DNA from: Phycisphaerales bacterium
GTDB taxonomy: Bacteria; Planctomycetota; Phycisphaerae; Phycisphaerales; SM1A02
Length of the DNA: 55,690 nt
Direction of reading: 5' to 3'
NCBI GenBank assembly: GCA_014238965.1
Contig: JABAAC010000141.1
Span: 1 to 55,690 of the forward strand
This document shows, piece after piece, positions 1 through 55,690 of this stretch; positions within the stretch are counted from its first letter, which is position 1; every line of letters begins with the position of its first letter. Position numbers and translations under genes: made by a program. The notes below the pieces were generated by a model, which saw only the letters and a list, made by a program, of their open reading frames with translations, made no database searches and was not told the DNA's origin.

Positions 1-389
1 CCAAAGTCAGTGTTACCCAACTGGAGTTGTGCCATGTACCGCTCACCTGGCGTCAGCGAATTGTGTGCGAACTTGCCTGAGAAACCACCATTGTGGCCCA
101 GTTCAATCGGCGGAACATAAACCCGCATCAACTCAGAGAGATCAAGGGGAAACTCATCAAGCACCCGACTGGGTGGGATTTTTCCACGATTACCCCCGGC
201 AAACATAATGACACCCTGCCCAAGGGAGCGTTGATTACCTGCACTCACCACTCGGTACGCTGCCTGACGGGCTGTGGTGACCGTTGGGACCAGCAGCGAG
301 AGGAGAATTGTGACAACTGCAATGACCGCCATGAGTTCCACGAGCGTGAAACCCCTGACAGCAGACCCACAACTAGGACGTCGGTTCAT
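1..389 (-). CDS. Type II/IV prepilin-like protein (C-terminus cut by window edge)
   Basis: The reverse strand reads open from an ATG at 389 to the left edge, so only about 129 N-terminal residues are visible. After a short basic leader (MNRRPSCGSAVRG) comes the class III prepilin cleavage motif G^FTLVELM with Glu5, followed by a hydrophobic helix of about 20 residues. The next stretch (ARQAAYRVVSAGNQRSLGQG) resembles the alpha-helical stalk of the large planctomycete prepilin-like families. A strong ribosome site (GGAGGAAG) lies about 9 nt upstream of this ATG. Such proteins are processed by a prepilin peptidase and sit in the inner membrane or in a pseudopilus. The gene is divergent from the sigma factor and about 40 kb from the T2SS cluster, so it is probably an orphan prepilin. 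The exact family is uncertain because the C-terminus is missing. Confidence 0.75.
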   Translation of the reverse strand, partial: MNRRPSCGSAVRGFTLVELMAVIAVVTILLSLLVPTVTTARQAAYRVVSAGNQRSLGQGVIMFAGGNRGKIPPSRVLDEFPLDLSELMRVYVPPIELGHNGGFSGKFAHNSLTPGERYMAQLQLGNTDF

Positions 390-592
390 GCCCAAACGTC
401 TTCCTCCACCAACAAAGCTACTCGACCCACAAGCTAAAGTGAAGTCCACGCTGGCAAACCGGCACGCTTTTTTGGACCATGGCACACTTTTTCGGGCCAT
501 CTTTGTTTGAGGCCAAGGTCCACAAGCCACCCATTAGATACTGCATAGACCCGCCGAAAAAGGTAGGCTCGGGGGCACCGAATCGGTTCGCG

Positions 593-1180
593 GTGCAGGA
601 GAGCCCCTCTGTTTTGCTCAATTTGGACGATGCTCGGCTCATGTCAAGGGTCTCCTCAGGAGAGCCAGGAGCTGTTGAAGAGCTCTTTGACCGCTTTGGC
701 GGCCTCGTCTTCCGCATTGCCAGACAAATGCTGCCCAGCAATGCTGAGGCCGAAGACGCCGTCCAGGAGGTCTTTTTGCGACTGTGGAAGACGGCCCATC
801 GATTTGATCCCGAACGAGCAAAACTCGTAACGTGGGTTATTTTGCTCTCCAAGCGGCATGTCATCGATCGCCTTCGCCGCAAGAGCAGCCGGCCCAAGAC
901 CGTTGCAGCCCCAGAAGAGGCTATTCCGGGCAAAGCACCGGCCCCTACACGGCTAGAACGCGATGAATCGGGGCTTCAACTGCGCAGCGTGGTGGCGACA
1001 TTGCCCGAACTCCAGCGGCTCGTGATTGAGAAGGCGTATTTTGGCGGGTTCACGCTTCGAGAAATTAGCATCCAAATGGACCTGCCCCTAGGAACTGTAA
1101 AGTCTGCTCTCAGCAGGGGATTAGGCCGATTACGGGACCGACTAGATCCTGACGATATTGCTGAAACGGCCGCATCCTGA
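593..1180 (+). CDS. ECF-type RNA polymerase sigma-70 factor
   Basis: Extracytoplasmic-function sigma factor, which directs RNA polymerase to a stress regulon. Region 2 is visible in 'LFDRFGGLVFRIARQML' and the acidic 'EAEDAVQEVFLRLW'. Region 4 is visible in 'LPELQRLVIEKAYFGG' followed by the helix-turn-helix 'TLREISIQMDLPLGTVKSAL'. The proline-rich linker between them is typical. The frame is open upstream to an ATG at 479, but those 38 residues do not look like sigma factor, so I favour the GTG at 593; an ATG at 641 is also possible. The downstream gene encodes an RskA-like anti-sigma factor. The pairing suggests that region 2/4 is held at the membrane until a signal releases it. The subfamily cannot be fixed by eye. 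Confidence 0.85.
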   Translation: MQESPSVLLNLDDARLMSRVSSGEPGAVEELFDRFGGLVFRIARQMLPSNAEAEDAVQEVFLRLWKTAHRFDPERAKLVTWVILLSKRHVIDRLRRKSSRPKTVAAPEEAIPGKAPAPTRLERDESGLQLRSVVATLPELQRLVIEKAYFGGFTLREISIQMDLPLGTVKSALSRGLGRLRDRLDPDDIAETAAS

Positions 1181-1229
1181 TGCGGATTCTGAACGAATGG
1201 CTGGTGACACGAGGGGATGGAATTTCGAT

Positions 1230-2048
1230 ATGAACCACATCAGTAGCACCTATACCCAAACTGAACTGGAAGAACTGGCCGTCTTGGATGCCTGGGGCCT
1301 TCTTGACGGTGAAGATCTCGCTCAGTTTGAGGCGGCATTCTCCAATCTTGGGCCAACCGAGCGAGCAAGGCTCCGCAATGTTCAAGTGGCCTGCACCGCA
1401 CACGCTGCGAGAGATATCCCTGCCGCACCCGCGGAACTTCGGGCCACTGTGTTGCAACGCATCCAAGCTGTTCAAGATCTGGACCAGATGAGCCTAGAGG
1501 CTCAACGCGATCAACAATCCCCTCCTCGTCCAGAGGCGCCACCGCGTACACATTTCGTGGCCGTGAGCGTATGGCGAATGGCTGCGCTAGTGCTTCTTGC
1601 TGTGAGCGTCACGCTCATCGTCATGAATCGCGAGACCACGTCGCAGTATGACCGTCTGCTGGAGGAACACACCCTCGTATCAGCATTCCACACACTTGAA
1701 TCGAATATGTCCCCCGACGATCAAGCTAGCTTCATCGCCATGTTGCGTCGGCCCGATATTCGCCATGCCTACATCATCGCCAACAACAAGCATGGATTCA
1801 TTCGAATCGCAATTGACGAACAATCTGGCGAAGTATTCGTGCTTGCGATGGATCTCTCTGGCCGATCAACGCCATGCCAATTGGAATTGATGACCGCCGA
1901 GGGTAATGTTCAAGTCCTTACGCCCTTGCGTACAGATAGACCCATCGACGCTCGACGTTTGCAGTTGAGCGATGTTGCGCTGCTTGACGGTGCAACCTTC
2001 CGGCTCATTGATGGCAACGGCAACGTCATTGGTTCTACGCTGGCCTAG
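1230..2048 (+). CDS. RskA-like membrane anti-sigma factor
   Basis: Single-pass membrane anti-sigma factor predicted to sequester the sigma factor encoded just upstream. The N-terminal cytoplasmic part contains the helical anti-sigma pattern (ELEELAVLDAWGLLDGEDLAQF, then 'PAELRATVLQRI') typical of RskA-type zinc-less anti-sigma domains. A transmembrane segment (WRMAALVLLAVSVTLIVM) follows a proline-rich linker. The C-terminal roughly 140 residues lie outside and resemble the RskA C-terminal domain. In-frame ATGs also occur at 1158 (which would overlap the sigma gene by 23 nt) and 1197. The start at 1230 is preferred because a GAGGGGATGGA purine run precedes it. In known systems release needs regulated proteolysis; the signal here is unknown. 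Confidence 0.75.
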   Translation: MNHISSTYTQTELEELAVLDAWGLLDGEDLAQFEAAFSNLGPTERARLRNVQVACTAHAARDIPAAPAELRATVLQRIQAVQDLDQMSLEAQRDQQSPPRPEAPPRTHFVAVSVWRMAALVLLAVSVTLIVMNRETTSQYDRLLEEHTLVSAFHTLESNMSPDDQASFIAMLRRPDIRHAYIIANNKHGFIRIAIDEQSGEVFVLAMDLSGRSTPCQLELMTAEGNVQVLTPLRTDRPIDARRLQLSDVALLDGATFRLIDGNGNVIGSTLA

Positions 2049-2083
2049 CGGCTTCAATTGAGCCTCCTCCAAGACTGTTCGAA

Positions 2084-3994
2084 TTAATCGACATCGTCGA
2101 CGCGCCCAGACCACTCTGCTTCAAGTGGTGAAAGCTCCGCTTGCAGACGTTCAATGGTCAACGCAATAGCGGCCATGGCATCAGCATCGGACCAGTTCGC
2201 CTCCAACTCCATAGAAGCCTGCACTTGGCCAAGCTCCAACTCAATGCGCTCAATTCGCGCCTCGAGGTCCTTCTGAGACAGTCGCTCCAGCGGCGATTTG
2301 CGTCGCTTGGCTGGCGCAACTCTTGGCCCGCCTGCTGCCTCGTCTAACTGGGTTGATTGAACCGAGCCACCGCCTCGAAGCCATCCTTCTACATCATCAA
2401 CCGCATGCAGTTCCCCAGCACGATCAATCACTACCAATCGTGTGCAAGCAGCTTGGAGCAAAGCTCTGTCATGACTCACAAGTAAAAGCGTTCCTGGCCA
2501 GGTGCCCTTGGCATCCAAGACCGCTTCAACACGTTCTGCAGAGGGAATGTCTAGGTGGTTGGTGGGTTCATCTAGGACAAGCATGTTGCACCCGCGGCCG
2601 AGCAGCCCAGCAAACACCGCCCGGGCCCGCTCACCCCCAGACAGCGATGCCATTTCCCGATCCTGCATGCCACCGGAAAACAAAAAAGCCCCCGCGAGAT
2701 TTCGGGCAGACTGCTCCGATACAGGCCCGCCAGTGCCCTCTTCAAGCGATCGGCGCACATGAAGCCAAACGGCTGCTTCTGGGTCAACGTCGGTTCGATC
2801 TTGACGAAACCAGCCTGTTCGAAGCCCTGCGCCTGTCTGCACAGTGCCCGCTGCTGGCTCAAGCTCGCCAAGCAGTGTCCGTAGTAGCGTCGTCTTGCCA
2901 ATGCCATTGGGGCCCACGATGCCAATATGCTCACCACGTCGAACCTCTAGATCTATGGGCCCAATCAAGGTTGTGCCGTCAATGCCAATCTCTAAATCAG
3001 TGGCTTCGATCACAAGGTCACCGCTGCGTGGTGGCGTGGGCAAGTCAAAGGCGGCCACCGCTTCATCCGTAGGAACATCCACCTCATTAGCTTCAACGAA
3101 TCGCTCTAATCGCGAAGCTCGCCCACGAGCCTGCTTCGCCCGCTGGCCGGCCTTGTACTTGCGAATGTAGGCTTCTTCCCGACGAACATGCGAAGCGAGT
3201 TTCTCCGCGGACCGGGCCGCAGTGATCGCCCGCATTGCACGCTGAGCTCGCCACTCGTCCCACCCACCCTCGGAGACAAGCAGGCCTCCGTCATGCACTT
3301 CTGCAACACGTGAGCAGACAGCCTGCAACAGCCATCGATCATGCGTGACCAAAATGACCGCCCCGCTGAATGCATCGGCCAAAAATGTCTCCAGCCAACG
3401 CCGCGCCTCCAAATCGAGATGATTCGTTGGTTCGTCCAGCAGTAAGACGTCAGGGGTTTCAAGCAGCACACGGCAAAGTTCCAATCTGGCCCGCTCGCCC
3501 CCTGAGAGCGTTGCAACCGCTCGTGTGCGATCGAGGTCCGCCAACTTGACGCCCTCAAGGACGGCGTCCACACGGTGGGCCACGTCCCAGCCGCCACGAG
3601 TTTCCAGCGCACTTTCCAGCCGAGCCTGTTCTGCAAGCAGGCCCTCAAGCTCGTTTGGCGAAGCCGAGCCCATGGCATCAAAGACTGCCTGCAGCGCCGA
3701 CTCGATGGCTTGTGACTCCGCCCGTGCAGAATCCAGTAACGCCTCCACCGTCTGTCCGGGAATCTGTTGGGGCTCTTGGTGCAAGCGGCTTATTCGAAGG
3801 CCACGGCGGCGAATAATGCTGCCCGCGTCTGGCTCGAGCGTCCCATCAATGAGCCGAAGGAGCGTTGACTTCCCCGCGCCGTTGCGACCGACCACGGCCA
3901 TTCGGTCACTCGCCCCGATGACAAGGGACGTGTCCTCAAGGATGGCGGTTGTGCCCCGGCGGAAACTCACTTCGGTGCATGTGATGATGGACAT
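2084..3994 (-). CDS. ABC-F family ATPase (Uup-like)
   Basis: Soluble ABC-F protein with two nucleotide-binding domains on one chain and no membrane segments. The first domain has Walker A GRNGAGKST, signature LSGGERARLELCR and Walker B LLLDEPTNHLD. The second has GPNGIGKTT, LSGGERARAVFAG and MLVLDEPTNHLD. Between them lies the arginine- and lysine-rich linker (KYKAGQRAKQARGRASRLER) that contacts the ribosome in this family. The C-terminal roughly 80 residues form a charged coiled coil like the Uup C-terminal domain. At 636 residues the length is normal for Uup. ABC-F proteins act on translating ribosomes or, for Uup, on branched DNA or ribosome assembly; the precise role here is not shown by sequence. 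Divergent from the HIT gene with only 29 nt between starts, so their promoters must overlap coding DNA. Confidence 0.9.
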   Translation of the reverse strand: MSIITCTEVSFRRGTTAILEDTSLVIGASDRMAVVGRNGAGKSTLLRLIDGTLEPDAGSIIRRRGLRISRLHQEPQQIPGQTVEALLDSARAESQAIESALQAVFDAMGSASPNELEGLLAEQARLESALETRGGWDVAHRVDAVLEGVKLADLDRTRAVATLSGGERARLELCRVLLETPDVLLLDEPTNHLDLEARRWLETFLADAFSGAVILVTHDRWLLQAVCSRVAEVHDGGLLVSEGGWDEWRAQRAMRAITAARSAEKLASHVRREEAYIRKYKAGQRAKQARGRASRLERFVEANEVDVPTDEAVAAFDLPTPPRSGDLVIEATDLEIGIDGTTLIGPIDLEVRRGEHIGIVGPNGIGKTTLLRTLLGELEPAAGTVQTGAGLRTGWFRQDRTDVDPEAAVWLHVRRSLEEGTGGPVSEQSARNLAGAFLFSGGMQDREMASLSGGERARAVFAGLLGRGCNMLVLDEPTNHLDIPSAERVEAVLDAKGTWPGTLLLVSHDRALLQAACTRLVVIDRAGELHAVDDVEGWLRGGGSVQSTQLDEAAGGPRVAPAKRRKSPLERLSQKDLEARIERIELELGQVQASMELEANWSDADAMAAIALTIERLQAELSPLEAEWSGRVDDVD

Positions 3995-4023
3995 TGGGCA
4001 GGCGAAAGTCTATCGTCCCACCC

Positions 4024-4536
4024 ATGCATGATCCACTCTGGGCACCTTGGCGCATGGCGTATCTTGAACGCCTCAACGACGATCAACGAGCGCAGCGTGG
4101 CGGACTCACTGACTTCATTGCTACTGCATTCAGCAACCCCCACGACGATGTCACGAACCACGTTGTCACTCGCAATACCCATGGGTTAGTCATGCTCAAT
4201 CTGTATCCCTATGCAAATGGCCACTTGCTCGTGGCTCTAGGTGAAGCCCGTGCGAACCTGCTTGACTACACCCCTGAGCAACGAGCAGCCTTCTGGGACC
4301 TCATCGAAACCGGCATGCAGTTGATGCGGAGCGTCCTTTCGCCACAGGGTGTCAACATGGGCATTAATGAGGGCGAAGCGGCAGGCGCGGGCCTACCGGG
4401 GCATCTGCATGCCCACCTCGTGCCCAGATGGCATGGAGACGTCAATTTCATGGGATCCGTGGCAGGGGCTCGAATCATTCCATCAAGCCTTGAAGATATG
4501 GCCACCCGATACCGCCAAGCTACCCACGGCGACTGA
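4024..4536 (+). CDS. HIT-family nucleotide hydrolase/transferase
   Basis: Histidine-triad protein of about 170 residues. The diagnostic motif HLHAHLVPRW places histidines at about residues 127, 129 and 131, the middle one being the nucleophile in this superfamily. Upstream the usual HIT core is visible: 'LVMLNLYPYANGHLLVALG' and, before the triad, 'VNMGINEGEAAGAG'. The N-terminal 'LWAPWRMAYLE' is typical of the branch related to diadenosine tetraphosphate phosphorylase and hydrolase. The substrate is therefore likely an adenosine-linked nucleotide, but this is inference. The reading frame extends to 3994; I chose the ATG at 4024 because homology-like sequence begins there. A strong inverted repeat follows 22 nt after the stop. 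Confidence 0.88.
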   Translation: MHDPLWAPWRMAYLERLNDDQRAQRGGLTDFIATAFSNPHDDVTNHVVTRNTHGLVMLNLYPYANGHLLVALGEARANLLDYTPEQRAAFWDLIETGMQLMRSVLSPQGVNMGINEGEAAGAGLPGHLHAHLVPRWHGDVNFMGSVAGARIIPSSLEDMATRYRQATHGD

Positions 4537-4558
4537 AGCGGTGCTCGCCAAAATCAGT

Positions 4559-4594
4559 GGCAGCCGAAAGGCCGTGAACGGCCCTTCGGCTGCC
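4559..4594 (+). terminator. Long inverted repeat after the HIT gene, probable terminator
   Basis: A 17-bp stem with one mismatch and a 2-nt centre (GGCAGCCGAAAGGCCGT / ACGGCCCTTCGGCTGCC) starts 22 nt after the HIT stop codon. No strong T-run follows (GATTGTCTCTC), so it may be a weak intrinsic terminator or an mRNA 3'-end stabiliser. Confidence 0.6.
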
Positions 4595-4912
4595 GATTGT
4601 CTCTCGCCGGTACTTGCTCGAACCCCTGTATCGAGGTGGGTTCGCCAGTCATAGTGCCCGGCCGTCCACACAAAGGAGGCATGACCATCGACGCGACCAG
4701 AGCGATCCCTGGGGATTCGTCAGGAACGAGCAAGTGTGCCCGACGGGATTGTGTCAGTGGCACCAATCTGGTGCCCCTGAGCGCAAGCCAGACTACACCG
4801 GCAATGGCCCCCATGCAAAGGTTTTTCCAAGCACCAAGTTCACGTTGACAGATCCCCCTCTGGCGGAGACACTGGGACATTGCAGAAGGGACAGGATTTT
4901 CAGGAGATGCAC
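4595..4912. other. Intergenic stretch without a convincing gene
   Basis: Between the HIT gene's inverted repeat and the lipoprotein gene I see no conserved protein. A perfect AAAGGAGG stands just before an ATG at 4681 and opens a 55-codon frame ending at 4848, but its product (MTIDATRAIPGDSSG...) has no recognisable pattern. On the other strand a 108-codon frame (4554-4880) begins with a hydrophobic run, but it would run through the inverted repeat. The stretch must carry the lipoprotein promoter; no clear -35/-10 pair could be picked by eye. Confidence 0.4.
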
Positions 4913-5209
4913 ATGTTCCGATTTGGACCGACAGTCATGACCGCCACCGCCGCGATGTTCCTTGCAGGTTGTGGAACTGGAACCAAGCGTCATCTGGACG
5001 ATGTCCGGTACGGCACGATCATGCACAACCTGACTCCGGAACTCGCCGGACTCTCTTCATCGCAAGACGACATTCGCAGCAACAGTGCTGTTGTGGGAAA
5101 CATGAACCTTCGCATGGCAAGCGACGACCTTGTCCGCATGTGGCTCATGGATAAGCCGTCAATTCTGACGCCGTATCCGACTTTCTCAAGTAGCCACCAA
5201 CCGCAGTGA
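4913..5209 (+). CDS. Small lipoprotein of unknown function
   Basis: A 98-residue predicted lipoprotein. The signal peptide (FRFGPTVMTATAAMFLAGC) ends in a perfect lipobox L-A-G-C. The mature part is short and polar, with no known domain, and carries a repeated 'M.L...D.....W' type segment near the C-terminus (DDLVRMWLMDKPSILTPYP). The ATG at 4913 has an AGGAG six bases upstream; an ATG at 4907 would leave no room for it. It is a single-gene unit followed by a textbook intrinsic terminator. I do not recognise the family; similar tiny lipoproteins are frequent in planctomycetes. Confidence 0.75.
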   Translation: MFRFGPTVMTATAAMFLAGCGTGTKRHLDDVRYGTIMHNLTPELAGLSSSQDDIRSNSAVVGNMNLRMASDDLVRMWLMDKPSILTPYPTFSSSHQPQ

Positions 5210-5247
5210 CCTATCGGCGTCACCGACGCCACTGAACCAACACCATC

Positions 5248-5284
5248 ATGCGGCCCGGTTCAAGCCGGGTCGCATTTATTTTTC
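5248..5284 (+). terminator. Rho-independent terminator of the lipoprotein gene
   Basis: The stem ATGCGgCCCGG / CCGGGtCGCAT closes on a 6-nt loop and is followed by TTATTTTT. It sits 39 nt after the lipoprotein stop and before the transporter gene. Confidence 0.85.
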
Positions 5285-5372
5285 CGTCCCCCAACGCATG
5301 TGTTCATCACCAGACGCTCAACAACACAGCAAGACAACTGCGAGTTGGCTTCGTCCACAGCCCATTCCATTA

Positions 5373-6629
5373 ATGGCGCGTCCGTCGTACCGACGAGAGT
5401 TCTTGGCCTGGTCCCTGCTGCCAGTGATGATGGGGGCACTTGAAGGCGGCGTTGTGGGCACTATTGCGACACGAGCATTTGTCGGTGTGGCAAGCCAAGC
5501 GTCAATCGATTTGGCCGTCGCCATCATCATCGGGGCTGGGGCCTCGGCGAATCTCTCAAGTGCCCTGTGGGCCTCACTTGCCAGCGGTCGCAACAAAGTA
5601 CGAGCACTCGTGTTGTTGCAGATTGCCACAGCCCTATGCGCTGCCGTGCCTGCAATTTTACCCATATCCAGCAGTGGATTGCTCATGCTCACGGCCTCGG
5701 TGGTCCTTGCGCGCGTCTTCTGGTGCGGCGTGGTAACCATACGCACAAGTGTGTGGGCGGCGAATTGGACCAGAGATGTCCGAGCGCGTATCACCGGCCG
5801 CATCATGGTGATGTCAGCCATCGCTGCCGCTGTGACAGGATTATTGTTTGGGGGTGTACTCGACGGCAATCCAGAGGCCTTCCGATGGCTCTTTCCATCG
5901 GCCGCGCTGGTGGGTCTTGCTGGCGCAGCGGTGTATGGTCGAATCAGAGTGCGAGGGCATGCAGCACTTCGGCGAAGTGAACGCAACGCAACTCCAAACG
6001 CAGGGCTGCTTCCGCGGAATATCGCCCAACCACTCATCCAAAACCGCCCCTTTCGAAGGTTCATGGGGTGCTTGTTCATCCTAGGCAGCGGCAACATGAT
6101 GGTGGACGCGCCGCTGGTACTTGCCCTGAACACTCGATTCTCAACCGACTATCTGCTGAGTATTGCGGTCGTGAGTTCAATTCCGATCATCACCATGCCA
6201 CTTGCCGTGGGCTTATGGTCGAGATTGCTTGACCGAGTACATGTTGTTCGCTTTCGGGCTTTGCATAGTTGGGCGTTCGTTCTGAGCAACTTGATGCTGT
6301 TCATCGGTATTGCCCTGGCAAGCATGCCCATCGTCATCATCGCTGCCGTTGTACGGGGCGTGGGCTACGCCGGTGGCGTTTTAGCTTGGAATCTGGGGCA
6401 CCACGACTTCGCGCCACCTGGGGAATCTGGACGGTACATGGGCACGCATGTCACACTGACGGGCATCCGGGGCCTATGCGCTCCACTCCTAGGCGTATTT
6501 TTATGGCAATGGCTTGGATGGCCTGCATTTGCACTGCCACTCATCCTGTCGCTAGCGGGTGCATTGGGCTTTTTAGCGCTAGCTCGTCAGTGGGGCCAAA
6601 TGGCCCAACGCACTGTTGTACAAGGCTGA
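5373..6629 (+). CDS. MFS-type multi-pass transporter
   Basis: A very hydrophobic protein of about 418 residues with roughly 10-12 membrane helices in two halves. The halves are separated near residue 210 by a basic cytoplasmic loop (RIRVRGHAALRRSERNATP). The fold and length fit the major facilitator superfamily. The loop 'WTRDVRARITGRIMV' after the fourth or fifth helix resembles the basic loop motif of MFS carriers. Substrate unknown; there is no informative neighbour. The frame extends upstream to an ATG at 5298, only 14 nt after the terminator T-run and with no ribosome site, so I prefer the ATG at 5373. Neither start has a Shine-Dalgarno sequence, so the start is uncertain. Confidence 0.75.
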   Translation: MARPSYRREFLAWSLLPVMMGALEGGVVGTIATRAFVGVASQASIDLAVAIIIGAGASANLSSALWASLASGRNKVRALVLLQIATALCAAVPAILPISSSGLLMLTASVVLARVFWCGVVTIRTSVWAANWTRDVRARITGRIMVMSAIAAAVTGLLFGGVLDGNPEAFRWLFPSAALVGLAGAAVYGRIRVRGHAALRRSERNATPNAGLLPRNIAQPLIQNRPFRRFMGCLFILGSGNMMVDAPLVLALNTRFSTDYLLSIAVVSSIPIITMPLAVGLWSRLLDRVHVVRFRALHSWAFVLSNLMLFIGIALASMPIVIIAAVVRGVGYAGGVLAWNLGHHDFAPPGESGRYMGTHVTLTGIRGLCAPLLGVFLWQWLGWPAFALPLILSLAGALGFLALARQWGQMAQRTVVQG

Positions 6630-6804
6630 TTGAGCTATACTTACCCGCTTGACAATCTAACGGCGGGACCTCTTTGTCTGGCTCGGTTTTCAGGCTGCAT
6701 CGTGCAGCCGCCAGTCCTTACAAAGCAATCCTCAACCTGCGAAGCGATCCGCAGTCTGCTCGTCCTGAACGAGCCCCCCCCCGCCCCGGTCGCAGCACTA
6801 ACCA
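6630..6804 (+). promoter_or_regulatory. Structured 5' leader of rpsA with three hairpins
   Basis: A 175-nt leader precedes rpsA. Three small perfect stems follow one another: GGCTGCA-tcg-TGCAGCC (6693-6709), CTGCG...CGCAG (6737-6754) and GCTCGT-cctga-ACGAGC (6758-6774). Then come a C-rich run and the start codon. There is no Shine-Dalgarno sequence before the ATG at 6805. In other bacteria S1 binds a structured, SD-poor rpsA leader to control its own translation, so an analogous role is plausible. A TTGACA at 6649-6654 could be a -35 element, but no good -10 box is seen at the right distance. Confidence 0.5.
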
Positions 6805-8574
6805 ATGGTTGATTTTAATCTCATCGCGGAGATGGGCATTGCTGACACAGACGTCGATGCACTCATCCGCGCTCAAGCCGGCGACGCACTTGCCGACGGC
6901 AACATGGACGACATTCTTGCCGGCGAAATGCAGAGCTACAGCCGGGGCAAGATTCTCAGTGGCAAAGTCGTGGGCAAGGCCGGTGACGATGCAGTTGTTG
7001 ACGTGGGCCTCAAGTCTGAAGGCCTTGTAAACAAATCTGAATTTGATGACTGGGACACGCTTGCAGCTGGCGACGAAGTAGAAGTTCTGCTTGAGGACCT
7101 CGACGACGGCACTGGCGTTCTCAAACTGTCCAAGCGTAAGGCTGACCGAATTCGTGGCTGGGAGCGCATTCTCGAAACGTGCGCCGAGGGCGAGGTTATC
7201 GAAGGCCGTGGCATGCGTAAGATTAAAGGTGGGCTGCTTGTCGACATCGGCGTGCCAGTCTTCCTTCCCGCATCACAGGTGGATGTCAGGCGACCAAGTG
7301 ACCTCTCTGAGTTCATTGGCAAGACCGTTCGCGCCGAGGTCATCAAGATCGATCGTGAACGTCGAAATATCGTCATCAGCCGTCGCAAGGTCATTGAGCG
7401 AGAGCGCAACGAAGTACGCAGCAAGCTCATGGAAGGCCTTACCGAAGGTGCTATCGTCAAGGGCACCGTTACGAACATCGCTGACTTCGGCGCATTCATT
7501 GACCTTGGTGGCATTGACGGGCTATTGCACATCACCGACATGAGTTGGGGCCGCGTAAATCACCCCAGTGAAATGGTCAAGCCCGGCGAAGAAGTCGAAG
7601 TCAAAGTGCTTCGTATCGACCGCGAACGTGAAAAGATTGCCTTGGGGTTGAAGCAAAAAGATGCCTCGCCATGGGAGGACGTAGAAGCCACCTTCCCACT
7701 CAACGGTCGAGTAAAGGGCAAAGTGGTCAGCCTCGTGTCATACGGCGCCTTTATCGAACTAACCGAGGGCATCGAGGGCCTCGTGCACGTGTCGGAAATG
7801 TCATGGACAAGACGCATCAACCACCCGAGCGAAATGCTCGAACCGGGCGAAGAAGTTGAAGTCGTCGTGCTGGAGATCAACCGCGACAAGCACGAAATCT
7901 CACTGGGCATCAAGCAAACCGAGTTGAACCCATGGGAGCTTGTTGCTGAGAAGTTCCCGCCCGGAACCGTCATTGAAGGTCAAGTGCGAAATCTCACCAA
8001 CTACGGCGCCTTCATCGAAATTGAGCCGGGTATCGACGGACTGCTCCATGTCTCTGACATGTCGTGGACCGAGAAGGTTGCGCACAGCAACGAGAAGTAC
8101 AAGAAGGGCGACACTGTCGAGTGTGTCGTGCTCGACATCGACCAGGACAAGCAGCGTGTTGGCTTGGGTGTCAAGCAACTAGCCGAGGACCCATGGGCCA
8201 GTGCAATTCCCGATGCGTACAAACCCGGCATGGTGGTGCATGGCACCGTTACCAAACTCACCAACTTCGGCGTCTTCGTTGAGTTGGAAGACGGCCTTGA
8301 AGGCTTGTTGCATATCTCCGAACTCAGTGATGAGAAGGTCAACGATCCAACGGATATCGTCAAGCCCGGCGACAACGTGGATGTCAAGATCCTCCGAGTC
8401 GACATTGAAGATCGAAAGATCGGGCTCAGTCTGAAGCGAGCAAAATGGGGCGATGCTGAAACCGAGGCTGCAAGTGGCAAGGGCCAATCGCCAGAGGACA
8501 TTGGACTAGATGCACCAACTCGTGGTGGCATGGACGATCACGGCGCCTTGGGCACCGACAAGATCGAACTCTGA
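6805..8574 (+). CDS. rpsA: 30S ribosomal protein S1
   Basis: A 589-residue protein made of six S1 (OB-fold) RNA-binding domains, at about residues 50-115, 132-205, 216-287, 302-375, 389-462 and 474-546. Domains 3 to 6 show the classic core 'G.V.....GAF(I/V)...GI.GL.H.S..S' and end in 'ISLG.KQ'. Domains 1 and 2 are more divergent, as in other S1 proteins, where they anchor to the ribosome while 3-6 bind mRNA. The six-domain form is the proteobacterial-type length (about 557), with a longer N-terminus here. It binds and unfolds mRNA on the 30S subunit. The start codon lacks a Shine-Dalgarno sequence and follows a structured leader. A strong terminator follows. Confidence 0.95.
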   Translation: MVDFNLIAEMGIADTDVDALIRAQAGDALADGNMDDILAGEMQSYSRGKILSGKVVGKAGDDAVVDVGLKSEGLVNKSEFDDWDTLAAGDEVEVLLEDLDDGTGVLKLSKRKADRIRGWERILETCAEGEVIEGRGMRKIKGGLLVDIGVPVFLPASQVDVRRPSDLSEFIGKTVRAEVIKIDRERRNIVISRRKVIERERNEVRSKLMEGLTEGAIVKGTVTNIADFGAFIDLGGIDGLLHITDMSWGRVNHPSEMVKPGEEVEVKVLRIDREREKIALGLKQKDASPWEDVEATFPLNGRVKGKVVSLVSYGAFIELTEGIEGLVHVSEMSWTRRINHPSEMLEPGEEVEVVVLEINRDKHEISLGIKQTELNPWELVAEKFPPGTVIEGQVRNLTNYGAFIEIEPGIDGLLHVSDMSWTEKVAHSNEKYKKGDTVECVVLDIDQDKQRVGLGVKQLAEDPWASAIPDAYKPGMVVHGTVTKLTNFGVFVELEDGLEGLLHISELSDEKVNDPTDIVKPGDNVDVKILRVDIEDRKIGLSLKRAKWGDAETEAASGKGQSPEDIGLDAPTRGGMDDHGALGTDKIEL

Positions 8575-8601
8575 GCCGAGTCCTTTCACAGACCCAACAC
8601 G

Positions 8602-8647
8602 CAGCCGCCGTTGAGCCCTCCGCTCATCGGCGGCTGTTGGTTTTGGT
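8602..8647 (+). terminator. Intrinsic terminator of rpsA
   Basis: Two-part stem CAGCCGCCG-t-TGAGC / GCTCA-t-CGGCGGCTG around a CCTCC loop, followed by TTGGTTTTGG, 27 nt after the rpsA stop. Confidence 0.85.
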
Positions 8648-8653
8648 CTACCT

Positions 8654-8896
8654 GTGGTGACCAACGCCCCAATCAGCACATTGCAACAAATGTCAGCAGC
8701 GTCAGCACCGCTACGCGTCGCCTGTAGGCCGTCCAGGCCAGCATGTCTTTACATGTTGCCATTGTCCACTTCCTCTTCCGTCTCTGGATCTCTTCCCTGC
8801 GGCCCCAAGGAGCCTCCTCTACCATGCCTCGATTGTGCCGCTGGTCCAGTGATGAATCAGCCTGAGCGTTCGGGCTGTACGGTTTGCAAGGCCTGA
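8654..8896 (+). CDS. Possible small zinc-ribbon protein
   Basis: An open frame of about 80 codons between the rpsA terminator and the next gene. Its C-terminus contains two CxxC pairs (PCLDC ... GCTVCKA) 16 residues apart, a spacing that could bind one zinc. Starts are possible at GTG 8654, ATG 8690 or ATG 8753; none has a good ribosome site. The stop is 25 nt before the following gene. The N-terminal half is low-complexity and serine/proline-rich. This may be a real small zinc ribbon or a chance frame. Confidence 0.3.
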   Translation: MVTNAPISTLQQMSAASAPLRVACRPSRPACLYMLPLSTSSSVSGSLPCGPKEPPLPCLDCAAGPVMNQPERSGCTVCKA

Positions 8897-8921
8897 TTGG
8901 GCCTTTGGAGGGCTTCCTGCC

Positions 8922-10637
8922 TTGATTCGACTTGGAATCACCCTGACGTTGCTTGTCTTTTGGAGCATTCAAACGGTGATGGCCGAAGCGCCAGCCCCCG
9001 AGGCTGCCGTTGATGCATGGACGAGCGTGCGAGCATGGGTAGACGAAGGCCTCATACCAGGTCATGGTCGAACAACGCCTCCAGGCGTCGATGGCGCCGC
9101 GGTCCAACTCTTCTGGCGGGGTCGATTGGTTGGCGCGGATGAAGCCCATGCTGCTGCTGGCGATGTCGACCCGCTGGCAAAGGCCGCCAGAGGCGCACTG
9201 CTGAAGGCATTGGCAGACCGCCACATTGCAGCCTTGCCTGAAGCAGAACGAGTTGAGGCGCTGTCTGGCCTGCACTTAGAGGTCGAGGTATCAGGCATTC
9301 CTGAACCACTGACGGGCCCCCTCAGTGTGCTGCATACGGATATCCACCCTGCACTCGATGGCCTGGCTGTCCGTCGCAACGACCGCTGGGCGATGCGATT
9401 TCCCTCGCGGCTTCGTGCGCGAGGTCGCGCCTCCACTCTGGAAACGCTCCGCGGAATGCTGCTCATGCTCGACGTGCACGAAGCCCAAGCTGATGCACTT
9501 CGACGCACTGGTGAGGTAACCATTTATCGACTGCCCACCACGGATCTGCGTGAAGCTAAAGAAGGTCGATTCCCTGAACACTTCGAGCGTGGTCGATCTG
9601 GATCACTTGCGCCACTTGATGCAAGTGAATCTGTTATTGCATTGGGCGATCGATTGGCTGTTGCACTGCTCAGCTGGTATCTGGAACTCACGCCAGATGG
9701 TGCTGAACCAACGGCGTTCTTTGCCGGTACATGGGACCCAAATCGAGACACGTGGACGGAGTTGATCGCAACCGACAGTGACATTGCACTGGCATCGCTC
9801 GCCCTTGCCCGTTGGGCATCAGAGCGGCCCGATCATGCACGCGCTGCCCGAGCCATGAACCTCGCACGAATAGGCATTCGCCATGTACTTCACGCAGCCG
9901 AGCCTAACCCCCGGGCCGTTGCCCTGGCCATGGTGGCCGCAGCAGTTGCGTGGCCTGAGACAGCGATGCCCACCGCAGTCCAAAAGCCCTTGCTGCAAAT
10001 GCTGGTCCAAGAATCCGCCGATGGCGGCGAAGAGCCAACTCGAGCTATTGCAACCCTGGCAATGGCTCTCGGTGGTGATACCGACCGCTCAACTGCGTCA
10101 ATCGACACATGGCTCGAATATGGCCCTGACGCAATCGCACAGACCATGCCATGGTCAATGGCGACCGCGAGAGCCCTTGGCGACACACGATTGGACGCGC
10201 AATTCGACTTGCTCCGCGAAATTCTGCTGCGTCGACAACTCGATGCCAGCGGCGGCCCTTGGGGACCAGAGGCCGCCGGCGCTGTGGCCCTGCAACGAAC
10301 CCCCGCTGCAATGGGTGTGGCAAGCCTTCGCGCGGCATGGGCCTTGGCCGCAGCAGTAGCCGATGTACCCCCTGCTGAGCGTGTGTTATTGCGGGAACGG
10401 ATGTTGATGCTGGCAACCCACCTGCAAAGGCGTACTATCGATGCAGACACCGCCCAAGCATGGCCCAGACCCGATCACGCTGTTGATCGCATCCGCTTGG
10501 CACCCTGGGACGAACGGTTGTCAATATCGGCCCAAGCCCTTGCGCTGCTCGCTGCGTTGGATATCACTGAAGCATTGACGCCGGCAGAGGCATCAACGCT
10601 AGCCCCGACCCCCGTACCACAGGAGGCGCCCACATGA
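8922..10637 (+). CDS. Secreted helical-repeat protein with AMMECR1-like N-terminal region
   Basis: A 571-residue protein with a signal peptide (IRLGITLTLLVFWSIQTVMA). It starts at a TTG with GGAGGG nine bases upstream. Residues about 50-190 follow the outline of the AMMECR1 fold: a 'VQLFWRGRLVG' strand, the helix 'DPLAKAARGALLKALAD', then 'LHLEVEVSGIPEPL' and 'LDGLAVRRNDRWAM.FPS'. The resemblance is by eye only, and the usual LRGCIG motif is absent. The C-terminal roughly 350 residues are alanine-rich helical pairs resembling an alpha/alpha toroid (for example 'SDIALASLALARWA', 'GGPWGPEAAGAVAL'). The stop overlaps the next ATG by 4 nt, so the two products are probably made together. Function unknown. 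Confidence 0.7.
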   Translation: MIRLGITLTLLVFWSIQTVMAEAPAPEAAVDAWTSVRAWVDEGLIPGHGRTTPPGVDGAAVQLFWRGRLVGADEAHAAAGDVDPLAKAARGALLKALADRHIAALPEAERVEALSGLHLEVEVSGIPEPLTGPLSVLHTDIHPALDGLAVRRNDRWAMRFPSRLRARGRASTLETLRGMLLMLDVHEAQADALRRTGEVTIYRLPTTDLREAKEGRFPEHFERGRSGSLAPLDASESVIALGDRLAVALLSWYLELTPDGAEPTAFFAGTWDPNRDTWTELIATDSDIALASLALARWASERPDHARAARAMNLARIGIRHVLHAAEPNPRAVALAMVAAAVAWPETAMPTAVQKPLLQMLVQESADGGEEPTRAIATLAMALGGDTDRSTASIDTWLEYGPDAIAQTMPWSMATARALGDTRLDAQFDLLREILLRRQLDASGGPWGPEAAGAVALQRTPAAMGVASLRAAWALAAAVADVPPAERVLLRERMLMLATHLQRRTIDADTAQAWPRPDHAVDRIRLAPWDERLSISAQALALLAALDITEALTPAEASTLAPTPVPQEAPT

Positions 10638-11584
10638 CACCCATTCGAACACACTTGGGCATTGCCGCAATACCCCTCGTCATTGCAATTGGTTGCACGA
10701 TGCCTGTGACAGTGCACGCCGGACCAACACTCACAGATGCGTGGAATCAGATTCAAGCTCGCAAAGGCGCCGCGTCGGTGCACATCGGCGTATCGGCGCG
10801 AATTCTTCAGCGGCTGATGTACACCGATCTGGACATTGGCTTCACCGATATCACAGTGCGCCGAGCACTGAGTGAAATTTCAGATCTCGCAAACGTCAAA
10901 CTCAAACCTCTGTACCTATCGACGTCCATGGCCGATGGAATCGACCCAGAACAACGCATCACCCTTCCGGAATCCAAGCGACCAGCGCTCGACATCATCG
11001 AATCAATCATCGAGCAAATTGAAGTGAGCGGCGTGCCCACAACATGGCAACTGCGTCATGGCTCGTTTGAGATTTCAACGAAGGCAAGGCTCGGCACGCG
11101 TTCGCAACAAGTCCTTGTGACCTATCCAGTGCTTGACCTCATTGAAGAAGTCCCCGACTACAACAACCCGCCGAATCTCAACCTTGGAGGTGGTGCAGGG
11201 GGTAGCGGCGGTGGTGCTGGTGGTGGTACAGGCGGTGGCGGCTTCGGTGGTAGCGGCGGTAGTGGCGGCGGCGGAGCAGGTGGCGGTGGCGGCGGAGCAG
11301 GTGGTGGTGGCGTACCCGATGATCTTGGTGGCCGGTCGCTCGATGAACGCCTTGCCGAACTGATCGACCTCATCACGACTTTCGTCGAGCCCGACGCATG
11401 GGTGCGTAATGGTGGTCAGTTTGCTGAGATTCGCCCTTGGCGGCGGACACTTGTTGTTCGGGCTCCACGATGGGTGCACAGACAACTTGGTGGCTTTGAT
11501 ATTCCCCCAGCACCCGCTGGTCGAACCCCACGATCACTGAGTCTTGAAGGCTCTGCAGTTCAGGTCATTGTGCCGACCCTCTAG
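10634..11584 (+). CDS. Secretin-N0/STN-like exported protein with polyglycine linker
   Basis: A 316-residue exported protein. Its signal sequence ends either at a possible lipobox (AIGC) or at 'VHA'. Residues about 55-150 carry the pattern of the secretin and TonB short N-terminal (N0/STN) domain: 'DIGFTDITVRRALSEISDLANVKLKPLY', then a helix and 'WQLRHGSFEIST'. This runs into 'VLVTYPVLDLIEE'. A 42-residue glycine tract follows, then a second small domain ('AELIDLITTFVEPDAW...GGQFAEIRPWRRTLVVRAP') that resembles a secretin N1-like module. No secretin barrel is present. It overlaps the upstream gene by 4 nt. Possibly a periplasmic or outer-membrane partner of a secretin-type machine; this is inference from fold resemblance. 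Confidence 0.65.
   Translation: MTPIRTHLGIAAIPLVIAIGCTMPVTVHAGPTLTDAWNQIQARKGAASVHIGVSARILQRLMYTDLDIGFTDITVRRALSEISDLANVKLKPLYLSTSMADGIDPEQRITLPESKRPALDIIESIIEQIEVSGVPTTWQLRHGSFEISTKARLGTRSQQVLVTYPVLDLIEEVPDYNNPPNLNLGGGAGGSGGGAGGGTGGGGFGGSGGSGGGGAGGGGGGAGGGGVPDDLGGRSLDERLAELIDLITTFVEPDAWVRNGGQFAEIRPWRRTLVVRAPRWVHRQLGGFDIPPAPAGRTPRSLSLEGSAVQVIVPTL
11186..11311 (+). repeat. Glycine-codon tract (GGN repeats)
   Basis: A 126-nt low-complexity tract of GGT/GGC/GGA codons with interspersed Ala and Ser, encoding a flexible linker of about 42 residues between the two domains of the STN-like protein. Codon choice varies, so it is not a pure microsatellite. Confidence 0.85.
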
Positions 11585-11596
11585 CACTGTCTTGCT

Positions 11597-12928
11597 CTAC
11601 TCATGCCGAAGCGCAACGATTGGATCTTGGCGGCTAGCCATGATTGCAGGGTAAATTCCAAAGACCAAGCCAGTGAGTGCAGCGACGCTAAATGACAGCA
11701 CAATGGACCACGGCGTGATCGCGGCTTCAAATCTGATGTCGGTATCTACCAATCGCTGCATGAATGGCAATGCAAACAACCACGGCAGCGCTCGGTCAAC
11801 AAGCAACGACAGTCCAACTCCAAGAAGTATGCCCAAGAGCCCTCCGACAGCAGAGAGCGTTCCCGTTTCTACGAGAAATTGCGACACAATATGCTTGCGT
11901 GTTGCGCCCATCGCTCGGCGAATACCAATTTCTCGAGTGCGTTCGATCACACTCGCAAGCATGATGTTCATGATGCCAATGCCACCAACCAACAGACTGA
12001 TTGCAGCAATGGCGATGAGCAGAACGTTCATCGCAAAGGTCGTTCGCTCTACATTCGCCAGCAACTCCCAGGGCACGATCAGGGCAGCGTCACCAGTGGC
12101 ACCATGATCGGTGTCGATAATACGTCGCACACGGGCAGCAATGGGCATGACACTGTCACTGTAGGGAGCCTCGATGTAGATTTCGGAGAAACGCATTTCC
12201 TCCCCAGTGAATGCGCCACTGACACGTCGGAACACTGTGTCACTGAATTCCATTCGACCTGTTGTGATTGGAATGTGCACATCCAAGTTGAGATCTCGAC
12301 CTACCAGTGCACTGCCTGCTCCCCCACTGAGCCCGACAGGTTCAAGAACCCCCACCACCGTGAAGACGCTGTTGTCGATGCGAATCGTCTCTCCGATCGG
12401 AGACCGCAATGGGAAGAACTGATTGGCAACTCCGTTGCCAAGGACTGCAACGCGTTGTCGTCCATCGATGTCATCCTGCGTCAAGTATCGACCACCGTGT
12501 TCAATGTGAATATTGAGTAGGTCGAGCAGGCCTGGTTCCGTACCAAAGACTTGGCTTGTGGTACGACGAGAGCCATGTGAGATTTCAGATCCCACCGCTT
12601 TGAGTGGCACAATTCGTGCCGCCTCAGGAACGAATTCAGTAATGCGGTCCCAGTCGCTGTCGGTCAGGCCGAATTTGGCCACGAAGGAACGCCGCTGTGT
12701 GCCCACTGTGGCCGATTCCGGTGGCCGCTGTGATCGGACGATGATGTTTCGGGCACCTAGCGATTGGATATCTCGAATGGCCGCGCGCTTATTGCCCTCG
12801 CCGATCGAGACCATCAAAATGACCGCCGCAACACCTAGAATGATGCCTAAACTCGTGAGGACCGACCGCAACAAATGCAGTCGAAGATTCGAGAGGCCAA
12901 GTCGGAGTGTTTCAAGAAGAAAGCCCAA
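11597..12928 (-). CDS. MacB/FtsX-type ABC transporter permease
   Basis: Integral membrane permease of the MacB family. After an N-terminal helix (LRSVLTSLGIILGVAAVILMVSIGEG, read in two parts) comes a large periplasmic domain of about 220 residues. This includes 'RVAVLGNGVANQFFPLRSPIGETIRI', a MacB_PCD hallmark. Three C-terminal helices carry the family motif 'MLASVIERTREIGIRRAMGA'. It would work with a LolD/MacB-type ATPase and a periplasmic adaptor, but neither gene is adjacent. The frame stays open to 13045 with ATGs at 13000, 12991 and 12982. Those would overlap the divergent small gene, so I favour a TTG near 12928, where conserved sequence starts; no start has a good ribosome site. Confidence 0.8.
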   Translation of the reverse strand: MGFLLETLRLGLSNLRLHLLRSVLTSLGIILGVAAVILMVSIGEGNKRAAIRDIQSLGARNIIVRSQRPPESATVGTQRRSFVAKFGLTDSDWDRITEFVPEAARIVPLKAVGSEISHGSRRTTSQVFGTEPGLLDLLNIHIEHGGRYLTQDDIDGRQRVAVLGNGVANQFFPLRSPIGETIRIDNSVFTVVGVLEPVGLSGGAGSALVGRDLNLDVHIPITTGRMEFSDTVFRRVSGAFTGEEMRFSEIYIEAPYSDSVMPIAARVRRIIDTDHGATGDAALIVPWELLANVERTTFAMNVLLIAIAAISLLVGGIGIMNIMLASVIERTREIGIRRAMGATRKHIVSQFLVETGTLSAVGGLLGILLGVGLSLLVDRALPWLFALPFMQRLVDTDIRFEAAITPWSIVLSFSVAALTGLVFGIYPAIMASRQDPIVALRHE

Positions 12929-12980
12929 AGGTGAATCGCCCGCCTGCGGGCACTCCGCAGGGATGTAAAGCGTACCGCAC

Positions 12981-13265
12981 ATGCACGGCATTGATGTCAT
13001 AGAAGAACGTGAGGTTGACCGCGGTTGGGTCTTTCGCTGCAGCATTGCCGAGACGTGCGAAGTGGAGATCCAGTTGAATTGGGCGGATTACAACCGATGG
13101 TGCCCTAGCGGCACTGCTGCGCCCGGTGCGGTGGCCGAGGCGGTGCTGGCTTGCTTCCTGGCCCATGGTGTGACGGTGCCTAAATCGATGGATGCCGGCC
13201 GCGTGCGACGCCTCGGCGATCGGGCAGATGACCACGTCATGAAGGCTATTGCGGCCTACGAGTAG
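12981..13265 (+). CDS. Conserved small protein of unknown function
   Basis: A 94-residue soluble protein with a sensible composition (HGIDVIEEREVDRGWVFRC ... LNWADYNRWCPSG ... AVAEAVLACFLAH). Two beta-strand-like segments are followed by a helix containing 'GAVAEAVLACFL'. The 'W.DYN.WCPSG' segment looks like a conserved core, but I cannot name the family. It is transcribed divergently from the permease, and its ATG overlaps one possible permease ATG on the other strand. No signal peptide or membrane helix is seen. Confidence 0.65.
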   Translation: MHGIDVIEEREVDRGWVFRCSIAETCEVEIQLNWADYNRWCPSGTAAPGAVAEAVLACFLAHGVTVPKSMDAGRVRRLGDRADDHVMKAIAAYE

Positions 13266-13457
13266 TGATGTTCCCCTCCACTAGAGGGACCACCATTGGT
13301 CCTCCCCACTCTGGATCGTCCACAATAGTCGCTCTACTCTTTTCCGAGGGCCACACAAGGCACTCCTCGGGGCGTTCACAACCAATCAAACCGGGCATCT
13401 CTGACCCGGTGAAATCTGACACCACCGCTGACTCCTGACTCGACTATCGTCTCTCCC

Positions 13458-15047
13458 ATGCAACACGGCATCTCACTGGCGCATAAATGCCTCATCCTGT
13501 TTGGATGCGCAGCGACGGCCATTCTTGTGGGCGCCCTCATTGTGCCATGGGTTGGCAGTGTCACCCTTATTCGAGAATTTCAAGTTGAAGTGGCCAGTCA
13601 ACTTGCCGATGCATGGCTGCAAGATCGCATCTCGCTTGGCACACTGCGCACGGGATCGACTTCAACCGTGCCCGATGACTCGAGTATCCCCGCGGGCGTG
13701 CAACTGACATGGATCCCGGCCGCATCCATCGACACGCACGCCGACCCTGACAGCTTTGTCTCGCGGGCGTGGAACGCCTTCAACGGTCCAAACCCACCCA
13801 CGTTTCTAGCGGAAACAAGGGACGATGGCGATCGAGAGTTGGTCCGCTTTGCCAAACCCATCACGGCATCCAAACTCCGAGCCATCGGTGACCCCTCACT
13901 AACGGACTTCTCTGCAGGCGTCACATCAGCAGCAGCCGACCCCGCCCGCGGGATGTTGTTGGTCTCCCGCGGCACGCAATTTGGCGCAGCCTTGCTAGAA
14001 CGATCCCGTTCTGTCTTGGTCATAACGGGCCTGGTCGCAGCATTCGCTGCAATTTGTGTCTTCTGGATCATTCTTGTCCGACTGATCTTCTCACCTGTCA
14101 GGCGATTACGGCGCGTTGTTGATCGAATCGGTGACGGTGACACGGCAGCCCGCGCAAATATCCACACAGGAGATGAGTTCGAGGCACTTGCAACTGGCTT
14201 CAATCTGATGCTCGATCGAATTGACGAGACGCAAGATCGACTTCGCCGGATGAATGAGAACCTCGACCTCAAAGTATCGGAACTCGCGGAAGTAAACATC
14301 GGCTTATGGGAATCCTCGCGATTCAAAAGTGAATTTCTCGCCAACGTCAGCCATGAACTGCGCACGCCCCTGAATTCAATCATCGGGTTTGCCGAGTTGC
14401 TGCAGGATGATGCAAGAGAACACAAAGATGAACGACGGTTGCGGTACCTCGACAATATTGTCACAAGCGGCCGACGCTTACTAGAGATGATCAATGAGCT
14501 CCTTGATATGGCCAAAATTGAAGCGGGCCGGCTGGAAGTGCATTGTGAAAACGTGAGCATTCCAGACATCATCGAAGGCATCACAGGCATTATGGAACCG
14601 CAGGCAAGGAAGAAATCCATCACATTGCATCTTGATGTCGATGATGATTTGCCACCAGTACACACTGATCCAGGCAAGGTGCAGCAAATTCTGTACAACC
14701 TGCTCTCTAACGCGATCAAGTTCACCCCTGACAATGGTGATATTCACCTTATTGCACAACTCAAAGACAACCGTATGCAGCTGAACGTACAGGACTCTGG
14801 CCCTGGTATTCCAGACGATCTACAAGACGTCATCTTTGAGAAGTTCCGGCAAATTGAATCAGGCCATACGCGCGCACACGCGGGTACAGGACTCGGACTG
14901 GCCATCTGTAAGGAACTTGCGGGAATGTTGCAGGCTGAGTTGTCGGTATCTTCAATGCCTGGTGATGGCGCGACGTTCACGCTGAATGTACCGTTAAGGC
15001 AAGAAGCGACACGACGCCGCGGCTTGATGGAAGCCACCGACGCCTGA
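13458..15047 (+). CDS. Membrane sensor histidine kinase
   Basis: A 529-residue two-component kinase. One membrane helix lies at about 10-35, an extracytoplasmic sensor segment of about 150 residues follows, and a second helix sits at about 185-210. A HAMP linker comes next ('RLIFSPVRRLRRVVDRIGDGD', in parts), then a coiled coil. The HisKA domain has H-box 'SHELRTP' with His299 as the phosphorylation site. The ATPase domain shows the N box 'LSNAIKFTPDNGD', G1 'DSGPGIP' and G2 'GTGLGLAICKEL'. No response regulator gene is adjacent, so it is an orphan kinase. The 192-nt upstream gap contains a small stem (ACCGGG/CCCGGT, 13390-13410) and no clear promoter. The signal is unknown; the sensor region matches no domain I recognise. 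Confidence 0.92.
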   Translation: MQHGISLAHKCLILFGCAATAILVGALIVPWVGSVTLIREFQVEVASQLADAWLQDRISLGTLRTGSTSTVPDDSSIPAGVQLTWIPAASIDTHADPDSFVSRAWNAFNGPNPPTFLAETRDDGDRELVRFAKPITASKLRAIGDPSLTDFSAGVTSAAADPARGMLLVSRGTQFGAALLERSRSVLVITGLVAAFAAICVFWIILVRLIFSPVRRLRRVVDRIGDGDTAARANIHTGDEFEALATGFNLMLDRIDETQDRLRRMNENLDLKVSELAEVNIGLWESSRFKSEFLANVSHELRTPLNSIIGFAELLQDDAREHKDERRLRYLDNIVTSGRRLLEMINELLDMAKIEAGRLEVHCENVSIPDIIEGITGIMEPQARKKSITLHLDVDDDLPPVHTDPGKVQQILYNLLSNAIKFTPDNGDIHLIAQLKDNRMQLNVQDSGPGIPDDLQDVIFEKFRQIESGHTRAHAGTGLGLAICKELAGMLQAELSVSSMPGDGATFTLNVPLRQEATRRRGLMEATDA

Positions 15048-15053
15048 TCATGC

Positions 15054-15383
15054 TTACTTAGGCTTTGACCAGTCCCAGTCAGTTGATTTGTGCAGCGCAC
15101 CCGCTGCTTGTTTGATGCAACGACGACAAATGTGAGCTTCAGTCTGCGTGCCATGCCAAGCGTACTCGTCGCGCACTTCAAGACACATGGTGCACGGTTC
15201 AGAGGACCCTGCGCCCCCTTGGGCTAATGCTGCAAAAGCGAGCGTGAGGCAACCACCACAAATAATGCTTCCATGGTGGCCCTCAACACATGGTGCGTCA
15301 TCTGCCCATGCCGCCTTATGGCAAAAATCGCACAGCACATCCTCGGGCTGAACATCGTCTGGATTCGTTCCTTCACGACGCAT
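15054..15383 (-). CDS. Small cysteine-rich zinc-binding protein
   Basis: A 109-residue protein with four CxxC pairs: CDFC near residue 18, CGGC near 42, CTMC near 65 and CRRC near 86. A likely two-zinc arrangement follows, resembling a tandem ClpX-type C4 zinc finger ('LCDFCHKAAWADDAPCVEGHHG' read in parts, then 'ICGGCL'). It is the last gene of the minus-strand operon, 3 nt after trmB, and convergent with the histidine kinase (6 nt between stops). The role is unknown; tight linkage to trmB and rsfS hints at a housekeeping function. Confidence 0.75.
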   Translation of the reverse strand: MRREGTNPDDVQPEDVLCDFCHKAAWADDAPCVEGHHGSIICGGCLTLAFAALAQGGAGSSEPCTMCLEVRDEYAWHGTQTEAHICRRCIKQAAGALHKSTDWDWSKPK

Positions 15384-15386
15384 TGC

Positions 15387-16043
15387 TTACGGGCCCCGCT
15401 TCAAGGTCATGGCGTTGAATGGACGGCCTTGACGACGATACTTACGCTCAAAATTAGTCCCAACCACTTCACCGTCTCCAGCGCTTGGCGGAGGTGTAAA
15501 TTCACTACGCACAAACAGATGTTCCGCCCGAGCGACATGCTCTTCGCACCAGGTCCAAAGATCCTGGTGATCCGTCACGATGTGAAGTAGCCCACCAGTC
15601 TTCAGGATTCGATGAAACTGCTTCAGTGACTCGTCTTGCACAACACGACGTTTGTGGTGGCGGGCCTTGGGCCATGGATCACTGAAGTACAGGTGCACGA
15701 TATTGCAAATCCCATCGGGCAGCCGATGTGTGATGAACTGCACCGCATCGTCGTGCAACATTCGAACATTTGAGCATTGGTTTCGGCGCAAGCGATCAGC
15801 GGCATATCGATAGAACTCCCCCGTCCATTCGATACCTAGGAAATTTGTGTCTGGTTGCAGGTTTGACTGCTGCACAAGAAATGTGCCTTTGCCCGAACCA
15901 ATCTCGAGTTCAAACGAATGCTCCGGATTGGCGAACCAATCTCGCGGATCAAGGTGGCCTTGATCAAACGATGGAAGATCTTCACGATCAAAGCCAATGC
16001 CCGTCGTATCGAGCACTTTGCCACGTGACAATCCGAAACTCAT
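15387..16043 (-). CDS. trmB: tRNA (guanine-N7)-methyltransferase
   Basis: SAM-dependent enzyme that forms m7G at position 46 of tRNA. Visible features: the SAM-binding motif 'ELEIGSGKGTFLV', the acidic motif 'FLGIEWTGEFYRYAA', and the family signature 'HLYFSDPWPKARHHKRR' holding the catalytic Asp and tRNA-binding basic residues. The C-terminal 'TNFERKYRRQGRP' is also typical. At 218 residues it is of normal length. The ATG overlaps the stop of the upstream PQQ-like gene by 4 nt, so translation is probably coupled. Confidence 0.95.
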   Translation of the reverse strand: MSFGLSRGKVLDTTGIGFDREDLPSFDQGHLDPRDWFANPEHSFELEIGSGKGTFLVQQSNLQPDTNFLGIEWTGEFYRYAADRLRRNQCSNVRMLHDDAVQFITHRLPDGICNIVHLYFSDPWPKARHHKRRVVQDESLKQFHRILKTGGLLHIVTDHQDLWTWCEEHVARAEHLFVRSEFTPPPSAGDGEVVGTNFERKYRRQGRPFNAMTLKRGP

Positions 16044-16378
16044 GACGCAGCTGCCGCAGCAGCAGCAGCTGCCGCCGCGGCGGATGCCTGAAGATTGACC
16101 TGACTGTTTGGATTCGTCGCGGAGACCAGCGACGCCACACCGGTTCCCATGCCCTTCAGTGGGTTATGCCACAACTCTGCGCCAGTCACGAGGTCAAGTG
16201 CCCACATGTACCCACCGATACTCACAATCAACATATCTCGCTCCACCATAAGCGTGGTGTAGGAGCCGCCTTTTAACTTGGGCTTCCACGTCCAACAGAT
16301 ATCCCCCGTCTGACGATCCATCGCCACAACACGTTTGTTAAAGCCAACGTAGATGAGATTCTCAAGCCAAACCGTCAT
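16040..16378 (-). CDS. PQQ-like beta-propeller mini protein with polyalanine tail
   Basis: A 112-residue protein with about two WD/PQQ-type beta-propeller blades: 'LIYVGFNKRVVAMDRQTGDICWTW' (read in parts) and 'MLIVSIGGYMWALDLVTGAELWH'. Full PQQ propellers have seven or eight blades, so this is a fragment or a protein that assembles from several copies. It ends in an extraordinary run of about 13 alanines and a serine. No signal peptide is seen. It overlaps both neighbours by 4 nt (ATGA), which argues that it is a real, translated gene. Function unknown. Confidence 0.75.
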   Translation of the reverse strand: MTVWLENLIYVGFNKRVVAMDRQTGDICWTWKPKLKGGSYTTLMVERDMLIVSIGGYMWALDLVTGAELWHNPLKGMGTGVASLVSATNPNSQVNLQASAAAAAAAAAAAAS

Positions 16379-18123
16379 TGTGTAAGCCCTACCTGTGTTC
16401 GAATCCAGTTGGTGATGATCGCCATCGCCGCTGGATCAAAGGTCGTCTCAATGCGAGGGTACTCATCTAACGTGCCCTTCGTCGCCGGTTGGAAAAGGTG
16501 ATTCAGTCCTTCGAGGCGATGAATCGTGACGTCCCCCCCGCCACTCTGGACGGCCTGCTTAATGGCCGGGAGGTTCTGATCGACGGGCACCTGCAGGTCA
16601 AGTGCGCCGTTGAGCGCAAGCACCGGGCATCTCACCTTGGCCAAGTGCTCAGCTGGGTCAAGATCGAGAAACGCCCGCATCCAAGCGCTTGAGAGTTGCG
16701 CCATAGCTGTATCGACCGTGTCGTCATCCACCGTCATGTCGGCCGTTGCATCCGCCATGACCATCTGTGCCTCAATCAGCCCCCTGATCAGTGCTCTGAT
16801 CTCTTCGTCTGGCGCATCGCTGACAACCGCATCAAGTACCGCACCTTGCCGCTTCGTGACCTCAGCCACTTGCTCCGGCGACTCGCCAGCAGCCAGGAGC
16901 ATTGCTTCGACCTGCGCTGACAGTATGTCGCCACCGGGCACACCTGGCCCCGCGAGCAACACAATAAAGTGCACAGCGTCTTGCCTCTTGGCTGCCACGA
17001 TTGGCGCGATCAAACCTCCTTCGCTGTGTCCCATGAGGCCAATGTGTGTCGGATCAATGTCGCCTCGTGTGCGCAGGTGATCGACCAAGAGTTCAACATC
17101 ACCTGCGTAATCGAGCGATGTGTCATCGGACAGTGTCGCATTGCCCGGGTGCGACTCGCCAACGCCGCGATCGTCGTAGCGAAGCACCGCAATGCCGTGG
17201 CGAGACAGATGATCGGCGAGCACCCAAAATGGTTTGTGCCCGAACAGCGTCTCATCGCGATCCTGCGAGCCGGAACCGGAAATCAGCACCACGGCTGGGT
17301 GCGGCCCGCTGCCCTGAGGAATGGTCAATGTCCCTGCGAGCGTGTGCCCTTCGGGATGTCGCACACGAATGCTGTCTTCCGTATAAGGGAACGGTGGCTT
17401 TGGCGTTTGCGGCCGTTGCATTGTGGACGTGGCCGACGTCGGTTTCAGATTCACATCCAATTTGACCGAAGCCTGCGTGAACGTACACGTCAGGCCGCTT
17501 GGTGTTTCCGTGACAATCAATTCCGCCGGCGTCGGGGCGTCGAGCACGAGCGTGTGCTGCACACCATCCGATGCCGTCATCCGCAGCGGTGTGGCGTCAA
17601 CCAGTTGTAGTGGAATGTCAATTTCAGCCTGCAACGCGCCGTCCACTTCGGCAAGCCGGATCGTGATGTCCAACTCCATGCCAGGCAGATCAAGTGACCC
17701 ACCAAAGGCGCGAACACCCTCGATTGATCCTAGGGGCGGCATCCACTGAAGCGTGCCCTTGGCGGGCCCAAGCGGGCCGATCTTCATCATCTCAATGGTG
17801 TACGACTTGCCCGCTTCGCCGCTACCCATGACGGCAATCTGTTGCCCGCCAATATGCCCGGTCCAGAATTGGCTGTTATGTTCCAGTGTCGTCGCTGGCA
17901 AATTCCACGGTAACGATGCAATGGTTGCCTTCTGTTGCTCTGTGTCGATAGAAAACACCACAAAGGCCGCATCGAGTTGGGGCGGATCAACCATGCCACC
18001 CCATCGCAAGATGTCTGCACCCGTAGGCAACGCAATCGACCACGTCAGTGCGATCGCTCCACACAAGCGAGGCACATTCAAGGTGTGTCGGATGCTGTTG
18101 GCGCTTGGGGTGGTGCTGACCAT
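16375..18123 (-). CDS. Secreted alpha/beta hydrolase (active triad present)
   Basis: A 582-residue exported serine hydrolase. A signal peptide-like segment (RLCGAIALTWSIALPTGA) is followed by about 230 residues of beta-rich sequence. The alpha/beta-hydrolase domain then starts at 'HPAVVLISGSGSQDRDET', the oxyanion region. The nucleophile elbow is GHSEGG with Ser367. The acid lies in 'LALNGALDLQVP' and the catalytic His in 'EGLNHLFQ'. The domain resembles dienelactone-hydrolase/prolyl-oligopeptidase-like esterases. It overlaps the paralogous gene upstream by 46 nt and the PQQ-like gene downstream by 4 nt. The substrate is unknown; an ester or peptide is likely. Confidence 0.85.
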   Translation of the reverse strand: MVSTTPSANSIRHTLNVPRLCGAIALTWSIALPTGADILRWGGMVDPPQLDAAFVVFSIDTEQQKATIASLPWNLPATTLEHNSQFWTGHIGGQQIAVMGSGEAGKSYTIEMMKIGPLGPAKGTLQWMPPLGSIEGVRAFGGSLDLPGMELDITIRLAEVDGALQAEIDIPLQLVDATPLRMTASDGVQHTLVLDAPTPAELIVTETPSGLTCTFTQASVKLDVNLKPTSATSTMQRPQTPKPPFPYTEDSIRVRHPEGHTLAGTLTIPQGSGPHPAVVLISGSGSQDRDETLFGHKPFWVLADHLSRHGIAVLRYDDRGVGESHPGNATLSDDTSLDYAGDVELLVDHLRTRGDIDPTHIGLMGHSEGGLIAPIVAAKRQDAVHFIVLLAGPGVPGGDILSAQVEAMLLAAGESPEQVAEVTKRQGAVLDAVVSDAPDEEIRALIRGLIEAQMVMADATADMTVDDDTVDTAMAQLSSAWMRAFLDLDPAEHLAKVRCPVLALNGALDLQVPVDQNLPAIKQAVQSGGGDVTIHRLEGLNHLFQPATKGTLDEYPRIETTFDPAAMAIITNWIRTQVGLTQ

Positions 18124-19769
18124 GCTTCGATGATAGTGAGCACGTCAGGCAGGAAGGTGCGACGGACGCTCGTTGGTGACCGACCAGATTCAGGTACTGG
18201 CCGAAGTTTGCTATTTGCACGGTCTACAACGTGCATTTCAGCAGTGCCACCGAGCGACTCAATAGATTCCTGCGCCGTATCGGCATGCAAGGGAGCATCC
18301 AGGATGTCATCCGACAGGCCCCAAATCCCCAACAACGGTGCCTGGATCCGCGGTAGATACCGCCGAGGTTCCATGACCAGTAATTGGATGCGGCCCGGCA
18401 GCAAGATGCGCCCAACAGCAGCGTCAATGGCGGCATCAGATGGCCTTTGGCCTCCGGTCGTAACCGCCATGAGCGACAACCATTGGGCAGCAGACTCACG
18501 AAGAGCGCCTTCATGCATGCCTCTGGACGCTCGATGAACAAAGTCCAATCGCGCACGCATCACACCAGCGGCTGCTTCGGCATCAATACCACGATCAACC
18601 ATGAACCTGCGGGCATGGTCAGCTTCAATAACAGCAAGTGGAAAGGCAGGACATGACAGCAAGATGACACCTTGAATGTCATCGCCCAATCGAGCAGCCG
18701 CCACCGCAGCAGTCAGTGCTCCATCTGCTAGACCCGCAACAATGACCTCGCTGAACCGATCATCCTCGAGCAGTTGCTCAGTCAAACCAGAAACCTGAAG
18801 CGACCACAGTTTGGTCGTGAGCGGTCCATTGATTGAAGGCCATGAGTCACTGTCACCCGCGCCAGGCGCATCGAACCGAATCGATGCGACACCGATGCGT
18901 GCTAAGCGATCTGCAAGTACGAGCAGTGGCCGATGTCCGTCCTCTGTCCCATCGCGGTCTTGCCCACGGCCAGTGATCAGCACAACCAACGGTGGCTTGC
19001 CAAGGCTCATGCCCGCCTGCGGCAGCACAAGCGTGCCGGCGACTTCTGTCTCGATGCGCAATGGCATACGAACCTGCTGGGAAGTCCAAGGCACTTCGCC
19101 CACAGGTTCTTGCGGTCGAAGAGGCAAAGACTCCAAATCTCGCCGAAGTGTGATTGGCACCATTGCATCGCCGCGCGTCACCATGCCCTCAGCTTGCTTG
19201 CCTACAGGCTTGGCAAGCACTGTGGTGGGCTGGTCTGTGGGCAAGGTAAACTCGAGCGTTCCGTCATCGTGTTGATGAAAGGTAACTGGAAAGTCACGAA
19301 GCGATATTGCAGGCATATCCACACGGGCCAATCCTGATCCACCTACATGCAAGATGATCGGTGCAACATCACCCGACGCGATGGGAAGGTCCCCCGCCCA
19401 GGCCGTTGGGTTTGTCAGGGGCTCAATTGGCTCAAGCACTGCGCTCAGTCCCTGATCGGTGGCGATGTGCAATTGACCATCGTCGCCCGAATTGATGCTG
19501 TAGATCTTGCCGCCAAGGTCTAGAGGCAGATGCAGTTGCGTCCTGTCATCGTCAACCACCACTTCCGGCAGCGGAGCCTGCACCAACCCGCCTGAGAGTG
19601 ACGTCAGCCACGCGACCGTATCGCCATCAACCTGCTCGAATGTCAAGACGAACACGTTTCCTGCATTTGTGTGTTGAGCAACCACGTCATCAACAGGGGG
19701 CATGTGCGCGACGTATCGCCCCTGCAAGCCAGTGGCGAAGGCCACGGACAGGATCACAGACGTAATCAC
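18078..19769 (-). CDS. Alpha/beta hydrolase paralogue, probable pseudoenzyme
   Basis: A 563-residue paralogue of the next gene with the same architecture: signal peptide (ITSVILSVAFATGLQG), beta-rich N-terminal region, and a hydrolase fold from 'KPPLVVLITGRGQDRDGTEDGHRPLLVLADRL' (read in parts), which aligns with the neighbour's oxyanion region. At the nucleophile elbow it reads G-L-A-D-G (Ala348) instead of G-H-S-E-G. The C-terminal His motif (GLNHLF) is replaced by 'DRANSKLRPV'. It therefore lacks two triad residues and is probably not a hydrolase. Its length is intact and its frame clean, so it is not a decayed gene. It is coupled to rsfS by a 4-nt overlap. A binding or regulatory partner of the active paralogue is plausible. 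Confidence 0.8.
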   Translation of the reverse strand: MITSVILSVAFATGLQGRYVAHMPPVDDVVAQHTNAGNVFVLTFEQVDGDTVAWLTSLSGGLVQAPLPEVVVDDDRTQLHLPLDLGGKIYSINSGDDGQLHIATDQGLSAVLEPIEPLTNPTAWAGDLPIASGDVAPIILHVGGSGLARVDMPAISLRDFPVTFHQHDDGTLEFTLPTDQPTTVLAKPVGKQAEGMVTRGDAMVPITLRRDLESLPLRPQEPVGEVPWTSQQVRMPLRIETEVAGTLVLPQAGMSLGKPPLVVLITGRGQDRDGTEDGHRPLLVLADRLARIGVASIRFDAPGAGDSDSWPSINGPLTTKLWSLQVSGLTEQLLEDDRFSEVIVAGLADGALTAAVAAARLGDDIQGVILLSCPAFPLAVIEADHARRFMVDRGIDAEAAAGVMRARLDFVHRASRGMHEGALRESAAQWLSLMAVTTGGQRPSDAAIDAAVGRILLPGRIQLLVMEPRRYLPRIQAPLLGIWGLSDDILDAPLHADTAQESIESLGGTAEMHVVDRANSKLRPVPESGRSPTSVRRTFLPDVLTIIEAWSAPPQAPTASDTP

Positions 19770-20137
19770 AGTGGCGAGTCCCGTGGACCGTCAAACTCAA
19801 TCAGCGGCGCATCAGACCAAAGCTCTTCCAAATCGTAATACGCCCGACGTGATGGTTCAAAAAGGTGTGCAACCATGGAGACGAAGTCTACGACGGTCCA
19901 CGTCGTGGCGTCATCACGATTCGATCGATACGGTGGGAAACCTCGCTCAGTACCGAGGTCCTCTAACTCCGCTGCAACGCTTTTGGCCTGTCGATCACTT
20001 GTACCTGAGGCAACCAGCACAAAGTCACACACCTGGCTCAGGCCTCTCACATCAAGCAGCCGAACGTCCTCACAGTGCCGGTCAATCGCCAAACGGCCGG
20101 ACTCGACGGCGAATGCAAGTGCATCGTCATCAAGCAT
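19766..20137 (-). CDS. rsfS: Ribosomal silencing factor
   Basis: A 123-residue RsfS-family protein, which binds uL14 on the 50S subunit and blocks subunit joining under nutrient limitation. The family pattern is clear: 'RLLDVRGLSQVCDFVLVASGTSDRQAKSVAAEL' (read in parts), then 'DATTWTVVDFVSMVAHLFEPSRRAYYDLEELWSDAP' (likewise), with the strongly conserved 'Y.LE.LW.DA'. The frame extends to 20236, but that would overlap hppA by 74 nt, so the ATG at 20137 is preferred. It lies 25 nt after hppA and overlaps the downstream gene by 4 nt. Confidence 0.93.
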   Translation of the reverse strand: MLDDDALAFAVESGRLAIDRHCEDVRLLDVRGLSQVCDFVLVASGTSDRQAKSVAAELEDLGTERGFPPYRSNRDDATTWTVVDFVSMVAHLFEPSRRAYYDLEELWSDAPLIEFDGPRDSPL

Positions 20138-20162
20138 TCGTTGCGCAGATTGCGCCGCTTGT

Positions 20163-22868
20163 TCAGCCAAGGCCGACCGCGGCCTGGATAGTTGGACCAA
20201 AGTGGACAACCAAGCCTGCAAACACAACTGAGACAATTGCGATCAACTTGATCAGAATATTCAGCGATGGGCCAGAAGTGTCTTTGAACGGATCGCCAAC
20301 AGTGTCGCCTGTGACCGAAGCCTTGTGAGCATCGGACCCCTTGCCACCATGTTGGCCAGATTCAATGTACTTCTTAGCGTTGTCCCAAGCACCACCGGCG
20401 TTGGCCATGTAGATAGCGAGGGCGAACCCACTAGTCAAACCACCAACCAGCAGTCCCATGACACCACCGACACCGAGAATCAGGCCCACCACGATGGGTG
20501 TGAAGATCGCCAGCAACGATGGGATGACCATCTCACGCTGTGCACCGGTCGTCGAAATGGACACACACTCTTGATAATCGGGATATTCAACACCGTCAAT
20601 AGTGACACGGGTTGGCCACTTCATTGGATCTGAAACATCCTCTTCGCTCATACCATCCTTCTTAAACTTGTCTCGCATCAGACCAAACTGGCGGCGACAC
20701 TCGTTCATCATTCGGTATGCGGCACGACCAACGGCATTCATCGTCATCGCACAGAACACGAAGGCGAGCATGACACCCAGGAACAGCCCGCCAATGACGC
20801 GAGGATTCATGATGGAGATGTTGTAGAAGGCACCAAGATGCTGCAACGTCGCTTTTGATGCAGGAACGAGATTGAAGGAGATATCTGTATCACCCGCTGG
20901 GGCGACAACGTCCCACTCTCCAGCGAGAGTGTCCCAATTTGCAGTTGCGGTGAAGTGCTTGCCGATGGGCCAATTTTGGCCAATCGCAGTGGCAACCGCA
21001 CTTGAGGACAAGAGCAACGCTCCGCCGCGAGCGACAGTTCCCTTCGAGCCGGCATCACTGTTGGGCATGTTTGCGACCATACGGAACTCGCCATGGCCGT
21101 CGTTGACCAAGTGGAGCGTGTGGGCTCCATGAGCACCGTTGATGTCAGTGACGTCTTTGAACGAAACCGCATCTGATGTATCTAGATCGCTTCCTGTTCC
21201 AGCGACGATGGCCGCGGCTGCAACATCGTCAACGTGCAACTTGTCGATCATCGAGCCCTTGACGACAATGGCATACGCTGCCAGCAGCGCCATAGCAGTC
21301 AGCGCTGCAGAACCAATTGCAAAGCCTTTGCCGGTTGCGGCAGTCGTGTTTCCGAGTGAATCGAGCATGTCGGTCCGCTCTCGCACGAAAGACGGCTGTC
21401 CGGTCATTTCAGCATTGCCGCCAGCGTTGTCGGCGATCGGTCCATACGCATCAGTTGCAAGCGTGATCCCAAGGGTCGACAGCATGCCAACAGCAGCAAT
21501 GCCAACGCCATACAAACCAAGCAAGAAGTTGTCGTTGCCACCGCTAATCCCGAAAGCGATCAGAATCGCAGCAACAATGACGACGAGCGGCGCCCACGTG
21601 GACTTCATGCCTTCGGCAATGCCTGCGATGATTACAGTTGCGTGGCCAGTTTGCGTTTGCTCTGCGATGCGCTGGGTTGGCGCGTGCTCGTACGAGGTGT
21701 AGTACTCAGTCGCGAACGCAATGATCAGGCCAGCAGCCAAACCAGTGACAATTGCGAGCCATGGTTGCCACCAAGCCAAGACTACGGCGTCGCCCACCAT
21801 GCCATCGCCAAGTAGAATGTAGAAGAGCACGCCAGCACCAGCGGTCACGAGTGCCGATGCAACCCACACACCCATGTGCAAGCCCTTGAGCAATTGACTG
21901 AACGACGCGCCTTCCTTGGCTCGCACCACGAAGATGCCGAGCAATGAACAGACGATGCCAATGCCTGCCAGTGCCATTGGGGCTGCTGCAAGCTTGAAGG
22001 CCCACTCAACGTTGTTGCCTGCCAAGGCGACGGTACTGAATGCTGCAGTTGCACCAATGGCCATCGAGGCGAGAATAGAACCGTAGTACGACTCGTAGAG
22101 ATCCGCGCCCATGCCAGCGACGTCGCCGACGTTGTCACCAACGTTGTCGGCGATAGCAGCTGGGTTGCGCGGATCATCTTCGGGAATTCCGGCCTCGATC
22201 TTGCCGACAAGGTCCGCACCGACATCCGCTGCCTTTGTGTAAATGCCACCACCGACACGTGCGAACAATGCCTGAGTGGAAGCGCCCATACCGTAGGTGA
22301 GCATGATCGCGGTGATCATTTCCAGCGTCATGGATGAGCCAAGCATGCTCTCGCCAAAGGCATTCCAGATCAGGAACCAGGCACTTGCATCCAGCAGCGC
22401 GAAGCCCACGACAACCAAGCCCATGACCGCACCGGAGCGAAAGGCGACGGTGAGACCATCGTTAAGCGACTGCTTAGCGGCGAAGGTCGTTCGAGCCGAG
22501 GCGTTCGTCGCCATCTTCATGCCGAACCAACCACATAGACCCGAGAACAGGCCGGCAATGGGCACACCCACTGCGGTCCAAATGGGCTGAATGCCCAACG
22601 CGCCAAGGCCAATCAGAATGGACACAAGCACGATGAAGACAATGAACACAACCTTGTATTGCCGCACTAGGTACGCCATGGCACCTTCACGCACCGCTTC
22701 AGCGATGCGGATCATTTCCGGCTCACCTTCACTCTTGCTCATCACGCTGCGGCTGAACAAGAATGCGGACACCAGTGCAAGCACGGCCCCGATGGGAGCA
22801 ATGAACCACGGCCAAGCGTGCTCAATAATGTTGTTGACACCGCTGGTGGCGAGAAGATTGAGAATCAT
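20163..22868 (-). CDS. hppA: Membrane-bound K+-dependent ion-translocating pyrophosphatase with inserted domain
   Basis: Ion-pumping PPase (about 16 helices) that couples PPi hydrolysis to H+ or Na+ export. The catalytic core is intact: 'GGGIYTKAADVGADLVGK', 'DDPRNPAAIADNVGDNVGD' and 'DAYGPIADNAGGNAEM'. In 'GNTTAATGKG' the Ala and Gly at the two K+-determining positions indicate the K+-dependent class. The H+ or Na+ choice cannot be settled by eye. The protein is about 901 residues, well above the usual 670-770. The excess is a roughly 140-residue non-membrane segment (about residues 540-680 of this start) between 'LLAAYAIVVKG' and 'FYNISIMNPRVIGG'. The ATG at 22868 has AGGAG nine bases upstream. 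It follows rpsU by 122 nt and precedes rsfS by 25 nt. Confidence 0.93.
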   Translation of the reverse strand: MILNLLATSGVNNIIEHAWPWFIAPIGAVLALVSAFLFSRSVMSKSEGEPEMIRIAEAVREGAMAYLVRQYKVVFIVFIVLVSILIGLGALGIQPIWTAVGVPIAGLFSGLCGWFGMKMATNASARTTFAAKQSLNDGLTVAFRSGAVMGLVVVGFALLDASAWFLIWNAFGESMLGSSMTLEMITAIMLTYGMGASTQALFARVGGGIYTKAADVGADLVGKIEAGIPEDDPRNPAAIADNVGDNVGDVAGMGADLYESYYGSILASMAIGATAAFSTVALAGNNVEWAFKLAAAPMALAGIGIVCSLLGIFVVRAKEGASFSQLLKGLHMGVWVASALVTAGAGVLFYILLGDGMVGDAVVLAWWQPWLAIVTGLAAGLIIAFATEYYTSYEHAPTQRIAEQTQTGHATVIIAGIAEGMKSTWAPLVVIVAAILIAFGISGGNDNFLLGLYGVGIAAVGMLSTLGITLATDAYGPIADNAGGNAEMTGQPSFVRERTDMLDSLGNTTAATGKGFAIGSAALTAMALLAAYAIVVKGSMIDKLHVDDVAAAAIVAGTGSDLDTSDAVSFKDVTDINGAHGAHTLHLVNDGHGEFRMVANMPNSDAGSKGTVARGGALLLSSSAVATAIGQNWPIGKHFTATANWDTLAGEWDVVAPAGDTDISFNLVPASKATLQHLGAFYNISIMNPRVIGGLFLGVMLAFVFCAMTMNAVGRAAYRMMNECRRQFGLMRDKFKKDGMSEEDVSDPMKWPTRVTIDGVEYPDYQECVSISTTGAQREMVIPSLLAIFTPIVVGLILGVGGVMGLLVGGLTSGFALAIYMANAGGAWDNAKKYIESGQHGGKGSDAHKASVTGDTVGDPFKDTSGPSLNILIKLIAIVSVVFAGLVVHFGPTIQAAVGLG

Positions 22869-22990
22869 GGTCCTGTCTCCTAAAGAGAAGATCTGGAACG
22901 ACACACACGCCGCCCAGATTGGTTGCTTGGATCAGTTGCTGATGAACTTGGGGAGCAAACCACAGCGTGTGGCACACTCACACAAGAAAA

Positions 22991-23230
22991 TCAGCGACGA
23001 GTACCACCGCTGCGACTTGGTGTCTTTGGCGGTGGTGGTTGCGGGTCGTTCATTCGGGCGACACGAGCAGCTGATTTGCGCGCTGCACGGCGTCGGCGCT
23101 CCGAGGGCTTCTCGAAGTACTGCTTTCGCTTGACGTCCTTGGTCAGGCCTTCCTTCTCACAGAGCTTCTTAAAGCGGCGAAGCATCTGATTGACGGACTC
23201 GCCCTGCCGGGATTTGATACGAATAGCCAT
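22991..23230 (-). CDS. rpsU: 30S ribosomal protein S21
   Basis: A 79-residue bS21 starting at the ATG at 23230 (MAIRIKSRQGESVNQMLRRF). The core 'LRRFKKLCEKEGL' and the basic 'YFEKPSERRRRA' are diagnostic. The C-terminal tail (DPQPPPPKTPSRSGGTRR) is longer and proline-rich compared with the 60-70 residues usual in proteobacteria. It binds the 30S platform near the anti-Shine-Dalgarno. A GGAG lies about 11 nt upstream. It heads the operon containing hppA and rsfS and is divergent from the NYN-domain gene. Confidence 0.93.
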   Translation of the reverse strand: MAIRIKSRQGESVNQMLRRFKKLCEKEGLTKDVKRKQYFEKPSERRRRAARKSAARVARMNDPQPPPPKTPSRSGGTRR

Positions 23231-23342
23231 TGTCGCGGTGTTCTCCGGTGTTCCGAGCCGGGTATTAGAGCCGATCCAAAGGCTGGACGCAAGGTTGCCA
23301 GCACAATTACGATAGACCCCCGAGGAGGCAATACGCTCAGCC

Positions 23343-23951
23343 ATGCCACTGCTCATTGATGCCTGGAACGTTCTGCACCAAACTGGGGTATTACCCCCAG
23401 ATTTGGCTGGGGTGGGCCTTCGAGGGCTTGGAGTGCTCATTCACAGGTCTCGGTGGGCACGCCAGCAGGTCATACTTGTATGTGATGGCACCCCAAGCGG
23501 GGCCCACATAGGCCTTGGCACCGGCATTCGAGCGGTTTTCTCTGGCCATGATCGTGAAGCGGATGATCTGATCGAAGGTCACATTGCAGCATCAACGGCC
23601 CCGCGGCGGCTGACCGTAGTGTCCTCAGATCGCCGAATCAAGGCCGCTGCGAGAAAGCGTGGCTGCACAGTATTGACGTCTCAGGCATTCTTGGAACGAT
23701 TGGTTCATGACGCTGAACGACCACTCAAGGCCCCTCCGGGGCCTCCAAAAAAAGTGGACCTGCCCCGTGACATGATTGCCGAGGCACAAGCAATGGTGGA
23801 CCACGTGCCAAATCTGCCTACCCGCCAGCCAACACCGAAAAAAATGCCCTCGGCAGACCAACCTGAGGTGCCCGCTCGAGCAGATTTGGATGACGGCCCG
23901 TTACCCCAGTCCATCATCGACGCGGCCAGACGATTACTCGAAGAGCAGTGA
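23343..23951 (+). CDS. NYN-domain (YacP-like) RNA nuclease
   Basis: A 202-residue protein whose first roughly 130 residues form a PIN-like NYN domain. The N-terminal 'LLIDAWNVLHQTG' gives the first catalytic Asp, 'VILVCDGTPSG' the second, 'SGHDREADDLIE' the acidic metal-binding cluster, and 'LTVVSSDRRIKAAARKRG' the last conserved Asp. YacP/Rae1-type proteins of this family are ribosome-associated mRNA endonucleases, so an RNA-processing role is likely. The C-terminal part is proline-rich and ends in a helix (PQSIIDAARRLLEEQ). It is divergent from rpsU and convergent with pdxH. A GAGGAGG stands about 14 nt upstream. Confidence 0.85.
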   Translation: MPLLIDAWNVLHQTGVLPPDLAGVGLRGLGVLIHRSRWARQQVILVCDGTPSGAHIGLGTGIRAVFSGHDREADDLIEGHIAASTAPRRLTVVSSDRRIKAAARKRGCTVLTSQAFLERLVHDAERPLKAPPGPPKKVDLPRDMIAEAQAMVDHVPNLPTRQPTPKKMPSADQPEVPARADLDDGPLPQSIIDAARRLLEEQ

Positions 23952-24013
23952 TTGCATTGTCGGCGACAGAGACCCATCCGTGCCTCTATGCGCAGTCCAA
24001 AGGCTCGTCAACG

Positions 24014-24619
24014 TCATGGAAACAGCCGCTGCGACACCCATGTGTCCCCACTACGTTCATATCGCACGCGATCATGAAGCCGATGCTCGCCATCCTGCCA
24101 GAACTCAACGGCCTGCAAAGACACGCGATATCCACCCCAATAGGGAGGCCGAACTAGGTTGCCTGCATCAGCATGATCAATCCGTGCGGCCTCAAGCCGT
24201 TGCGTTAACTCCGCTCGGTCCGCACACGGCTGTGATTGATCACTTGCCCAAGCGCCAAGACGGCTCTCAGGATGACGAGAGGCAAAGTAGGCGTCTGACT
24301 CTTCATCAGTCGTCTCCTTGACGGAACCCTCAATACGCACCTGTCGCCCCATGTGATCCCAATGCAAGACCAAAGCAGCCCGCGGATCTCCCGCAAGATC
24401 AAGCCCTTTGCGCGACATGCGATTGGTAAAAAACACTGCGCCATGTGTGTCTAAGTGCTTCAACAAGACGACCCGCGCAGAAGGCGCACCATGAGCATTC
24501 ACCGTACACAGTGTCATCGCATTGGGATTCGGCACGTTCGCGTGAGTCCATGCCGCGTCTAACCATGCCTCAAGAGAAGCTACGGGGTCTGCCGGGGGAT
24601 GATCAAAGTCGAACGCCAT
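24014..24619 (-). CDS. pdxH: Pyridoxamine 5'-phosphate oxidase
   Basis: FMN-dependent enzyme that makes pyridoxal 5'-phosphate from PNP or PMP. Visible hallmarks are 'AMTLCTVNAHGAPSARVVLLK' (read in parts), 'FFTNRMSRKG' for FMN phosphate binding, 'VRIEGSV', 'YFASRHPESRLGAWAS' for substrate binding, and the C-terminal 'RPPYWGGYRV....VEFWQDGEHRLHDR' with the active-site Arg and His. It ends in 'RLFP', the usual terminus. At 201 residues it is normal or slightly short. It follows purE by 6 nt, so the two form an operon. Confidence 0.95.
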   Translation of the reverse strand: MAFDFDHPPADPVASLEAWLDAAWTHANVPNPNAMTLCTVNAHGAPSARVVLLKHLDTHGAVFFTNRMSRKGLDLAGDPRAALVLHWDHMGRQVRIEGSVKETTDEESDAYFASRHPESRLGAWASDQSQPCADRAELTQRLEAARIDHADAGNLVRPPYWGGYRVSLQAVEFWQDGEHRLHDRVRYERSGDTWVSQRLFP

Positions 24620-24625
24620 ACCTGC

Positions 24626-25138
24626 TCAATGCCCCGGCGCGCCGGGCAATTCGAAGGTTGCCGCAGACTGCTCGGCGCGAAATGCGAGGTACCGATCTCG
24701 CAGCGCCTCATCTGCCAAGGACAACATGGATACGGCAAGCAGCGCCGCGTTGACAGCGCCCGCGCTGCCCACTGCAAGCGTGCCCACGGGAATGCCCTTT
24801 GGCATCTGCGCCATTGATAACAGTGAGTCGAGCCCCTCGGTGGACCACGCCTTCATTGGGCACCCAAGCACTGGAATGTGTGTCATTGCAGCAGCCACAC
24901 CGGCCAAATGTGCAGCACCACCAGCAGCACAAATCAGCACTTGAATACCTCGACTAGGTGCTGTATCGCAGTACATTTCCAGCCGCTTGGCGGCTCGGTG
25001 CGCTGAGATAACGTTGCACTCGTGCGTCACACCAAGCGATGCCAACGTCTGCGAGCACTTTTCCATGACCGGCCAGTCTGACTTGCTACCCATAAGCACG
25101 CCAACTTGAGCACCATCAACTGTTACGAATTCAGACAT
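24626..25138 (-). CDS. purE: N5-carboxyaminoimidazole ribonucleotide mutase (class I PurE)
   Basis: Catalyses the N5-CAIR to CAIR step of purine synthesis. The motif 'GVLMGSKSDWPVM' holds the phosphate and substrate loop, 'VISAHRAAKRL' the catalytic His, and 'AAGGAAHLAGVAAAMTHIPVLGCP' (read in parts) the core. The ATG at 25138 has AGGAG nine bases upstream; the frame continues to 25198 without conserved sequence. No purK is adjacent. It is divergent from tRNA-Gln and cotranscribed with pdxH. Confidence 0.95.
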   Translation of the reverse strand: MSEFVTVDGAQVGVLMGSKSDWPVMEKCSQTLASLGVTHECNVISAHRAAKRLEMYCDTAPSRGIQVLICAAGGAAHLAGVAAAMTHIPVLGCPMKAWSTEGLDSLLSMAQMPKGIPVGTLAVGSAGAVNAALLAVSMLSLADEALRDRYLAFRAEQSAATFELPGAPGH

Positions 25139-25268
25139 CCAGCAAGGCTCCTGTACTGATGCAACCAGAGCGCACAGAATACCAAAGCACCTGAACAAGC
25201 CGTCCAGGCCTAGGTTGTTTCCCCTTGGGAAAGTGTCCAGCTATCATGCCCCCACCAGTGACGTCAGA

Positions 25269-25339
25269 TGGGGATTGGTGTAACGGTAGCACGGCTGACT
25301 CTGAATCAGTTAGTCAAGGTTCGAATCCTTGATCCCCAG
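25269..25339 (+). tRNA. tRNA-Gln (CTG anticodon)
   Basis: A 71-nt cloverleaf. Acceptor stem TGGGGAT pairs with ATCCCCA (the U1-A72 pair is typical of tRNA-Gln). The D loop is AACGGTAGC and the anticodon stem GCTGA/TCAGT carries loop CTCTGAA, so the anticodon is CTG. The T arm is CAAGG-TTCGAAT-CCTTG. The discriminator is G. CCA is not encoded. Confidence 0.93.
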
Positions 25340-25343
25340 TTCA

Positions 25344-25380
25344 CAAGACCTCCAGCACCTGTGTTGGGGGTCTTGTCTTT
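25344..25380 (+). terminator. Probable terminator of tRNA-Gln
   Basis: The stem CAAGACC(t)CCA / TGG(g)GGTCTTG begins 5 nt after the tRNA and is followed by TCTTTG, a short T-rich run. Confidence 0.7.
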
Positions 25381-25402
25381 GACTGCCAAGTATTGGTGTC
25401 TC

Positions 25403-25442
25403 ACAAACAAACACCCCCCGACCTATAGAGGCCAGGGGGTGT
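25403..25442 (-). terminator. Intrinsic terminator of the Met-rich protein gene
   Basis: On the minus strand ACACCCCC pairs with GGGGGTGT around a TGGCCTCTATAGGTC-type loop, followed by TTGTTTG. It lies about 38 nt after the stop of the 578-residue gene and closes the long minus-strand T2SS unit. Confidence 0.75.
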
Positions 25443-25480
25443 ATTCATCAAGTGAAATGAAGCCTTCAGCGTGTTGACGC

Positions 25481-27217
25481 TCAGGCGGCCTTGCGGCCCT
25501 TGGGCACGTCCATTGCCTGAATCTGCTTGACGAACTTGATCCACGCAGCAATGTCTGTTCGCACACGAACCTGTTCAGCGTCCGCGGTGGCAGAACCAAC
25601 CATCTCGAACATGACAGGCTCGCCAGCAGGCAGCGTCTTAGGCAGCATGACGCGGGCGGGGCCGGCCATCGCCTTGGCCATACCAAGACCCTGTGAAGCC
25701 AGTGATCGTACGTTCATGATCGCCGCCCAGGTGGGCTTCGCCCAGCTATGGCTGAGCGCTTCGCCAAGCGGTGATGATTTTGTGCCCTCGACCATCAACT
25801 TGCGAACTTCCCCGGCAAGAGCTTTGTCATTGCCAACAGCCATGCCAACGAGGTCACCCTTTGCCATCATGTGTACTTGTATTGAACCACCACCAAAGAT
25901 TTCTTGCATCATCTTCTTCATCTGCGTTGAAGGATCCATCCCAGTACCGGGCTGGCCCATAAGGGCATTCATGCCAAACGATTTGGACAGCTGATCTTCA
26001 TCGACAACGATATCGAACCCCACACCGTCAGTTGAAGGTATGTTCGTCGCCGAGACGCCAATATCCGCGTTGCTCATTGCGGCCCAAGCCTTCTTGGTCA
26101 AACGCATCATCGCCGCACTGTCCTTGACGTCCATGACTTCGACAACTTGGATGCCACTATCACCAAACGACATGCCGCCAGCAACACCTGTTTGAATGTT
26201 CTGCATGACCTCATCGAAAAGCGGCACAAGCTTGGCCATCTTGGCCTGCGTCGCCTTTGGGAAGGCATCTGCATCCATACTCATACTCATATCCGTCATG
26301 GCCTGCATGCACTCTGCATTCACCACGAACTGCATAGGCATGTCTGAAGCCACTCGCGTACACAGGGCTGCCAGAGACTCCATGTTGGACCCTGCAAGCT
26401 GAGGGATAGCACTGCCTTTGGCCAAGGTGTATTGCGCGAGCACATCGAGGTCTGTTGCTTCAAAGTCGATGCCAAAATTCCAAACATCGAACCCGTCAAG
26501 GAACACACGCATCTGCTGCACGTTGTACTCCATCATCCGCTGTTGCGCCTTAGCTTGCGCTTTCTGCTCAGCAGTTGGCTTACTAGGCAAGGGTATCATC
26601 ATGTCCATCGACTTCATTGCCTCATTGATCATGGGGCCATAGGCCTTGACGACAGCAGCTTGATCCAAATTGATGGCGATGTCTGCTGCAAACATGCCAT
26701 CGCACAAGGCATTGGCATTTGTCCCAGGTGTAAAGGACTTCGTTGTAATCGCCAAATAGTCTGTGCCCGTCAAGGGGACAACCTTGGAAGGTCCGCCGCT
26801 CATACCCGACACATGAATCTTATCTGCGTCTTTAGCGGACAGAATGACGGTGATGGAGGGCTCTCCAGTCTCAGGGTTGTTGGGGCCAAGGGCTAGGCCC
26901 ATGGGCTTATCAAGATGGAATTGGGCCGGTGGAGCGGGGCGGCCGTCTTTGGCCTGACCACTTGTAGCGATCATCTGCATCATCATCGGCATCATCATCA
27001 GGCCTTGAGCTGCCTGTGGGTCGATCGATCGAGCTATTGGCATGAGTTCTTGGACGAGATGATTCATAGATGGCGTATAGACCACTGCCCAAGCCCCATC
27101 GGGAACTAGGCGGCCAAAGTCAGATGAAACGCTCGCTGGCTCAAAATCGCCCGCAAGCGATGTGGTTGCCACCGCAGCAGACAAACTCACGCTGACACAA
27201 ATTTTCAGAATTGACAT
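25481..27217 (-). CDS. Methionine-rich exported protein of unknown function
   Basis: A 578-residue protein with a signal peptide (SILKICVSVSLSAAVATTSLAG). The mature part is unusually rich in methionine (for example 'GLMMMPMMMQMIATSG', 'MTDMSMSMDADAF', 'MKKMMQEIF'). It has a regular alternation of strands and helices ending in 'IAAWIKFVKQIQAMDVPKG'. It begins with 'RLVPDGAWAVVYTPSMNHLV', which recalls families of secreted DUF3352-like proteins that contain repeated 'vp.da.a.v....' modules. That comparison is weak. It is the last gene of the T2SS direction, 75 nt after the lipoprotein, and is closed by a terminator. It could be cargo or a periplasmic accessory of the secretion system. Confidence 0.65.
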   Translation of the reverse strand: MSILKICVSVSLSAAVATTSLAGDFEPASVSSDFGRLVPDGAWAVVYTPSMNHLVQELMPIARSIDPQAAQGLMMMPMMMQMIATSGQAKDGRPAPPAQFHLDKPMGLALGPNNPETGEPSITVILSAKDADKIHVSGMSGGPSKVVPLTGTDYLAITTKSFTPGTNANALCDGMFAADIAINLDQAAVVKAYGPMINEAMKSMDMMIPLPSKPTAEQKAQAKAQQRMMEYNVQQMRVFLDGFDVWNFGIDFEATDLDVLAQYTLAKGSAIPQLAGSNMESLAALCTRVASDMPMQFVVNAECMQAMTDMSMSMDADAFPKATQAKMAKLVPLFDEVMQNIQTGVAGGMSFGDSGIQVVEVMDVKDSAAMMRLTKKAWAAMSNADIGVSATNIPSTDGVGFDIVVDEDQLSKSFGMNALMGQPGTGMDPSTQMKKMMQEIFGGGSIQVHMMAKGDLVGMAVGNDKALAGEVRKLMVEGTKSSPLGEALSHSWAKPTWAAIMNVRSLASQGLGMAKAMAGPARVMLPKTLPAGEPVMFEMVGSATADAEQVRVRTDIAAWIKFVKQIQAMDVPKGRKAA

Positions 27218-27292
27218 GGGGGGCTCCTTCTACTTCCCTTGAACACACTCAGGCCTACAGCCAGAGGCGGTTCGTGAGTGTAGCAGAGCCCT

Positions 27293-27853
27293 TCAGCCAA
27301 CGGGCCCTACGCGAACCAGTCGGCGGTCCTGCCTTGGCATGACCGCTGGTCCTCCATTGGCTGGGCTGAACCCCGTAAGCAAGTTGGCAGACGCCGGTTG
27401 CATGCCTACGGCGGCCTGGCCCAAATCCAACTCAAACCGGTAGCCTGGTAGCCCGAACATCGTTGGCCCTTCAGCCTTGCGAACAGCTGGGGCATCAAAC
27501 ATCCAAGACTTGATGATTTCCGTTGGCTGCTCGCCCTCCCCTGCCTGCACCAACTCGAATAGGAACGTCCCCGAAGAAAACACGGGATCTGGACCATTGG
27601 AGCCAAACAGCAACGCCGAAACAGACACGCGGTCACCGTAGCCATCGCCATTGGTGTCTTGACTGACCGAGGACACAATGACAGCGACACGCGTTGGAGC
27701 AGGAATGCGATCCAAAGAGGTCGTTCGTGGTTTGGGGCGAGGCGTTGGATTGCTGGAAACCGCGTAGCCATCGGGGCGCCGGGTGGACTGGCACCCACAC
27801 ATGGCTATCAGTCCCAACGCACAGCACACAAGAGCCAATGATTGCCGGAGCAT
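27293..27853 (-). CDS. Lipoprotein coupled to the giant secretin (candidate pilotin or partner)
   Basis: A 186-residue predicted lipoprotein. The signal peptide (LRQSLALVCCALGLIAMCGC) ends in a lipobox-like MCGC. After a polar, proline-rich linker comes a compact beta-rich domain ('RVAVIVSSVSQDTNGDGYGD...VSALLFGSNGPDPVFSSGTFLFEL', read in parts) with a calcium-loop-like DTNGDGYGD. Its ATG overlaps the secretin stop codon (TGATG), which implies translational coupling at matched levels. Secretins usually need a lipoprotein pilotin for outer-membrane targeting; no sequence similarity to GspS or PilF is visible, so this role is inference from position and localisation. Confidence 0.7.
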   Translation of the reverse strand: MLRQSLALVCCALGLIAMCGCQSTRRPDGYAVSSNPTPRPKPRTTSLDRIPAPTRVAVIVSSVSQDTNGDGYGDRVSVSALLFGSNGPDPVFSSGTFLFELVQAGEGEQPTEIIKSWMFDAPAVRKAEGPTMFGLPGYRFELDLGQAAVGMQPASANLLTGFSPANGGPAVMPRQDRRLVRVGPVG

Positions 27854-30800
27854 CAGGGCGATACGTCCTCGTCCGACTCTTCCACGCTCAGATCCTTGAC
27901 CTTCAACACGCCGTCCTCACGAGTAAACAAACTCTCTCGCTTTAATCGGCCATCCTTGATTTGATCGAGCATGCTGCCAGGCAAGTTCATGCGACCTATT
28001 TCGCCATCTGTCAACGCATTGATTCGATCCAGATCGGCGGGGCTTCGAATGACATGAGGCGTGATAACAATCACCAGCTCATTCCGAATGAGCGATGTGT
28101 TCTCGCTTCGGAATAACAACCCCAGCAGCGGGATATCGCCGAGAATCGGCACCTTCTCGGTGAAGTGCTCATACGACTCGTTGATCAAGCCGCCAATGAC
28201 CACGGTCTGTCCGTCGTGCACCGTAATAGTCGTGTCTGCGGTGCGCTGCAAGATGCGAGGCGACGTTACGCCCACAGCGGGCTCGTCTCGCTCTGCCAGA
28301 AGCTTCGACAGCGTCGGCTTCACATCTAAGCGCACATAGCCATCGGGATTGATGGATGGTGTCACAACCAAACTTACACCCACGTCCTTTTCTTCAAGTG
28401 GGACGCTAACGACACCCGTGTCGTAGGTTTGGGCCCCCTGGGCAACGTAGATCAGTTCGCCCACGTTGATCGTGGCTTCTTCGTTGTTCGCAGCCATGAC
28501 CGAAGGATTAGACAGAATGTGCAAGCGGCCCTGTGATTCAAGCGCTTCCAGTACCAGTTGGAAATCTGACGAACCAATTGCCAGCGATGGGACCCCCAGT
28601 AGGGACGCGACGGGAGCAATGCCCCCCACTGGCAAAGCGAAGCCTGAATCGCTGGACGCACCACCGATTCGAGCGCTAAAGTCAATACCCCAATCAACGC
28701 CACCGTCCAGCGACACCTCCGCAAGCAGCACTTGAATGAGCACCTGCGGTGGATCGACGTCGAGTGCCTCGATCATCTCTTCCACACGCTTCATGTACCG
28801 CGGGCTTGCAGACACAAGCAGACTGTTCGATTTAACATCGCCGCGAATGGTGACTTCACGCTCGAGCATACGTGCTGCTGAGCCAAGCTGACCCACGCCG
28901 AGCGTCTCGATCAATGTCTTCTGTTCTTCTTCCACGAACTCGCCAAGGACTCGTGCAACTTCCTCCGCCGTGGCATTGCGTAACTGATAGACCAACGTCT
29001 CACGCTCGTTGGCCTCCAATGTGTCCAACGTTTCGACAACCTCCTCTACGAGATCGAGATAGGCTGGCGAACCCGACACCAACAAACTGTTGGTCCGGGT
29101 ATCGACAGTAATGGCAAGTTGTTGCCGTGGGTCGGGCACAGCAGTCAATTCCGTGCCGCCGAGCCCGCCACCTTCAAGCCCGGGGCCGCCCAGTCCAGAT
29201 TCTCCCAATGCACCAGCGGCGACGGCTGCGACTTGACCATCACGTGGCTTGAGAACGAGCAGGTCCTGCCCCTCGTCCAGTCGGAATAGGTCCCGAAGAA
29301 TCGTCCGCATCGCCAATGCATCTGCATTCTCAAGCACAAAGACACGTAGGCTTTTAGACCCTGTTGACGACTCGTCAAGATCCGAGATCATGTCGACAAG
29401 CAACTGCATCGAGTCGCGAGGTGCTCGCACGATGACTGTGTTTGTTCGAACGTCAGGTGTGAGGTTAATGGTCTCTCGCAAGGCTGTTGTAATTGCCATC
29501 TCTGCAGCATCGTCATCCCCAGCAGCCACACGCATATACCGAAGTACTGTGGATCGCATCTGCCGGGCCCGCCCGCGACCGATACTTCGGCCGGCCAACA
29601 CATCTTCGATCAGACTCACAGTCTCAATTGCATTGGCCGACGACAATGGAATATGTCGAATCTCCAAGATGTCCGCCGGCGATGTGCCTTCAAGTCGCTC
29701 GATGAGATCTCGAATTTCCTCAGCATCACGTTGTGGTGCATTGACGAGAATCGAATTCAGCCCAGAATCTGCAGAGACTCGAATCGTGCCAGCCCCACGG
29801 GTCCGATTCGCTTCGCGTACATAGAGATCATCGAGCAACCGGGCGACTTCACTCGCCTGGCCAATGGACAACGGAATGACATCGACAACACGACCATCAT
29901 CACCGGTCTGCTCTGCGTCAACCAGCATTCGAAGCAGTTCCTCAATGACAACTAGGTTCTCATCACTCGCTGACACGATGAGGCTGTTGATTGAAGTGTC
30001 AAATTCGACCGACACACGATCGGTTGGGTGCTGGGCCTCTCCAAGACTGCGAGCACGCTCTTGCATGAGTTGCTCGATACGTGGTGCTAATCGCTCCGCA
30101 TTGCCGCTGCCGCCAACAGGTAATACATGCAGGCCAATGGCAGGCGAAACAGGCACGGCATCCAACTTGGCAACCAGATCCTTGATGGATTTCAGGTCCT
30201 CAGGCGACGCTGAGACAAGCAAACTGTCTGTGCGGGTATCAACCTGTATCAATGGCATTTGCCGACGACGCATGTCCGCTGGCAGATCTGCATATCGCCG
30301 CTCCATAACCGTTCGAATCGTATCGGCCAATCGTGGCGCACTGCTCGTTCCCGCGTCGATCACCTCCACAAGCGCACTGCTGATATAGGCGGCGTCATCT
30401 AGCCGTTCAAGCATCTGCTCGATAACTGTAAACCCGCCAGCACTTGCAGCAACCAATAACGTGTTTGATACCTCGTCTGCGATGACAACCGTCCGCTCCA
30501 TCGCAGCCGCTTCGGGCTCAACCGCACGGAGACGCTCGACACGGGCATCCATCATGCGCTGCACAAGCGATGCGACACGCGTGGCTGACGCACTCTGTAA
30601 CTTAAGTGTTCGGATCTCCTGAAACTCAGGTGCTTCATCTGAGTCAAGCGTGTCAAGCAATGCTTCGACAATACTGAACACCTTTGGGCTAGACGACACA
30701 ATGATGGAGTTGGTTCTGACATCGGCTTCGATCGTCGCGGCATCGTCATCATCGAGTGCCCCACTTCGAAGTTGTCCCTGAATGAGTTGGTTCAGCATGC

Positions 30801-33800
30801 TTGCCAGTTGCGGCGCAGTGGCGTGCTCCACGGGGTACACGCGAACGGTAGACGCAGGCGAGGCGCCTTCCACATCGAGCATGGAGACAAGCTCCGCTAC
30901 TACTTGAATGTTGATTGGTGAACCAACAACAACGAGCGCTTCAAGTGCTGGCTCTGGAACCAATGCAAGGCGATCCATCGGCTGAAAGATCTGTGCATCA
31001 AGAACCCCACCACCGCCTGCAGCAACACGAAGTCGTCCGACCTGCGCCTGCATTGGTCCAGCGTTGGGCAGATCGGCCGATCCTTCGACCAACACACGAT
31101 GCAACGTATCGGCCATGTCATCAGGGTCGGCAAACCTCAATGGAATGACCCGAACCTCCAACCAACCCGTTGCCATGTCGCTGTCGAGCCGCTCGACCAA
31201 TATTTCAACGGTGGCAACGGCATCCTCTCGACCGGCAATGACGACAGTGTTCGTTCGCTCATCTACCGACATCGCAACATCATCAAGCAATGCAGGACCA
31301 ACAATGCCGCTGGGTCGGCCCTGAATGTCGGTGCCTGGCAACGTAGACAATGATTTGCTCTGCGAGAAAACCTCTTCCACAATCCGGCGGAAATCCTCTG
31401 CAGCAATGTTCTCTAGCGGAATGACACGAATAACCGCGGCGCTAGAAACTGGAACCAAATCAAGCAATTCGACAATCGCCGCTACTGCAAGCACATTCGA
31501 TGTTGTGGACGTCACAACGATCGCATTCTGTGTGTTGTGCGGCACAATACGAATAGGCTCAGTCAAGTCGAGCGAGACGAGTCCCCGCCCAATTTCATCA
31601 TGCCGCAACGCGAGTCGGCGAACCTGCTCCTGTACCGCCTCAGCAAGTGGCGTACCGACTTGCTGATTCGCCGGATTGCATATCTCTGTCAAGACACGGG
31701 TCATGTCTGCCGCAGTTGCATTGTGCAATTCGATGATCTGCATGGCAGCTTCAGCGCCGCTTGGATCTTCGTCAACAGCCCGAAGAATATCGACAATGGT
31801 GCTTGTGTCCGCTGGGTTCGACATCACCATGACTGCGTTGCGACCCTCTAATGATGTCACACGTACAGGCTCATTGACGAGCCTCGACATCGTGTCGTTG
31901 CGTACAGGCTCATCCAAGCCGAGCGACTCAATGACACGAATCGCTTCACTTGGAGCAATGTGCTGCAACTCAATTACAGTCACACCATGTCCCGCTGCGG
32001 GAATCATGCCGTCTAGCTGCTCTGCTGTCTGGCGAATCTCTTGGGCAAGTGCACCGCTTGTGGCTACAACCAAACTATTGGTCATCGAGTCATACTCGAT
32101 GGATAGTGGCACATGCAGTTGCTCAGCTCTTGCTGTAAAGGTCTTGGTCAACGTGCTGGCAACGCGTGCAACCGGCGATGCCTTCAATGTAATAACGAAT
32201 ACCTTGACATCCACACTCGTATTGGGCTGATCAAGTGTGGCAACTATCGCCTCGATGCGTTCCAACGTACGTCCAGTTGCCGCCACAATGACAGAATTGG
32301 TCAGAGGCTCCGCTGAAGCGCTGACCCACTCCTCGCTCTGCACGAGCATCGTTGGAATGTCGGCATCACGTTCATCGTTTCCTGATTTTCGATTGCCTGA
32401 CTGTCCACCACGCCGGGTCACTTCCCGACTGAAAGCTTCATTAATCGACCTCGCCACCGACTTCGCCTCTGCGTGCGTCAATGGCAGCACACGAACCTGC
32501 AAAGATGAGTCATAGGCCTCGTTATCAAGCTCGGCAATAAGGGATTCGATGCCGTCCCATTCGCTCTCTTCCGCGGTGACAACCAGTGAATTCGTCGATG
32601 GGTCCGCCACAATGCTCACGTTTAACTTCGATGGCGTGTCAGCCTCCATCGCGAATGGGCCGTAGAACACCGAAAGGGCTTGGCGAATCTTGTCGGCCTC
32701 AGCGTGATCCAGTGCAAGAAAGCGAGTCTCTCGAGTGGTTGATCTTGGCGCATCGAGTTGCTCGATCAGCGTGCTCAGTTGTTCGAACTGCGAAGGCGTT
32801 GCCGCAATGATCAGTTGATTTGAGGATCGATCCGAATCGATCTCCGGTCGCGGAAACGGCATAGACATCACCATCTGCTGCAAGCTCCACCGCACGTCAT
32901 CTGCAATGGCATGCTCGAGCGACACAAGGTGATACTCGACTTCGGCAACTGTCGGCACCGCGTCCAGATCTTGAATGAGCGACGCAATAACTGGAATCGA
33001 CTCCTCGTTTGCTGTCACGATCAAACTATTCGATCGGGCGTCCGCAACAATGCGAGCGCGGACCTCAACAGGATCTGCGCCATCTTCCAGAGTGATGACT
33101 GTTCCGCTGGTACTCCCATCGCTACGAAGCCCAAGCGATTCGCGAAGCACCTGAACAACATCAGACGCCCTCGCTTCCTCCAGCGGGAATGTCTTGACGA
33201 TGCTGCGGTCTCCAACAGCCCACGTGTCAAGCACATCGAGCAGATCCTGAATCTCAGCATGCTGAGCTGCATTACCCGCCACGATCAACACCCGATGTTT
33301 CTCATCCAATCGAACAACCGGCGCGGTCTCATCGCCTTCATCCCACCATCTTCGGCCGCGGCTACTGCCATACAGGTCACGCACCATGTCATCAACCGTT
33401 TGCAAGGACGTGCCAGCCACGTGATACGTGCGAACCGTTCGCTCTGAACCTTCAGGTGATGCCGCATCAACGACGTCAATGACCTGTTCCACGATGTCAA
33501 ACGACTCACCATGGCCAGTTACAACGAGTGCATTCAGTCGAGTGTCAGGGAATACCGCAAGGCGACCAGGCATGGCGCCGTTGCTGCTTTGACTTCGTCC
33601 GAACCAGCCCCCGAAAATCTCTGCGCCAAATGACAACTGCATCACCATGTCTTTAACGGTGTTCGATACCTCTGCGGCCTTGGCATGCTTTAGTGGAAAG
33701 GCCCGAATCTGGAACTGCTCTTGATTCAAAGGACTATCCAGTCGGCTAGAGAGGTCTTGCACCGCGGCGAAGTCCTCGTCATTGGCCGCCACAAGTAGGG

Positions 33801-36800
33801 TGCTACTGCCAGGATCACCAATAACAGTGACGCTTCGCGTCGACTTGCTTATTCGAGCGCGATCGTCGTATAGCCGCTGAATTGCTTGAGCAATCATGCC
33901 CGCATCGGCACGTTCGAGTTGAATAGTTCGAATGTCAAACTGATCACTACGATCGCGATCGAGCTTTGTCACAAGACCCTTGATTCGATCTCGCATTGAA
34001 TCGTCGGCTCGAATCAGCAGCAGGCCACTGTCATCATCTGGGACAACCGTTACACCCGCAGCTGCAGCTGGGTCCGATGCCAAGAGCGACTGCTTGACCA
34101 GCTTCGCAACGGCACTTGGCTGACTTCTGACAATGTCTATTGTCTCAAGTGGAAGGAAATCCTTGGCCGTAGACACATCTAGCTGACTGAGCAGTGACTC
34201 AACTTCACTTAACTGTGGCCCCGTCGCCGTAACAATAAGTGAGTTAGTTCGCTTATCGGCAACCACCTCGGGCATCGAAACTGGAATCCCCTTCGTTCGA
34301 CGCGAGTTGTATCGGGCCTGCATCAGTTGAAGTATGGTCCGCTCCAAGTCTTCCGCTGAGGCGTGTGTTACATCAAAGATCTGAATCGCTGGCTGCCCCG
34401 CGACAGGCGCTGCATCAATGAGCGCAACCAACTGCTCAACGACCGGGATCGCCTCTGGGGGGCCCGACACAATGAGCGCACCAGTCCGATGATCTCCGCT
34501 AATGACCACCTGCTCGGGCTGGATATCTCCCTGCACGGGTTCCCCGCCAAGGACCTCAATGACCATGCGCTGCATTCGGCCCACTTGCCCAGCCTGTGCG
34601 CGAAGCATCTCTCTGACTTGTGCTGCAGCAATATTGGCCTGTGACTCCTGCAATGGAATCACCTTGACCACCCGCACTGCATTCTTGTTTGATGATGGCG
34701 TAATAGCTCGAAGCACTTCGGTCACGGTTTTGAAGTCCGCATCAGTGCACGTAATAAACATCGCCTCACCAGCAGGGTCTGGCACAATGGCAACGCGTTC
34801 GGCAACGTCGCCTCGTCTGCCACCTGCTGGGGTCATCGTGCGAAGCGTCTGCGTGAGCAATGCCGATAGCCGAGAGGGGTCATGCTTGCCATGCAAGTCA
34901 ATTCGACGCAACGAACCCGGTGCCCTGGGAGACTGCTTTAAGAGTTGGTCGAGCAGTGCACGTGCTCGCCGAACTGCTCGATCGCCACCTAGCAGCACAA
35001 GGCTGTTGGTGTTTGGATCGATGGCGATGGAAACAGTGGCTTCCGTTGGCTCTTGCGCACCAATCGCGGCTGCAACCAACCAATACTTGATTCCCAGTGG
35101 GGCAGCAGATGACTGTGATGACTTAGCCGGCGCCTCTCGGAGAAGATCCTCAAGGTCTACTATCTCCACCGATGACCCTTCGTGCTGATCGAGTAAACGC
35201 TTCAGCGTCGCCGCGAGCTCTCGGGCATCTACCTTCGATGCATCGATAGGTACAACTTCAAGTCGTTTGCCTGAAACCAACGCAGCACGGTCGATTTCCG
35301 ACACGACCTGCCGCAAGCGTGCGAGTTGGGTCTCATCGCCGCGAACCACAAGAGTATTGCTCGAACGATCCACCTGTACAAGCGCTGGCGCCAGCGCAGA
35401 ATCCTCGGCAAGTAAGGGTTGCAACGTACGTGCAAGTTCGGTGGCATCAGCATGCATGACAGGAACGACTTGCAATGACCGAGAGGTCCTCGCGGCCTGA
35501 TCAACTACATCCAGTTGCTTCACCAGCGCCTCGGCGATCGGCAGGACGCCCGGCCGGGCAACAACCACTACCGCGTTGAGCCGCGAGTCGGCCGCAACTT
35601 TCACCGAATCACGAACCTCTGGAAGCGCAACACGACGACGTGACGCTTCGATGCGCTGCTGCAACGTGTATGTCTCAGAGCCCATCAATTGCTCAACAAC
35701 TGGAGCAACACTGTCCGCGCGTGCGTGTTCGAGATAGACAGTCCGCACTTGACTAGCCTCGGCAGATACACCTTCATCGAGCGATGCGATAAGTTGTTCA
35801 GCCTCGGCGAGTGCTCCAACAGGACCCGTCAGCACTATCGCATTACTCGATGGCTCCGCCTGCACCACAACCTGCCTTGCGGCAGGGGAGAACCTGCCTT
35901 TAGCAGCCATTGCAGCCTCGATAGTCATTGTCACGGTCCCGGCGTCAGCACGCTCAAGTTGAATCACTCGAACTTCCACCGCGCCGGCATCCGACGCGGG
36001 CCGGTCCAATTCGGACAACAACGTTAAAGCCAGCGGCATAAGGTCGGCTGGTGCATCAATCATCAATCGCCCTGCCGATGTGTCAGCAATGACTGTCGAT
36101 GTAGGTACAGGCGTCCCCGCAGCATGCGCTTGGCGAAGTACGTGGGGCCAACGAGCACGATCCCGCAACATTGCCGTCAATACCGGCGCGAGCGCAGCAG
36201 GATCACTGTGCTTAATGTCATGAGCCATCATCTGCATCTCTAGGGGCAGCGGCGTTGCATCATCTCGCTCTTTCAAAAGAGCCATGACTGCATCTACATC
36301 CGCTGCGCGGCCAGACACAAGCACTGTGCGGGTACGCAAGTCTGGTAACAATTCCAAATCGGTCACAGACTTGCCTAAGGCGCCAGCGTTCACCAAGTGT
36401 CGAACTGTATTCACGAGGGCAGTTGGATCTGAACGCATCGGTTCAAACTCTGCGATTGTCGATGAGACATCGAGTAGCCGTACCGCACGTTCAATCTCTT
36501 TAAATTGCCCAGGCTCTGCCTTCACAACCAACATCTGCAGCGCATCGACTGGCTGCAACGACGGCATGGTGAAGCCAGGCTTATAGGCATCGTCAAGCAA
36601 TACGCCAAGCGAACTTCGCAAGGCTGTGGCAACCTCTGAGGCCCGAGCAGCCATCAATGGCAATCGTCGAGTCTCTTGTGTGTTGGGGCGAGCTGCCTCA
36701 AGTTGTGTCAACAACGTGCCCATTCGATTGACCCCACTTCGTGGGCCCGTAATGACGGCAGTGCCATCGGCACTCACATCCACATCCACACCTTCAAGTT

Positions 36801-38166
36801 CTTCAGGAGCCAGCCGCTGAGCCTGCGTAATGGCCTCTTCGACTCCATTTGGACGAAGATGCAGCACACGAACATCGGCTGTTTCAATCGATTTGGCATC
36901 GAGCGCTGGCACAATTGCCATCACAGCGGCCACTTCCTCGGTGGGACCAGCCAGCACTAAACTACGTCCGTCTGGCCCTGCAGCCATTCTGAGGCGGCTT
37001 TTTCGACTCTGAGGCAGAATCTTGTCTAGCGCCAGAAGAACTGCCGGGGCACGGGCATCCTTCAAGGGCATGTTCTCGATGGTCTGTTCACCCCCCGGGG
37101 CAGAGGAGCCCTCCAAAGCAGCGACCATTTGAGCGACTTCCTCAACACGGCCCTTCAGCCCAGACACACCAATTGAGAGCTGTTCCTGCATCGGCACGAG
37201 CACCGGCCGCTCGCCCTCAGGCATGGCGGCAATCACGGTACTCAGTCGCTGAATCGCGCTGTTGACATCAAGCAACGAAAGTGGCAACACACGCAGTTCG
37301 CGATCGCCACCACCGGACGCTGTGTCGAGCAGCGCAATGATCTCTCGCAAACGATCCATTCCCGGCTTGGCACCCTTTGCGATAATTGCATTGCTTCGCA
37401 CATCGGCACTGAACGACACACCTTGCAGTGATACCTCTTCAACCTTCTGCAATTTTCCCTTCTTGCCCGGAATCCATTTCTCAACCTTGACCGACATCAA
37501 GTCGTTCAGTGGTTTGATCAATGAATACGCAGGCACATGCTTAAGCGGAAAGACTTCGACTAAACCTTCGGGCGACTGCTGGTCGGCCTGTTCGATGATG
37601 TGCAACAGTCGGCGCACCTGGCCCGCCATCTCCGTGAGCACGATCGCGTTCTGGCCGGGCAGTGAGATGAGTTGGCCATACTCGCCAACCATCGGTTTGA
37701 GTTGCTCTGTCATTGTCTCGGCGGTCGCCGAACGAAGCGGTCGCATGACCGTGATCAGCTGATCATCAGTGATGTCATCCGGAACCGTGTTCATGAATGT
37801 CGGAAGGTTCGCCCGTTGCATGTCCTTGAGCGCTTCAAGCCGAAGCACGTCGCCGTCCACACGAACTGTGACACCCTTGGTCTGCAAAATTGTGTTGAGG
37901 ACGCGGAGCCCGTTAGAAAGGTCATACGTCTCCGGGGACTTGAATGTAATTGTGCCCTTTGGGACCTCCGTGGCAATGACCATGGGCATGCCCGCCGCGC
38001 GAGACACAACATCAAGCACCGTCTCAATGTCGGCTTGTCCAAATGCGAATCGAAGTTCGATGGGCGCGCGGACTTCCTCCGCAACAGACTCGTCCGCTAT
38101 CACATCCAAACTCAAACCGCTCAACACAGCTGAGAACAAAAGGACCGCGCGCAGTCGACCAGTCAT
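27853..38166 (-). CDS. gspD: Giant type II secretion secretin (GspD-like) with about 36 N-modules
   Basis: A 3,437-residue outer-membrane secretin; ordinary GspD is about 650-700. Order: signal peptide (1-24); N0 domain (about 35-111, 'ELRFAFGQADIETVLDVVSR', then 'KGVTVRVDGDVLRLEAL'); about 36 tandem secretin-N modules (about 136-3135); one secretin channel domain (about 3137-3410); and a charged C-terminal tail of about 30 residues. The channel domain has 'LIQVLLAEVSLDGGVDWG', 'HILSNPSVMAANNEEATINVG', 'DVGVSLVVTPSIN' and 'VIGGLINESYEHFTEKVPILGDIPLLGLLF' (read in parts), and the terminal 'NELVIVITPHVI'. The frame is unbroken over 10.3 kb. A GGAGAGG lies 8 nt upstream of the ATG. It follows the M/C-like gene and is coupled to a lipoprotein. 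I know of no standard secretin with this module number. Confidence 0.93.
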   Translation of the reverse strand: MTGRLRAVLLFSAVLSGLSLDVIADESVAEEVRAPIELRFAFGQADIETVLDVVSRAAGMPMVIATEVPKGTITFKSPETYDLSNGLRVLNTILQTKGVTVRVDGDVLRLEALKDMQRANLPTFMNTVPDDITDDQLITVMRPLRSATAETMTEQLKPMVGEYGQLISLPGQNAIVLTEMAGQVRRLLHIIEQADQQSPEGLVEVFPLKHVPAYSLIKPLNDLMSVKVEKWIPGKKGKLQKVEEVSLQGVSFSADVRSNAIIAKGAKPGMDRLREIIALLDTASGGGDRELRVLPLSLLDVNSAIQRLSTVIAAMPEGERPVLVPMQEQLSIGVSGLKGRVEEVAQMVAALEGSSAPGGEQTIENMPLKDARAPAVLLALDKILPQSRKSRLRMAAGPDGRSLVLAGPTEEVAAVMAIVPALDAKSIETADVRVLHLRPNGVEEAITQAQRLAPEELEGVDVDVSADGTAVITGPRSGVNRMGTLLTQLEAARPNTQETRRLPLMAARASEVATALRSSLGVLLDDAYKPGFTMPSLQPVDALQMLVVKAEPGQFKEIERAVRLLDVSSTIAEFEPMRSDPTALVNTVRHLVNAGALGKSVTDLELLPDLRTRTVLVSGRAADVDAVMALLKERDDATPLPLEMQMMAHDIKHSDPAALAPVLTAMLRDRARWPHVLRQAHAAGTPVPTSTVIADTSAGRLMIDAPADLMPLALTLLSELDRPASDAGAVEVRVIQLERADAGTVTMTIEAAMAAKGRFSPAARQVVVQAEPSSNAIVLTGPVGALAEAEQLIASLDEGVSAEASQVRTVYLEHARADSVAPVVEQLMGSETYTLQQRIEASRRRVALPEVRDSVKVAADSRLNAVVVVARPGVLPIAEALVKQLDVVDQAARTSRSLQVVPVMHADATELARTLQPLLAEDSALAPALVQVDRSSNTLVVRGDETQLARLRQVVSEIDRAALVSGKRLEVVPIDASKVDARELAATLKRLLDQHEGSSVEIVDLEDLLREAPAKSSQSSAAPLGIKYWLVAAAIGAQEPTEATVSIAIDPNTNSLVLLGGDRAVRRARALLDQLLKQSPRAPGSLRRIDLHGKHDPSRLSALLTQTLRTMTPAGGRRGDVAERVAIVPDPAGEAMFITCTDADFKTVTEVLRAITPSSNKNAVRVVKVIPLQESQANIAAAQVREMLRAQAGQVGRMQRMVIEVLGGEPVQGDIQPEQVVISGDHRTGALIVSGPPEAIPVVEQLVALIDAAPVAGQPAIQIFDVTHASAEDLERTILQLMQARYNSRRTKGIPVSMPEVVADKRTNSLIVTATGPQLSEVESLLSQLDVSTAKDFLPLETIDIVRSQPSAVAKLVKQSLLASDPAAAAGVTVVPDDDSGLLLIRADDSMRDRIKGLVTKLDRDRSDQFDIRTIQLERADAGMIAQAIQRLYDDRARISKSTRSVTVIGDPGSSTLLVAANDEDFAAVQDLSSRLDSPLNQEQFQIRAFPLKHAKAAEVSNTVKDMVMQLSFGAEIFGGWFGRSQSSNGAMPGRLAVFPDTRLNALVVTGHGESFDIVEQVIDVVDAASPEGSERTVRTYHVAGTSLQTVDDMVRDLYGSSRGRRWWDEGDETAPVVRLDEKHRVLIVAGNAAQHAEIQDLLDVLDTWAVGDRSIVKTFPLEEARASDVVQVLRESLGLRSDGSTSGTVITLEDGADPVEVRARIVADARSNSLIVTANEESIPVIASLIQDLDAVPTVAEVEYHLVSLEHAIADDVRWSLQQMVMSMPFPRPEIDSDRSSNQLIIAATPSQFEQLSTLIEQLDAPRSTTRETRFLALDHAEADKIRQALSVFYGPFAMEADTPSKLNVSIVADPSTNSLVVTAEESEWDGIESLIAELDNEAYDSSLQVRVLPLTHAEAKSVARSINEAFSREVTRRGGQSGNRKSGNDERDADIPTMLVQSEEWVSASAEPLTNSVIVAATGRTLERIEAIVATLDQPNTSVDVKVFVITLKASPVARVASTLTKTFTARAEQLHVPLSIEYDSMTNSLVVATSGALAQEIRQTAEQLDGMIPAAGHGVTVIELQHIAPSEAIRVIESLGLDEPVRNDTMSRLVNEPVRVTSLEGRNAVMVMSNPADTSTIVDILRAVDEDPSGAEAAMQIIELHNATAADMTRVLTEICNPANQQVGTPLAEAVQEQVRRLALRHDEIGRGLVSLDLTEPIRIVPHNTQNAIVVTSTTSNVLAVAAIVELLDLVPVSSAAVIRVIPLENIAAEDFRRIVEEVFSQSKSLSTLPGTDIQGRPSGIVGPALLDDVAMSVDERTNTVVIAGREDAVATVEILVERLDSDMATGWLEVRVIPLRFADPDDMADTLHRVLVEGSADLPNAGPMQAQVGRLRVAAGGGGVLDAQIFQPMDRLALVPEPALEALVVVGSPINIQVVAELVSMLDVEGASPASTVRVYPVEHATAPQLASMLNQLIQGQLRSGALDDDDAATIEADVRTNSIIVSSSPKVFSIVEALLDTLDSDEAPEFQEIRTLKLQSASATRVASLVQRMMDARVERLRAVEPEAAAMERTVVIADEVSNTLLVAASAGGFTVIEQMLERLDDAAYISSALVEVIDAGTSSAPRLADTIRTVMERRYADLPADMRRRQMPLIQVDTRTDSLLVSASPEDLKSIKDLVAKLDAVPVSPAIGLHVLPVGGSGNAERLAPRIEQLMQERARSLGEAQHPTDRVSVEFDTSINSLIVSASDENLVVIEELLRMLVDAEQTGDDGRVVDVIPLSIGQASEVARLLDDLYVREANRTRGAGTIRVSADSGLNSILVNAPQRDAEEIRDLIERLEGTSPADILEIRHIPLSSANAIETVSLIEDVLAGRSIGRGRARQMRSTVLRYMRVAAGDDDAAEMAITTALRETINLTPDVRTNTVIVRAPRDSMQLLVDMISDLDESSTGSKSLRVFVLENADALAMRTILRDLFRLDEGQDLLVLKPRDGQVAAVAAGALGESGLGGPGLEGGGLGGTELTAVPDPRQQLAITVDTRTNSLLVSGSPAYLDLVEEVVETLDTLEANERETLVYQLRNATAEEVARVLGEFVEEEQKTLIETLGVGQLGSAARMLEREVTIRGDVKSNSLLVSASPRYMKRVEEMIEALDVDPPQVLIQVLLAEVSLDGGVDWGIDFSARIGGASSDSGFALPVGGIAPVASLLGVPSLAIGSSDFQLVLEALESQGRLHILSNPSVMAANNEEATINVGELIYVAQGAQTYDTGVVSVPLEEKDVGVSLVVTPSINPDGYVRLDVKPTLSKLLAERDEPAVGVTSPRILQRTADTTITVHDGQTVVIGGLINESYEHFTEKVPILGDIPLLGLLFRSENTSLIRNELVIVITPHVIRSPADLDRINALTDGEIGRMNLPGSMLDQIKDGRLKRESLFTREDGVLKVKDLSVEESDEDVSP
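28762..37761 (-). repeat. Array of about 36 diverged secretin-N protein modules
   Basis: Each module averages about 84 residues and follows one plan. It starts with a strand 'lr-v-pL-hA-a-el', continues with a helix ending in a charged loop of very variable length, then has a strand pair around 'D.RTNSLIV.A' and closes with a helix 'ie.li..LD'. Good examples of the core are 'DVRTNSIIVSSSP', 'DKRTNSLIVTATG', 'DTRTDSLLVSASP' and 'DPSTNSLVVTAEE'. Early modules (about 3 to 8) are degenerate in the core. Inserts occur in some loops, for instance before 'DPNTNSLVLLGG' and a glycine-rich one before 'DTRTNSLLVSGSP'. The modules differ strongly in sequence, so the array is old and not a recent DNA amplification. 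Confidence 0.85.
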
Positions 38167-38233
38167 AAGTGACCCTCTCCTTGGGTTCAGTCAGGCTCCA
38201 TGCCTATGCGCCAGTCTACCTGTGCGACCCGAT

Positions 38234-39163
38234 TCAGGGGCGTTGAATAGCCTCGCCGGCCCCGACTACCCACTCATCACCTGCTTGGGCGAATGTCGCA
38301 ACGTCGATCCCATCAGGGTCAGGTTGAATGGAAATCAGTTTTATGCCGTTCAGAGCGTCGCCAACGACCATCCGCCGTCGCTTTCCCTTCTTGGATTGCA
38401 GCAGCACTTCCCCCTCTCCCTGCACTCGCCCAATGTGCACAACTCGCCAGCCCGGGGGTGGCTTAGCTGTTGGCCCGGGCCCCGGCGGCATTGGGGATGG
38501 CGGCGGCGAAGGTACGGCAAAGGGGTTGGGTAGATCCAGTGATGACACAGCCGAAAGCGGCAAGGCAAATTCAATCGCCTCCGTGGGCCCCGCGCCGGGC
38601 ACGAATAGCGCCGACAGTTGCACCGTTGCTTCAACCCTTGCGCCTTCATCGCGACCTGCCAGTCGAATGCGTGTCACGCGGTGCGGCCAAGGCTCGGCTT
38701 TGATTGACTCCACGAGCAAGCCCACCTGCGCCCAGGTGCCTTGGGCGGTGATACTCGCTGGAACAAGTAGAAAGTCTGGCTCATCGCGCAGCTCACGCAA
38801 GCTACGCAATTTGAATTCACGTTTGCCTGGCGACGCCTCTACTACCGGCGTACTTGTCCCAACACGCACATCCTGGACTCCTGCAGCTTCCGCCAACTCA
38901 CCAAGTCGAGATCGCAATGCTAAGTCCATCGCTTCGACAGTCGACCCCAATGTGCGAGAGGTAATGGCATCAATACCATTGGTGATGTCCTTTGAACGAT
39001 CCAGATCGCGACGGCGGCCATCCAACGATGCCTTCGCGCGATCGATGCGAACTTGAACGGCCGCGGCGGGAGATTGCACCCACGCCCAGGTCGCCCACCA
39101 CAGCACACCAATGAGCACAACTGCACCAACCGAGTACAAGACAACCGTGGTCCGGCCTGTCAT
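38234..39163 (-). CDS. GspM/PilO-like inner-membrane protein with GspC/PilP-like C-terminus
   Basis: A 309-residue bitopic protein. A single N-terminal membrane helix (VVLYSVGAVVLIGVLWWATWAWV) is followed by a coiled-coil segment (KASLDGRRRDLDRSKDITN), then a ferredoxin-like PilO/GspM-type domain of about 120 residues. A proline-rich linker (PSPPPSPMPPGPGPTAKPPPG, in parts) leads to a small beta domain ('HIGRVQGEGEVLLQSKKGKRRRMVVGDALNGIKLISIQPD', read in parts) like the GspC HR or PilP domain that contacts secretin N0. Fusion of M-like and C-like parts would replace the missing separate gspC. It overlaps gspL by 4 nt and precedes the secretin by 67 nt. Confidence 0.7.
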   Translation of the reverse strand: MTGRTTVVLYSVGAVVLIGVLWWATWAWVQSPAAAVQVRIDRAKASLDGRRRDLDRSKDITNGIDAITSRTLGSTVEAMDLALRSRLGELAEAAGVQDVRVGTSTPVVEASPGKREFKLRSLRELRDEPDFLLVPASITAQGTWAQVGLLVESIKAEPWPHRVTRIRLAGRDEGARVEATVQLSALFVPGAGPTEAIEFALPLSAVSSLDLPNPFAVPSPPPSPMPPGPGPTAKPPPGWRVVHIGRVQGEGEVLLQSKKGKRRRMVVGDALNGIKLISIQPDPDGIDVATFAQAGDEWVVGAGEAIQRP

Positions 39164-40665
39164 GGCGAGGGTGTCTCCGACGATGAGACACGATCGAGCC
39201 GAAGCGTCATGTCGTTAGGGAGCCGACGTCCATCTGCCGCGTCGGCGCCGCTGGTTGTTACAACCCAAGGCTCTGTGCGCGCAAGACGACTTCGCAACGC
39301 TTCAGCTTGATCACGCGATGATGCCTCCGCTTCAATGGTGACCCGCTCAGACCAGGGCAACGTCCACTTCGTTGGCGCGGTACCCCGAGGCGCATCAACC
39401 GCATTCATGTCTAGGCTTAGTACAACATCATCAAGCAGCACGTCACCAGGCGGTCCCACTGCTATGAGTACGGCTCCCAGGTCGGCAGCAAGGTCCGGAC
39501 CTGTGGATGTCCACAACTCCAAATGGCCCAATTTGAAGCTGTCGCGGTTGAACCGCCACCACTGTTTATCAAGGCGATCACGAGCAGTCTCAACCTGATC
39601 GAGTTGCTGCATCAAGACTCGCTCACGTCGACCGCCCCAGGCCCAAATGCCACCGAGCAGCACAACCAAGGCCAATATTCCCAACAAGACGCGCTGGCGC
39701 AGTTGCGCCGCTCGATCAGGCGATTGTCGTGGGTTGAGCAGATCAATCCAAGCGCGACCAGTGTTTTCGGCAACAAGAAGCCCAGCAAGCGAGCGAACTT
39801 CCTGCAGGTCCCGACCAGCGTCATCAATCCCCTCAGGAACATCCACCACGACCGCTGGCGCGGCGGTAATGGACGACACAGGCTCGGCCAACTGCGACAC
39901 GATTGCAACGGGGCCGCTGAGATACACCCGCGCAGGTTCAGGGCCTTCACCCTCTGTTCGCCACGCCAACCAAGTACGACGAACTTCCAGCGTAACCGCG
40001 CTGACAATCGCATCGAGATTGTCTGCGTCCAATGTCGCTGAACGTGCGCGCCTTGGTTCCCCATCTTCGACCCAGAGCACTTCAACGTGACTTCCAGAAA
40101 TGTCCACGATGACTAGTGATCCGATGCGAGGCGCAAGCGCCTCAGCGCCGAACAGCCGAAGCGTGACAACACGCGCCGGTCTACCAGCCAATTTCATCCG
40201 TCGACGAACATCATCAAGATCCGATGCGGGAATGGCGGCTGACAACACTTCGGCCGTCTCATCGCCGTGATGCACCGGCAGTGAATCGATCACTGCTGTT
40301 TCCGGATCGATGGGCAAATCACGTGCTGTAGCAAGCGCCGCCATTGCTGGCAGATCTGCCGGACTTGCGCCGGGCAGTTCCTGACGCTTGAGTACGACAT
40401 CTTCCCGCGGCACCGAGACAATGCATGCGCAACGAGGAATGCCCGCAGCGTCGAGCATGTCTGCAACCCATTGCGCCTGCGACTCTATGGTGTCCAAGCC
40501 ATCGGGCCGCGGTTTGACAACTGTGGCCTCGAGTCGAAGCCCTCCCCCATCGAGGCACACTGCGGATACGGCGCGAAGCCGTCGGGCCGTCAGTTCTACG
40601 GCTACTCGGTGTCGACCGGGCGTTGTGCGTCCCATGCGTTTGAGCATCGGGCGAATCGTACCCAC
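39160..40665 (-). CDS. gspL: GspL/PilM-PilN-like assembly platform protein
   Basis: A roughly 500-residue protein combining an actin-like cytoplasmic domain and a bitopic C-terminal part, as in GspL or fused PilM-PilN. The first half has 'RVAVELTARRLRAVSAV', a phosphate-type loop region, 'IVSVPREDVVLKRQELPG' and 'LVIVDISGSHVEVLWVEDGE', all typical of PilM/GspL ASKHA folds. A membrane helix (VLLGILALVVLLGGIWAWGG, about residues 328-347) is followed by a coiled coil (MQQLDQVETARDRLDKQWW) and a periplasmic alpha-beta domain. It would link the cytoplasmic ATPase GspE to the pseudopilus. The start could be GTG 40665, ATG 40647 or ATG 40635; none has a clear ribosome site. Confidence 0.75.
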   Translation of the reverse strand: MGTIRPMLKRMGRTTPGRHRVAVELTARRLRAVSAVCLDGGGLRLEATVVKPRPDGLDTIESQAQWVADMLDAAGIPRCACIVSVPREDVVLKRQELPGASPADLPAMAALATARDLPIDPETAVIDSLPVHHGDETAEVLSAAIPASDLDDVRRRMKLAGRPARVVTLRLFGAEALAPRIGSLVIVDISGSHVEVLWVEDGEPRRARSATLDADNLDAIVSAVTLEVRRTWLAWRTEGEGPEPARVYLSGPVAIVSQLAEPVSSITAAPAVVVDVPEGIDDAGRDLQEVRSLAGLLVAENTGRAWIDLLNPRQSPDRAAQLRQRVLLGILALVVLLGGIWAWGGRRERVLMQQLDQVETARDRLDKQWWRFNRDSFKLGHLELWTSTGPDLAADLGAVLIAVGPPGDVLLDDVVLSLDMNAVDAPRGTAPTKWTLPWSERVTIEAEASSRDQAEALRSRLARTEPWVVTTSGADAADGRRLPNDMTLRLDRVSSSETPSP

Positions 40666-40667
40666 GA

Positions 40668-41987
40668 TCAGCGCCAGCGTCCGACACGCTGAGCAGATGG
40701 CTGTGATGATGCCGCGTCTTCTTCCAAAGGATCATCCGGTAGCGGATCATCGATGTCTGCTCGATCGTCTTGAAAAAAGGCCCCGTCAACTGGCATGTCC
40801 TCTTCCGAGTCCATGATCCGAGGGGCACTATCGAGTTCGAGATCCTCCTGATGAAGAGGCTCTGGGAGCGGCAACCCCTCAATCGATCCGGGGGGACCAA
40901 TCAGACGGCGAAGCATGGCCACCCGTGGAACCTCGCCGGCAACATCAAAGACAACCTCGGCCCAAATTGGATCTAGCAAGACACTGGATTCATCTGACTC
41001 GATCACTTCACCACAGGCAATGGTGCATCGCCAAGTCCACGAGCCGACGGTGAGCAACGGAAGTAAGCCTGACTCGAGCGATCGGCTGAGCCCCGCTTCG
41101 GTCCACGGCCATGACAGTGTTGCTCTCAACTCATCGGGCAATGTGTCTCGAATCGCCACGAGATGGTGTGCTTGCTCGCTATCGATACCCGGCAACGTCG
41201 CAAGTGTCGACGCGGGCGCCCCGGCTAAGTCGATTCGACCCAACAGAAACCCTTCATCAGCAGGAGCGGTGTGTTGCAAAATAGCCCCCCAAAGTTCAGC
41301 GGTAGGCGACGCGGCTGCCACCCTTGTGGCGAAGGTCTCCGGTGCCCCTTCCGGAAGTGACGCCAAAACTTCGATCGCTTCATCGCTTAGGACATCATGT
41401 AACGATGCCGCAAATTCGTCGGACCATGGCTCGACCGTCAACTGCTCAGGACCGCGGATGGGCGCGTGCGCATACACGGTTAGGTTGACCCCCTCGGAAC
41501 TACTCGCAGATGAGCCGATCGCCTCCAATACTGCAGCACGATCAAGCAATCCCGTGTCAGGCGATGCATCCCTCGCGGCTACCACCGCATCGGCCATCGA
41601 CTGATTCATGTGTTCCAATCTCGACATTGCCTCAGCAGTTGCGTGGTTGGCATCTAGGCTGGCACCCTCTGCAATAGGTTCGGGATTCTGGTCGCCAACA
41701 CCCAGCAGCCGAACGACAATTCGGCGTCCTTGCACGGTCCAAAGCGTGAGCTCTTGGGGCAAGTCCGCAGGCACGCCCGCTGCAAGTGCATCTCGCTGAT
41801 CGGCCAACTGCTGCAGGAGCACGCGCACAGCAGACTGCATACGAAGTTGTGCATTGGAGCGCCGCACATCCAGATCGCTCGCTGAAACACTAACTGCTGC
41901 AATCTGCACCAGAGCCGCAGCAAGCCATATCGATGCCGCGCCTATGACCGCCACGGAAGCAAGCACAATGCCACGTCGTTGCATCAT
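40668..41987 (-). CDS. gspK: GspK-like minor pseudopilin
   Basis: A 439-residue protein starting with a short basic leader and a hydrophobic helix (RRGIVLASVAVIGAASIWLAAALVQI, in parts), as in GspK-type tip pseudopilins. The helical stalk is followed by a large globular part containing helix-hairpin-helix-like 'ASTLATLPGIDSEQAHHLVAIRD', a hallmark of GspK family proteins. The cleavage motif is atypical (RRG^I, without a clear Glu5), which also matches GspK, where the Glu is often missing. The C-terminus is very acidic (DDRADIDDPLPDDPLEED). It overlaps gspJ by 4 nt and leaves 2 nt before the most upstream gspL start. It should cap the pseudopilus tip with GspI and GspJ. Confidence 0.8.
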   Translation of the reverse strand: MMQRRGIVLASVAVIGAASIWLAAALVQIAAVSVSASDLDVRRSNAQLRMQSAVRVLLQQLADQRDALAAGVPADLPQELTLWTVQGRRIVVRLLGVGDQNPEPIAEGASLDANHATAEAMSRLEHMNQSMADAVVAARDASPDTGLLDRAAVLEAIGSSASSSEGVNLTVYAHAPIRGPEQLTVEPWSDEFAASLHDVLSDEAIEVLASLPEGAPETFATRVAAASPTAELWGAILQHTAPADEGFLLGRIDLAGAPASTLATLPGIDSEQAHHLVAIRDTLPDELRATLSWPWTEAGLSRSLESGLLPLLTVGSWTWRCTIACGEVIESDESSVLLDPIWAEVVFDVAGEVPRVAMLRRLIGPPGSIEGLPLPEPLHQEDLELDSAPRIMDSEEDMPVDGAFFQDDRADIDDPLPDDPLEEDAASSQPSAQRVGRWR

Positions 41988-42541
41988 GTTGGCTCCATAC
42001 CAAGGCCTGGGATCACCAAAATGCGCCGTCGGTCCGGTGGCGTGTCCTCATCAGGCTCGGCCAGAAGCCAAGCATCAATCACCACAACGCTTGGCAAACC
42101 ACCGGTCTCTAACGTATCGAACGAGTCAACCCACTGACCATCATGTCGGGTGCGCACACGCAGCGTGGCCATGCCGGGCACGATGACGCCTTCGCCTTCA
42201 AGGCCGGTAAGCGAAATGCCTACGCCGTCATCTTGCATTGATACAACGTGTCGGCCTGGCACGGCAGTTTCAATGCCGGGCCGATCCATGGCCGCGTGCA
42301 GCCGAATGGACCGCGCTGATGTCACAAGGCCAGGCAACGCCCCCGCACGAACGGCGACGGTTGTAAATGCGTCGTCGATCGTGTCGAGCGCCAGATCCAA
42401 GGTCCGAAGCGACTCGGTCCGATCCACAATCCGCTGGCGATCTCGTGCAAGACCAAGTAACAAGGTGGCGGACACCGCGAGGGTGGCAATCAACAACGAT
42501 GTGCCCAACAGCACTTCGACCAATGTCATGCCTCGCCTCAT
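41984..42541 (-). CDS. gspJ: GspJ-like minor pseudopilin
   Basis: Roughly 185 residues from the ATG at 42541 (MRRGMTLVEVLLGTSLLIAT). The cleavage motif is G^MTLVE, with the required Glu5, followed by a 20-residue hydrophobic helix and a beta-rich globular part ('GISLTGLEGEGVIVPGMATLRVRTRHDGQWV', read in parts) that fits GspJ. The frame extends 19 codons upstream to 42598, but that part lies inside gspI. It overlaps gspI and gspK by a few nt each. It forms the tip complex with GspI and GspK. Confidence 0.78.
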   Translation of the reverse strand: MRRGMTLVEVLLGTSLLIATLAVSATLLLGLARDRQRIVDRTESLRTLDLALDTIDDAFTTVAVRAGALPGLVTSARSIRLHAAMDRPGIETAVPGRHVVSMQDDGVGISLTGLEGEGVIVPGMATLRVRTRHDGQWVDSFDTLETGGLPSVVVIDAWLLAEPDEDTPPDRRRILVIPGLGMEPT

Positions 42542-42945
42542 CAAATGCGCTCCTGTAGGCGCAGGTCCGATGGCACGAGCGCCCGAACCATTGCCCAAAC
42601 ACCATCTTCGTCACGCTCGCGCACCGTCACGACGAGAAGCACAAGCCCTGGCTCTGTTGAAGGCTCCGATTCCACATCGAGAACTACAACATCGGCGTCA
42701 CCGGCAAACACCGACTGTTCAAGCAGTTCTGGCATGTCTTCATCACGGAGGTCGCCGAGCCCCACAAGGCCCGCTTCAGCCATACGCACAATTGCCACCG
42801 CCGCGTCATTGCAACGGCGGCGCCTATCCGCTCGATCCAGTGCCTGTTCCGCATCGTCCATTGCCTGCAGTGTGAAAGCGCCGGCACCGACCACGATGAC
42901 CAACGCTACAAGTACCTCCATCAGCAATACACCACGGCGCCTCAT
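42541..42945 (-). CDS. gspI: GspI-like minor pseudopilin
   Basis: About 134 residues from the ATG at 42945 (MRRRGVLLMEVLVALVIVVG). The leader and cleavage motif G^VLLMEVLVAL with Glu5 are typical of GspI, as is the short length. The globular part ends in 'LVLLVVTVRERDEDGVW'. The frame continues to 43026 inside gspH. Its ATG overlaps the gspH stop and its stop overlaps the gspJ ATG, so the three are translationally linked. Confidence 0.78.
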   Translation of the reverse strand: MRRRGVLLMEVLVALVIVVGAGAFTLQAMDDAEQALDRADRRRRCNDAAVAIVRMAEAGLVGLGDLRDEDMPELLEQSVFAGDADVVVLDVESEPSTEPGLVLLVVTVRERDEDGVWAMVRALVPSDLRLQERI

Positions 42946-43499
42946 GACATGGGCTCGGGCACAGGCAATTGTGAGACAGGTGGCTCGACTGATGACACAT
43001 GGCCGGTTAAAGCATCGAATTGCCATGCACCGCGTCGGCCATTGCCGTCTTCGAACACCAGTGGCTTGGGCATTCGTGCTTGACCGTCGGGCAACACAAT
43101 CGCTATCACCATTGGCAGTTCATCGTCTTTGGATGCAATTCCCGCCAAATGCATATCCATAAGCACTGGCGCATCATCTTCACCAATCCATGGGCGAACG
43201 CGCAGCATGTCTGGCGATTCCAGTCGAACGAGAATTGGCTGTTGTCTATCAATCGCTTCGATACGCGCTCGTTCAAGCAGCGTTCGCAATCGGAAAGCGT
43301 CCGAGGTCCAAGCAGCTTCGTCTCGAACAGTTTCAGCAGTAGGCAACACGAGCGCACCCACCGCTAACAACAGCATGAGCACGAGCAGCAATTCGAACAG
43401 TGTCAGTCCGCGGCGTTCAGCCGGTCGCTGTGTCCGAGCCACTGCTTGGGAAACTGCCGTCCGACTCGATCTCGCCGTCTGCGTTCTTTCGGCGGTCAT
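42942..43499 (-). CDS. gspH: GspH-like minor pseudopilin
   Basis: A pseudopilin of up to 185 residues. The cleavage motif is G^LTLFELLLVL with Glu5, followed by a hydrophobic helix and a stalk ('LRTLLERARIEAIDRQQPILVRL') very like GspH/FimT. The globular beta part includes 'KPLVFEDGNGRRGAWQFD'. The ATG at 43499 overlaps gspG by 83 nt and gives an unusually long leader; a GTG at 43442 would give a 12-residue leader and a 26-nt overlap. The start is unresolved. Confidence 0.78.
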   Translation of the reverse strand: MTAERTQTARSSRTAVSQAVARTQRPAERRGLTLFELLLVLMLLLAVGALVLPTAETVRDEAAWTSDAFRLRTLLERARIEAIDRQQPILVRLESPDMLRVRPWIGEDDAPVLMDMHLAGIASKDDELPMVIAIVLPDGQARMPKPLVFEDGNGRRGAWQFDALTGHVSSVEPPVSQLPVPEPMS

Positions 43500-43920
43500 G
43501 GTTCGTCACATCGTCCTCGGTGTTCTCTTCGCCATCGGGGCCCACAGAAACAAGGTCGTACGTCGATTCATCCAGCAACTCACCCGGATATCGATAGATG
43601 ATTTCGTGATTCCAATTGTCTTGGGCGATTGGGCTGATGTAGATGCCCCTCCAGCGGCCAAGGTCGGCCTCATCCTCGATGAGTTCCTTATCCCAAAGCA
43701 CCGCAATGCCCTCATCCTCAGTGGGGTACCGCTTCATGTCGATGCGGAAACGCTCCAGTGCAGAATCGATCTGGTCGAACTGGGCCCGTTGAATATCTGC
43801 CTCAGCTTGGTCGCCAACCGAGAGGAAACTCACGGTCACGATCGCCCCGAGCGCCAGCAGAATTGAGATCACAATGAGCAGCTCAAAGAGCGTGAAGCCT
43901 CTTGCATTGCGTTGGTTCAT
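43417..43920 (-). CDS. gspG: Major pseudopilin GspG
   Basis: About 167 residues from the ATG at 43920, with AAAGGAG about 9 nt upstream. The leader (MNQRNAR) ends at G^FTLFELLIVIS with Glu5. The GspG signature is clear: 'LERFRIDMKRYPTEDEGIAVL', 'WRGIYISPIAQDNWNHEIIYRYPGE' (read in parts) and a calcium-loop-like 'YDLVSVGPDGEENTEDDV'. The C-terminus is longer than usual and polar (KNADGEIESDGSFPSSGSD). It polymerises into the pseudopilus that pushes cargo through the secretin. It follows gspF by 54 nt. Confidence 0.88.
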   Translation of the reverse strand: MNQRNARGFTLFELLIVISILLALGAIVTVSFLSVGDQAEADIQRAQFDQIDSALERFRIDMKRYPTEDEGIAVLWDKELIEDEADLGRWRGIYISPIAQDNWNHEIIYRYPGELLDESTYDLVSVGPDGEENTEDDVTNHDRRKNADGEIESDGSFPSSGSDTATG

Positions 43921-43974
43921 TTGGCGCATCTCCTTTGGCCACAGCCCCACATGGCTGCTGGCTTTTTGAACAGC

Positions 43975-45153
43975 CTACTGCAAACCGGAACTCATGCGCA
44001 TCATTGGCAGCACGAGTGCGGCAAAGATGAAAATGACCATCCCGGCCACACACACCAGCAACGCTGGCTCAAGCAGCCGAAGCATGACTTGAAGCCTTCG
44101 GTCAACACGCCGTTGTGTGACCTCAGCCACCTCAGTGAGCACCTCTGGCAGCCTGTTGGTGGTCTCCGCCACGTCGATCATCTCCACAACGTCTTCGGGC
44201 ATGTGCCCTGCGTCAGCGAAGGCTTGACCAAGCCGCTGACCACCCTGCACAGCGGTGCGAGCAACCTCCATGCTTGATGCAAACCAGGGATGCCCGGCTG
44301 TTTCACGGCTGATATCAAGTGCTCGCAGGAGGCCAACACCATTGCCCAGCAGTGACCCCAATACCCGAAGTGTTCGAGTGAGCGCGACTTCCGCCATGAG
44401 CGTGCCTAGTAGCGGTACACGCGTCAATTGAAGTTGGATCCAACGCCGAGAGCCCGGTTGGCGAATCGCAGCCATCCAGCCCGCCACAATTCCTGCCAGG
44501 ATGACAAGAAGCAACGGCCACCACCCCACCGCGAAGTCAGAGATGCCAAGGAGCAACTTGGTTGCAAGCGGCACTTCGATGCGCTCGAAGAATGGTTTGA
44601 ACTTCGGAACAAATGCGACGAGGGCGTAGACCACGGCCGCCACACCAGTCAGCAGCAAGATCGCGGGGTAGATCAAACTGCCGATGATCTTAGCCTTCAG
44701 TATGGCCTGCGCCTCGAGTAAGTCACCAAGCCGGGCGAGTACATCATCTAGGAAACCACCTTGTTCACCAGCGCGAACCATGGCAGTGTGCACGTCACCA
44801 AATGCCCCGGGATGCTGTGCCATGGCATCTGCAAGCGACGTGCCGTCGGCTACAGCATCTGCAACTTCATTCCAAATGCTCGCCATGAGGGCATGTGATT
44901 TGCCTCGCCCAAGCAACCGTAGCGCACGCAGCAATGGCACACCAGCACGAATCAAGTCGGCAAGTTGCCCAAGCGTGCCTGCAAGCACACCGGTTGGAAC
45001 GCGACCCTGTCGAGGCACCGACTCACGAATGCGAACCGGCGACAACGATAGACGATCAAGTTCGCGAAGGGCAGCCTCACGAGAGGGACCTTGAAGCACG
45101 CCCTTGACGAGCGTGCCATCCCTGGATCTCGCTTCATAGGCCCAGGTCGGCAT
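43975..45153 (-). CDS. gspF: Type II secretion inner-membrane platform protein GspF
   Basis: A 392-residue polytopic protein with two GspF/PilC domains. The first has 'ADLIRAGVPLLRALRLLGRG' and 'MVRAGEQGGFLDDVLARLGDLLE' (read in parts). The second has 'LGSLLGNGVGLLRALDISRE' and 'VIDVAETTNRLPEVLTEVAE'-type sequence. Three membrane helices are seen: 'LIYPAILLLTGVAAVVYALVAFV' after the first domain, 'WWPLLLVILAGIVAGWMAAI', and a C-terminal 'ALLVCVAGMVIFIFAALVLPMM'. It anchors the pseudopilus machinery and contacts GspE, whose gene is not in the window. The start lies 4 nt after the acs stop, so transcription probably reads through from acs. Confidence 0.93.
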   Translation of the reverse strand: MPTWAYEARSRDGTLVKGVLQGPSREAALRELDRLSLSPVRIRESVPRQGRVPTGVLAGTLGQLADLIRAGVPLLRALRLLGRGKSHALMASIWNEVADAVADGTSLADAMAQHPGAFGDVHTAMVRAGEQGGFLDDVLARLGDLLEAQAILKAKIIGSLIYPAILLLTGVAAVVYALVAFVPKFKPFFERIEVPLATKLLLGISDFAVGWWPLLLVILAGIVAGWMAAIRQPGSRRWIQLQLTRVPLLGTLMAEVALTRTLRVLGSLLGNGVGLLRALDISRETAGHPWFASSMEVARTAVQGGQRLGQAFADAGHMPEDVVEMIDVAETTNRLPEVLTEVAEVTQRRVDRRLQVMLRLLEPALLVCVAGMVIFIFAALVLPMMRMSSGLQ

Positions 45154-45157
45154 GCAA

Positions 45158-47143
45158 TCAACCCTCGTCGGACTGCAACTTTGCCAGGACGCTGAAGTCT
45201 TCCAGTGTCGTCATATCGCCCACGGCCTCTCGCCCAGCTGCGACATCACGAAGCAGCCGGCGCATGATCTTGCCGCTTCGAGTTTTCGGCAGAGCATCGG
45301 TAAAGCGGATCATGTCTGGCTTGGCAATGGCGCCAATTTCACTTGCAACATGTGCCCGCAGTGTTTCAATCAACTCGTCATCAGGCTTCCAGTCTGTGCT
45401 GAGTGTGCAAAACGCCGCTATGCCCGTGCCCTTAATTTCGTGCGGCATTCCGACAACTGCCGCCTCAACTACGGCGTCATGACTAACCAGCGCAGACTCG
45501 ACTTCCATTGTTCCCAATCGATGGCCCGATACATTGATCACATCATCCATACGACCCATGATCCAGAAGTAGCCGCGTTCGTCGCGGCGTGCACTGTCCC
45601 CGGCGAAGTACATCCCATCAACTCGTGAGAAGTAGGTGTCGATATATCGCTGCCGATCTCCGTGAATGCCACGGAGCATCGACGGCCATGGCTTTCGCAC
45701 CACAAGTAACCCACCTGTATTGGCAGGCTGCTCCACACCATGCTCGTCAACCACAGCCGCATCAATACCCAGGAATGGCAACGTGCATGAACCCGGAACG
45801 GTGGGCGTTGCAGCAGGCAGTGGCGTGATCATGTGTCCACCGGTTTCTGTCTGCCACCACGTGTCGACAATGGGACATTGCTCATGGCCTATGACACGGT
45901 GGTACCACATCCATGCTTCTGGATTGATCGGCTCCCCGACAGTACCAAGCACCTGCAACGTAGATAGGTCGTGCTGCCGTGGATGAGACTCGCCCCACTT
46001 CATGAACGCGCGAATCGCTGTCGGTGCCGTATAGAAGTGCGTCACTTTATGCCGCTCAACAATGTCCCAAAATCGATTTGGTGCTGGGTAGTTTGGCGCA
46101 CCCTCATACATGATTGACGGAATGCCATTCTGCATGACGCCGTAAATGATGTATGAATGCCCTGTGATCCAACCAACATCGGCCGTGCACCAGTAGACAT
46201 GATCCTCGTGGTGGCGCAGATTGAATGTGTATCGACTGGTCAAAAATGTGTGGACCAAGTAGCCGCCGGTCGTATGCACAATGCCCTTTGGCTTCCCTGT
46301 GCTTCCAGATGTGTACAGCAGGAACAGCATGTCCTCACTATCCATCTCTTCGCATGGACATTCGTCGGATGCCTCTTCAACGACATCGTGCCACCAGTGA
46401 TCTCGCCCAGCAAGCATGGTGATTGCATTCTCACATCGCTGGACAACGACGACTCTCTCAACGATATCAGTCAAGCCAATCGCTTCGTCAACGTTCGCCT
46501 TCAGAGGCACGACACTGCCTCGACGCCACGCGCCATCGCACGTAATAATCACTTTTGAACCAGCGTCAGTCACACGATCCGCAATTGATTGCGCGCTGAA
46601 CCCCCCGAAAATCACCGAGTGTGGTGCGCCAATGCGAGCACACGCCAAGACGGCAATCGTGAGTTCTGGAACCATGCCCATGTAGATGGTCACAATGTCG
46701 CCACGGCCAACGCCCATCGCCTTGAGCCCGTTGGCACATCGAGACACTTCTCTTTGCATATCGCCGTAAGTCAGTGTTCTGGTTTCTGGGCCCTTGTCAC
46801 CGACGGGTTCACCTTCCCAGATGATGGCGGGCTGATCTTCAAAACCATTTTCAACATGCCGATCAACGCAGTTGTAACACGCGTTGATTCGACCTCCTGC
46901 AAACCAACGTGCATCAGGGCAATCCCACTCCAACACGGTGTCCCATCGCTTGAACCAATGCAGTTCCTCGGCGACAGCACCCCAAAAGTGCTCCGGGTCA
47001 GCGATGGACTGCGCGTGAAGCGTGGAATATTGCTCCATCGTTTCAATCCAAGCACCACCGCTGCGATTCATAAACTCGGCAGGCGGATCGAAGATGCGAT
47101 CTTCTTGAAGCACAGACTTGATGTTGATGTCGCTGTCGGCCAT
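45158..47143 (-). CDS. acs: Acetyl-CoA synthetase
   Basis: A 661-residue AMP-forming acetate-CoA ligase. The ATP and phosphate motif is '[21 protein letters not shown]' (in parts). Further features are '[15 protein letters not shown]', the hinge '[28 protein letters not shown]' (read in parts), and the acetylation-site motif '[15 protein letters not shown]' with the catalytic Lys. The length is standard. It activates acetate for central metabolism and is probably controlled by lysine acetylation, as in other bacteria. It lies 57 nt after rnr and 4 nt before gspF. Confidence 0.96.
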
Positions 47144-47200
47144 TGGTGAAACGCTCCGGAGGTTCTGCTGGTGCAGAGCGTAGCAGGCTGCTGCGGAATG

Positions 47201-49534
47201 CTACCGCCGGCCCCGGCGGCGGCGTTGGCCTTGCCCGCCCTTGCCCCCCGCCCGTGAAGCACGCTTGCGATCCCGCTCCATCTTGCGCTTGGTCGGCAAC
47301 GGCATTTCCTGCACCTTTCGATGTGGCCGCTTGGTCAGCATGAGTTCCATATACCGCTCGGCGGCGTCAACCCGAACCAGCCGCACACGAACCGAATCGC
47401 CAGCAGCGAGCACCTCCCCACTCCCGCGAGCAACAAGTCTCGCTAAACCCGGCACTTCCTCCCACCGATCCCGACGCGAACCACCCATGTCATCCCAGCC
47501 CACATGGCCAGTCACAAGGAACCGCTCTAGTTCAACAAGCACGCCCGCGGGCGTAAAGCCACGAATAACGCCTGGCACATCATCGCCAAGATGGTGCTCT
47601 TCTAAGTGCTGGAGTACGAGGAATTCTCGAAGCTCCCGCTCGGCGGCCTCAGATTCGTTTTCGGTGTCCGTACAGTGCCGGCCCATTTCCACGAGCGCCT
47701 CTTCATCGAGCAGCCGCTCATCGTCATGCATCAATCGTTCGATATCACGCCGGCGACGTCCAGTAAACACCAACGTACTGTTCTCAGAGTGATCAAGCCA
47801 TGCCTCCAGCGCACGATGCACAATCAGATCTGGATACCGACGAATTGGACTAGTGAAGTGGGCATAGTGTTCACTAGCCAATGCAAAGTGCCCAACAATC
47901 GCTGGGCTGTACTCCGCTCGGGTGAGGGTTCGCAATACCGCAAAGTGCACCGCTCGGACAGAGTCAGTATCACGCGTTGCATCCAGAAGTTGCTGTAGAT
48001 CTTTACGAGTCGGCGACTCGGGCAGCCGATGTCCTGATGCCATGGCAAGTGATCGAAGATCTTCAAGGTCTTCCAACGCTGGCTCAGGGTGAATACGACG
48101 AAGAATGGATACATCCAAGCCGTCGAACAATCTAGAGACAGCCTCGTTCGCTTCGACCATGAACATCTCGATCAGCGTGTGCGTGAATGCATTGTCTTCA
48201 GGCTGCACATCTACGACATGCCCTTGATCGTCGAATACCAACTCCGAGTCAGGTAGTGAGAGTGAGATCATGCCGTTGCGCTGTCGGCGACTCTGAATCA
48301 CCTTGGCCAGCACGTCAGCTTGCTGCAGCGATGCCAGTACTTCTTCTGTCGGCTGCGTTGATGTTCGTGAGTTTTTCCGGGCCAAACGGCCATCACCGTC
48401 AATCCACGCTTGTGCCTCCAGATACGTGAATCGCTTATCTGAACGAATCAATGTGCGACGAAACTGCGTTGTGCTGACGCGCCCACGCTCATCGATTCGA
48501 ATAAACGCCGACTTCGCGCAACGGTCAACGCCCTCCTGCAATGAACACACACCGTTGCTGAGCACTTCGGGCAACATAGGAATGACGCGTCGCGGCAAGT
48601 AGCTGCTGTTTCCACGCGCCTTGGCTTCAACATCTAACGGTCCACCCCCTGGCACGAAAAAGGCCACATCCGCAATATGGACTGCAAGTTCCCACTCGCG
48701 TGCAGCTTCGTCCCAAGTGATACTGATGGCATCATCGAAGTCGCGAGCATCGGGCGGGTCAATCGTGAACGTCACCGTATCACGAATATCTTCTCGTACA
48801 GCAAGATCGCCTTCCATCTTCGCCGCTGCATTGCGTGCTTCCTCAAGCACATCTTCATCAAACTCAGTGCGAATACCGTGCGCGGCAATTACCGCCTCAG
48901 TCTCCGCATGTGGCTCGCCGGCCTGACCAAGCACCTCTGTCACGACGCCCTCACCAAGCATGTACCCATCGGGTGGTTTGACAAGTTCGAAGACAACCTT
49001 ATTGCCGGGCTGAATATTCTTGGCGCCAGGATCGCGAATGACAACGGCACTGCGTAGTCGCCGACCATCGGGTTCTACCAGCCACGATCCTCGTTGTTTG
49101 ACCACCGTGCCAGCGAACGTCGTCGACGCAACATCAAGCACATCTGTAACTCGTCCGGATGGGCCTCGACCTTTCCAGCCTTGTTTCTGCGACACGAGAC
49201 AGCGAACCCGATCGCCACTGACTGCCGTTCCTTGTGCACCGATAGCGATGTACACATCACCTTCACGACATGGCCGATCCAACGTCACAAAGCCAAAGCC
49301 TCGCCGCGTTACGCGGTAGACACCTTCGACCTCTGAACCCATAGATGGCAATTGCACTCGCTCTGCAGTGCGGACAACAGACTCTTCAATGACCAACCTG
49401 TCGATCGCTTCGTGCAGCAAATCCCGGTCATCACGTGAGACTCGAAATGCCTTGGCAAGATCGTGCACAGAGGCCTCGCGGCCTCGCTCACGGGCAAGAT
49501 GATCCAGAATGCGTCGGGTGTACCGAATTGGCAT
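47201..49534 (-). CDS. rnr: Ribonuclease R
   Basis: A 777-residue 3'-5' exoribonuclease. The order is: N-terminal winged-helix-like region ('ASVHDLAKAFRVSRDDRDLL'), cold-shock domains ('GVYRVTRRGFGFVTLD'), the RNB catalytic domain with 'TIDPPDARDFDDAISI' (the metal-binding Asp cluster) and 'YAHFTSPIRRYPDLIVHRAL', an S1 domain ('VPGVIRGFTPAGVLVELERF'), and a basic tail ('KRKMERDRKRASRAGGKGGQ'). Length and order are typical of RNase R rather than RNase II. It degrades structured RNA. It is 9 nt downstream of the FmdB-like gene, in the chaperone operon. Confidence 0.95.
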   Translation of the reverse strand: MPIRYTRRILDHLARERGREASVHDLAKAFRVSRDDRDLLHEAIDRLVIEESVVRTAERVQLPSMGSEVEGVYRVTRRGFGFVTLDRPCREGDVYIAIGAQGTAVSGDRVRCLVSQKQGWKGRGPSGRVTDVLDVASTTFAGTVVKQRGSWLVEPDGRRLRSAVVIRDPGAKNIQPGNKVVFELVKPPDGYMLGEGVVTEVLGQAGEPHAETEAVIAAHGIRTEFDEDVLEEARNAAAKMEGDLAVREDIRDTVTFTIDPPDARDFDDAISITWDEAAREWELAVHIADVAFFVPGGGPLDVEAKARGNSSYLPRRVIPMLPEVLSNGVCSLQEGVDRCAKSAFIRIDERGRVSTTQFRRTLIRSDKRFTYLEAQAWIDGDGRLARKNSRTSTQPTEEVLASLQQADVLAKVIQSRRQRNGMISLSLPDSELVFDDQGHVVDVQPEDNAFTHTLIEMFMVEANEAVSRLFDGLDVSILRRIHPEPALEDLEDLRSLAMASGHRLPESPTRKDLQQLLDATRDTDSVRAVHFAVLRTLTRAEYSPAIVGHFALASEHYAHFTSPIRRYPDLIVHRALEAWLDHSENSTLVFTGRRRRDIERLMHDDERLLDEEALVEMGRHCTDTENESEAAERELREFLVLQHLEEHHLGDDVPGVIRGFTPAGVLVELERFLVTGHVGWDDMGGSRRDRWEEVPGLARLVARGSGEVLAAGDSVRVRLVRVDAAERYMELMLTKRPHRKVQEMPLPTKRKMERDRKRASRAGGKGGQGQRRRRGRR

Positions 49535-49543
49535 TGGGAAAGC

Positions 49544-50086
49544 CTAGCCTCGCTTGGTCCGGCGTCGAGTCTTCTTGGCCGGCTTCGACTTGGAAGTGGA
49601 TTTGGACTTTACAGTGGGCTTGGGCTGTGCGGCAGGCTTCGATTTTTTGGAAGCCATCCGCCTTGCCTTATCAACAAGATTGCCCACTCCACGGCCCTCA
49701 CGCGCCTTGTGTGTGGGCGTTGAAGTAGCACCTGAAATGTGCCTTTCTGCCGGCGGCGTCTCTGTTGGAGCCTTGGCTGGGGTTGCATCCGCCACCTTTG
49801 CTGTGGAACCCTTCTCTTGAGATGTGTTGTCTGGTGTTAACGCGGTTGAACTTGCGCTCGTGGTCTCAGGTGTCACATCATTGGCTGTTGCACTTGCTGA
49901 TGTATCGCGCTCGCCCGAGGGTGGATGTGCCCGCCCCTTGATAATGAACCCCGCCCCCGTGCCGATGAGTCGCTCCAACTTGAGCGCATCGCACGTTGGA
50001 CACTTGCGTTTCACTGGCGCCGACATCGTCTGCACGAGGTCGAACGTGTAGCCGCAGGCTTTGCACCGGTAGTCGTACGTCGGCAT
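49544..50086 (-). CDS. FmdB-type zinc-ribbon protein with a long basic tail
   Basis: Roughly 180 residues from the ATG at 50086 (MPTYDYRCKACGYTFDLVQ). The first about 45 residues are the FmdB/CxxC_CxxC regulatory zinc ribbon, with CKAC and CPTC pairs and the terminal 'LERLIGTGAGFIIKG'. Typical members are 60-110 residues long. Here a Ser/Thr/Ala/Pro-rich region follows, then a strongly basic tail of K-P-A-S repeats (KSKSTSKSKPAKKTRRRTKRG, in parts), like a histone H1-type tail. It lies 7 nt after grpE and 9 nt before rnr. Role unknown; nucleic-acid binding by the tail is inference. Confidence 0.8.
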   Translation of the reverse strand: MPTYDYRCKACGYTFDLVQTMSAPVKRKCPTCDALKLERLIGTGAGFIIKGRAHPPSGERDTSASATANDVTPETTSASSTALTPDNTSQEKGSTAKVADATPAKAPTETPPAERHISGATSTPTHKAREGRGVGNLVDKARRMASKKSKPAAQPKPTVKSKSTSKSKPAKKTRRRTKRG

Positions 50087-50093
50087 GAAACGA

Positions 50094-50693
50094 TCAGGGC
50101 GCCGTGGCGACTTTTGCAGGCCGAATGACGGTTTCACCCATGGCAAACCCCGGCTGCATCACCATTGAAACCTGCCCGCTCTCAACATTGTCTGCTGGCT
50201 GCTGCAGCATCGCTTCATGCTGCAGTGGGTCAAATGCATCGCCGACTTGTGGCAAAATGGGCGAAACGCCCTGCTCGGCAAGTGCTTGAAGAAACTCATT
50301 ACGTGCGAGCATAACGCCCTCGGCCAATTGCGCCGCGGTCATGCCCTCGGCGTCTTGCCCCAGCGCAAGATCCAACTGATCAACCACAGTCAGCATGCGG
50401 CGCACGGTGCCAGCCTTCGCTGCACGTATGACCCGTGTTTCGTTTTCTTCCGCCCGTCGCTGATTATTCCGAAGTTCAGCCATGGCGCGAAGACGTCCAT
50501 CGCGAGCATCGGCAACTTCCCCTAGAAGCCACTCGATCGATGCTGCAACATCGCCGTCGCACTCAGTCAGCACCGATGCTACAAATGCATCGTCGACGAC
50601 TGTTTCGACAACGGTTTCATCTTCAACCTCTGGCATCGCTGTGTCGGTTTCGGTGGGTTCCATGTCAGGTGTTTCCTCGTCGCGGGTCATCAT
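50094..50693 (-). CDS. grpE: Nucleotide exchange factor GrpE
   Basis: About 199 residues from the ATG at 50693 (MMTRDEETPDMEPTE); the frame extends to 50831 inside dnaJ without meaning. After an acidic N-terminus comes the long dimer helix ('WLLGEVADARDGRLRAMAELRNNQRRAEEN', read in parts) and the beta wing ('GVSPILPQVGDAFDPLQHEAMLQQP' read in parts, then 'MVMQPGFAMGETVIRPAKV'). It releases ADP from DnaK; dnaK itself is not in this window. It follows dnaJ by 7 nt. Confidence 0.93.
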   Translation of the reverse strand: MMTRDEETPDMEPTETDTAMPEVEDETVVETVVDDAFVASVLTECDGDVAASIEWLLGEVADARDGRLRAMAELRNNQRRAEENETRVIRAAKAGTVRRMLTVVDQLDLALGQDAEGMTAAQLAEGVMLARNEFLQALAEQGVSPILPQVGDAFDPLQHEAMLQQPADNVESGQVSMVMQPGFAMGETVIRPAKVATAP

Positions 50694-50700
50694 GTCTGAG

Positions 50701-51834
50701 TCAGCCTCTGAAGGCGTCCTTGATTCGGCCCCACATACTCGGCGCATGTTCATCAACAGGGGTGGCCTCGCCCGCTGCGTATTCCACAAGCAATTGTCGC
50801 TGCTTGTCGTCCAGTTTACGAGGTACAACAAGCTTCAAGACAACAACCAAGTCCCCACGCCGGCCACTTCGCAGGTCTGGCAAGCCGCCATCCTTTATGC
50901 GAATCAAGTCGCCAGGCTGTGTGCCCGCTTTCACGTGCAGGGTATGTGGCTCGTCAGTCCCGAGCATGAAAACATCAATGTCTCCACCGAGTGCAAGTTG
51001 CGTAAACGCCACCGGCTGAAGCAGCAGCAAATCATTGCCATCACGTTCAAAATACTCGTGTGGCGCGATGCGCACGCCCACATGCAAGTCGCCTCGCCGC
51101 CCACCCATGCCGGCTTCGGATCCGGGCGGTTCACCTTCTCCAGCTACTCGAACCGCCTGTCCATCGTGAATGCCACGCGGTATACGAACGGTCAATTTTC
51201 GGTCAACAGGGGAACGGCCATTGCCCGAACATGCTTCGCAGGGGCTGGTGACCACGCTGCCACGGCCACTACATGCTGGGCACGCTGTCACCATGCGGAA
51301 CATGCCGCCGAGTCCTGCCTGCGCTACTTTGCCCTGTCCGCCACATGTACTGCATGACTCTGGCTGCGTACCAGGCTCTGCGCCTGACCCATCACACGCC
51401 TCGCAGACGTCCATTCTGGTGAAGGACACATCTCGGTCAGCACCTTCAAGCACATCTTCAAGTTCAAGATCAACTTCTGTTTCTAGGTCGTAACCTCGTG
51501 ATGATGCCCGCCGACTGCGACCACCCCCCATGCCTTCGAAGATGTCGTTGAACATCGAGAAGATGTCATCGGGCCGCATAGAGTTGAAGTCATGCCCCGG
51601 ACGACCTCGCAGCCCTTCACGGCCGAATCGGTCATACGTACTGCGACGTTCGCTATCCGAAAGCACTTCGTACGCCTCGGCAGCCTCCTTGAATTTAGAC
51701 TCTGCCTCGGGGTTGTCAGGGTTGCGGTCCGGATGAAATTTCATCGCGAGCCGTCGATATGACCGCTTGATCTCGTCGCCTGAGGCGTCGCGACTGACGC
51801 TCAGGACTTCGTAGTAACAGCGGGTCGTTGGCAT
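50701..51834 (-). CDS. dnaJ: Chaperone DnaJ
   Basis: A 377-residue type I J-protein. The J domain (about 7-70) has the 'HPDRN' tripeptide motif, a Gly/Phe-poor but glycine-rich linker ('GMGGGRSRR') follows, and the zinc domain has four CxxCxGxG repeats ([32 protein letters not shown]). The C-terminal substrate-binding domains include '[17 protein letters not shown]'. It delivers unfolded clients to DnaK. It is 104 nt after groEL2 and immediately upstream of grpE. A small CCCTC/GGAGGG stem lies in the gap. Confidence 0.96.
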
Positions 51835-51938
51835 TGCGGATGGTCCAAGGGAACCTCGTTCTCGCTGCGAAGGGCGAAGAGCCTACGTTGAAGCTCACTC
51901 GCCCTCCGCGCGAGAGGGGAGAGGTTTCTAGGAATCGG

Positions 51939-53552
51939 TCACACGGTTGCACCGGTAGCAGGATCGTCATCGTCCTTGAGTTCGGTCAACGCAACATTGG
52001 TGGTCAACATGAGTCCTGCTACGGACGCGGCGTTTTGCAACGCCGTTCGAACGACAAATGCCGGGTCAATGATGCCCGCCTTCACAAGATCCTCAAGTTC
52101 ACCGGTGCCCGCGTTGTAACCAACATCGCCACCTGCCTCACGAATCTTCTCGACAATGACGTCGCCGTCGGCACCAGCATTGGCAGCGATATGCCAAGCG
52201 GGGGCTTCCATCGCTGTGGCAATAATGTCACAGCCGGCCTTCTCGTCGCCTTTGAGCTTCGATCGAGTTGTCGCCACTGCATCTATGGCTCGAATAAACG
52301 CCACGCCACCGCCGGATACATACCCCTCTTTGGCTGCGGCACGAGTTGCATTGAGTGCATCGTCGACTCGGTCTTTGCGTTCCTTCATTTCGAGTTCGGT
52401 TGAGCCACCTACTTCAATGACTGCAACACCACCCGTAAGTTTGGCAAGACGTTCATTGAGCTTTTCCTTGTCGTAATCACTCGTGGATCGCTCCAACTGC
52501 GTACGAATCTGATTGGCTCGCTGCTCAACGTCAGTCTTTTTGCCTGCACCCTTGAGCACCGTTGTTGAGTCTTTCGACACGGTGATCTTCTTGGCCTTGC
52601 CGAGTTCAGACAACTGAACATCTTCGAGATTGCGACCAAGATCATCGGCAAAGAAGGTGCCGCCTGTGCAGGTTGCGATATCGCCCAACATGGCCTTTCG
52701 GCGATCGCCAAAGCCTGGAGCCTTCACTGCGCACACTTGCAACGTGCCGCGAAGTTTATTGACGACCAATGCCGCAAGCGCCTCATTTTCTACATCCTCG
52801 GCAATGATCAGCAACGGCTTGCCAGTACCGGCAACCGTGTTGAGCAATGGAAGCAGGTCGGCAAGATTGCCGATCTTCTTTTCGTGGATGAGCACAAGGC
52901 AGTCTTCGAGCACGCACTCGGCAGTCTTTGGATCGGTCATGAAGTATGGGCTCAAGTACCCCTTGTCGAAAGCCATGCCCTCGACGTAGTCAAGCATGGT
53001 TTCGGCTGTCTTGCCTTCCTCAACTTCAACCACACCTTCAGCGCCAACCGTGTGAACCGCTTCAGCAATAAGGCGACCGATTTCGGCATCATGATTCGAT
53101 GACACGGTGGCCACCTTCTCAAGGTCACCCTTGCCAGTGCATTCTCGCGCAGATGCCTCGATGGCCTCGCCCGCAGCAGTTGCCGCGGCGGTGATCCCAC
53201 GCTGTAGTGCCACCGCTCCTGCACCGCCCGTCACATGACGAATACCGCTTCGGTAGATCGCCTCGGCGAGCACGGTTGCAGTCGTCGTACCGTCGCCCGC
53301 CTTGTCGGCGGTTCGCTTGGCCACTTGATGCACCATTTGAGCGCCCATGTTTTCAAATGGCTGGGAGAGTTGGATCTCCTTGGCAACCGATACACCGTCT
53401 TTCGTCACGGCGGGGCCACCAAACGCCTTTTGAACCACAACGTTGCGACCACTGGGGCCCATTGTTGAAGCCACGGCGCGGGCCAGTTGATCAACACCCG
53501 AGAGAAAGGCCTCTTGGGCATCGGTATCGAATTTCATCTGCTTAATTGACAT
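51939..53552 (-). CDS. groL: Chaperonin GroEL, second copy without GGM tail
   Basis: A 537-residue 60-kDa chaperonin. It has 'TMGPSGRNVVV', '[13 protein letters not shown]' for ATP binding, 'GYLSPYFMTD', '[15 protein letters not shown]' and 'DDALNATRAAAKEG' containing the catalytic Asp. The C-terminus is 'DDDDPATGATV', acidic and short, with no Gly-Gly-Met tail. It differs markedly from the first copy in the apical domain. The ATG at 53552 has GGGAG nine bases upstream. It follows groES by 22 nt. Confidence 0.95.
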   Translation of the reverse strand: MSIKQMKFDTDAQEAFLSGVDQLARAVASTMGPSGRNVVVQKAFGGPAVTKDGVSVAKEIQLSQPFENMGAQMVHQVAKRTADKAGDGTTTATVLAEAIYRSGIRHVTGGAGAVALQRGITAAATAAGEAIEASARECTGKGDLEKVATVSSNHDAEIGRLIAEAVHTVGAEGVVEVEEGKTAETMLDYVEGMAFDKGYLSPYFMTDPKTAECVLEDCLVLIHEKKIGNLADLLPLLNTVAGTGKPLLIIAEDVENEALAALVVNKLRGTLQVCAVKAPGFGDRRKAMLGDIATCTGGTFFADDLGRNLEDVQLSELGKAKKITVSKDSTTVLKGAGKKTDVEQRANQIRTQLERSTSDYDKEKLNERLAKLTGGVAVIEVGGSTELEMKERKDRVDDALNATRAAAKEGYVSGGGVAFIRAIDAVATTRSKLKGDEKAGCDIIATAMEAPAWHIAANAGADGDVIVEKIREAGGDVGYNAGTGELEDLVKAGIIDPAFVVRTALQNAASVAGLMLTTNVALTELKDDDDPATGATV

Positions 53553-53574
53553 GTCATCTGCTCCCGTGCGGCAC

Positions 53575-53862
53575 TCACTCGACGATGCCGAGCAATTCGC
53601 TTTCACGCACGATCAGGTGCGCCACATTCTTCACTTCAACTTCCGTGCCGGAGTATTTCCCGAACACAACGGTGTCGCCCTTCTTGACGACGGGCGTGAT
53701 GCGCTCGCCGTTATCGAGACGCTTGCCAGGCCCACACGCAACAACTTTGCCCTGCATGGGTTTTTCCTTGGCCGATTCTGGCAGGTAAATACCTGACTCG
53801 GTACGGCTCTCGGCTTCAAGTGGCCGAACGAGAATGCGATCTTCAAGGGGTTGAACTGCCAT
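53575..53862 (-). CDS. groS: Co-chaperonin GroES
   Basis: A 95-residue heptameric lid of GroEL. It has 'QPLEDRILVRPLEAESRTESG' (in parts), the mobile loop 'SGIYLPESAKEKPMQG', 'VVACGPGKR', and 'VKKGDTVVFGKYSGTEVEV' at the C-terminal half. The ATG at 53862 has GGAGGAAG upstream. The frame continues upstream to 54078 only because it reads the antisense-like GGM repeat. It lies between the two groEL genes. Confidence 0.96.
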   Translation of the reverse strand: MAVQPLEDRILVRPLEAESRTESGIYLPESAKEKPMQGKVVACGPGKRLDNGERITPVVKKGDTVVFGKYSGTEVEVKNVAHLIVRESELLGIVE

Positions 53863-53956
53863 CTGTACTTCCTCCATATCCCGCTGGTTTGGGGACAAGA
53901 CTTGATCATGCTGGATCACACCACCTACGTGGTTGGTCCCGCGTCGTTGTTCGTTT

Positions 53957-55678
<1,722 letters not shown>

Positions 55679-55690
55679 GGGGTGCTCCTC

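Follow-up and report, generated by a model that had tools for sequence, protein, structure and literature searches.

The best-known pseudo-alpha/beta-hydrolases are eukaryotic. Two papers describe neuroligins and NDRG proteins as eukaryotic members of the alpha/beta-hydrolase fold that have lost the triad and have non-enzymatic roles (PMC5943944, PMC7022630). The closest described proteins in structure to those analysed here are enzymes of the feruloyl esterase/monoacylglycerol-lipase type (Hydrolase_4, PF12146; PDB 7wwh, 7z2u and 7q4j), which share the fold of their C-terminal domain. We analysed a stretch of 55,690 nucleotides from a Phycisphaerales bacterium (contig JABAAC010000141.1; hereafter the window), in which two such proteins are encoded side by side, the upstream one lacking the catalytic nucleophile. 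Like the neuroligins and NDRG proteins, the upstream protein and its relatives keep the fold with a broken triad; unlike them, they belong to other subfamilies, are bacterial and form a lineage at one locus, with the catalytic acid kept in 15 and the His in 13 of 16 members. Among the papers listed by searches of the open-licence PMC literature, none dealt with this locus or with pseudo-hydrolases of this family in bacteria; EstDZ2, reported as a new esterase family (PMC5171882), was considered and dropped as not being the present family. We put at roughly 60% the probability that the upstream gene encodes a real, non-hydrolytic pseudo-hydrolase which stands alone, is probably exported and belongs to an old lineage linked to rsfS.

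The features of the locus are listed in Table 1; on the minus strand the gene order is hppA, rsfS, upstream hydrolase, downstream hydrolase, PQQ mini-protein and trmB. The stop of rsfS and the GTG start of the pseudo-hydrolase gene overlap by 4 bases, and the two co-oriented hydrolase genes also overlap; because of this gene overlap the genes of the locus are likely to be read as a single transcript. The start giving 582 residues for the downstream protein is doubtful, because a TTG at 18079-18081, which overlaps the upstream stop codon (TTGA), gives a more signal-peptide-like N-terminus and is the likelier start.

Table 1. Features of the rsfS/trmB locus, in window coordinates.
Feature	Coordinates	Strand	Evidence or remark
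trmB (PF02390)	15387..16043	-	conserved locus ends here (downstream boundary)
PQQ/BamB-like mini-protein, one blade, 112 aa, poly-Ala tail	16040..16378	-	between hydrolase and trmB
Intact paralogue (downstream protein), S367-D509-H542 esterase-type alpha/beta-hydrolase, 582 aa from listed ATG	16375..18123	-	
Predicted pseudo-alpha/beta-hydrolase (upstream protein), 563 aa, GTG start	18078..19769	-	ORF, paralogue BLASTP, alignment, AlphaFold2 model
Codon GCA, Ala348, nucleophile elbow G-L-A-D-G	18726..18728	-	counted from the 19769 start, checked on the sequence
rsfS (PF02410)	19766..20236	-	usual upstream neighbour of the pseudo-hydrolase gene in the family
hppA membrane pyrophosphatase (PF03030)	20163..22904	-	upstream of rsfS

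The two window proteins are full-length paralogues, with 129 of 480 residues identical (27%; E 3e-28 in a BLASTP comparison of the pair). Their AlphaFold2 models (mean pLDDT 85.8 for the upstream and 88.6 for the downstream protein) both have the central sheet, the helices and the elbow after strand 5 of the alpha/beta-hydrolase fold, and in both of them roughly the first 200-230 residues form an all-beta region. In the upstream protein this region follows a hydrophobic N-terminus and precedes the alpha/beta-hydrolase domain at about 228-555. The upstream model matches the feruloyl esterase 7wwh_A with a Z of 26.6 (242 residues aligned, rmsd 3.3), and the best Foldseek matches of the downstream model, in which S-D-H is present, fall in the same feruloyl esterase/monoacylglycerol-lipase group. 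Both proteins differ from this group in the extra all-beta region, and the upstream one also in lacking nucleophile and His. Several Pfam cut-offs are exceeded by the downstream protein (Hydrolase_4, 50.7 bits vs a cut-off of 27), and the upstream protein scores below that of Hydrolase_4 (22.7 bits). The best NCBIfam match of the downstream protein is EstD (NF041096; 119 bits, best stretch residues 248-420), a score far under the cut-off of 600, and membership was rejected; the upstream protein reaches only 17.7 bits.

In a 34-sequence alignment the triad columns of the downstream protein hold S367, D509 and H542, from which serine-hydrolase activity is predicted. The same columns in the upstream protein hold Ala348 (in GLADG), Asp487 and, at the His column, a Ser (ANSKL vs LNHLF downstream), i.e. 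the Ser of G-x-S-x-G and the catalytic His are absent and the catalytic acid is present. In the upstream model, residue 348 is preceded by strand 342-347 and followed by helix 349-364, which is the nucleophile-elbow position. An earlier sequence-only reading of the window had described two genes of shared architecture, the downstream one with Ser367 and a His motif, the upstream one with Ala348, no His motif, full length and an intact frame, and all of this holds. The kept acid, Asp487, is a point that it left unmentioned. None of the alignment columns conserved in 14 or more of the 15 members of the nucleophile-less clade is a Ser, Thr, Cys or His column, and therefore no shared migrated nucleophile is seen; the three species of the window genus by themselves keep several Ser and two His columns. 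The N-termini are hydrophobic in sequence, and the upstream protein is probably exported; the nucleophile-less proteins of the window genus have no basic n-region.

We determined the breadth of the serine loss in a census of the family, in which 137 genomes had a match and 111 were read, giving 120 together with 9 from other families of the order; the 26 unread family genomes were 9 of genus g53, 6 of g60, 8 with partial matches, and G013, G029 and G127. Among the 134 readable proteins (a fragment from G035 without the triad region was excluded), 118 have S-D-H and 16, spread over four genera, have no Ser. Open frames are long and stop-free in all 16, with 15 complete and one (G166) cut by a contig edge. 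In the three species of the window genus (g1) the nucleophile column is Ala, Gly or Asp; because the two sister species are also without Ser, and with other residues, the substitution in the window is not chance. A single-strain change, which had been named as a refutation of the sequence-only reading, is excluded by the loss in all three congeners and in three further genera. Conservation of the Ala, which it had proposed as a check, holds for the loss of Ser and fails for the residue, the congeners having Gly and Asp. The retention of His and acid in most of the nucleophile-less set could mean residual or altered chemistry.

Two wider searches define the limits of the set. Across phyla, the best 80 loci (found with patterns that demanded a His motif or a GHKP-type motif, not Ser) contained 84 family ORFs, of which 81 were S-D-H and one was the window genus's own nucleophile-less gene, 2 rows without an aligned triad being set aside. 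A profile built from 11 of the nucleophile-less proteins was searched over 400 genomes of the order; its top eleven matches were all known nucleophile-less genes, ten of them in the profile (the last at 6.8e-193), and the next was an active copy at 4.5e-111. Weaker members rank among the active copies (G169 at 9.6e-94, G011 at 6.1e-67), and the result therefore means that no new close relative was found beyond the four genera in these 400 genomes, rather than that none exists; the loci returned held no new nucleophile-less genome.

The frames of 14 of the 16 nucleophile-less genes start at, or at most 22 bases from, rsfS; the remaining two are that of G011, 584 bases after rsfS, and one at a contig edge. 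Downstream, trmB is found in all 16. The sequence-only reading considered this setting unexpected for exported enzymes, which is not supported: linkage to rsfS and trmB is common in the family and not an oddity of the window. In the stretches read, 22 genera have an S-D-H copy that follows rsfS in the same orientation, and in most of them the next gene is trmB. In g1 the rsfS-linked S-D-H copy is the second gene after rsfS.

In a quick gene tree the nucleophile-less genes branch as (g61,(g1,g35)), and the tree of rsfS and trmB gives the same branching (95/92 for g61+g1+g35 and 92/84 for g1+g35). The likeness of the two trees for these three genera suggests one old loss of the serine, inherited in place, and we regard a single loss for g1, g35 and g61 as probable. 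Independent losses of Ser in g1, g35 and g61 (and in G011), always in the copy linked to rsfS and joined in the tree by long-branch attraction, are an unlikely alternative, though one to be weighed. The residues differ by genus (Ala, Gly or Asp in g1, Gly in g35, Asp or Gly in g61), branches are long, and identity between nucleophile-less proteins of different genera is 18-29%, no higher than with active copies, so that their grouping may be long-branch attraction. Against separate losses stand the branching shared with rsfS and trmB, the common site and an AU test (23 of 77 rows) that rejects the nucleophile-less and active genes of g1 as one clade with p 2e-9, a test that shares the long-branch bias and was carried out with earlier trees already known. 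With the same caveat, simple tandem duplication within the genus is rejected. A branch of the gene tree (SH-aLRT 94) has all 16 nucleophile-less genes, that of G011 among them, on one side, so that a separate loss in G011 is favoured by the rsfS and trmB tree only. Within the window genus the trees conflict, the nucleophile-less genes joining G000 (the window genome) with G001 and rsfS and trmB joining G000 with G002.

The sequence-only reading had also suggested an active/dead pair, i.e. a complex of the two neighbours in which the nucleophile-less protein regulates the active enzyme or presents substrate to it. This is a tempting interpretation. Pseudoenzyme/enzyme heterodimers are reported in other families (PMC10211241), and the two genes overlap in G000 and are adjacent in G001. 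The tandem pair is found in only these 2 of the 16 genomes, however, and is therefore not a conserved pair. In G002, of the same genus, the contig is unbroken and carries the nucleophile-less gene without an active neighbour; when the active protein was the query against that genome (E up to 1e-10), the nucleophile-less gene was the only match. No S-D-H copy appears in the census for 8 of the 16 genomes, several of these being incomplete, and another contig carries the active copy in G178 and in 5 of the 6 g35 genomes. An obligate complex is not supported, and we consider the pair model in general improbable. What survives of that interpretation is the full-length, nucleophile-less relative, and what survives of the proposed gene order is the rsfS/trmB setting and not the tandem neighbour.

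Haloalkane dehalogenases and epoxide hydrolases are Asp-nucleophile alpha/beta-hydrolases. Their Asp nucleophile column, His and Asp are matched by seven relatives of the window protein, a likeness confined to the triad letters. Five of the six g61 species (43-70% identity) are among these seven, and their proteins have the Asp, His and acid columns of a putative Asp-nucleophile hydrolase. A serine hydrolase could have passed through a dead Gly state to Asp-Asp-His in g61, with its sisters staying dead (Gly, Ala) and the window protein as a dead side branch. Asp would be the working nucleophile in G002 as well, and a second, perhaps separate, Ser-to-Asp change would have occurred in the rsfS-downstream copy of G011. 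The G176 protein, alone among those of g61 in having Gly in the nucleophile column, has lost its His too, which fits such a switch. We nevertheless give it little credence. The 15 PDB matches listed for one g61 protein are esterases, lipases, an MHETase and dipeptidyl peptidases, and no dehalogenase or epoxide hydrolase is among them or among the listed matches of the upstream model, an absence that excludes nothing. The g35 proteins have Gly and still keep His, so that His can be retained without catalysis; backbone constraints at the elbow may favour Gly or Asp; and the window protein has neither the Asp nucleophile nor the His.

Estimates of dN/dS for the nucleophile-less genes are well under 1, at 0.14-0.30 in the five computable pairs (a sixth pair was saturated, and for four of the five ratios dS is about 1.5 or higher). 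Constraint looks looser in g35, where these pairs give 0.27 and 0.30 and the active copies from these genomes 0.16 and 0.15. On these values, and on its conservation in 16 proteins of four genera, the pseudoenzyme has very probably been kept by selection. That it is a decaying gene without function whose frame has just not been broken yet is disfavoured and highly improbable, as the faster evolution in g35 (where G169 and G171 sit on long branches), the loss of the gene in G036 (where rsfS is directly followed by trmB) and the missing active copy in G002 are set against these ratios, the stop-free frames and retention across three genera.

The stand-alone pseudo-hydrolase that we favour could have arisen as follows. 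The ancestral gene at the site, in a rsfS-adjacent lineage dating to the common ancestor of three related genera, would have encoded a serine hydrolase of feruloyl-esterase/lipase-like type, probably exported and with an all-beta region at its N-terminus. Of 102 active copies longer than 450 aa, 100 have AGC or AGT as the serine codon, and the nucleophile-less copies have GGN, GAY or GCA in this column. The simplest route by which one ancestral copy may have lost its nucleophile is a change from AGY (Ser) to GGY (Gly), followed by GGY to GAY (Asp) or GCN (Ala). Purifying selection still acts on the protein, which retains its predicted fold and its acid Asp. An intact copy adjoins it in two of the three species of the window genus, and elsewhere it has no active neighbour. 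Acting alone outside the cytoplasm, it may serve as a binding or scaffold protein for an ester-type ligand cut by its active relatives, or for a surface partner, although we propose this stand-alone binding role only tentatively.

The family therefore offers, at one locus in bacteria, relatives whose nucleophile position holds Ser, Gly, Ala or Asp, in genomes where the active copy is in tandem, on another contig or not found. Two questions can be tested with it: what selection keeps an esterase fold once the nucleophile has been lost, and whether a dead intermediate can link hydrolases of Ser type and Asp type in either direction. R469 and R474 are near-invariant in the nucleophile-less clade, and are also present in 30 and 34, respectively, of the 118 active copies, which weighs against the favoured reading.

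The two hydrolases encoded in tandem in the window are paralogues (27% identity across 480 aa, E 3e-28). The downstream protein is a clear alpha/beta-hydrolase, scoring 50.7 bits against Hydrolase_4 (cut-off 27), and the upstream protein scores 22.7 bits, under the cut-off. An alignment of both proteins with 32 relatives placed the downstream triad at S367-D509-H542, and put Ala348, Asp487 and a serine in the nucleophile, acid and histidine columns of the upstream protein. This bears out the sequence-only reading that the upstream copy carries Ala348 and has no His motif, although it does retain the acid. The AlphaFold2 models were confident (mean pLDDT 85.8 upstream, 88.6 downstream); in the upstream model residue 348 lies between strand and helix, i.e. 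at the nucleophile-elbow position, and the hydrolase domain can be superimposed on those of feruloyl esterases (7wwh_A, Z 26.6, rmsd 3.3 across 242 residues). In both proteins an all-beta N-terminal region precedes the hydrolase domain.

Features of the window locus, in locus order
Feature	Coordinates	Strand	Position in locus
hppA	20163-22904	-	first in locus order
rsfS	19766-20236	-	after hppA
Upstream hydrolase	18078-19769	-	after rsfS
Downstream hydrolase	16375-18123	-	after upstream hydrolase
One-blade PQQ/BamB-like protein, 112 aa, poly-alanine tail	16040-16378	-	between hydrolase and trmB
trmB	15387-16043	-	after PQQ/BamB-like protein

Reading frames overlap along this locus. The listed ATG of the downstream hydrolase gives a 46-base overlap with the upstream gene, and an in-frame TTG that overlaps the upstream stop (TTGA) is the likelier start. 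The PQQ/BamB-like protein is far too short to make a propeller alone; it has relatives at the same locus in several genera (window, stretches L034 and L035, and genera g5, g9, g19 and g25), the one in g9 preceding the hydrolase. After trmB, a small protein (15054-15383, -) gave weak ClpX-type C4 zinc-finger matches under the curated cut-off, and ORFs resembling it occupy the same place in G001 and G002, the other two species of the window's genus, g1. Elsewhere in the window, a 316-aa ORF (10634-11584, +) begins like a signal peptide and contains a long run rich in glycine.

Loss of the serine is not a single-strain change, since all three g1 species lack it (A, G and D in the serine column; S, G and H in the His column) and serine-less copies also occur in genera g10, g35 and g61. 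G001 has the window's gene order with both copies present. In G002, hppA, rsfS, the dead gene, the PQQ gene and trmB lie on a single contig with the active copy absent from the locus, and with an E cut-off of 1e-10 a search of this genome with the active protein returned the dead protein as the sole match. Profile searches covering 181 family genomes matched 137 of them, and the stretches read, from 111 of these and from nine genomes outside the family but within the order, yielded 135 proteins from 120 genomes. The triad region was present in 134 proteins, of which 118 have the Ser-Asp-His (S-D-H) triad and 16 are serine-less (g1 three, g10 one, g35 six, g61 six). The latter carry Gly (8), Asp (7) or Ala (1) at the nucleophile column, and retain the acid in 15/16 and the His in 13/16. 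As an outside control we scanned many phyla with search patterns that did not include the serine: the best 80 loci held 84 family ORFs, 81 of them S-D-H, the others being the G001 dead gene and two with no aligned triad.

For pairs of dead genes, dN/dS was 0.27 (dS 0.18), 0.14 (dS 1.5), 0.18 (dS 2.0), 0.20 (dS 2.1) and 0.30 (dS 2.0), one further pair being saturated; active pairs gave 0.13-0.20. Within the same g35 genomes, constraint is looser on the dead gene than on the active one. Among 102 active copies longer than 450 aa, 100 encode the serine with AGC or AGT, and dead copies have GGN, GAY or GCA at that column, so that one step separates Ser from Gly, and likewise Gly from Asp and from Ala. 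Among the 15 clade members (excluding G011, the g10 genome), none of the columns conserved in at least 14 is Ser, Thr, Cys or His, and thus no shared migrated nucleophile was seen in the clade.

The boldest alternative is that the g61 proteins might act as Asp-nucleophile hydrolases, as five of the six g61 species have Asp, Asp and His at the triad columns. The solved relatives of one such g61 protein are esterases, lipases, an MHETase and dipeptidyl peptidases, so the putative switch is read from the triad letters. The proposal that dead and active copies form an obligate pair, expected to travel together, is not supported as a rule, since the two are in tandem in just 2/16 genomes, the active copy is on another contig in 6/16 (five of g35, and G178), and for 8/16 the census contains no S-D-H copy (a weaker relative of G011, matched in the searches, lies outside this count). 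This distribution favours a stand-alone protein, which would retain the fold and might bind what its active relatives cut. Hydrophobic N-termini suggest that the dead proteins may be exported; those of several g61 proteins and of G011 resemble classical signal peptides, and those of g1 have no basic residues.

The rsfS-trmB setting had been thought unexpected, but in the stretches read 74 of the 118 S-D-H copies, spread over 22 genera, lie after rsfS in the same orientation, with gaps of up to about 700 bases in some. The setting is therefore common in the family, and serine loss is the special part. In two cases (the window's genome and G001) the S-D-H copy is the second gene after rsfS; one of the 118 lies before rsfS, and 43 have no rsfS in the stretch read, partly because of contig ends. 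All 16 serine-less frames have trmB downstream, and 14 of them start no more than 22 bases from rsfS and share its strand. The two exceptions are the G166 copy, at a contig edge, and the G011 copy, 584 bases past rsfS (L203, 2952-4988, +), in which Asp replaces Ser (GHDEGG) and both His and the acid are retained. In G036 (g35; L215, about 2758-3791) the hydrolase is absent and trmB directly follows rsfS; in G082 (g53; L214, 2098-5363) S-D-H hydrolases, two in all, flank rsfS on both sides. Among the papers listed by a literature search (open-licence PMC), none deals with this locus. Excerpts of published work describe non-catalytic alpha/beta-hydrolases in eukaryotes (PMC5943944; PMC7022630) and, in several families, pseudoenzymes that regulate an active relative (PMC10211241).

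A quick, unrooted tree of 77 proteins grouped the dead g1 and g35 copies (99), joined by g61 (99), with G011 apart from these, although a single branch (94) still sets all 16 off from the rest. The rsfS+trmB tree of 51 genomes likewise joined g1 to g35 (92/84) and these to g61 (95/92), then to g5+g8 and g19, and placed g10 among genera with S-D-H at the locus (96/85). In gene trees the g1 active copy clusters with g5, g8 and g19, as vertical descent predicts. A single clade of g1 dead and active copies was rejected by an AU test (p 2e-9, 23 rows), which shares the model bias and was chosen once earlier trees had been seen. The simplest reading is a single serine loss in the g1/g35/g61 ancestor, inherited in place, and a second loss in g10. 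Against a single loss count the long branches, the between-genus identity of only 18-29% among dead proteins, and the disagreement of the gene and rsfS+trmB trees on the closest species pair within g1. The G011 loss may be separate from the others, a point that the gene tree alone is insufficient to show. The dead copies of G165 and G170 (L098/L099, L176/L185) share 91% identity (dS 0.18), against only 74% for the active copies of these two genomes (dS 1.1), a mismatch that may reflect transfer, replacement or mis-binning of one copy.

What the first reader, a model, noticed from the sequence alone, without database searches (positions are those of the whole stretch)
27853..38166. A 3,437-residue secretin with about 36 N-domain modules
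The sequence shows one unbroken frame with a signal peptide, an N0 domain, about 36 tandem secretin-N modules of roughly 84 residues, and a single C-terminal secretin channel domain. Known GspD, PilQ and PulD proteins have N0 plus one to three such modules. In known structures each module forms one ring of a stacked periplasmic vestibule. By the same geometry 36 rings would make a tube on the order of 100 nm, far longer than a normal periplasm, but planctomycetes have deep, enlarged periplasmic spaces. A long periplasmic conduit, or a non-ring fibre or scaffold, is possible. This is the best candidate for an undescribed system in the window.
Basis: partly seen in the sequence, partly recalled or inferred. 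Interest (0 to 1): 0.92.

Follow-up and report, generated by a model that had tools for sequence, protein, structure and literature searches.

The report
Giant secretin with 36 stackable modules
This planctomycete gene encodes a secretion-channel protein about five times the usual length, carrying 36 ring-forming modules instead of about three; it is conserved in many related bacteria and may form a secretion tube more than 100 nm long across their envelope, a length known secretins do not approach.

Summary
One ATG-initiated frame on the minus strand (27853-38166, 3,437 aa) encodes a signal peptide, an N0 domain, 36 N-type modules (34 by HMM, 2 by inspection) and one secretin channel domain. 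It is not an artefact: giant secretins occur across the class Phycisphaerae (83 of the 150 best matches have open frames of at least 3,000 aa, up to 6,169 aa with 63 modules, including single-contig genomes) and in Verrucomicrobiota. The modules are old, distinct parts (mean identity 26%, no DNA repeats) and orthologous position by position between genomes (33 of 33 collinear within the family; 23 of 23 between phyla). AlphaFold shows ten successive modules with the GspD N-domain fold. The gene closes a GspF-G-H-I-J-K-L-M operon; the M protein is PilO/GspM fused to the HR domain known to bind N0, and a coupled lipoprotein follows. Some lineages carry the chain as two adjacent exported proteins with a similar total of modules. 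Best reading: the GspD of a variant type II secretion system whose rings stack into a conduit of roughly 110-150 nm. Fold, context and conservation are shown; the stacked tube is inferred. Normal-length secretins in the same genome argue against a uniformly wide periplasm.

The parts
27853..38166 (-). Giant GspD-type secretin, 3,437 aa: signal peptide, N0, 36 N modules, secretin channel
38092..38166 (-). Signal peptide (MTGRLRAVLLFSAVLSGLSLDVIA|DES), read by eye
37840..38043 (-). N0 domain, residues 42-109
   Evidence: PF21305, 29.6 bits, cut-off 27
28759..37779 (-). 36 tandem N modules, residues 130-3136
   Evidence: PF03958, 33 stretches; own HMM, 34 modules plus 2 by eye; AlphaFold of the last ten
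35038..35160 (-). Insert inside one module (residues 1003-1043) with a signal-peptide-like hydrophobic stretch (GIKYWLVAAAIGAQEP), conserved in position across Phycisphaerales; one related genus has the gene split here
28045..28545 (-). Secretin channel domain, residues 3208-3374
   Evidence: PF00263 E 5e-49; 5wln GspD E 1e-43; Foldseek 5zdh E 4e-26
27293..27853 (-). 186-aa lipoprotein, start overlapping the giant's stop (TGATG); a homologue is found with expanded secretins in 90 of about 95 loci and in none of five 3-module systems; pilotin or accessory candidate
38234..39163 (-). Inner-membrane protein: PilO/GspM fold fused to a GspC-HR/PilP-like domain
   Evidence: AlphaFold and VIA-align: PilO 2rjz Z 11.4; GspC HR of the GspC-GspD complex 3oss_C Z 8.3; PilP 2lc4 Z 7.0
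39160..40665 (-). GspL-type (PilM-PilN-like) platform protein, 501 aa
   Evidence: weak PilM match; conserved position next to giants
40668..41987 (-). GspK-type minor pseudopilin with HHH_3
   Evidence: conserved in operon
41984..42598 (-). Minor pseudopilin, GspJ-like
   Evidence: weak; operon position
42541..43026 (-). Minor pseudopilin, GspI-like
   Evidence: weak; operon position
42942..43499 (-). Minor pseudopilin, GspH-like
   Evidence: TIGR01708 E 1e-5
43417..43950 (-). GspG major pseudopilin
   Evidence: PF08334 E 5e-21; TIGR01710 96 bits, cut-off 89
43975..45153 (-). GspF inner-membrane platform
   Evidence: PF00482 E 2.5e-50

Best explanation
It is the outer-membrane secretin (GspD) of a variant type II secretion system. 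Shown: the chain begins with N0, ends with a standard secretin channel, and carries 36 individually conserved N modules between them. Inferred: 12-15 copies assemble so that each module position forms one ring and the rings stack into a continuous periplasmic tube. N0 docks on the HR domain of the fused GspM/PilO-HR protein at the inner membrane, the channel sits in the outer membrane, and the 186-aa lipoprotein helps place it. The tube (about 37 rings, 110-150 nm by the geometry of T. thermophilus PilQ) would let the pseudopilus machine serve places where the inner membrane lies far from the outer membrane, which is known in planctomycetes. Ring number is the evolvable length setting: 3 in outgroup systems, 7-9 in Planctomycetia secretins, 29-63 in one-piece giants.
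For: Domains and order. Ten successive modules modelled as beta-alpha-beta-beta-alpha, pLDDT mostly 75-90, joined by 4-9-residue linkers, matching GspD/XcpQ N domains and the secretin channel. T2SS operon; GspE beside the operon in one relative and six full-length GspE-type ATPases elsewhere in the genome. Partner protein matches PilO and the GspC HR domain solved with GspD N0. Position-by-position orthology: window against L046 33 of 33 modules collinear (shuffle maximum 12); L057 against Limisphaerales L120 23 of 23 (maximum 11); orthologues beat in-protein paralogues in 31-34 of 34. Such constraint is expected if each module must pair with its own copies in a ring and with particular neighbours above and below. 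Two-gene forms (module-only protein plus shorter secretin, each exported) keep a total of about 34-40 modules, and the secretin piece aligns with the last dozen or so modules of one-piece giants. Precedent: six rings let T. thermophilus PilQ, 350 angstrom long, span most of a wide periplasm (PMC5745081). Enlarged periplasm in planctomycetes (PMC5394234, PMC3660258).
Against: No oligomer was modelled: AlphaFold was monomeric, pTM 0.33, so arrangement between modules is undetermined. The genome also encodes normal-length secretins of 634 aa (PilQ-like), at least 887 aa (GspD-like, 5 modules, at a contig end) and 1,035 aa (MshL-like), so a wide periplasm is not general. No imaging of any Phycisphaerae cell with such a tube was found, and described Phycisphaeraceae lack crateriform structures (PMC8882080). 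A pseudopilus working through a tube over 100 nm long is unprecedented. Module number varies about two-fold (29-63), so length is not strictly fixed.
Confidence: 0.58

Rival explanations
1. Only the C-terminal few modules form rings under the channel. The other 30 or so form a non-ring structure: 12-15 flexible arms, a skirt, or a periplasmic scaffold or tether that anchors the secretin to peptidoglycan or the inner membrane.
For: Inter-module arrangement is not resolved (pTM 0.33). Domains nearest the N-terminus are often disordered in known secretin structures (PMC8563730). Normal-length secretins coexist in the genome. Some lineages make most modules as a separate protein, unlinked to the secretin in a Planctomycetia genome.
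Against: N0 and the HR partner at one end and the channel at the other are retained. Linkers are short, the ring-building fold is kept throughout, and orthology is position-specific.
Confidence: 0.24
2. The chain works as two pieces: it is cut at the signal-peptide-like insert in the middle of the molecule (residues 1003-1043), giving a module-only base and a secretin with a shorter vestibule that associate or act separately.
For: The insert is conserved in position and character across about 30 Phycisphaerales giants. In one genus (L081, L082) the gene is split exactly there, in mid-module, and the second piece has its own signal peptide. In another family the same kind of division, at a different place, is standard.
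Against: The hydrophobic stretch is short and is usually not the most hydrophobic segment of the chain. A relic of gene fusion explains it equally well. No processing data.
Confidence: 0.1
3. The apparatus is a pilus or uptake machine rather than a protein exporter: the long channel guides a pilus that brings polysaccharides into the periplasm.
For: Platform proteins resemble the type IV pilus PilM-N-O-P set. Planctomycetes take up dextran, apparently with pore-associated pili (PMC5394234).
Against: The major pseudopilin scores as GspG, minor pseudopilins and GspK are present, and the secretin is nearest to GspD. A separate PilQ-like secretin is in the genome. Described Phycisphaeraceae lack crateriform structures (PMC8882080).
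Confidence: 0.07
4. Assembly error or frameshift-driven fusion of unrelated genes.
For: The window is from a fragmented MAG (211 contigs).
Against: Same architecture in dozens of genomes including single-contig ones, a chromosome-level record CP070772.1, collinear orthologous modules, no DNA repeats.
Confidence: 0.01

Closest known systems
[quoted passage not shown]
   Different: 36 N modules instead of three; about five times the length; HR domain fused to GspM; conserved lipoprotein of no named family behind it; GspE not in this operon
Thermus thermophilus PilQ (type IV pilus/competence secretin, N0-N5)
   Same: Extra rings interpreted as spanning a wide periplasm (PMC5745081)
   Different: Six rings against 37; pilus/DNA-uptake system; 757 residues
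Filamentous phage secretin pIV (7ofh)
   Same: Secretin family whose number of N domains varies (PMC8563730)
   Different: Opposite extreme: N0 plus one N domain
Planctomycete crateriform structures
   Same: Envelope complexes linking outer and inner membrane in planctomycetes with enlarged periplasm (PMC5394234)
   Different: Protein identity not established in the papers read; reported absent from described Phycisphaeraceae (PMC8882080), so not equated with the giant secretin

Membership tests
T2SS secretin GspD | C-terminal secretin channel domain | tested here: met
   PF00263 E 5e-49; AlphaFold barrel, 6i1x Z 14.4
T2SS secretin GspD | N-terminal N0 domain | tested here: met
   PF21305 29.6 bits, cut-off 27
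T2SS secretin GspD | N modules with the ring-building fold | tested here: met
   33 Pfam stretches; ten modules modelled
T2SS secretin GspD | Scores over the GspD equivalog cut-off | tested here: met
   TIGR02517 972 bits against 351; the total is inflated by repeated stretches
T2SS secretin GspD | Encoded with T2SS platform and pseudopilins | tested here: met
   GspF, GspG, H/I/J-like, GspK, GspL-like, GspM
T2SS secretin GspD | GspC-type HR partner for N0 | tested here: met
   Residues 235-303 of the 309-aa protein match 3oss_C, Z 8.3; binding itself not tested
T2SS secretin GspD | GspE ATPase | tested here: inconclusive
   Several GspE-type ATPases elsewhere in the genome; beside the operon in one relative; which one serves this system is unknown
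T2SS secretin GspD | Ordinary size (about three N modules); descriptive, not defining | tested here: not met
   36 modules
T2SS secretin GspD | 12-15-fold ring oligomer; secretion of folded proteins | not testable with these tools
   No multimer prediction or experiment available
Type IV pilus secretin PilQ | PilQ model as best match, AMIN domains, PilMNOP operon | tested here: not met
   No AMIN hit; GspD scores far above PilQ; GspG/GspK operon; a separate PilQ-like secretin in the genome
Type III secretion secretin SctC | T3SS genes in the neighbourhood | tested here: not met
   None among neighbours

The most novel reading that the evidence does not exclude
A class-wide (and Verrucomicrobial) secretion machine whose secretin forms a continuous multi-ring periplasmic tube well over 100 nm long (about 5.7 MDa here if 15-meric, up to 10 MDa in the 6,169-aa form), assembled from one or two giant polypeptides, with ring number setting the membrane-to-membrane distance it bridges.
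Probability: 0.5. Interest if true: 0.95.

Novelty: new variant of a known kind. Interest (0 to 1): 0.86.

Why it matters
Structurally known secretins have one to five N rings besides N0. A conserved family with 29-63 breaks that range by an order of magnitude and gives a direct handle on two open questions: how envelope machines bridge the wide, invaginated periplasm of PVC bacteria, and how giant repeat proteins keep registry when they oligomerise. It predicts something visible by cryo-tomography, and offers a natural series (3, 7-9, 12-15 plus a partner, 29-63 modules) for testing whether ring number sets machine length.

Tried and rejected
Assembly artefact: rejected. Recent tandem duplication: rejected; mean module identity 26%, maximum 43%, no DNA repeats. 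Higher-order repeat between modules: none; identity does not depend on offset 1-6. Spread through viruses: only two distant hits in viral contigs. A first survey query used a wrong frame and failed. Literature searches found no giant or multi-N secretin in planctomycetes; the survey of proteins over 5,000 aa in PMC11573180 does not mention secretins. L083 has a second overlapping module frame and an absurdly long branch, taken as a frameshift, and was disregarded. PDB sequence search with the 309-aa partner found nothing; the fold comparison did. Crateriform pores as identity: not adopted, since described Phycisphaeraceae lack them.

Full report
OBSERVATION. The frame 27853-38166 lies on the minus strand and is a clean ATG-initiated gene of 3,437 codons with an AAGGAG ribosome-binding site. 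Pfam finds an N0 domain at 42-109, 33 stretches of Secretin_N and one Secretin domain at 3208-3374. An HMM of the module, built from this protein and 20 relatives, finds 34 modules here; two more are visible by eye at 130-195 and 428-492, giving N0 plus 36. Base composition is even and there is no DNA repeat of 40 bases or more within the gene.

THE MODULES ARE OLD AND INDIVIDUAL. Pairwise identity between modules of this protein averages 26% (maximum 43%) and does not depend on their separation. Between genomes the picture reverses: each module has its own orthologue at its own place. Against L046 (same family) 33 reciprocal best hits are all collinear, where shuffles reach at most 12; against L045 (same genus) 30 of 30 at 69% identity. 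Even between a Phycisphaerae protein (L057) and a Limisphaerales protein (L120, Verrucomicrobiota) 23 of 23 are collinear (shuffle maximum 11). Orthologues outscore in-protein paralogues for 31-34 of 34 modules. Length differences arise by loss or gain of blocks: the window's protein lacks about 15 modules that L046 has between the partners of window modules -31 and -29.

DISTRIBUTION. In a sample of 377 genomes of the class, 192 encode a close relative of the C-terminal region at E 1e-50 or better; of the 150 best matches listed, 83 lie in open frames of 3,000 aa or more, 60 of 4,000 or more and 5 of 5,000 or more, the longest 6,169 aa with 63 modules. Several are single-contig genomes (G002, G032, G038, G167, G227, G450, G482), and one relative lies on a chromosome-level record, CP070772.1. 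In the window's own family 14 small genomes (1.9-2.8 Mb) have no match at this threshold. Giants of 29-47 detected modules also occur in Verrucomicrobiota; in a sample of 188 genomes of the Limisphaerales class 11 have a close relative, 9 of them in frames over 3,000 aa. In a secretin-domain tree they group inside a modestly supported set with some Phycisphaerae giants, so transfer or deep common ancestry are both possible. Other Planctomycetota sampled have mostly 700-900-aa secretins and some of 1,200-1,500 aa, the latter with 7-9 modules.

TWO-PIECE FORMS. In one Phycisphaerae family (L063, L125, L127, L133, L146) the molecule is two adjacent genes: a module-only protein of about 2,400-2,800 aa with 20-25 modules and no channel, then a secretin of 1,500-1,760 aa with 12-15 modules and its own signal peptide. 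The secretin piece aligns module by module with the C-terminal end of one-piece giants (11 of 11 collinear between L127 and L055, at identical positions from the end), while the module-only piece shows no clear collinearity. Totals (about 34-40) resemble one-piece proteins. In another genus (L081, L082) the split falls in the middle of one module, the first half ending one protein and the second half following a new signal peptide in the next. At exactly that module the one-piece proteins of Phycisphaerales, including the window's (residues 1003-1043), carry an insert with a short signal-peptide-like stretch, for example YWLVAAAIG-AQ, LAFVTLAFA-Q, GSAVFA-Q. This is either a relic of gene fusion or a live cleavage site. 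Module-only proteins of 2,600-2,700 aa also exist in Planctomycetia-type genomes, unlinked to the secretin in the genome examined.

STRUCTURE. AlphaFold on residues 2238-3437 with 31 relatives gives ten successive beta-alpha-beta-beta-alpha modules, pLDDT mostly 75-90, joined by linkers of 4-9 residues, then the secretin channel. VIA-align matches ExeD (Z 14.4), GspD, XcpQ and isolated XcpQ/GspD N domains; Foldseek agrees. Mean pLDDT is 70 and pTM 0.33, so the arrangement between modules is not determined.

CONTEXT. Upstream on the same strand lie GspF, GspG, three small pseudopilin-like genes, a GspK-like gene with HHH_3, a GspL/PilM-like gene and a 309-aa protein; this order recurs in the relatives. 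The 309-aa protein models as PilO/GspM (2rjz, Z 11.4) joined by a proline-rich linker to an HR domain (3oss_C, GspC of the GspC-GspD complex, Z 8.3; PilP 2lc4, Z 7.0). In 3-module systems (L140, L147, L151, L152) two adjacent separate genes match its profile, read as the unfused M and C parts. The HR domain is the known ligand of N0 (established for GspC-GspD), which places the N-terminus at the inner membrane. Directly behind the giant, with overlapping stop and start (TGATG), is a 186-aa protein whose family consensus has a lipobox (LAGC). A homologue accompanies expanded secretins in 90 loci and is missing only from the five 3-module systems and five loci that are cut, frameshifted, module-only or divergent. 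No GspE is in this operon; the genome has six full-length GspE-type ATPases elsewhere and one relative has GspE beside the operon.

MECHANISM. Shown: fold, order, conservation and operon. Following from established knowledge: N0 end at the inner membrane, channel end in the outer membrane, oligomer of 12-15. Inferred: the modules between form stacked rings. T. thermophilus PilQ, with six rings, is 350 angstrom long and 125 wide, and its extra rings are taken to span a wide periplasm (PMC5745081); a rise of 3-4 nm per ring gives about 110-150 nm here. Planctomycetes have an enlarged periplasm with inner-membrane invaginations (PMC5394234, PMC3660258). The main objection is that the same genome encodes secretins of ordinary length, so close membrane contacts must exist too. 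The giant may serve invaginated zones, or most modules may form something other than rings.

NOVELTY. No paper found describes secretins with more than five N rings besides N0 or giant secretins in PVC bacteria; the library lacks most subscription journals and all preprints. I file the protein as GspD of a variant T2SS: it meets the tested structural and contextual criteria, and module number is not a defining one.

Noticed in passing
window 35038-35160 (residues 1003-1043): Signal-peptide-like hydrophobic stretch in the middle of one module, conserved in position in about 30 Phycisphaerales giants; the gene is split exactly there in L081/L082. Fusion relic or live cleavage site.
   Followed up: partly
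L063:6137-14512 (-), L127:2-7684, L064:9274-17376 (-), L159:2-7825: Module-only giant proteins (12-18 Pfam Secretin_N stretches in those scanned, no channel domain). Adjacent to the secretin in one Phycisphaerae family, unlinked in another planctomycete genome.
   Followed up: partly
window 27293-27853 (-): Lipoprotein family that accompanies expanded secretins almost without exception and is absent from 3-module systems; no Pfam or NCBIfam match.
   Followed up: partly
class survey, family f1: Fourteen small genomes (1.9-2.8 Mb) of the window's own family have no match to the giant at E 1e-50.
   Followed up: no
G567 (contigs C34 and C113): One Phycisphaeraceae MAG holds two giant frames, 4,234 and 3,710 aa; the first (L099) groups near Verrucomicrobial giants in the tree and lacks the lipoprotein match. 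Mixed bin or transfer not resolved.
   Followed up: no
L095, L097, L113, L114, L118: Public records labelled Cyanobacteria, Leptolyngbya or Akkermansia muciniphila carry giants that group with Phycisphaerales or uncultured Verrucomicrobia; probably mislabelled MAGs.
   Followed up: no
window 51942-53606 and 53960-55678 (-): Two adjacent cpn60-family chaperonin genes, with DnaJ (50704-51834) downstream.
   Followed up: no
window 25484-27217 (-): 578-aa protein with signal peptide and no family match, found only in the same genus among loci examined.
   Followed up: partly
window 16375-18123 and 18078-19769 (-): Two overlapping tandem alpha/beta-hydrolase-like genes, the second barely recognisable by Pfam.
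   Followed up: no
window 25269-25339 (+): tRNA gene on the opposite strand between the purE-like gene and the 578-aa gene.
   Followed up: no
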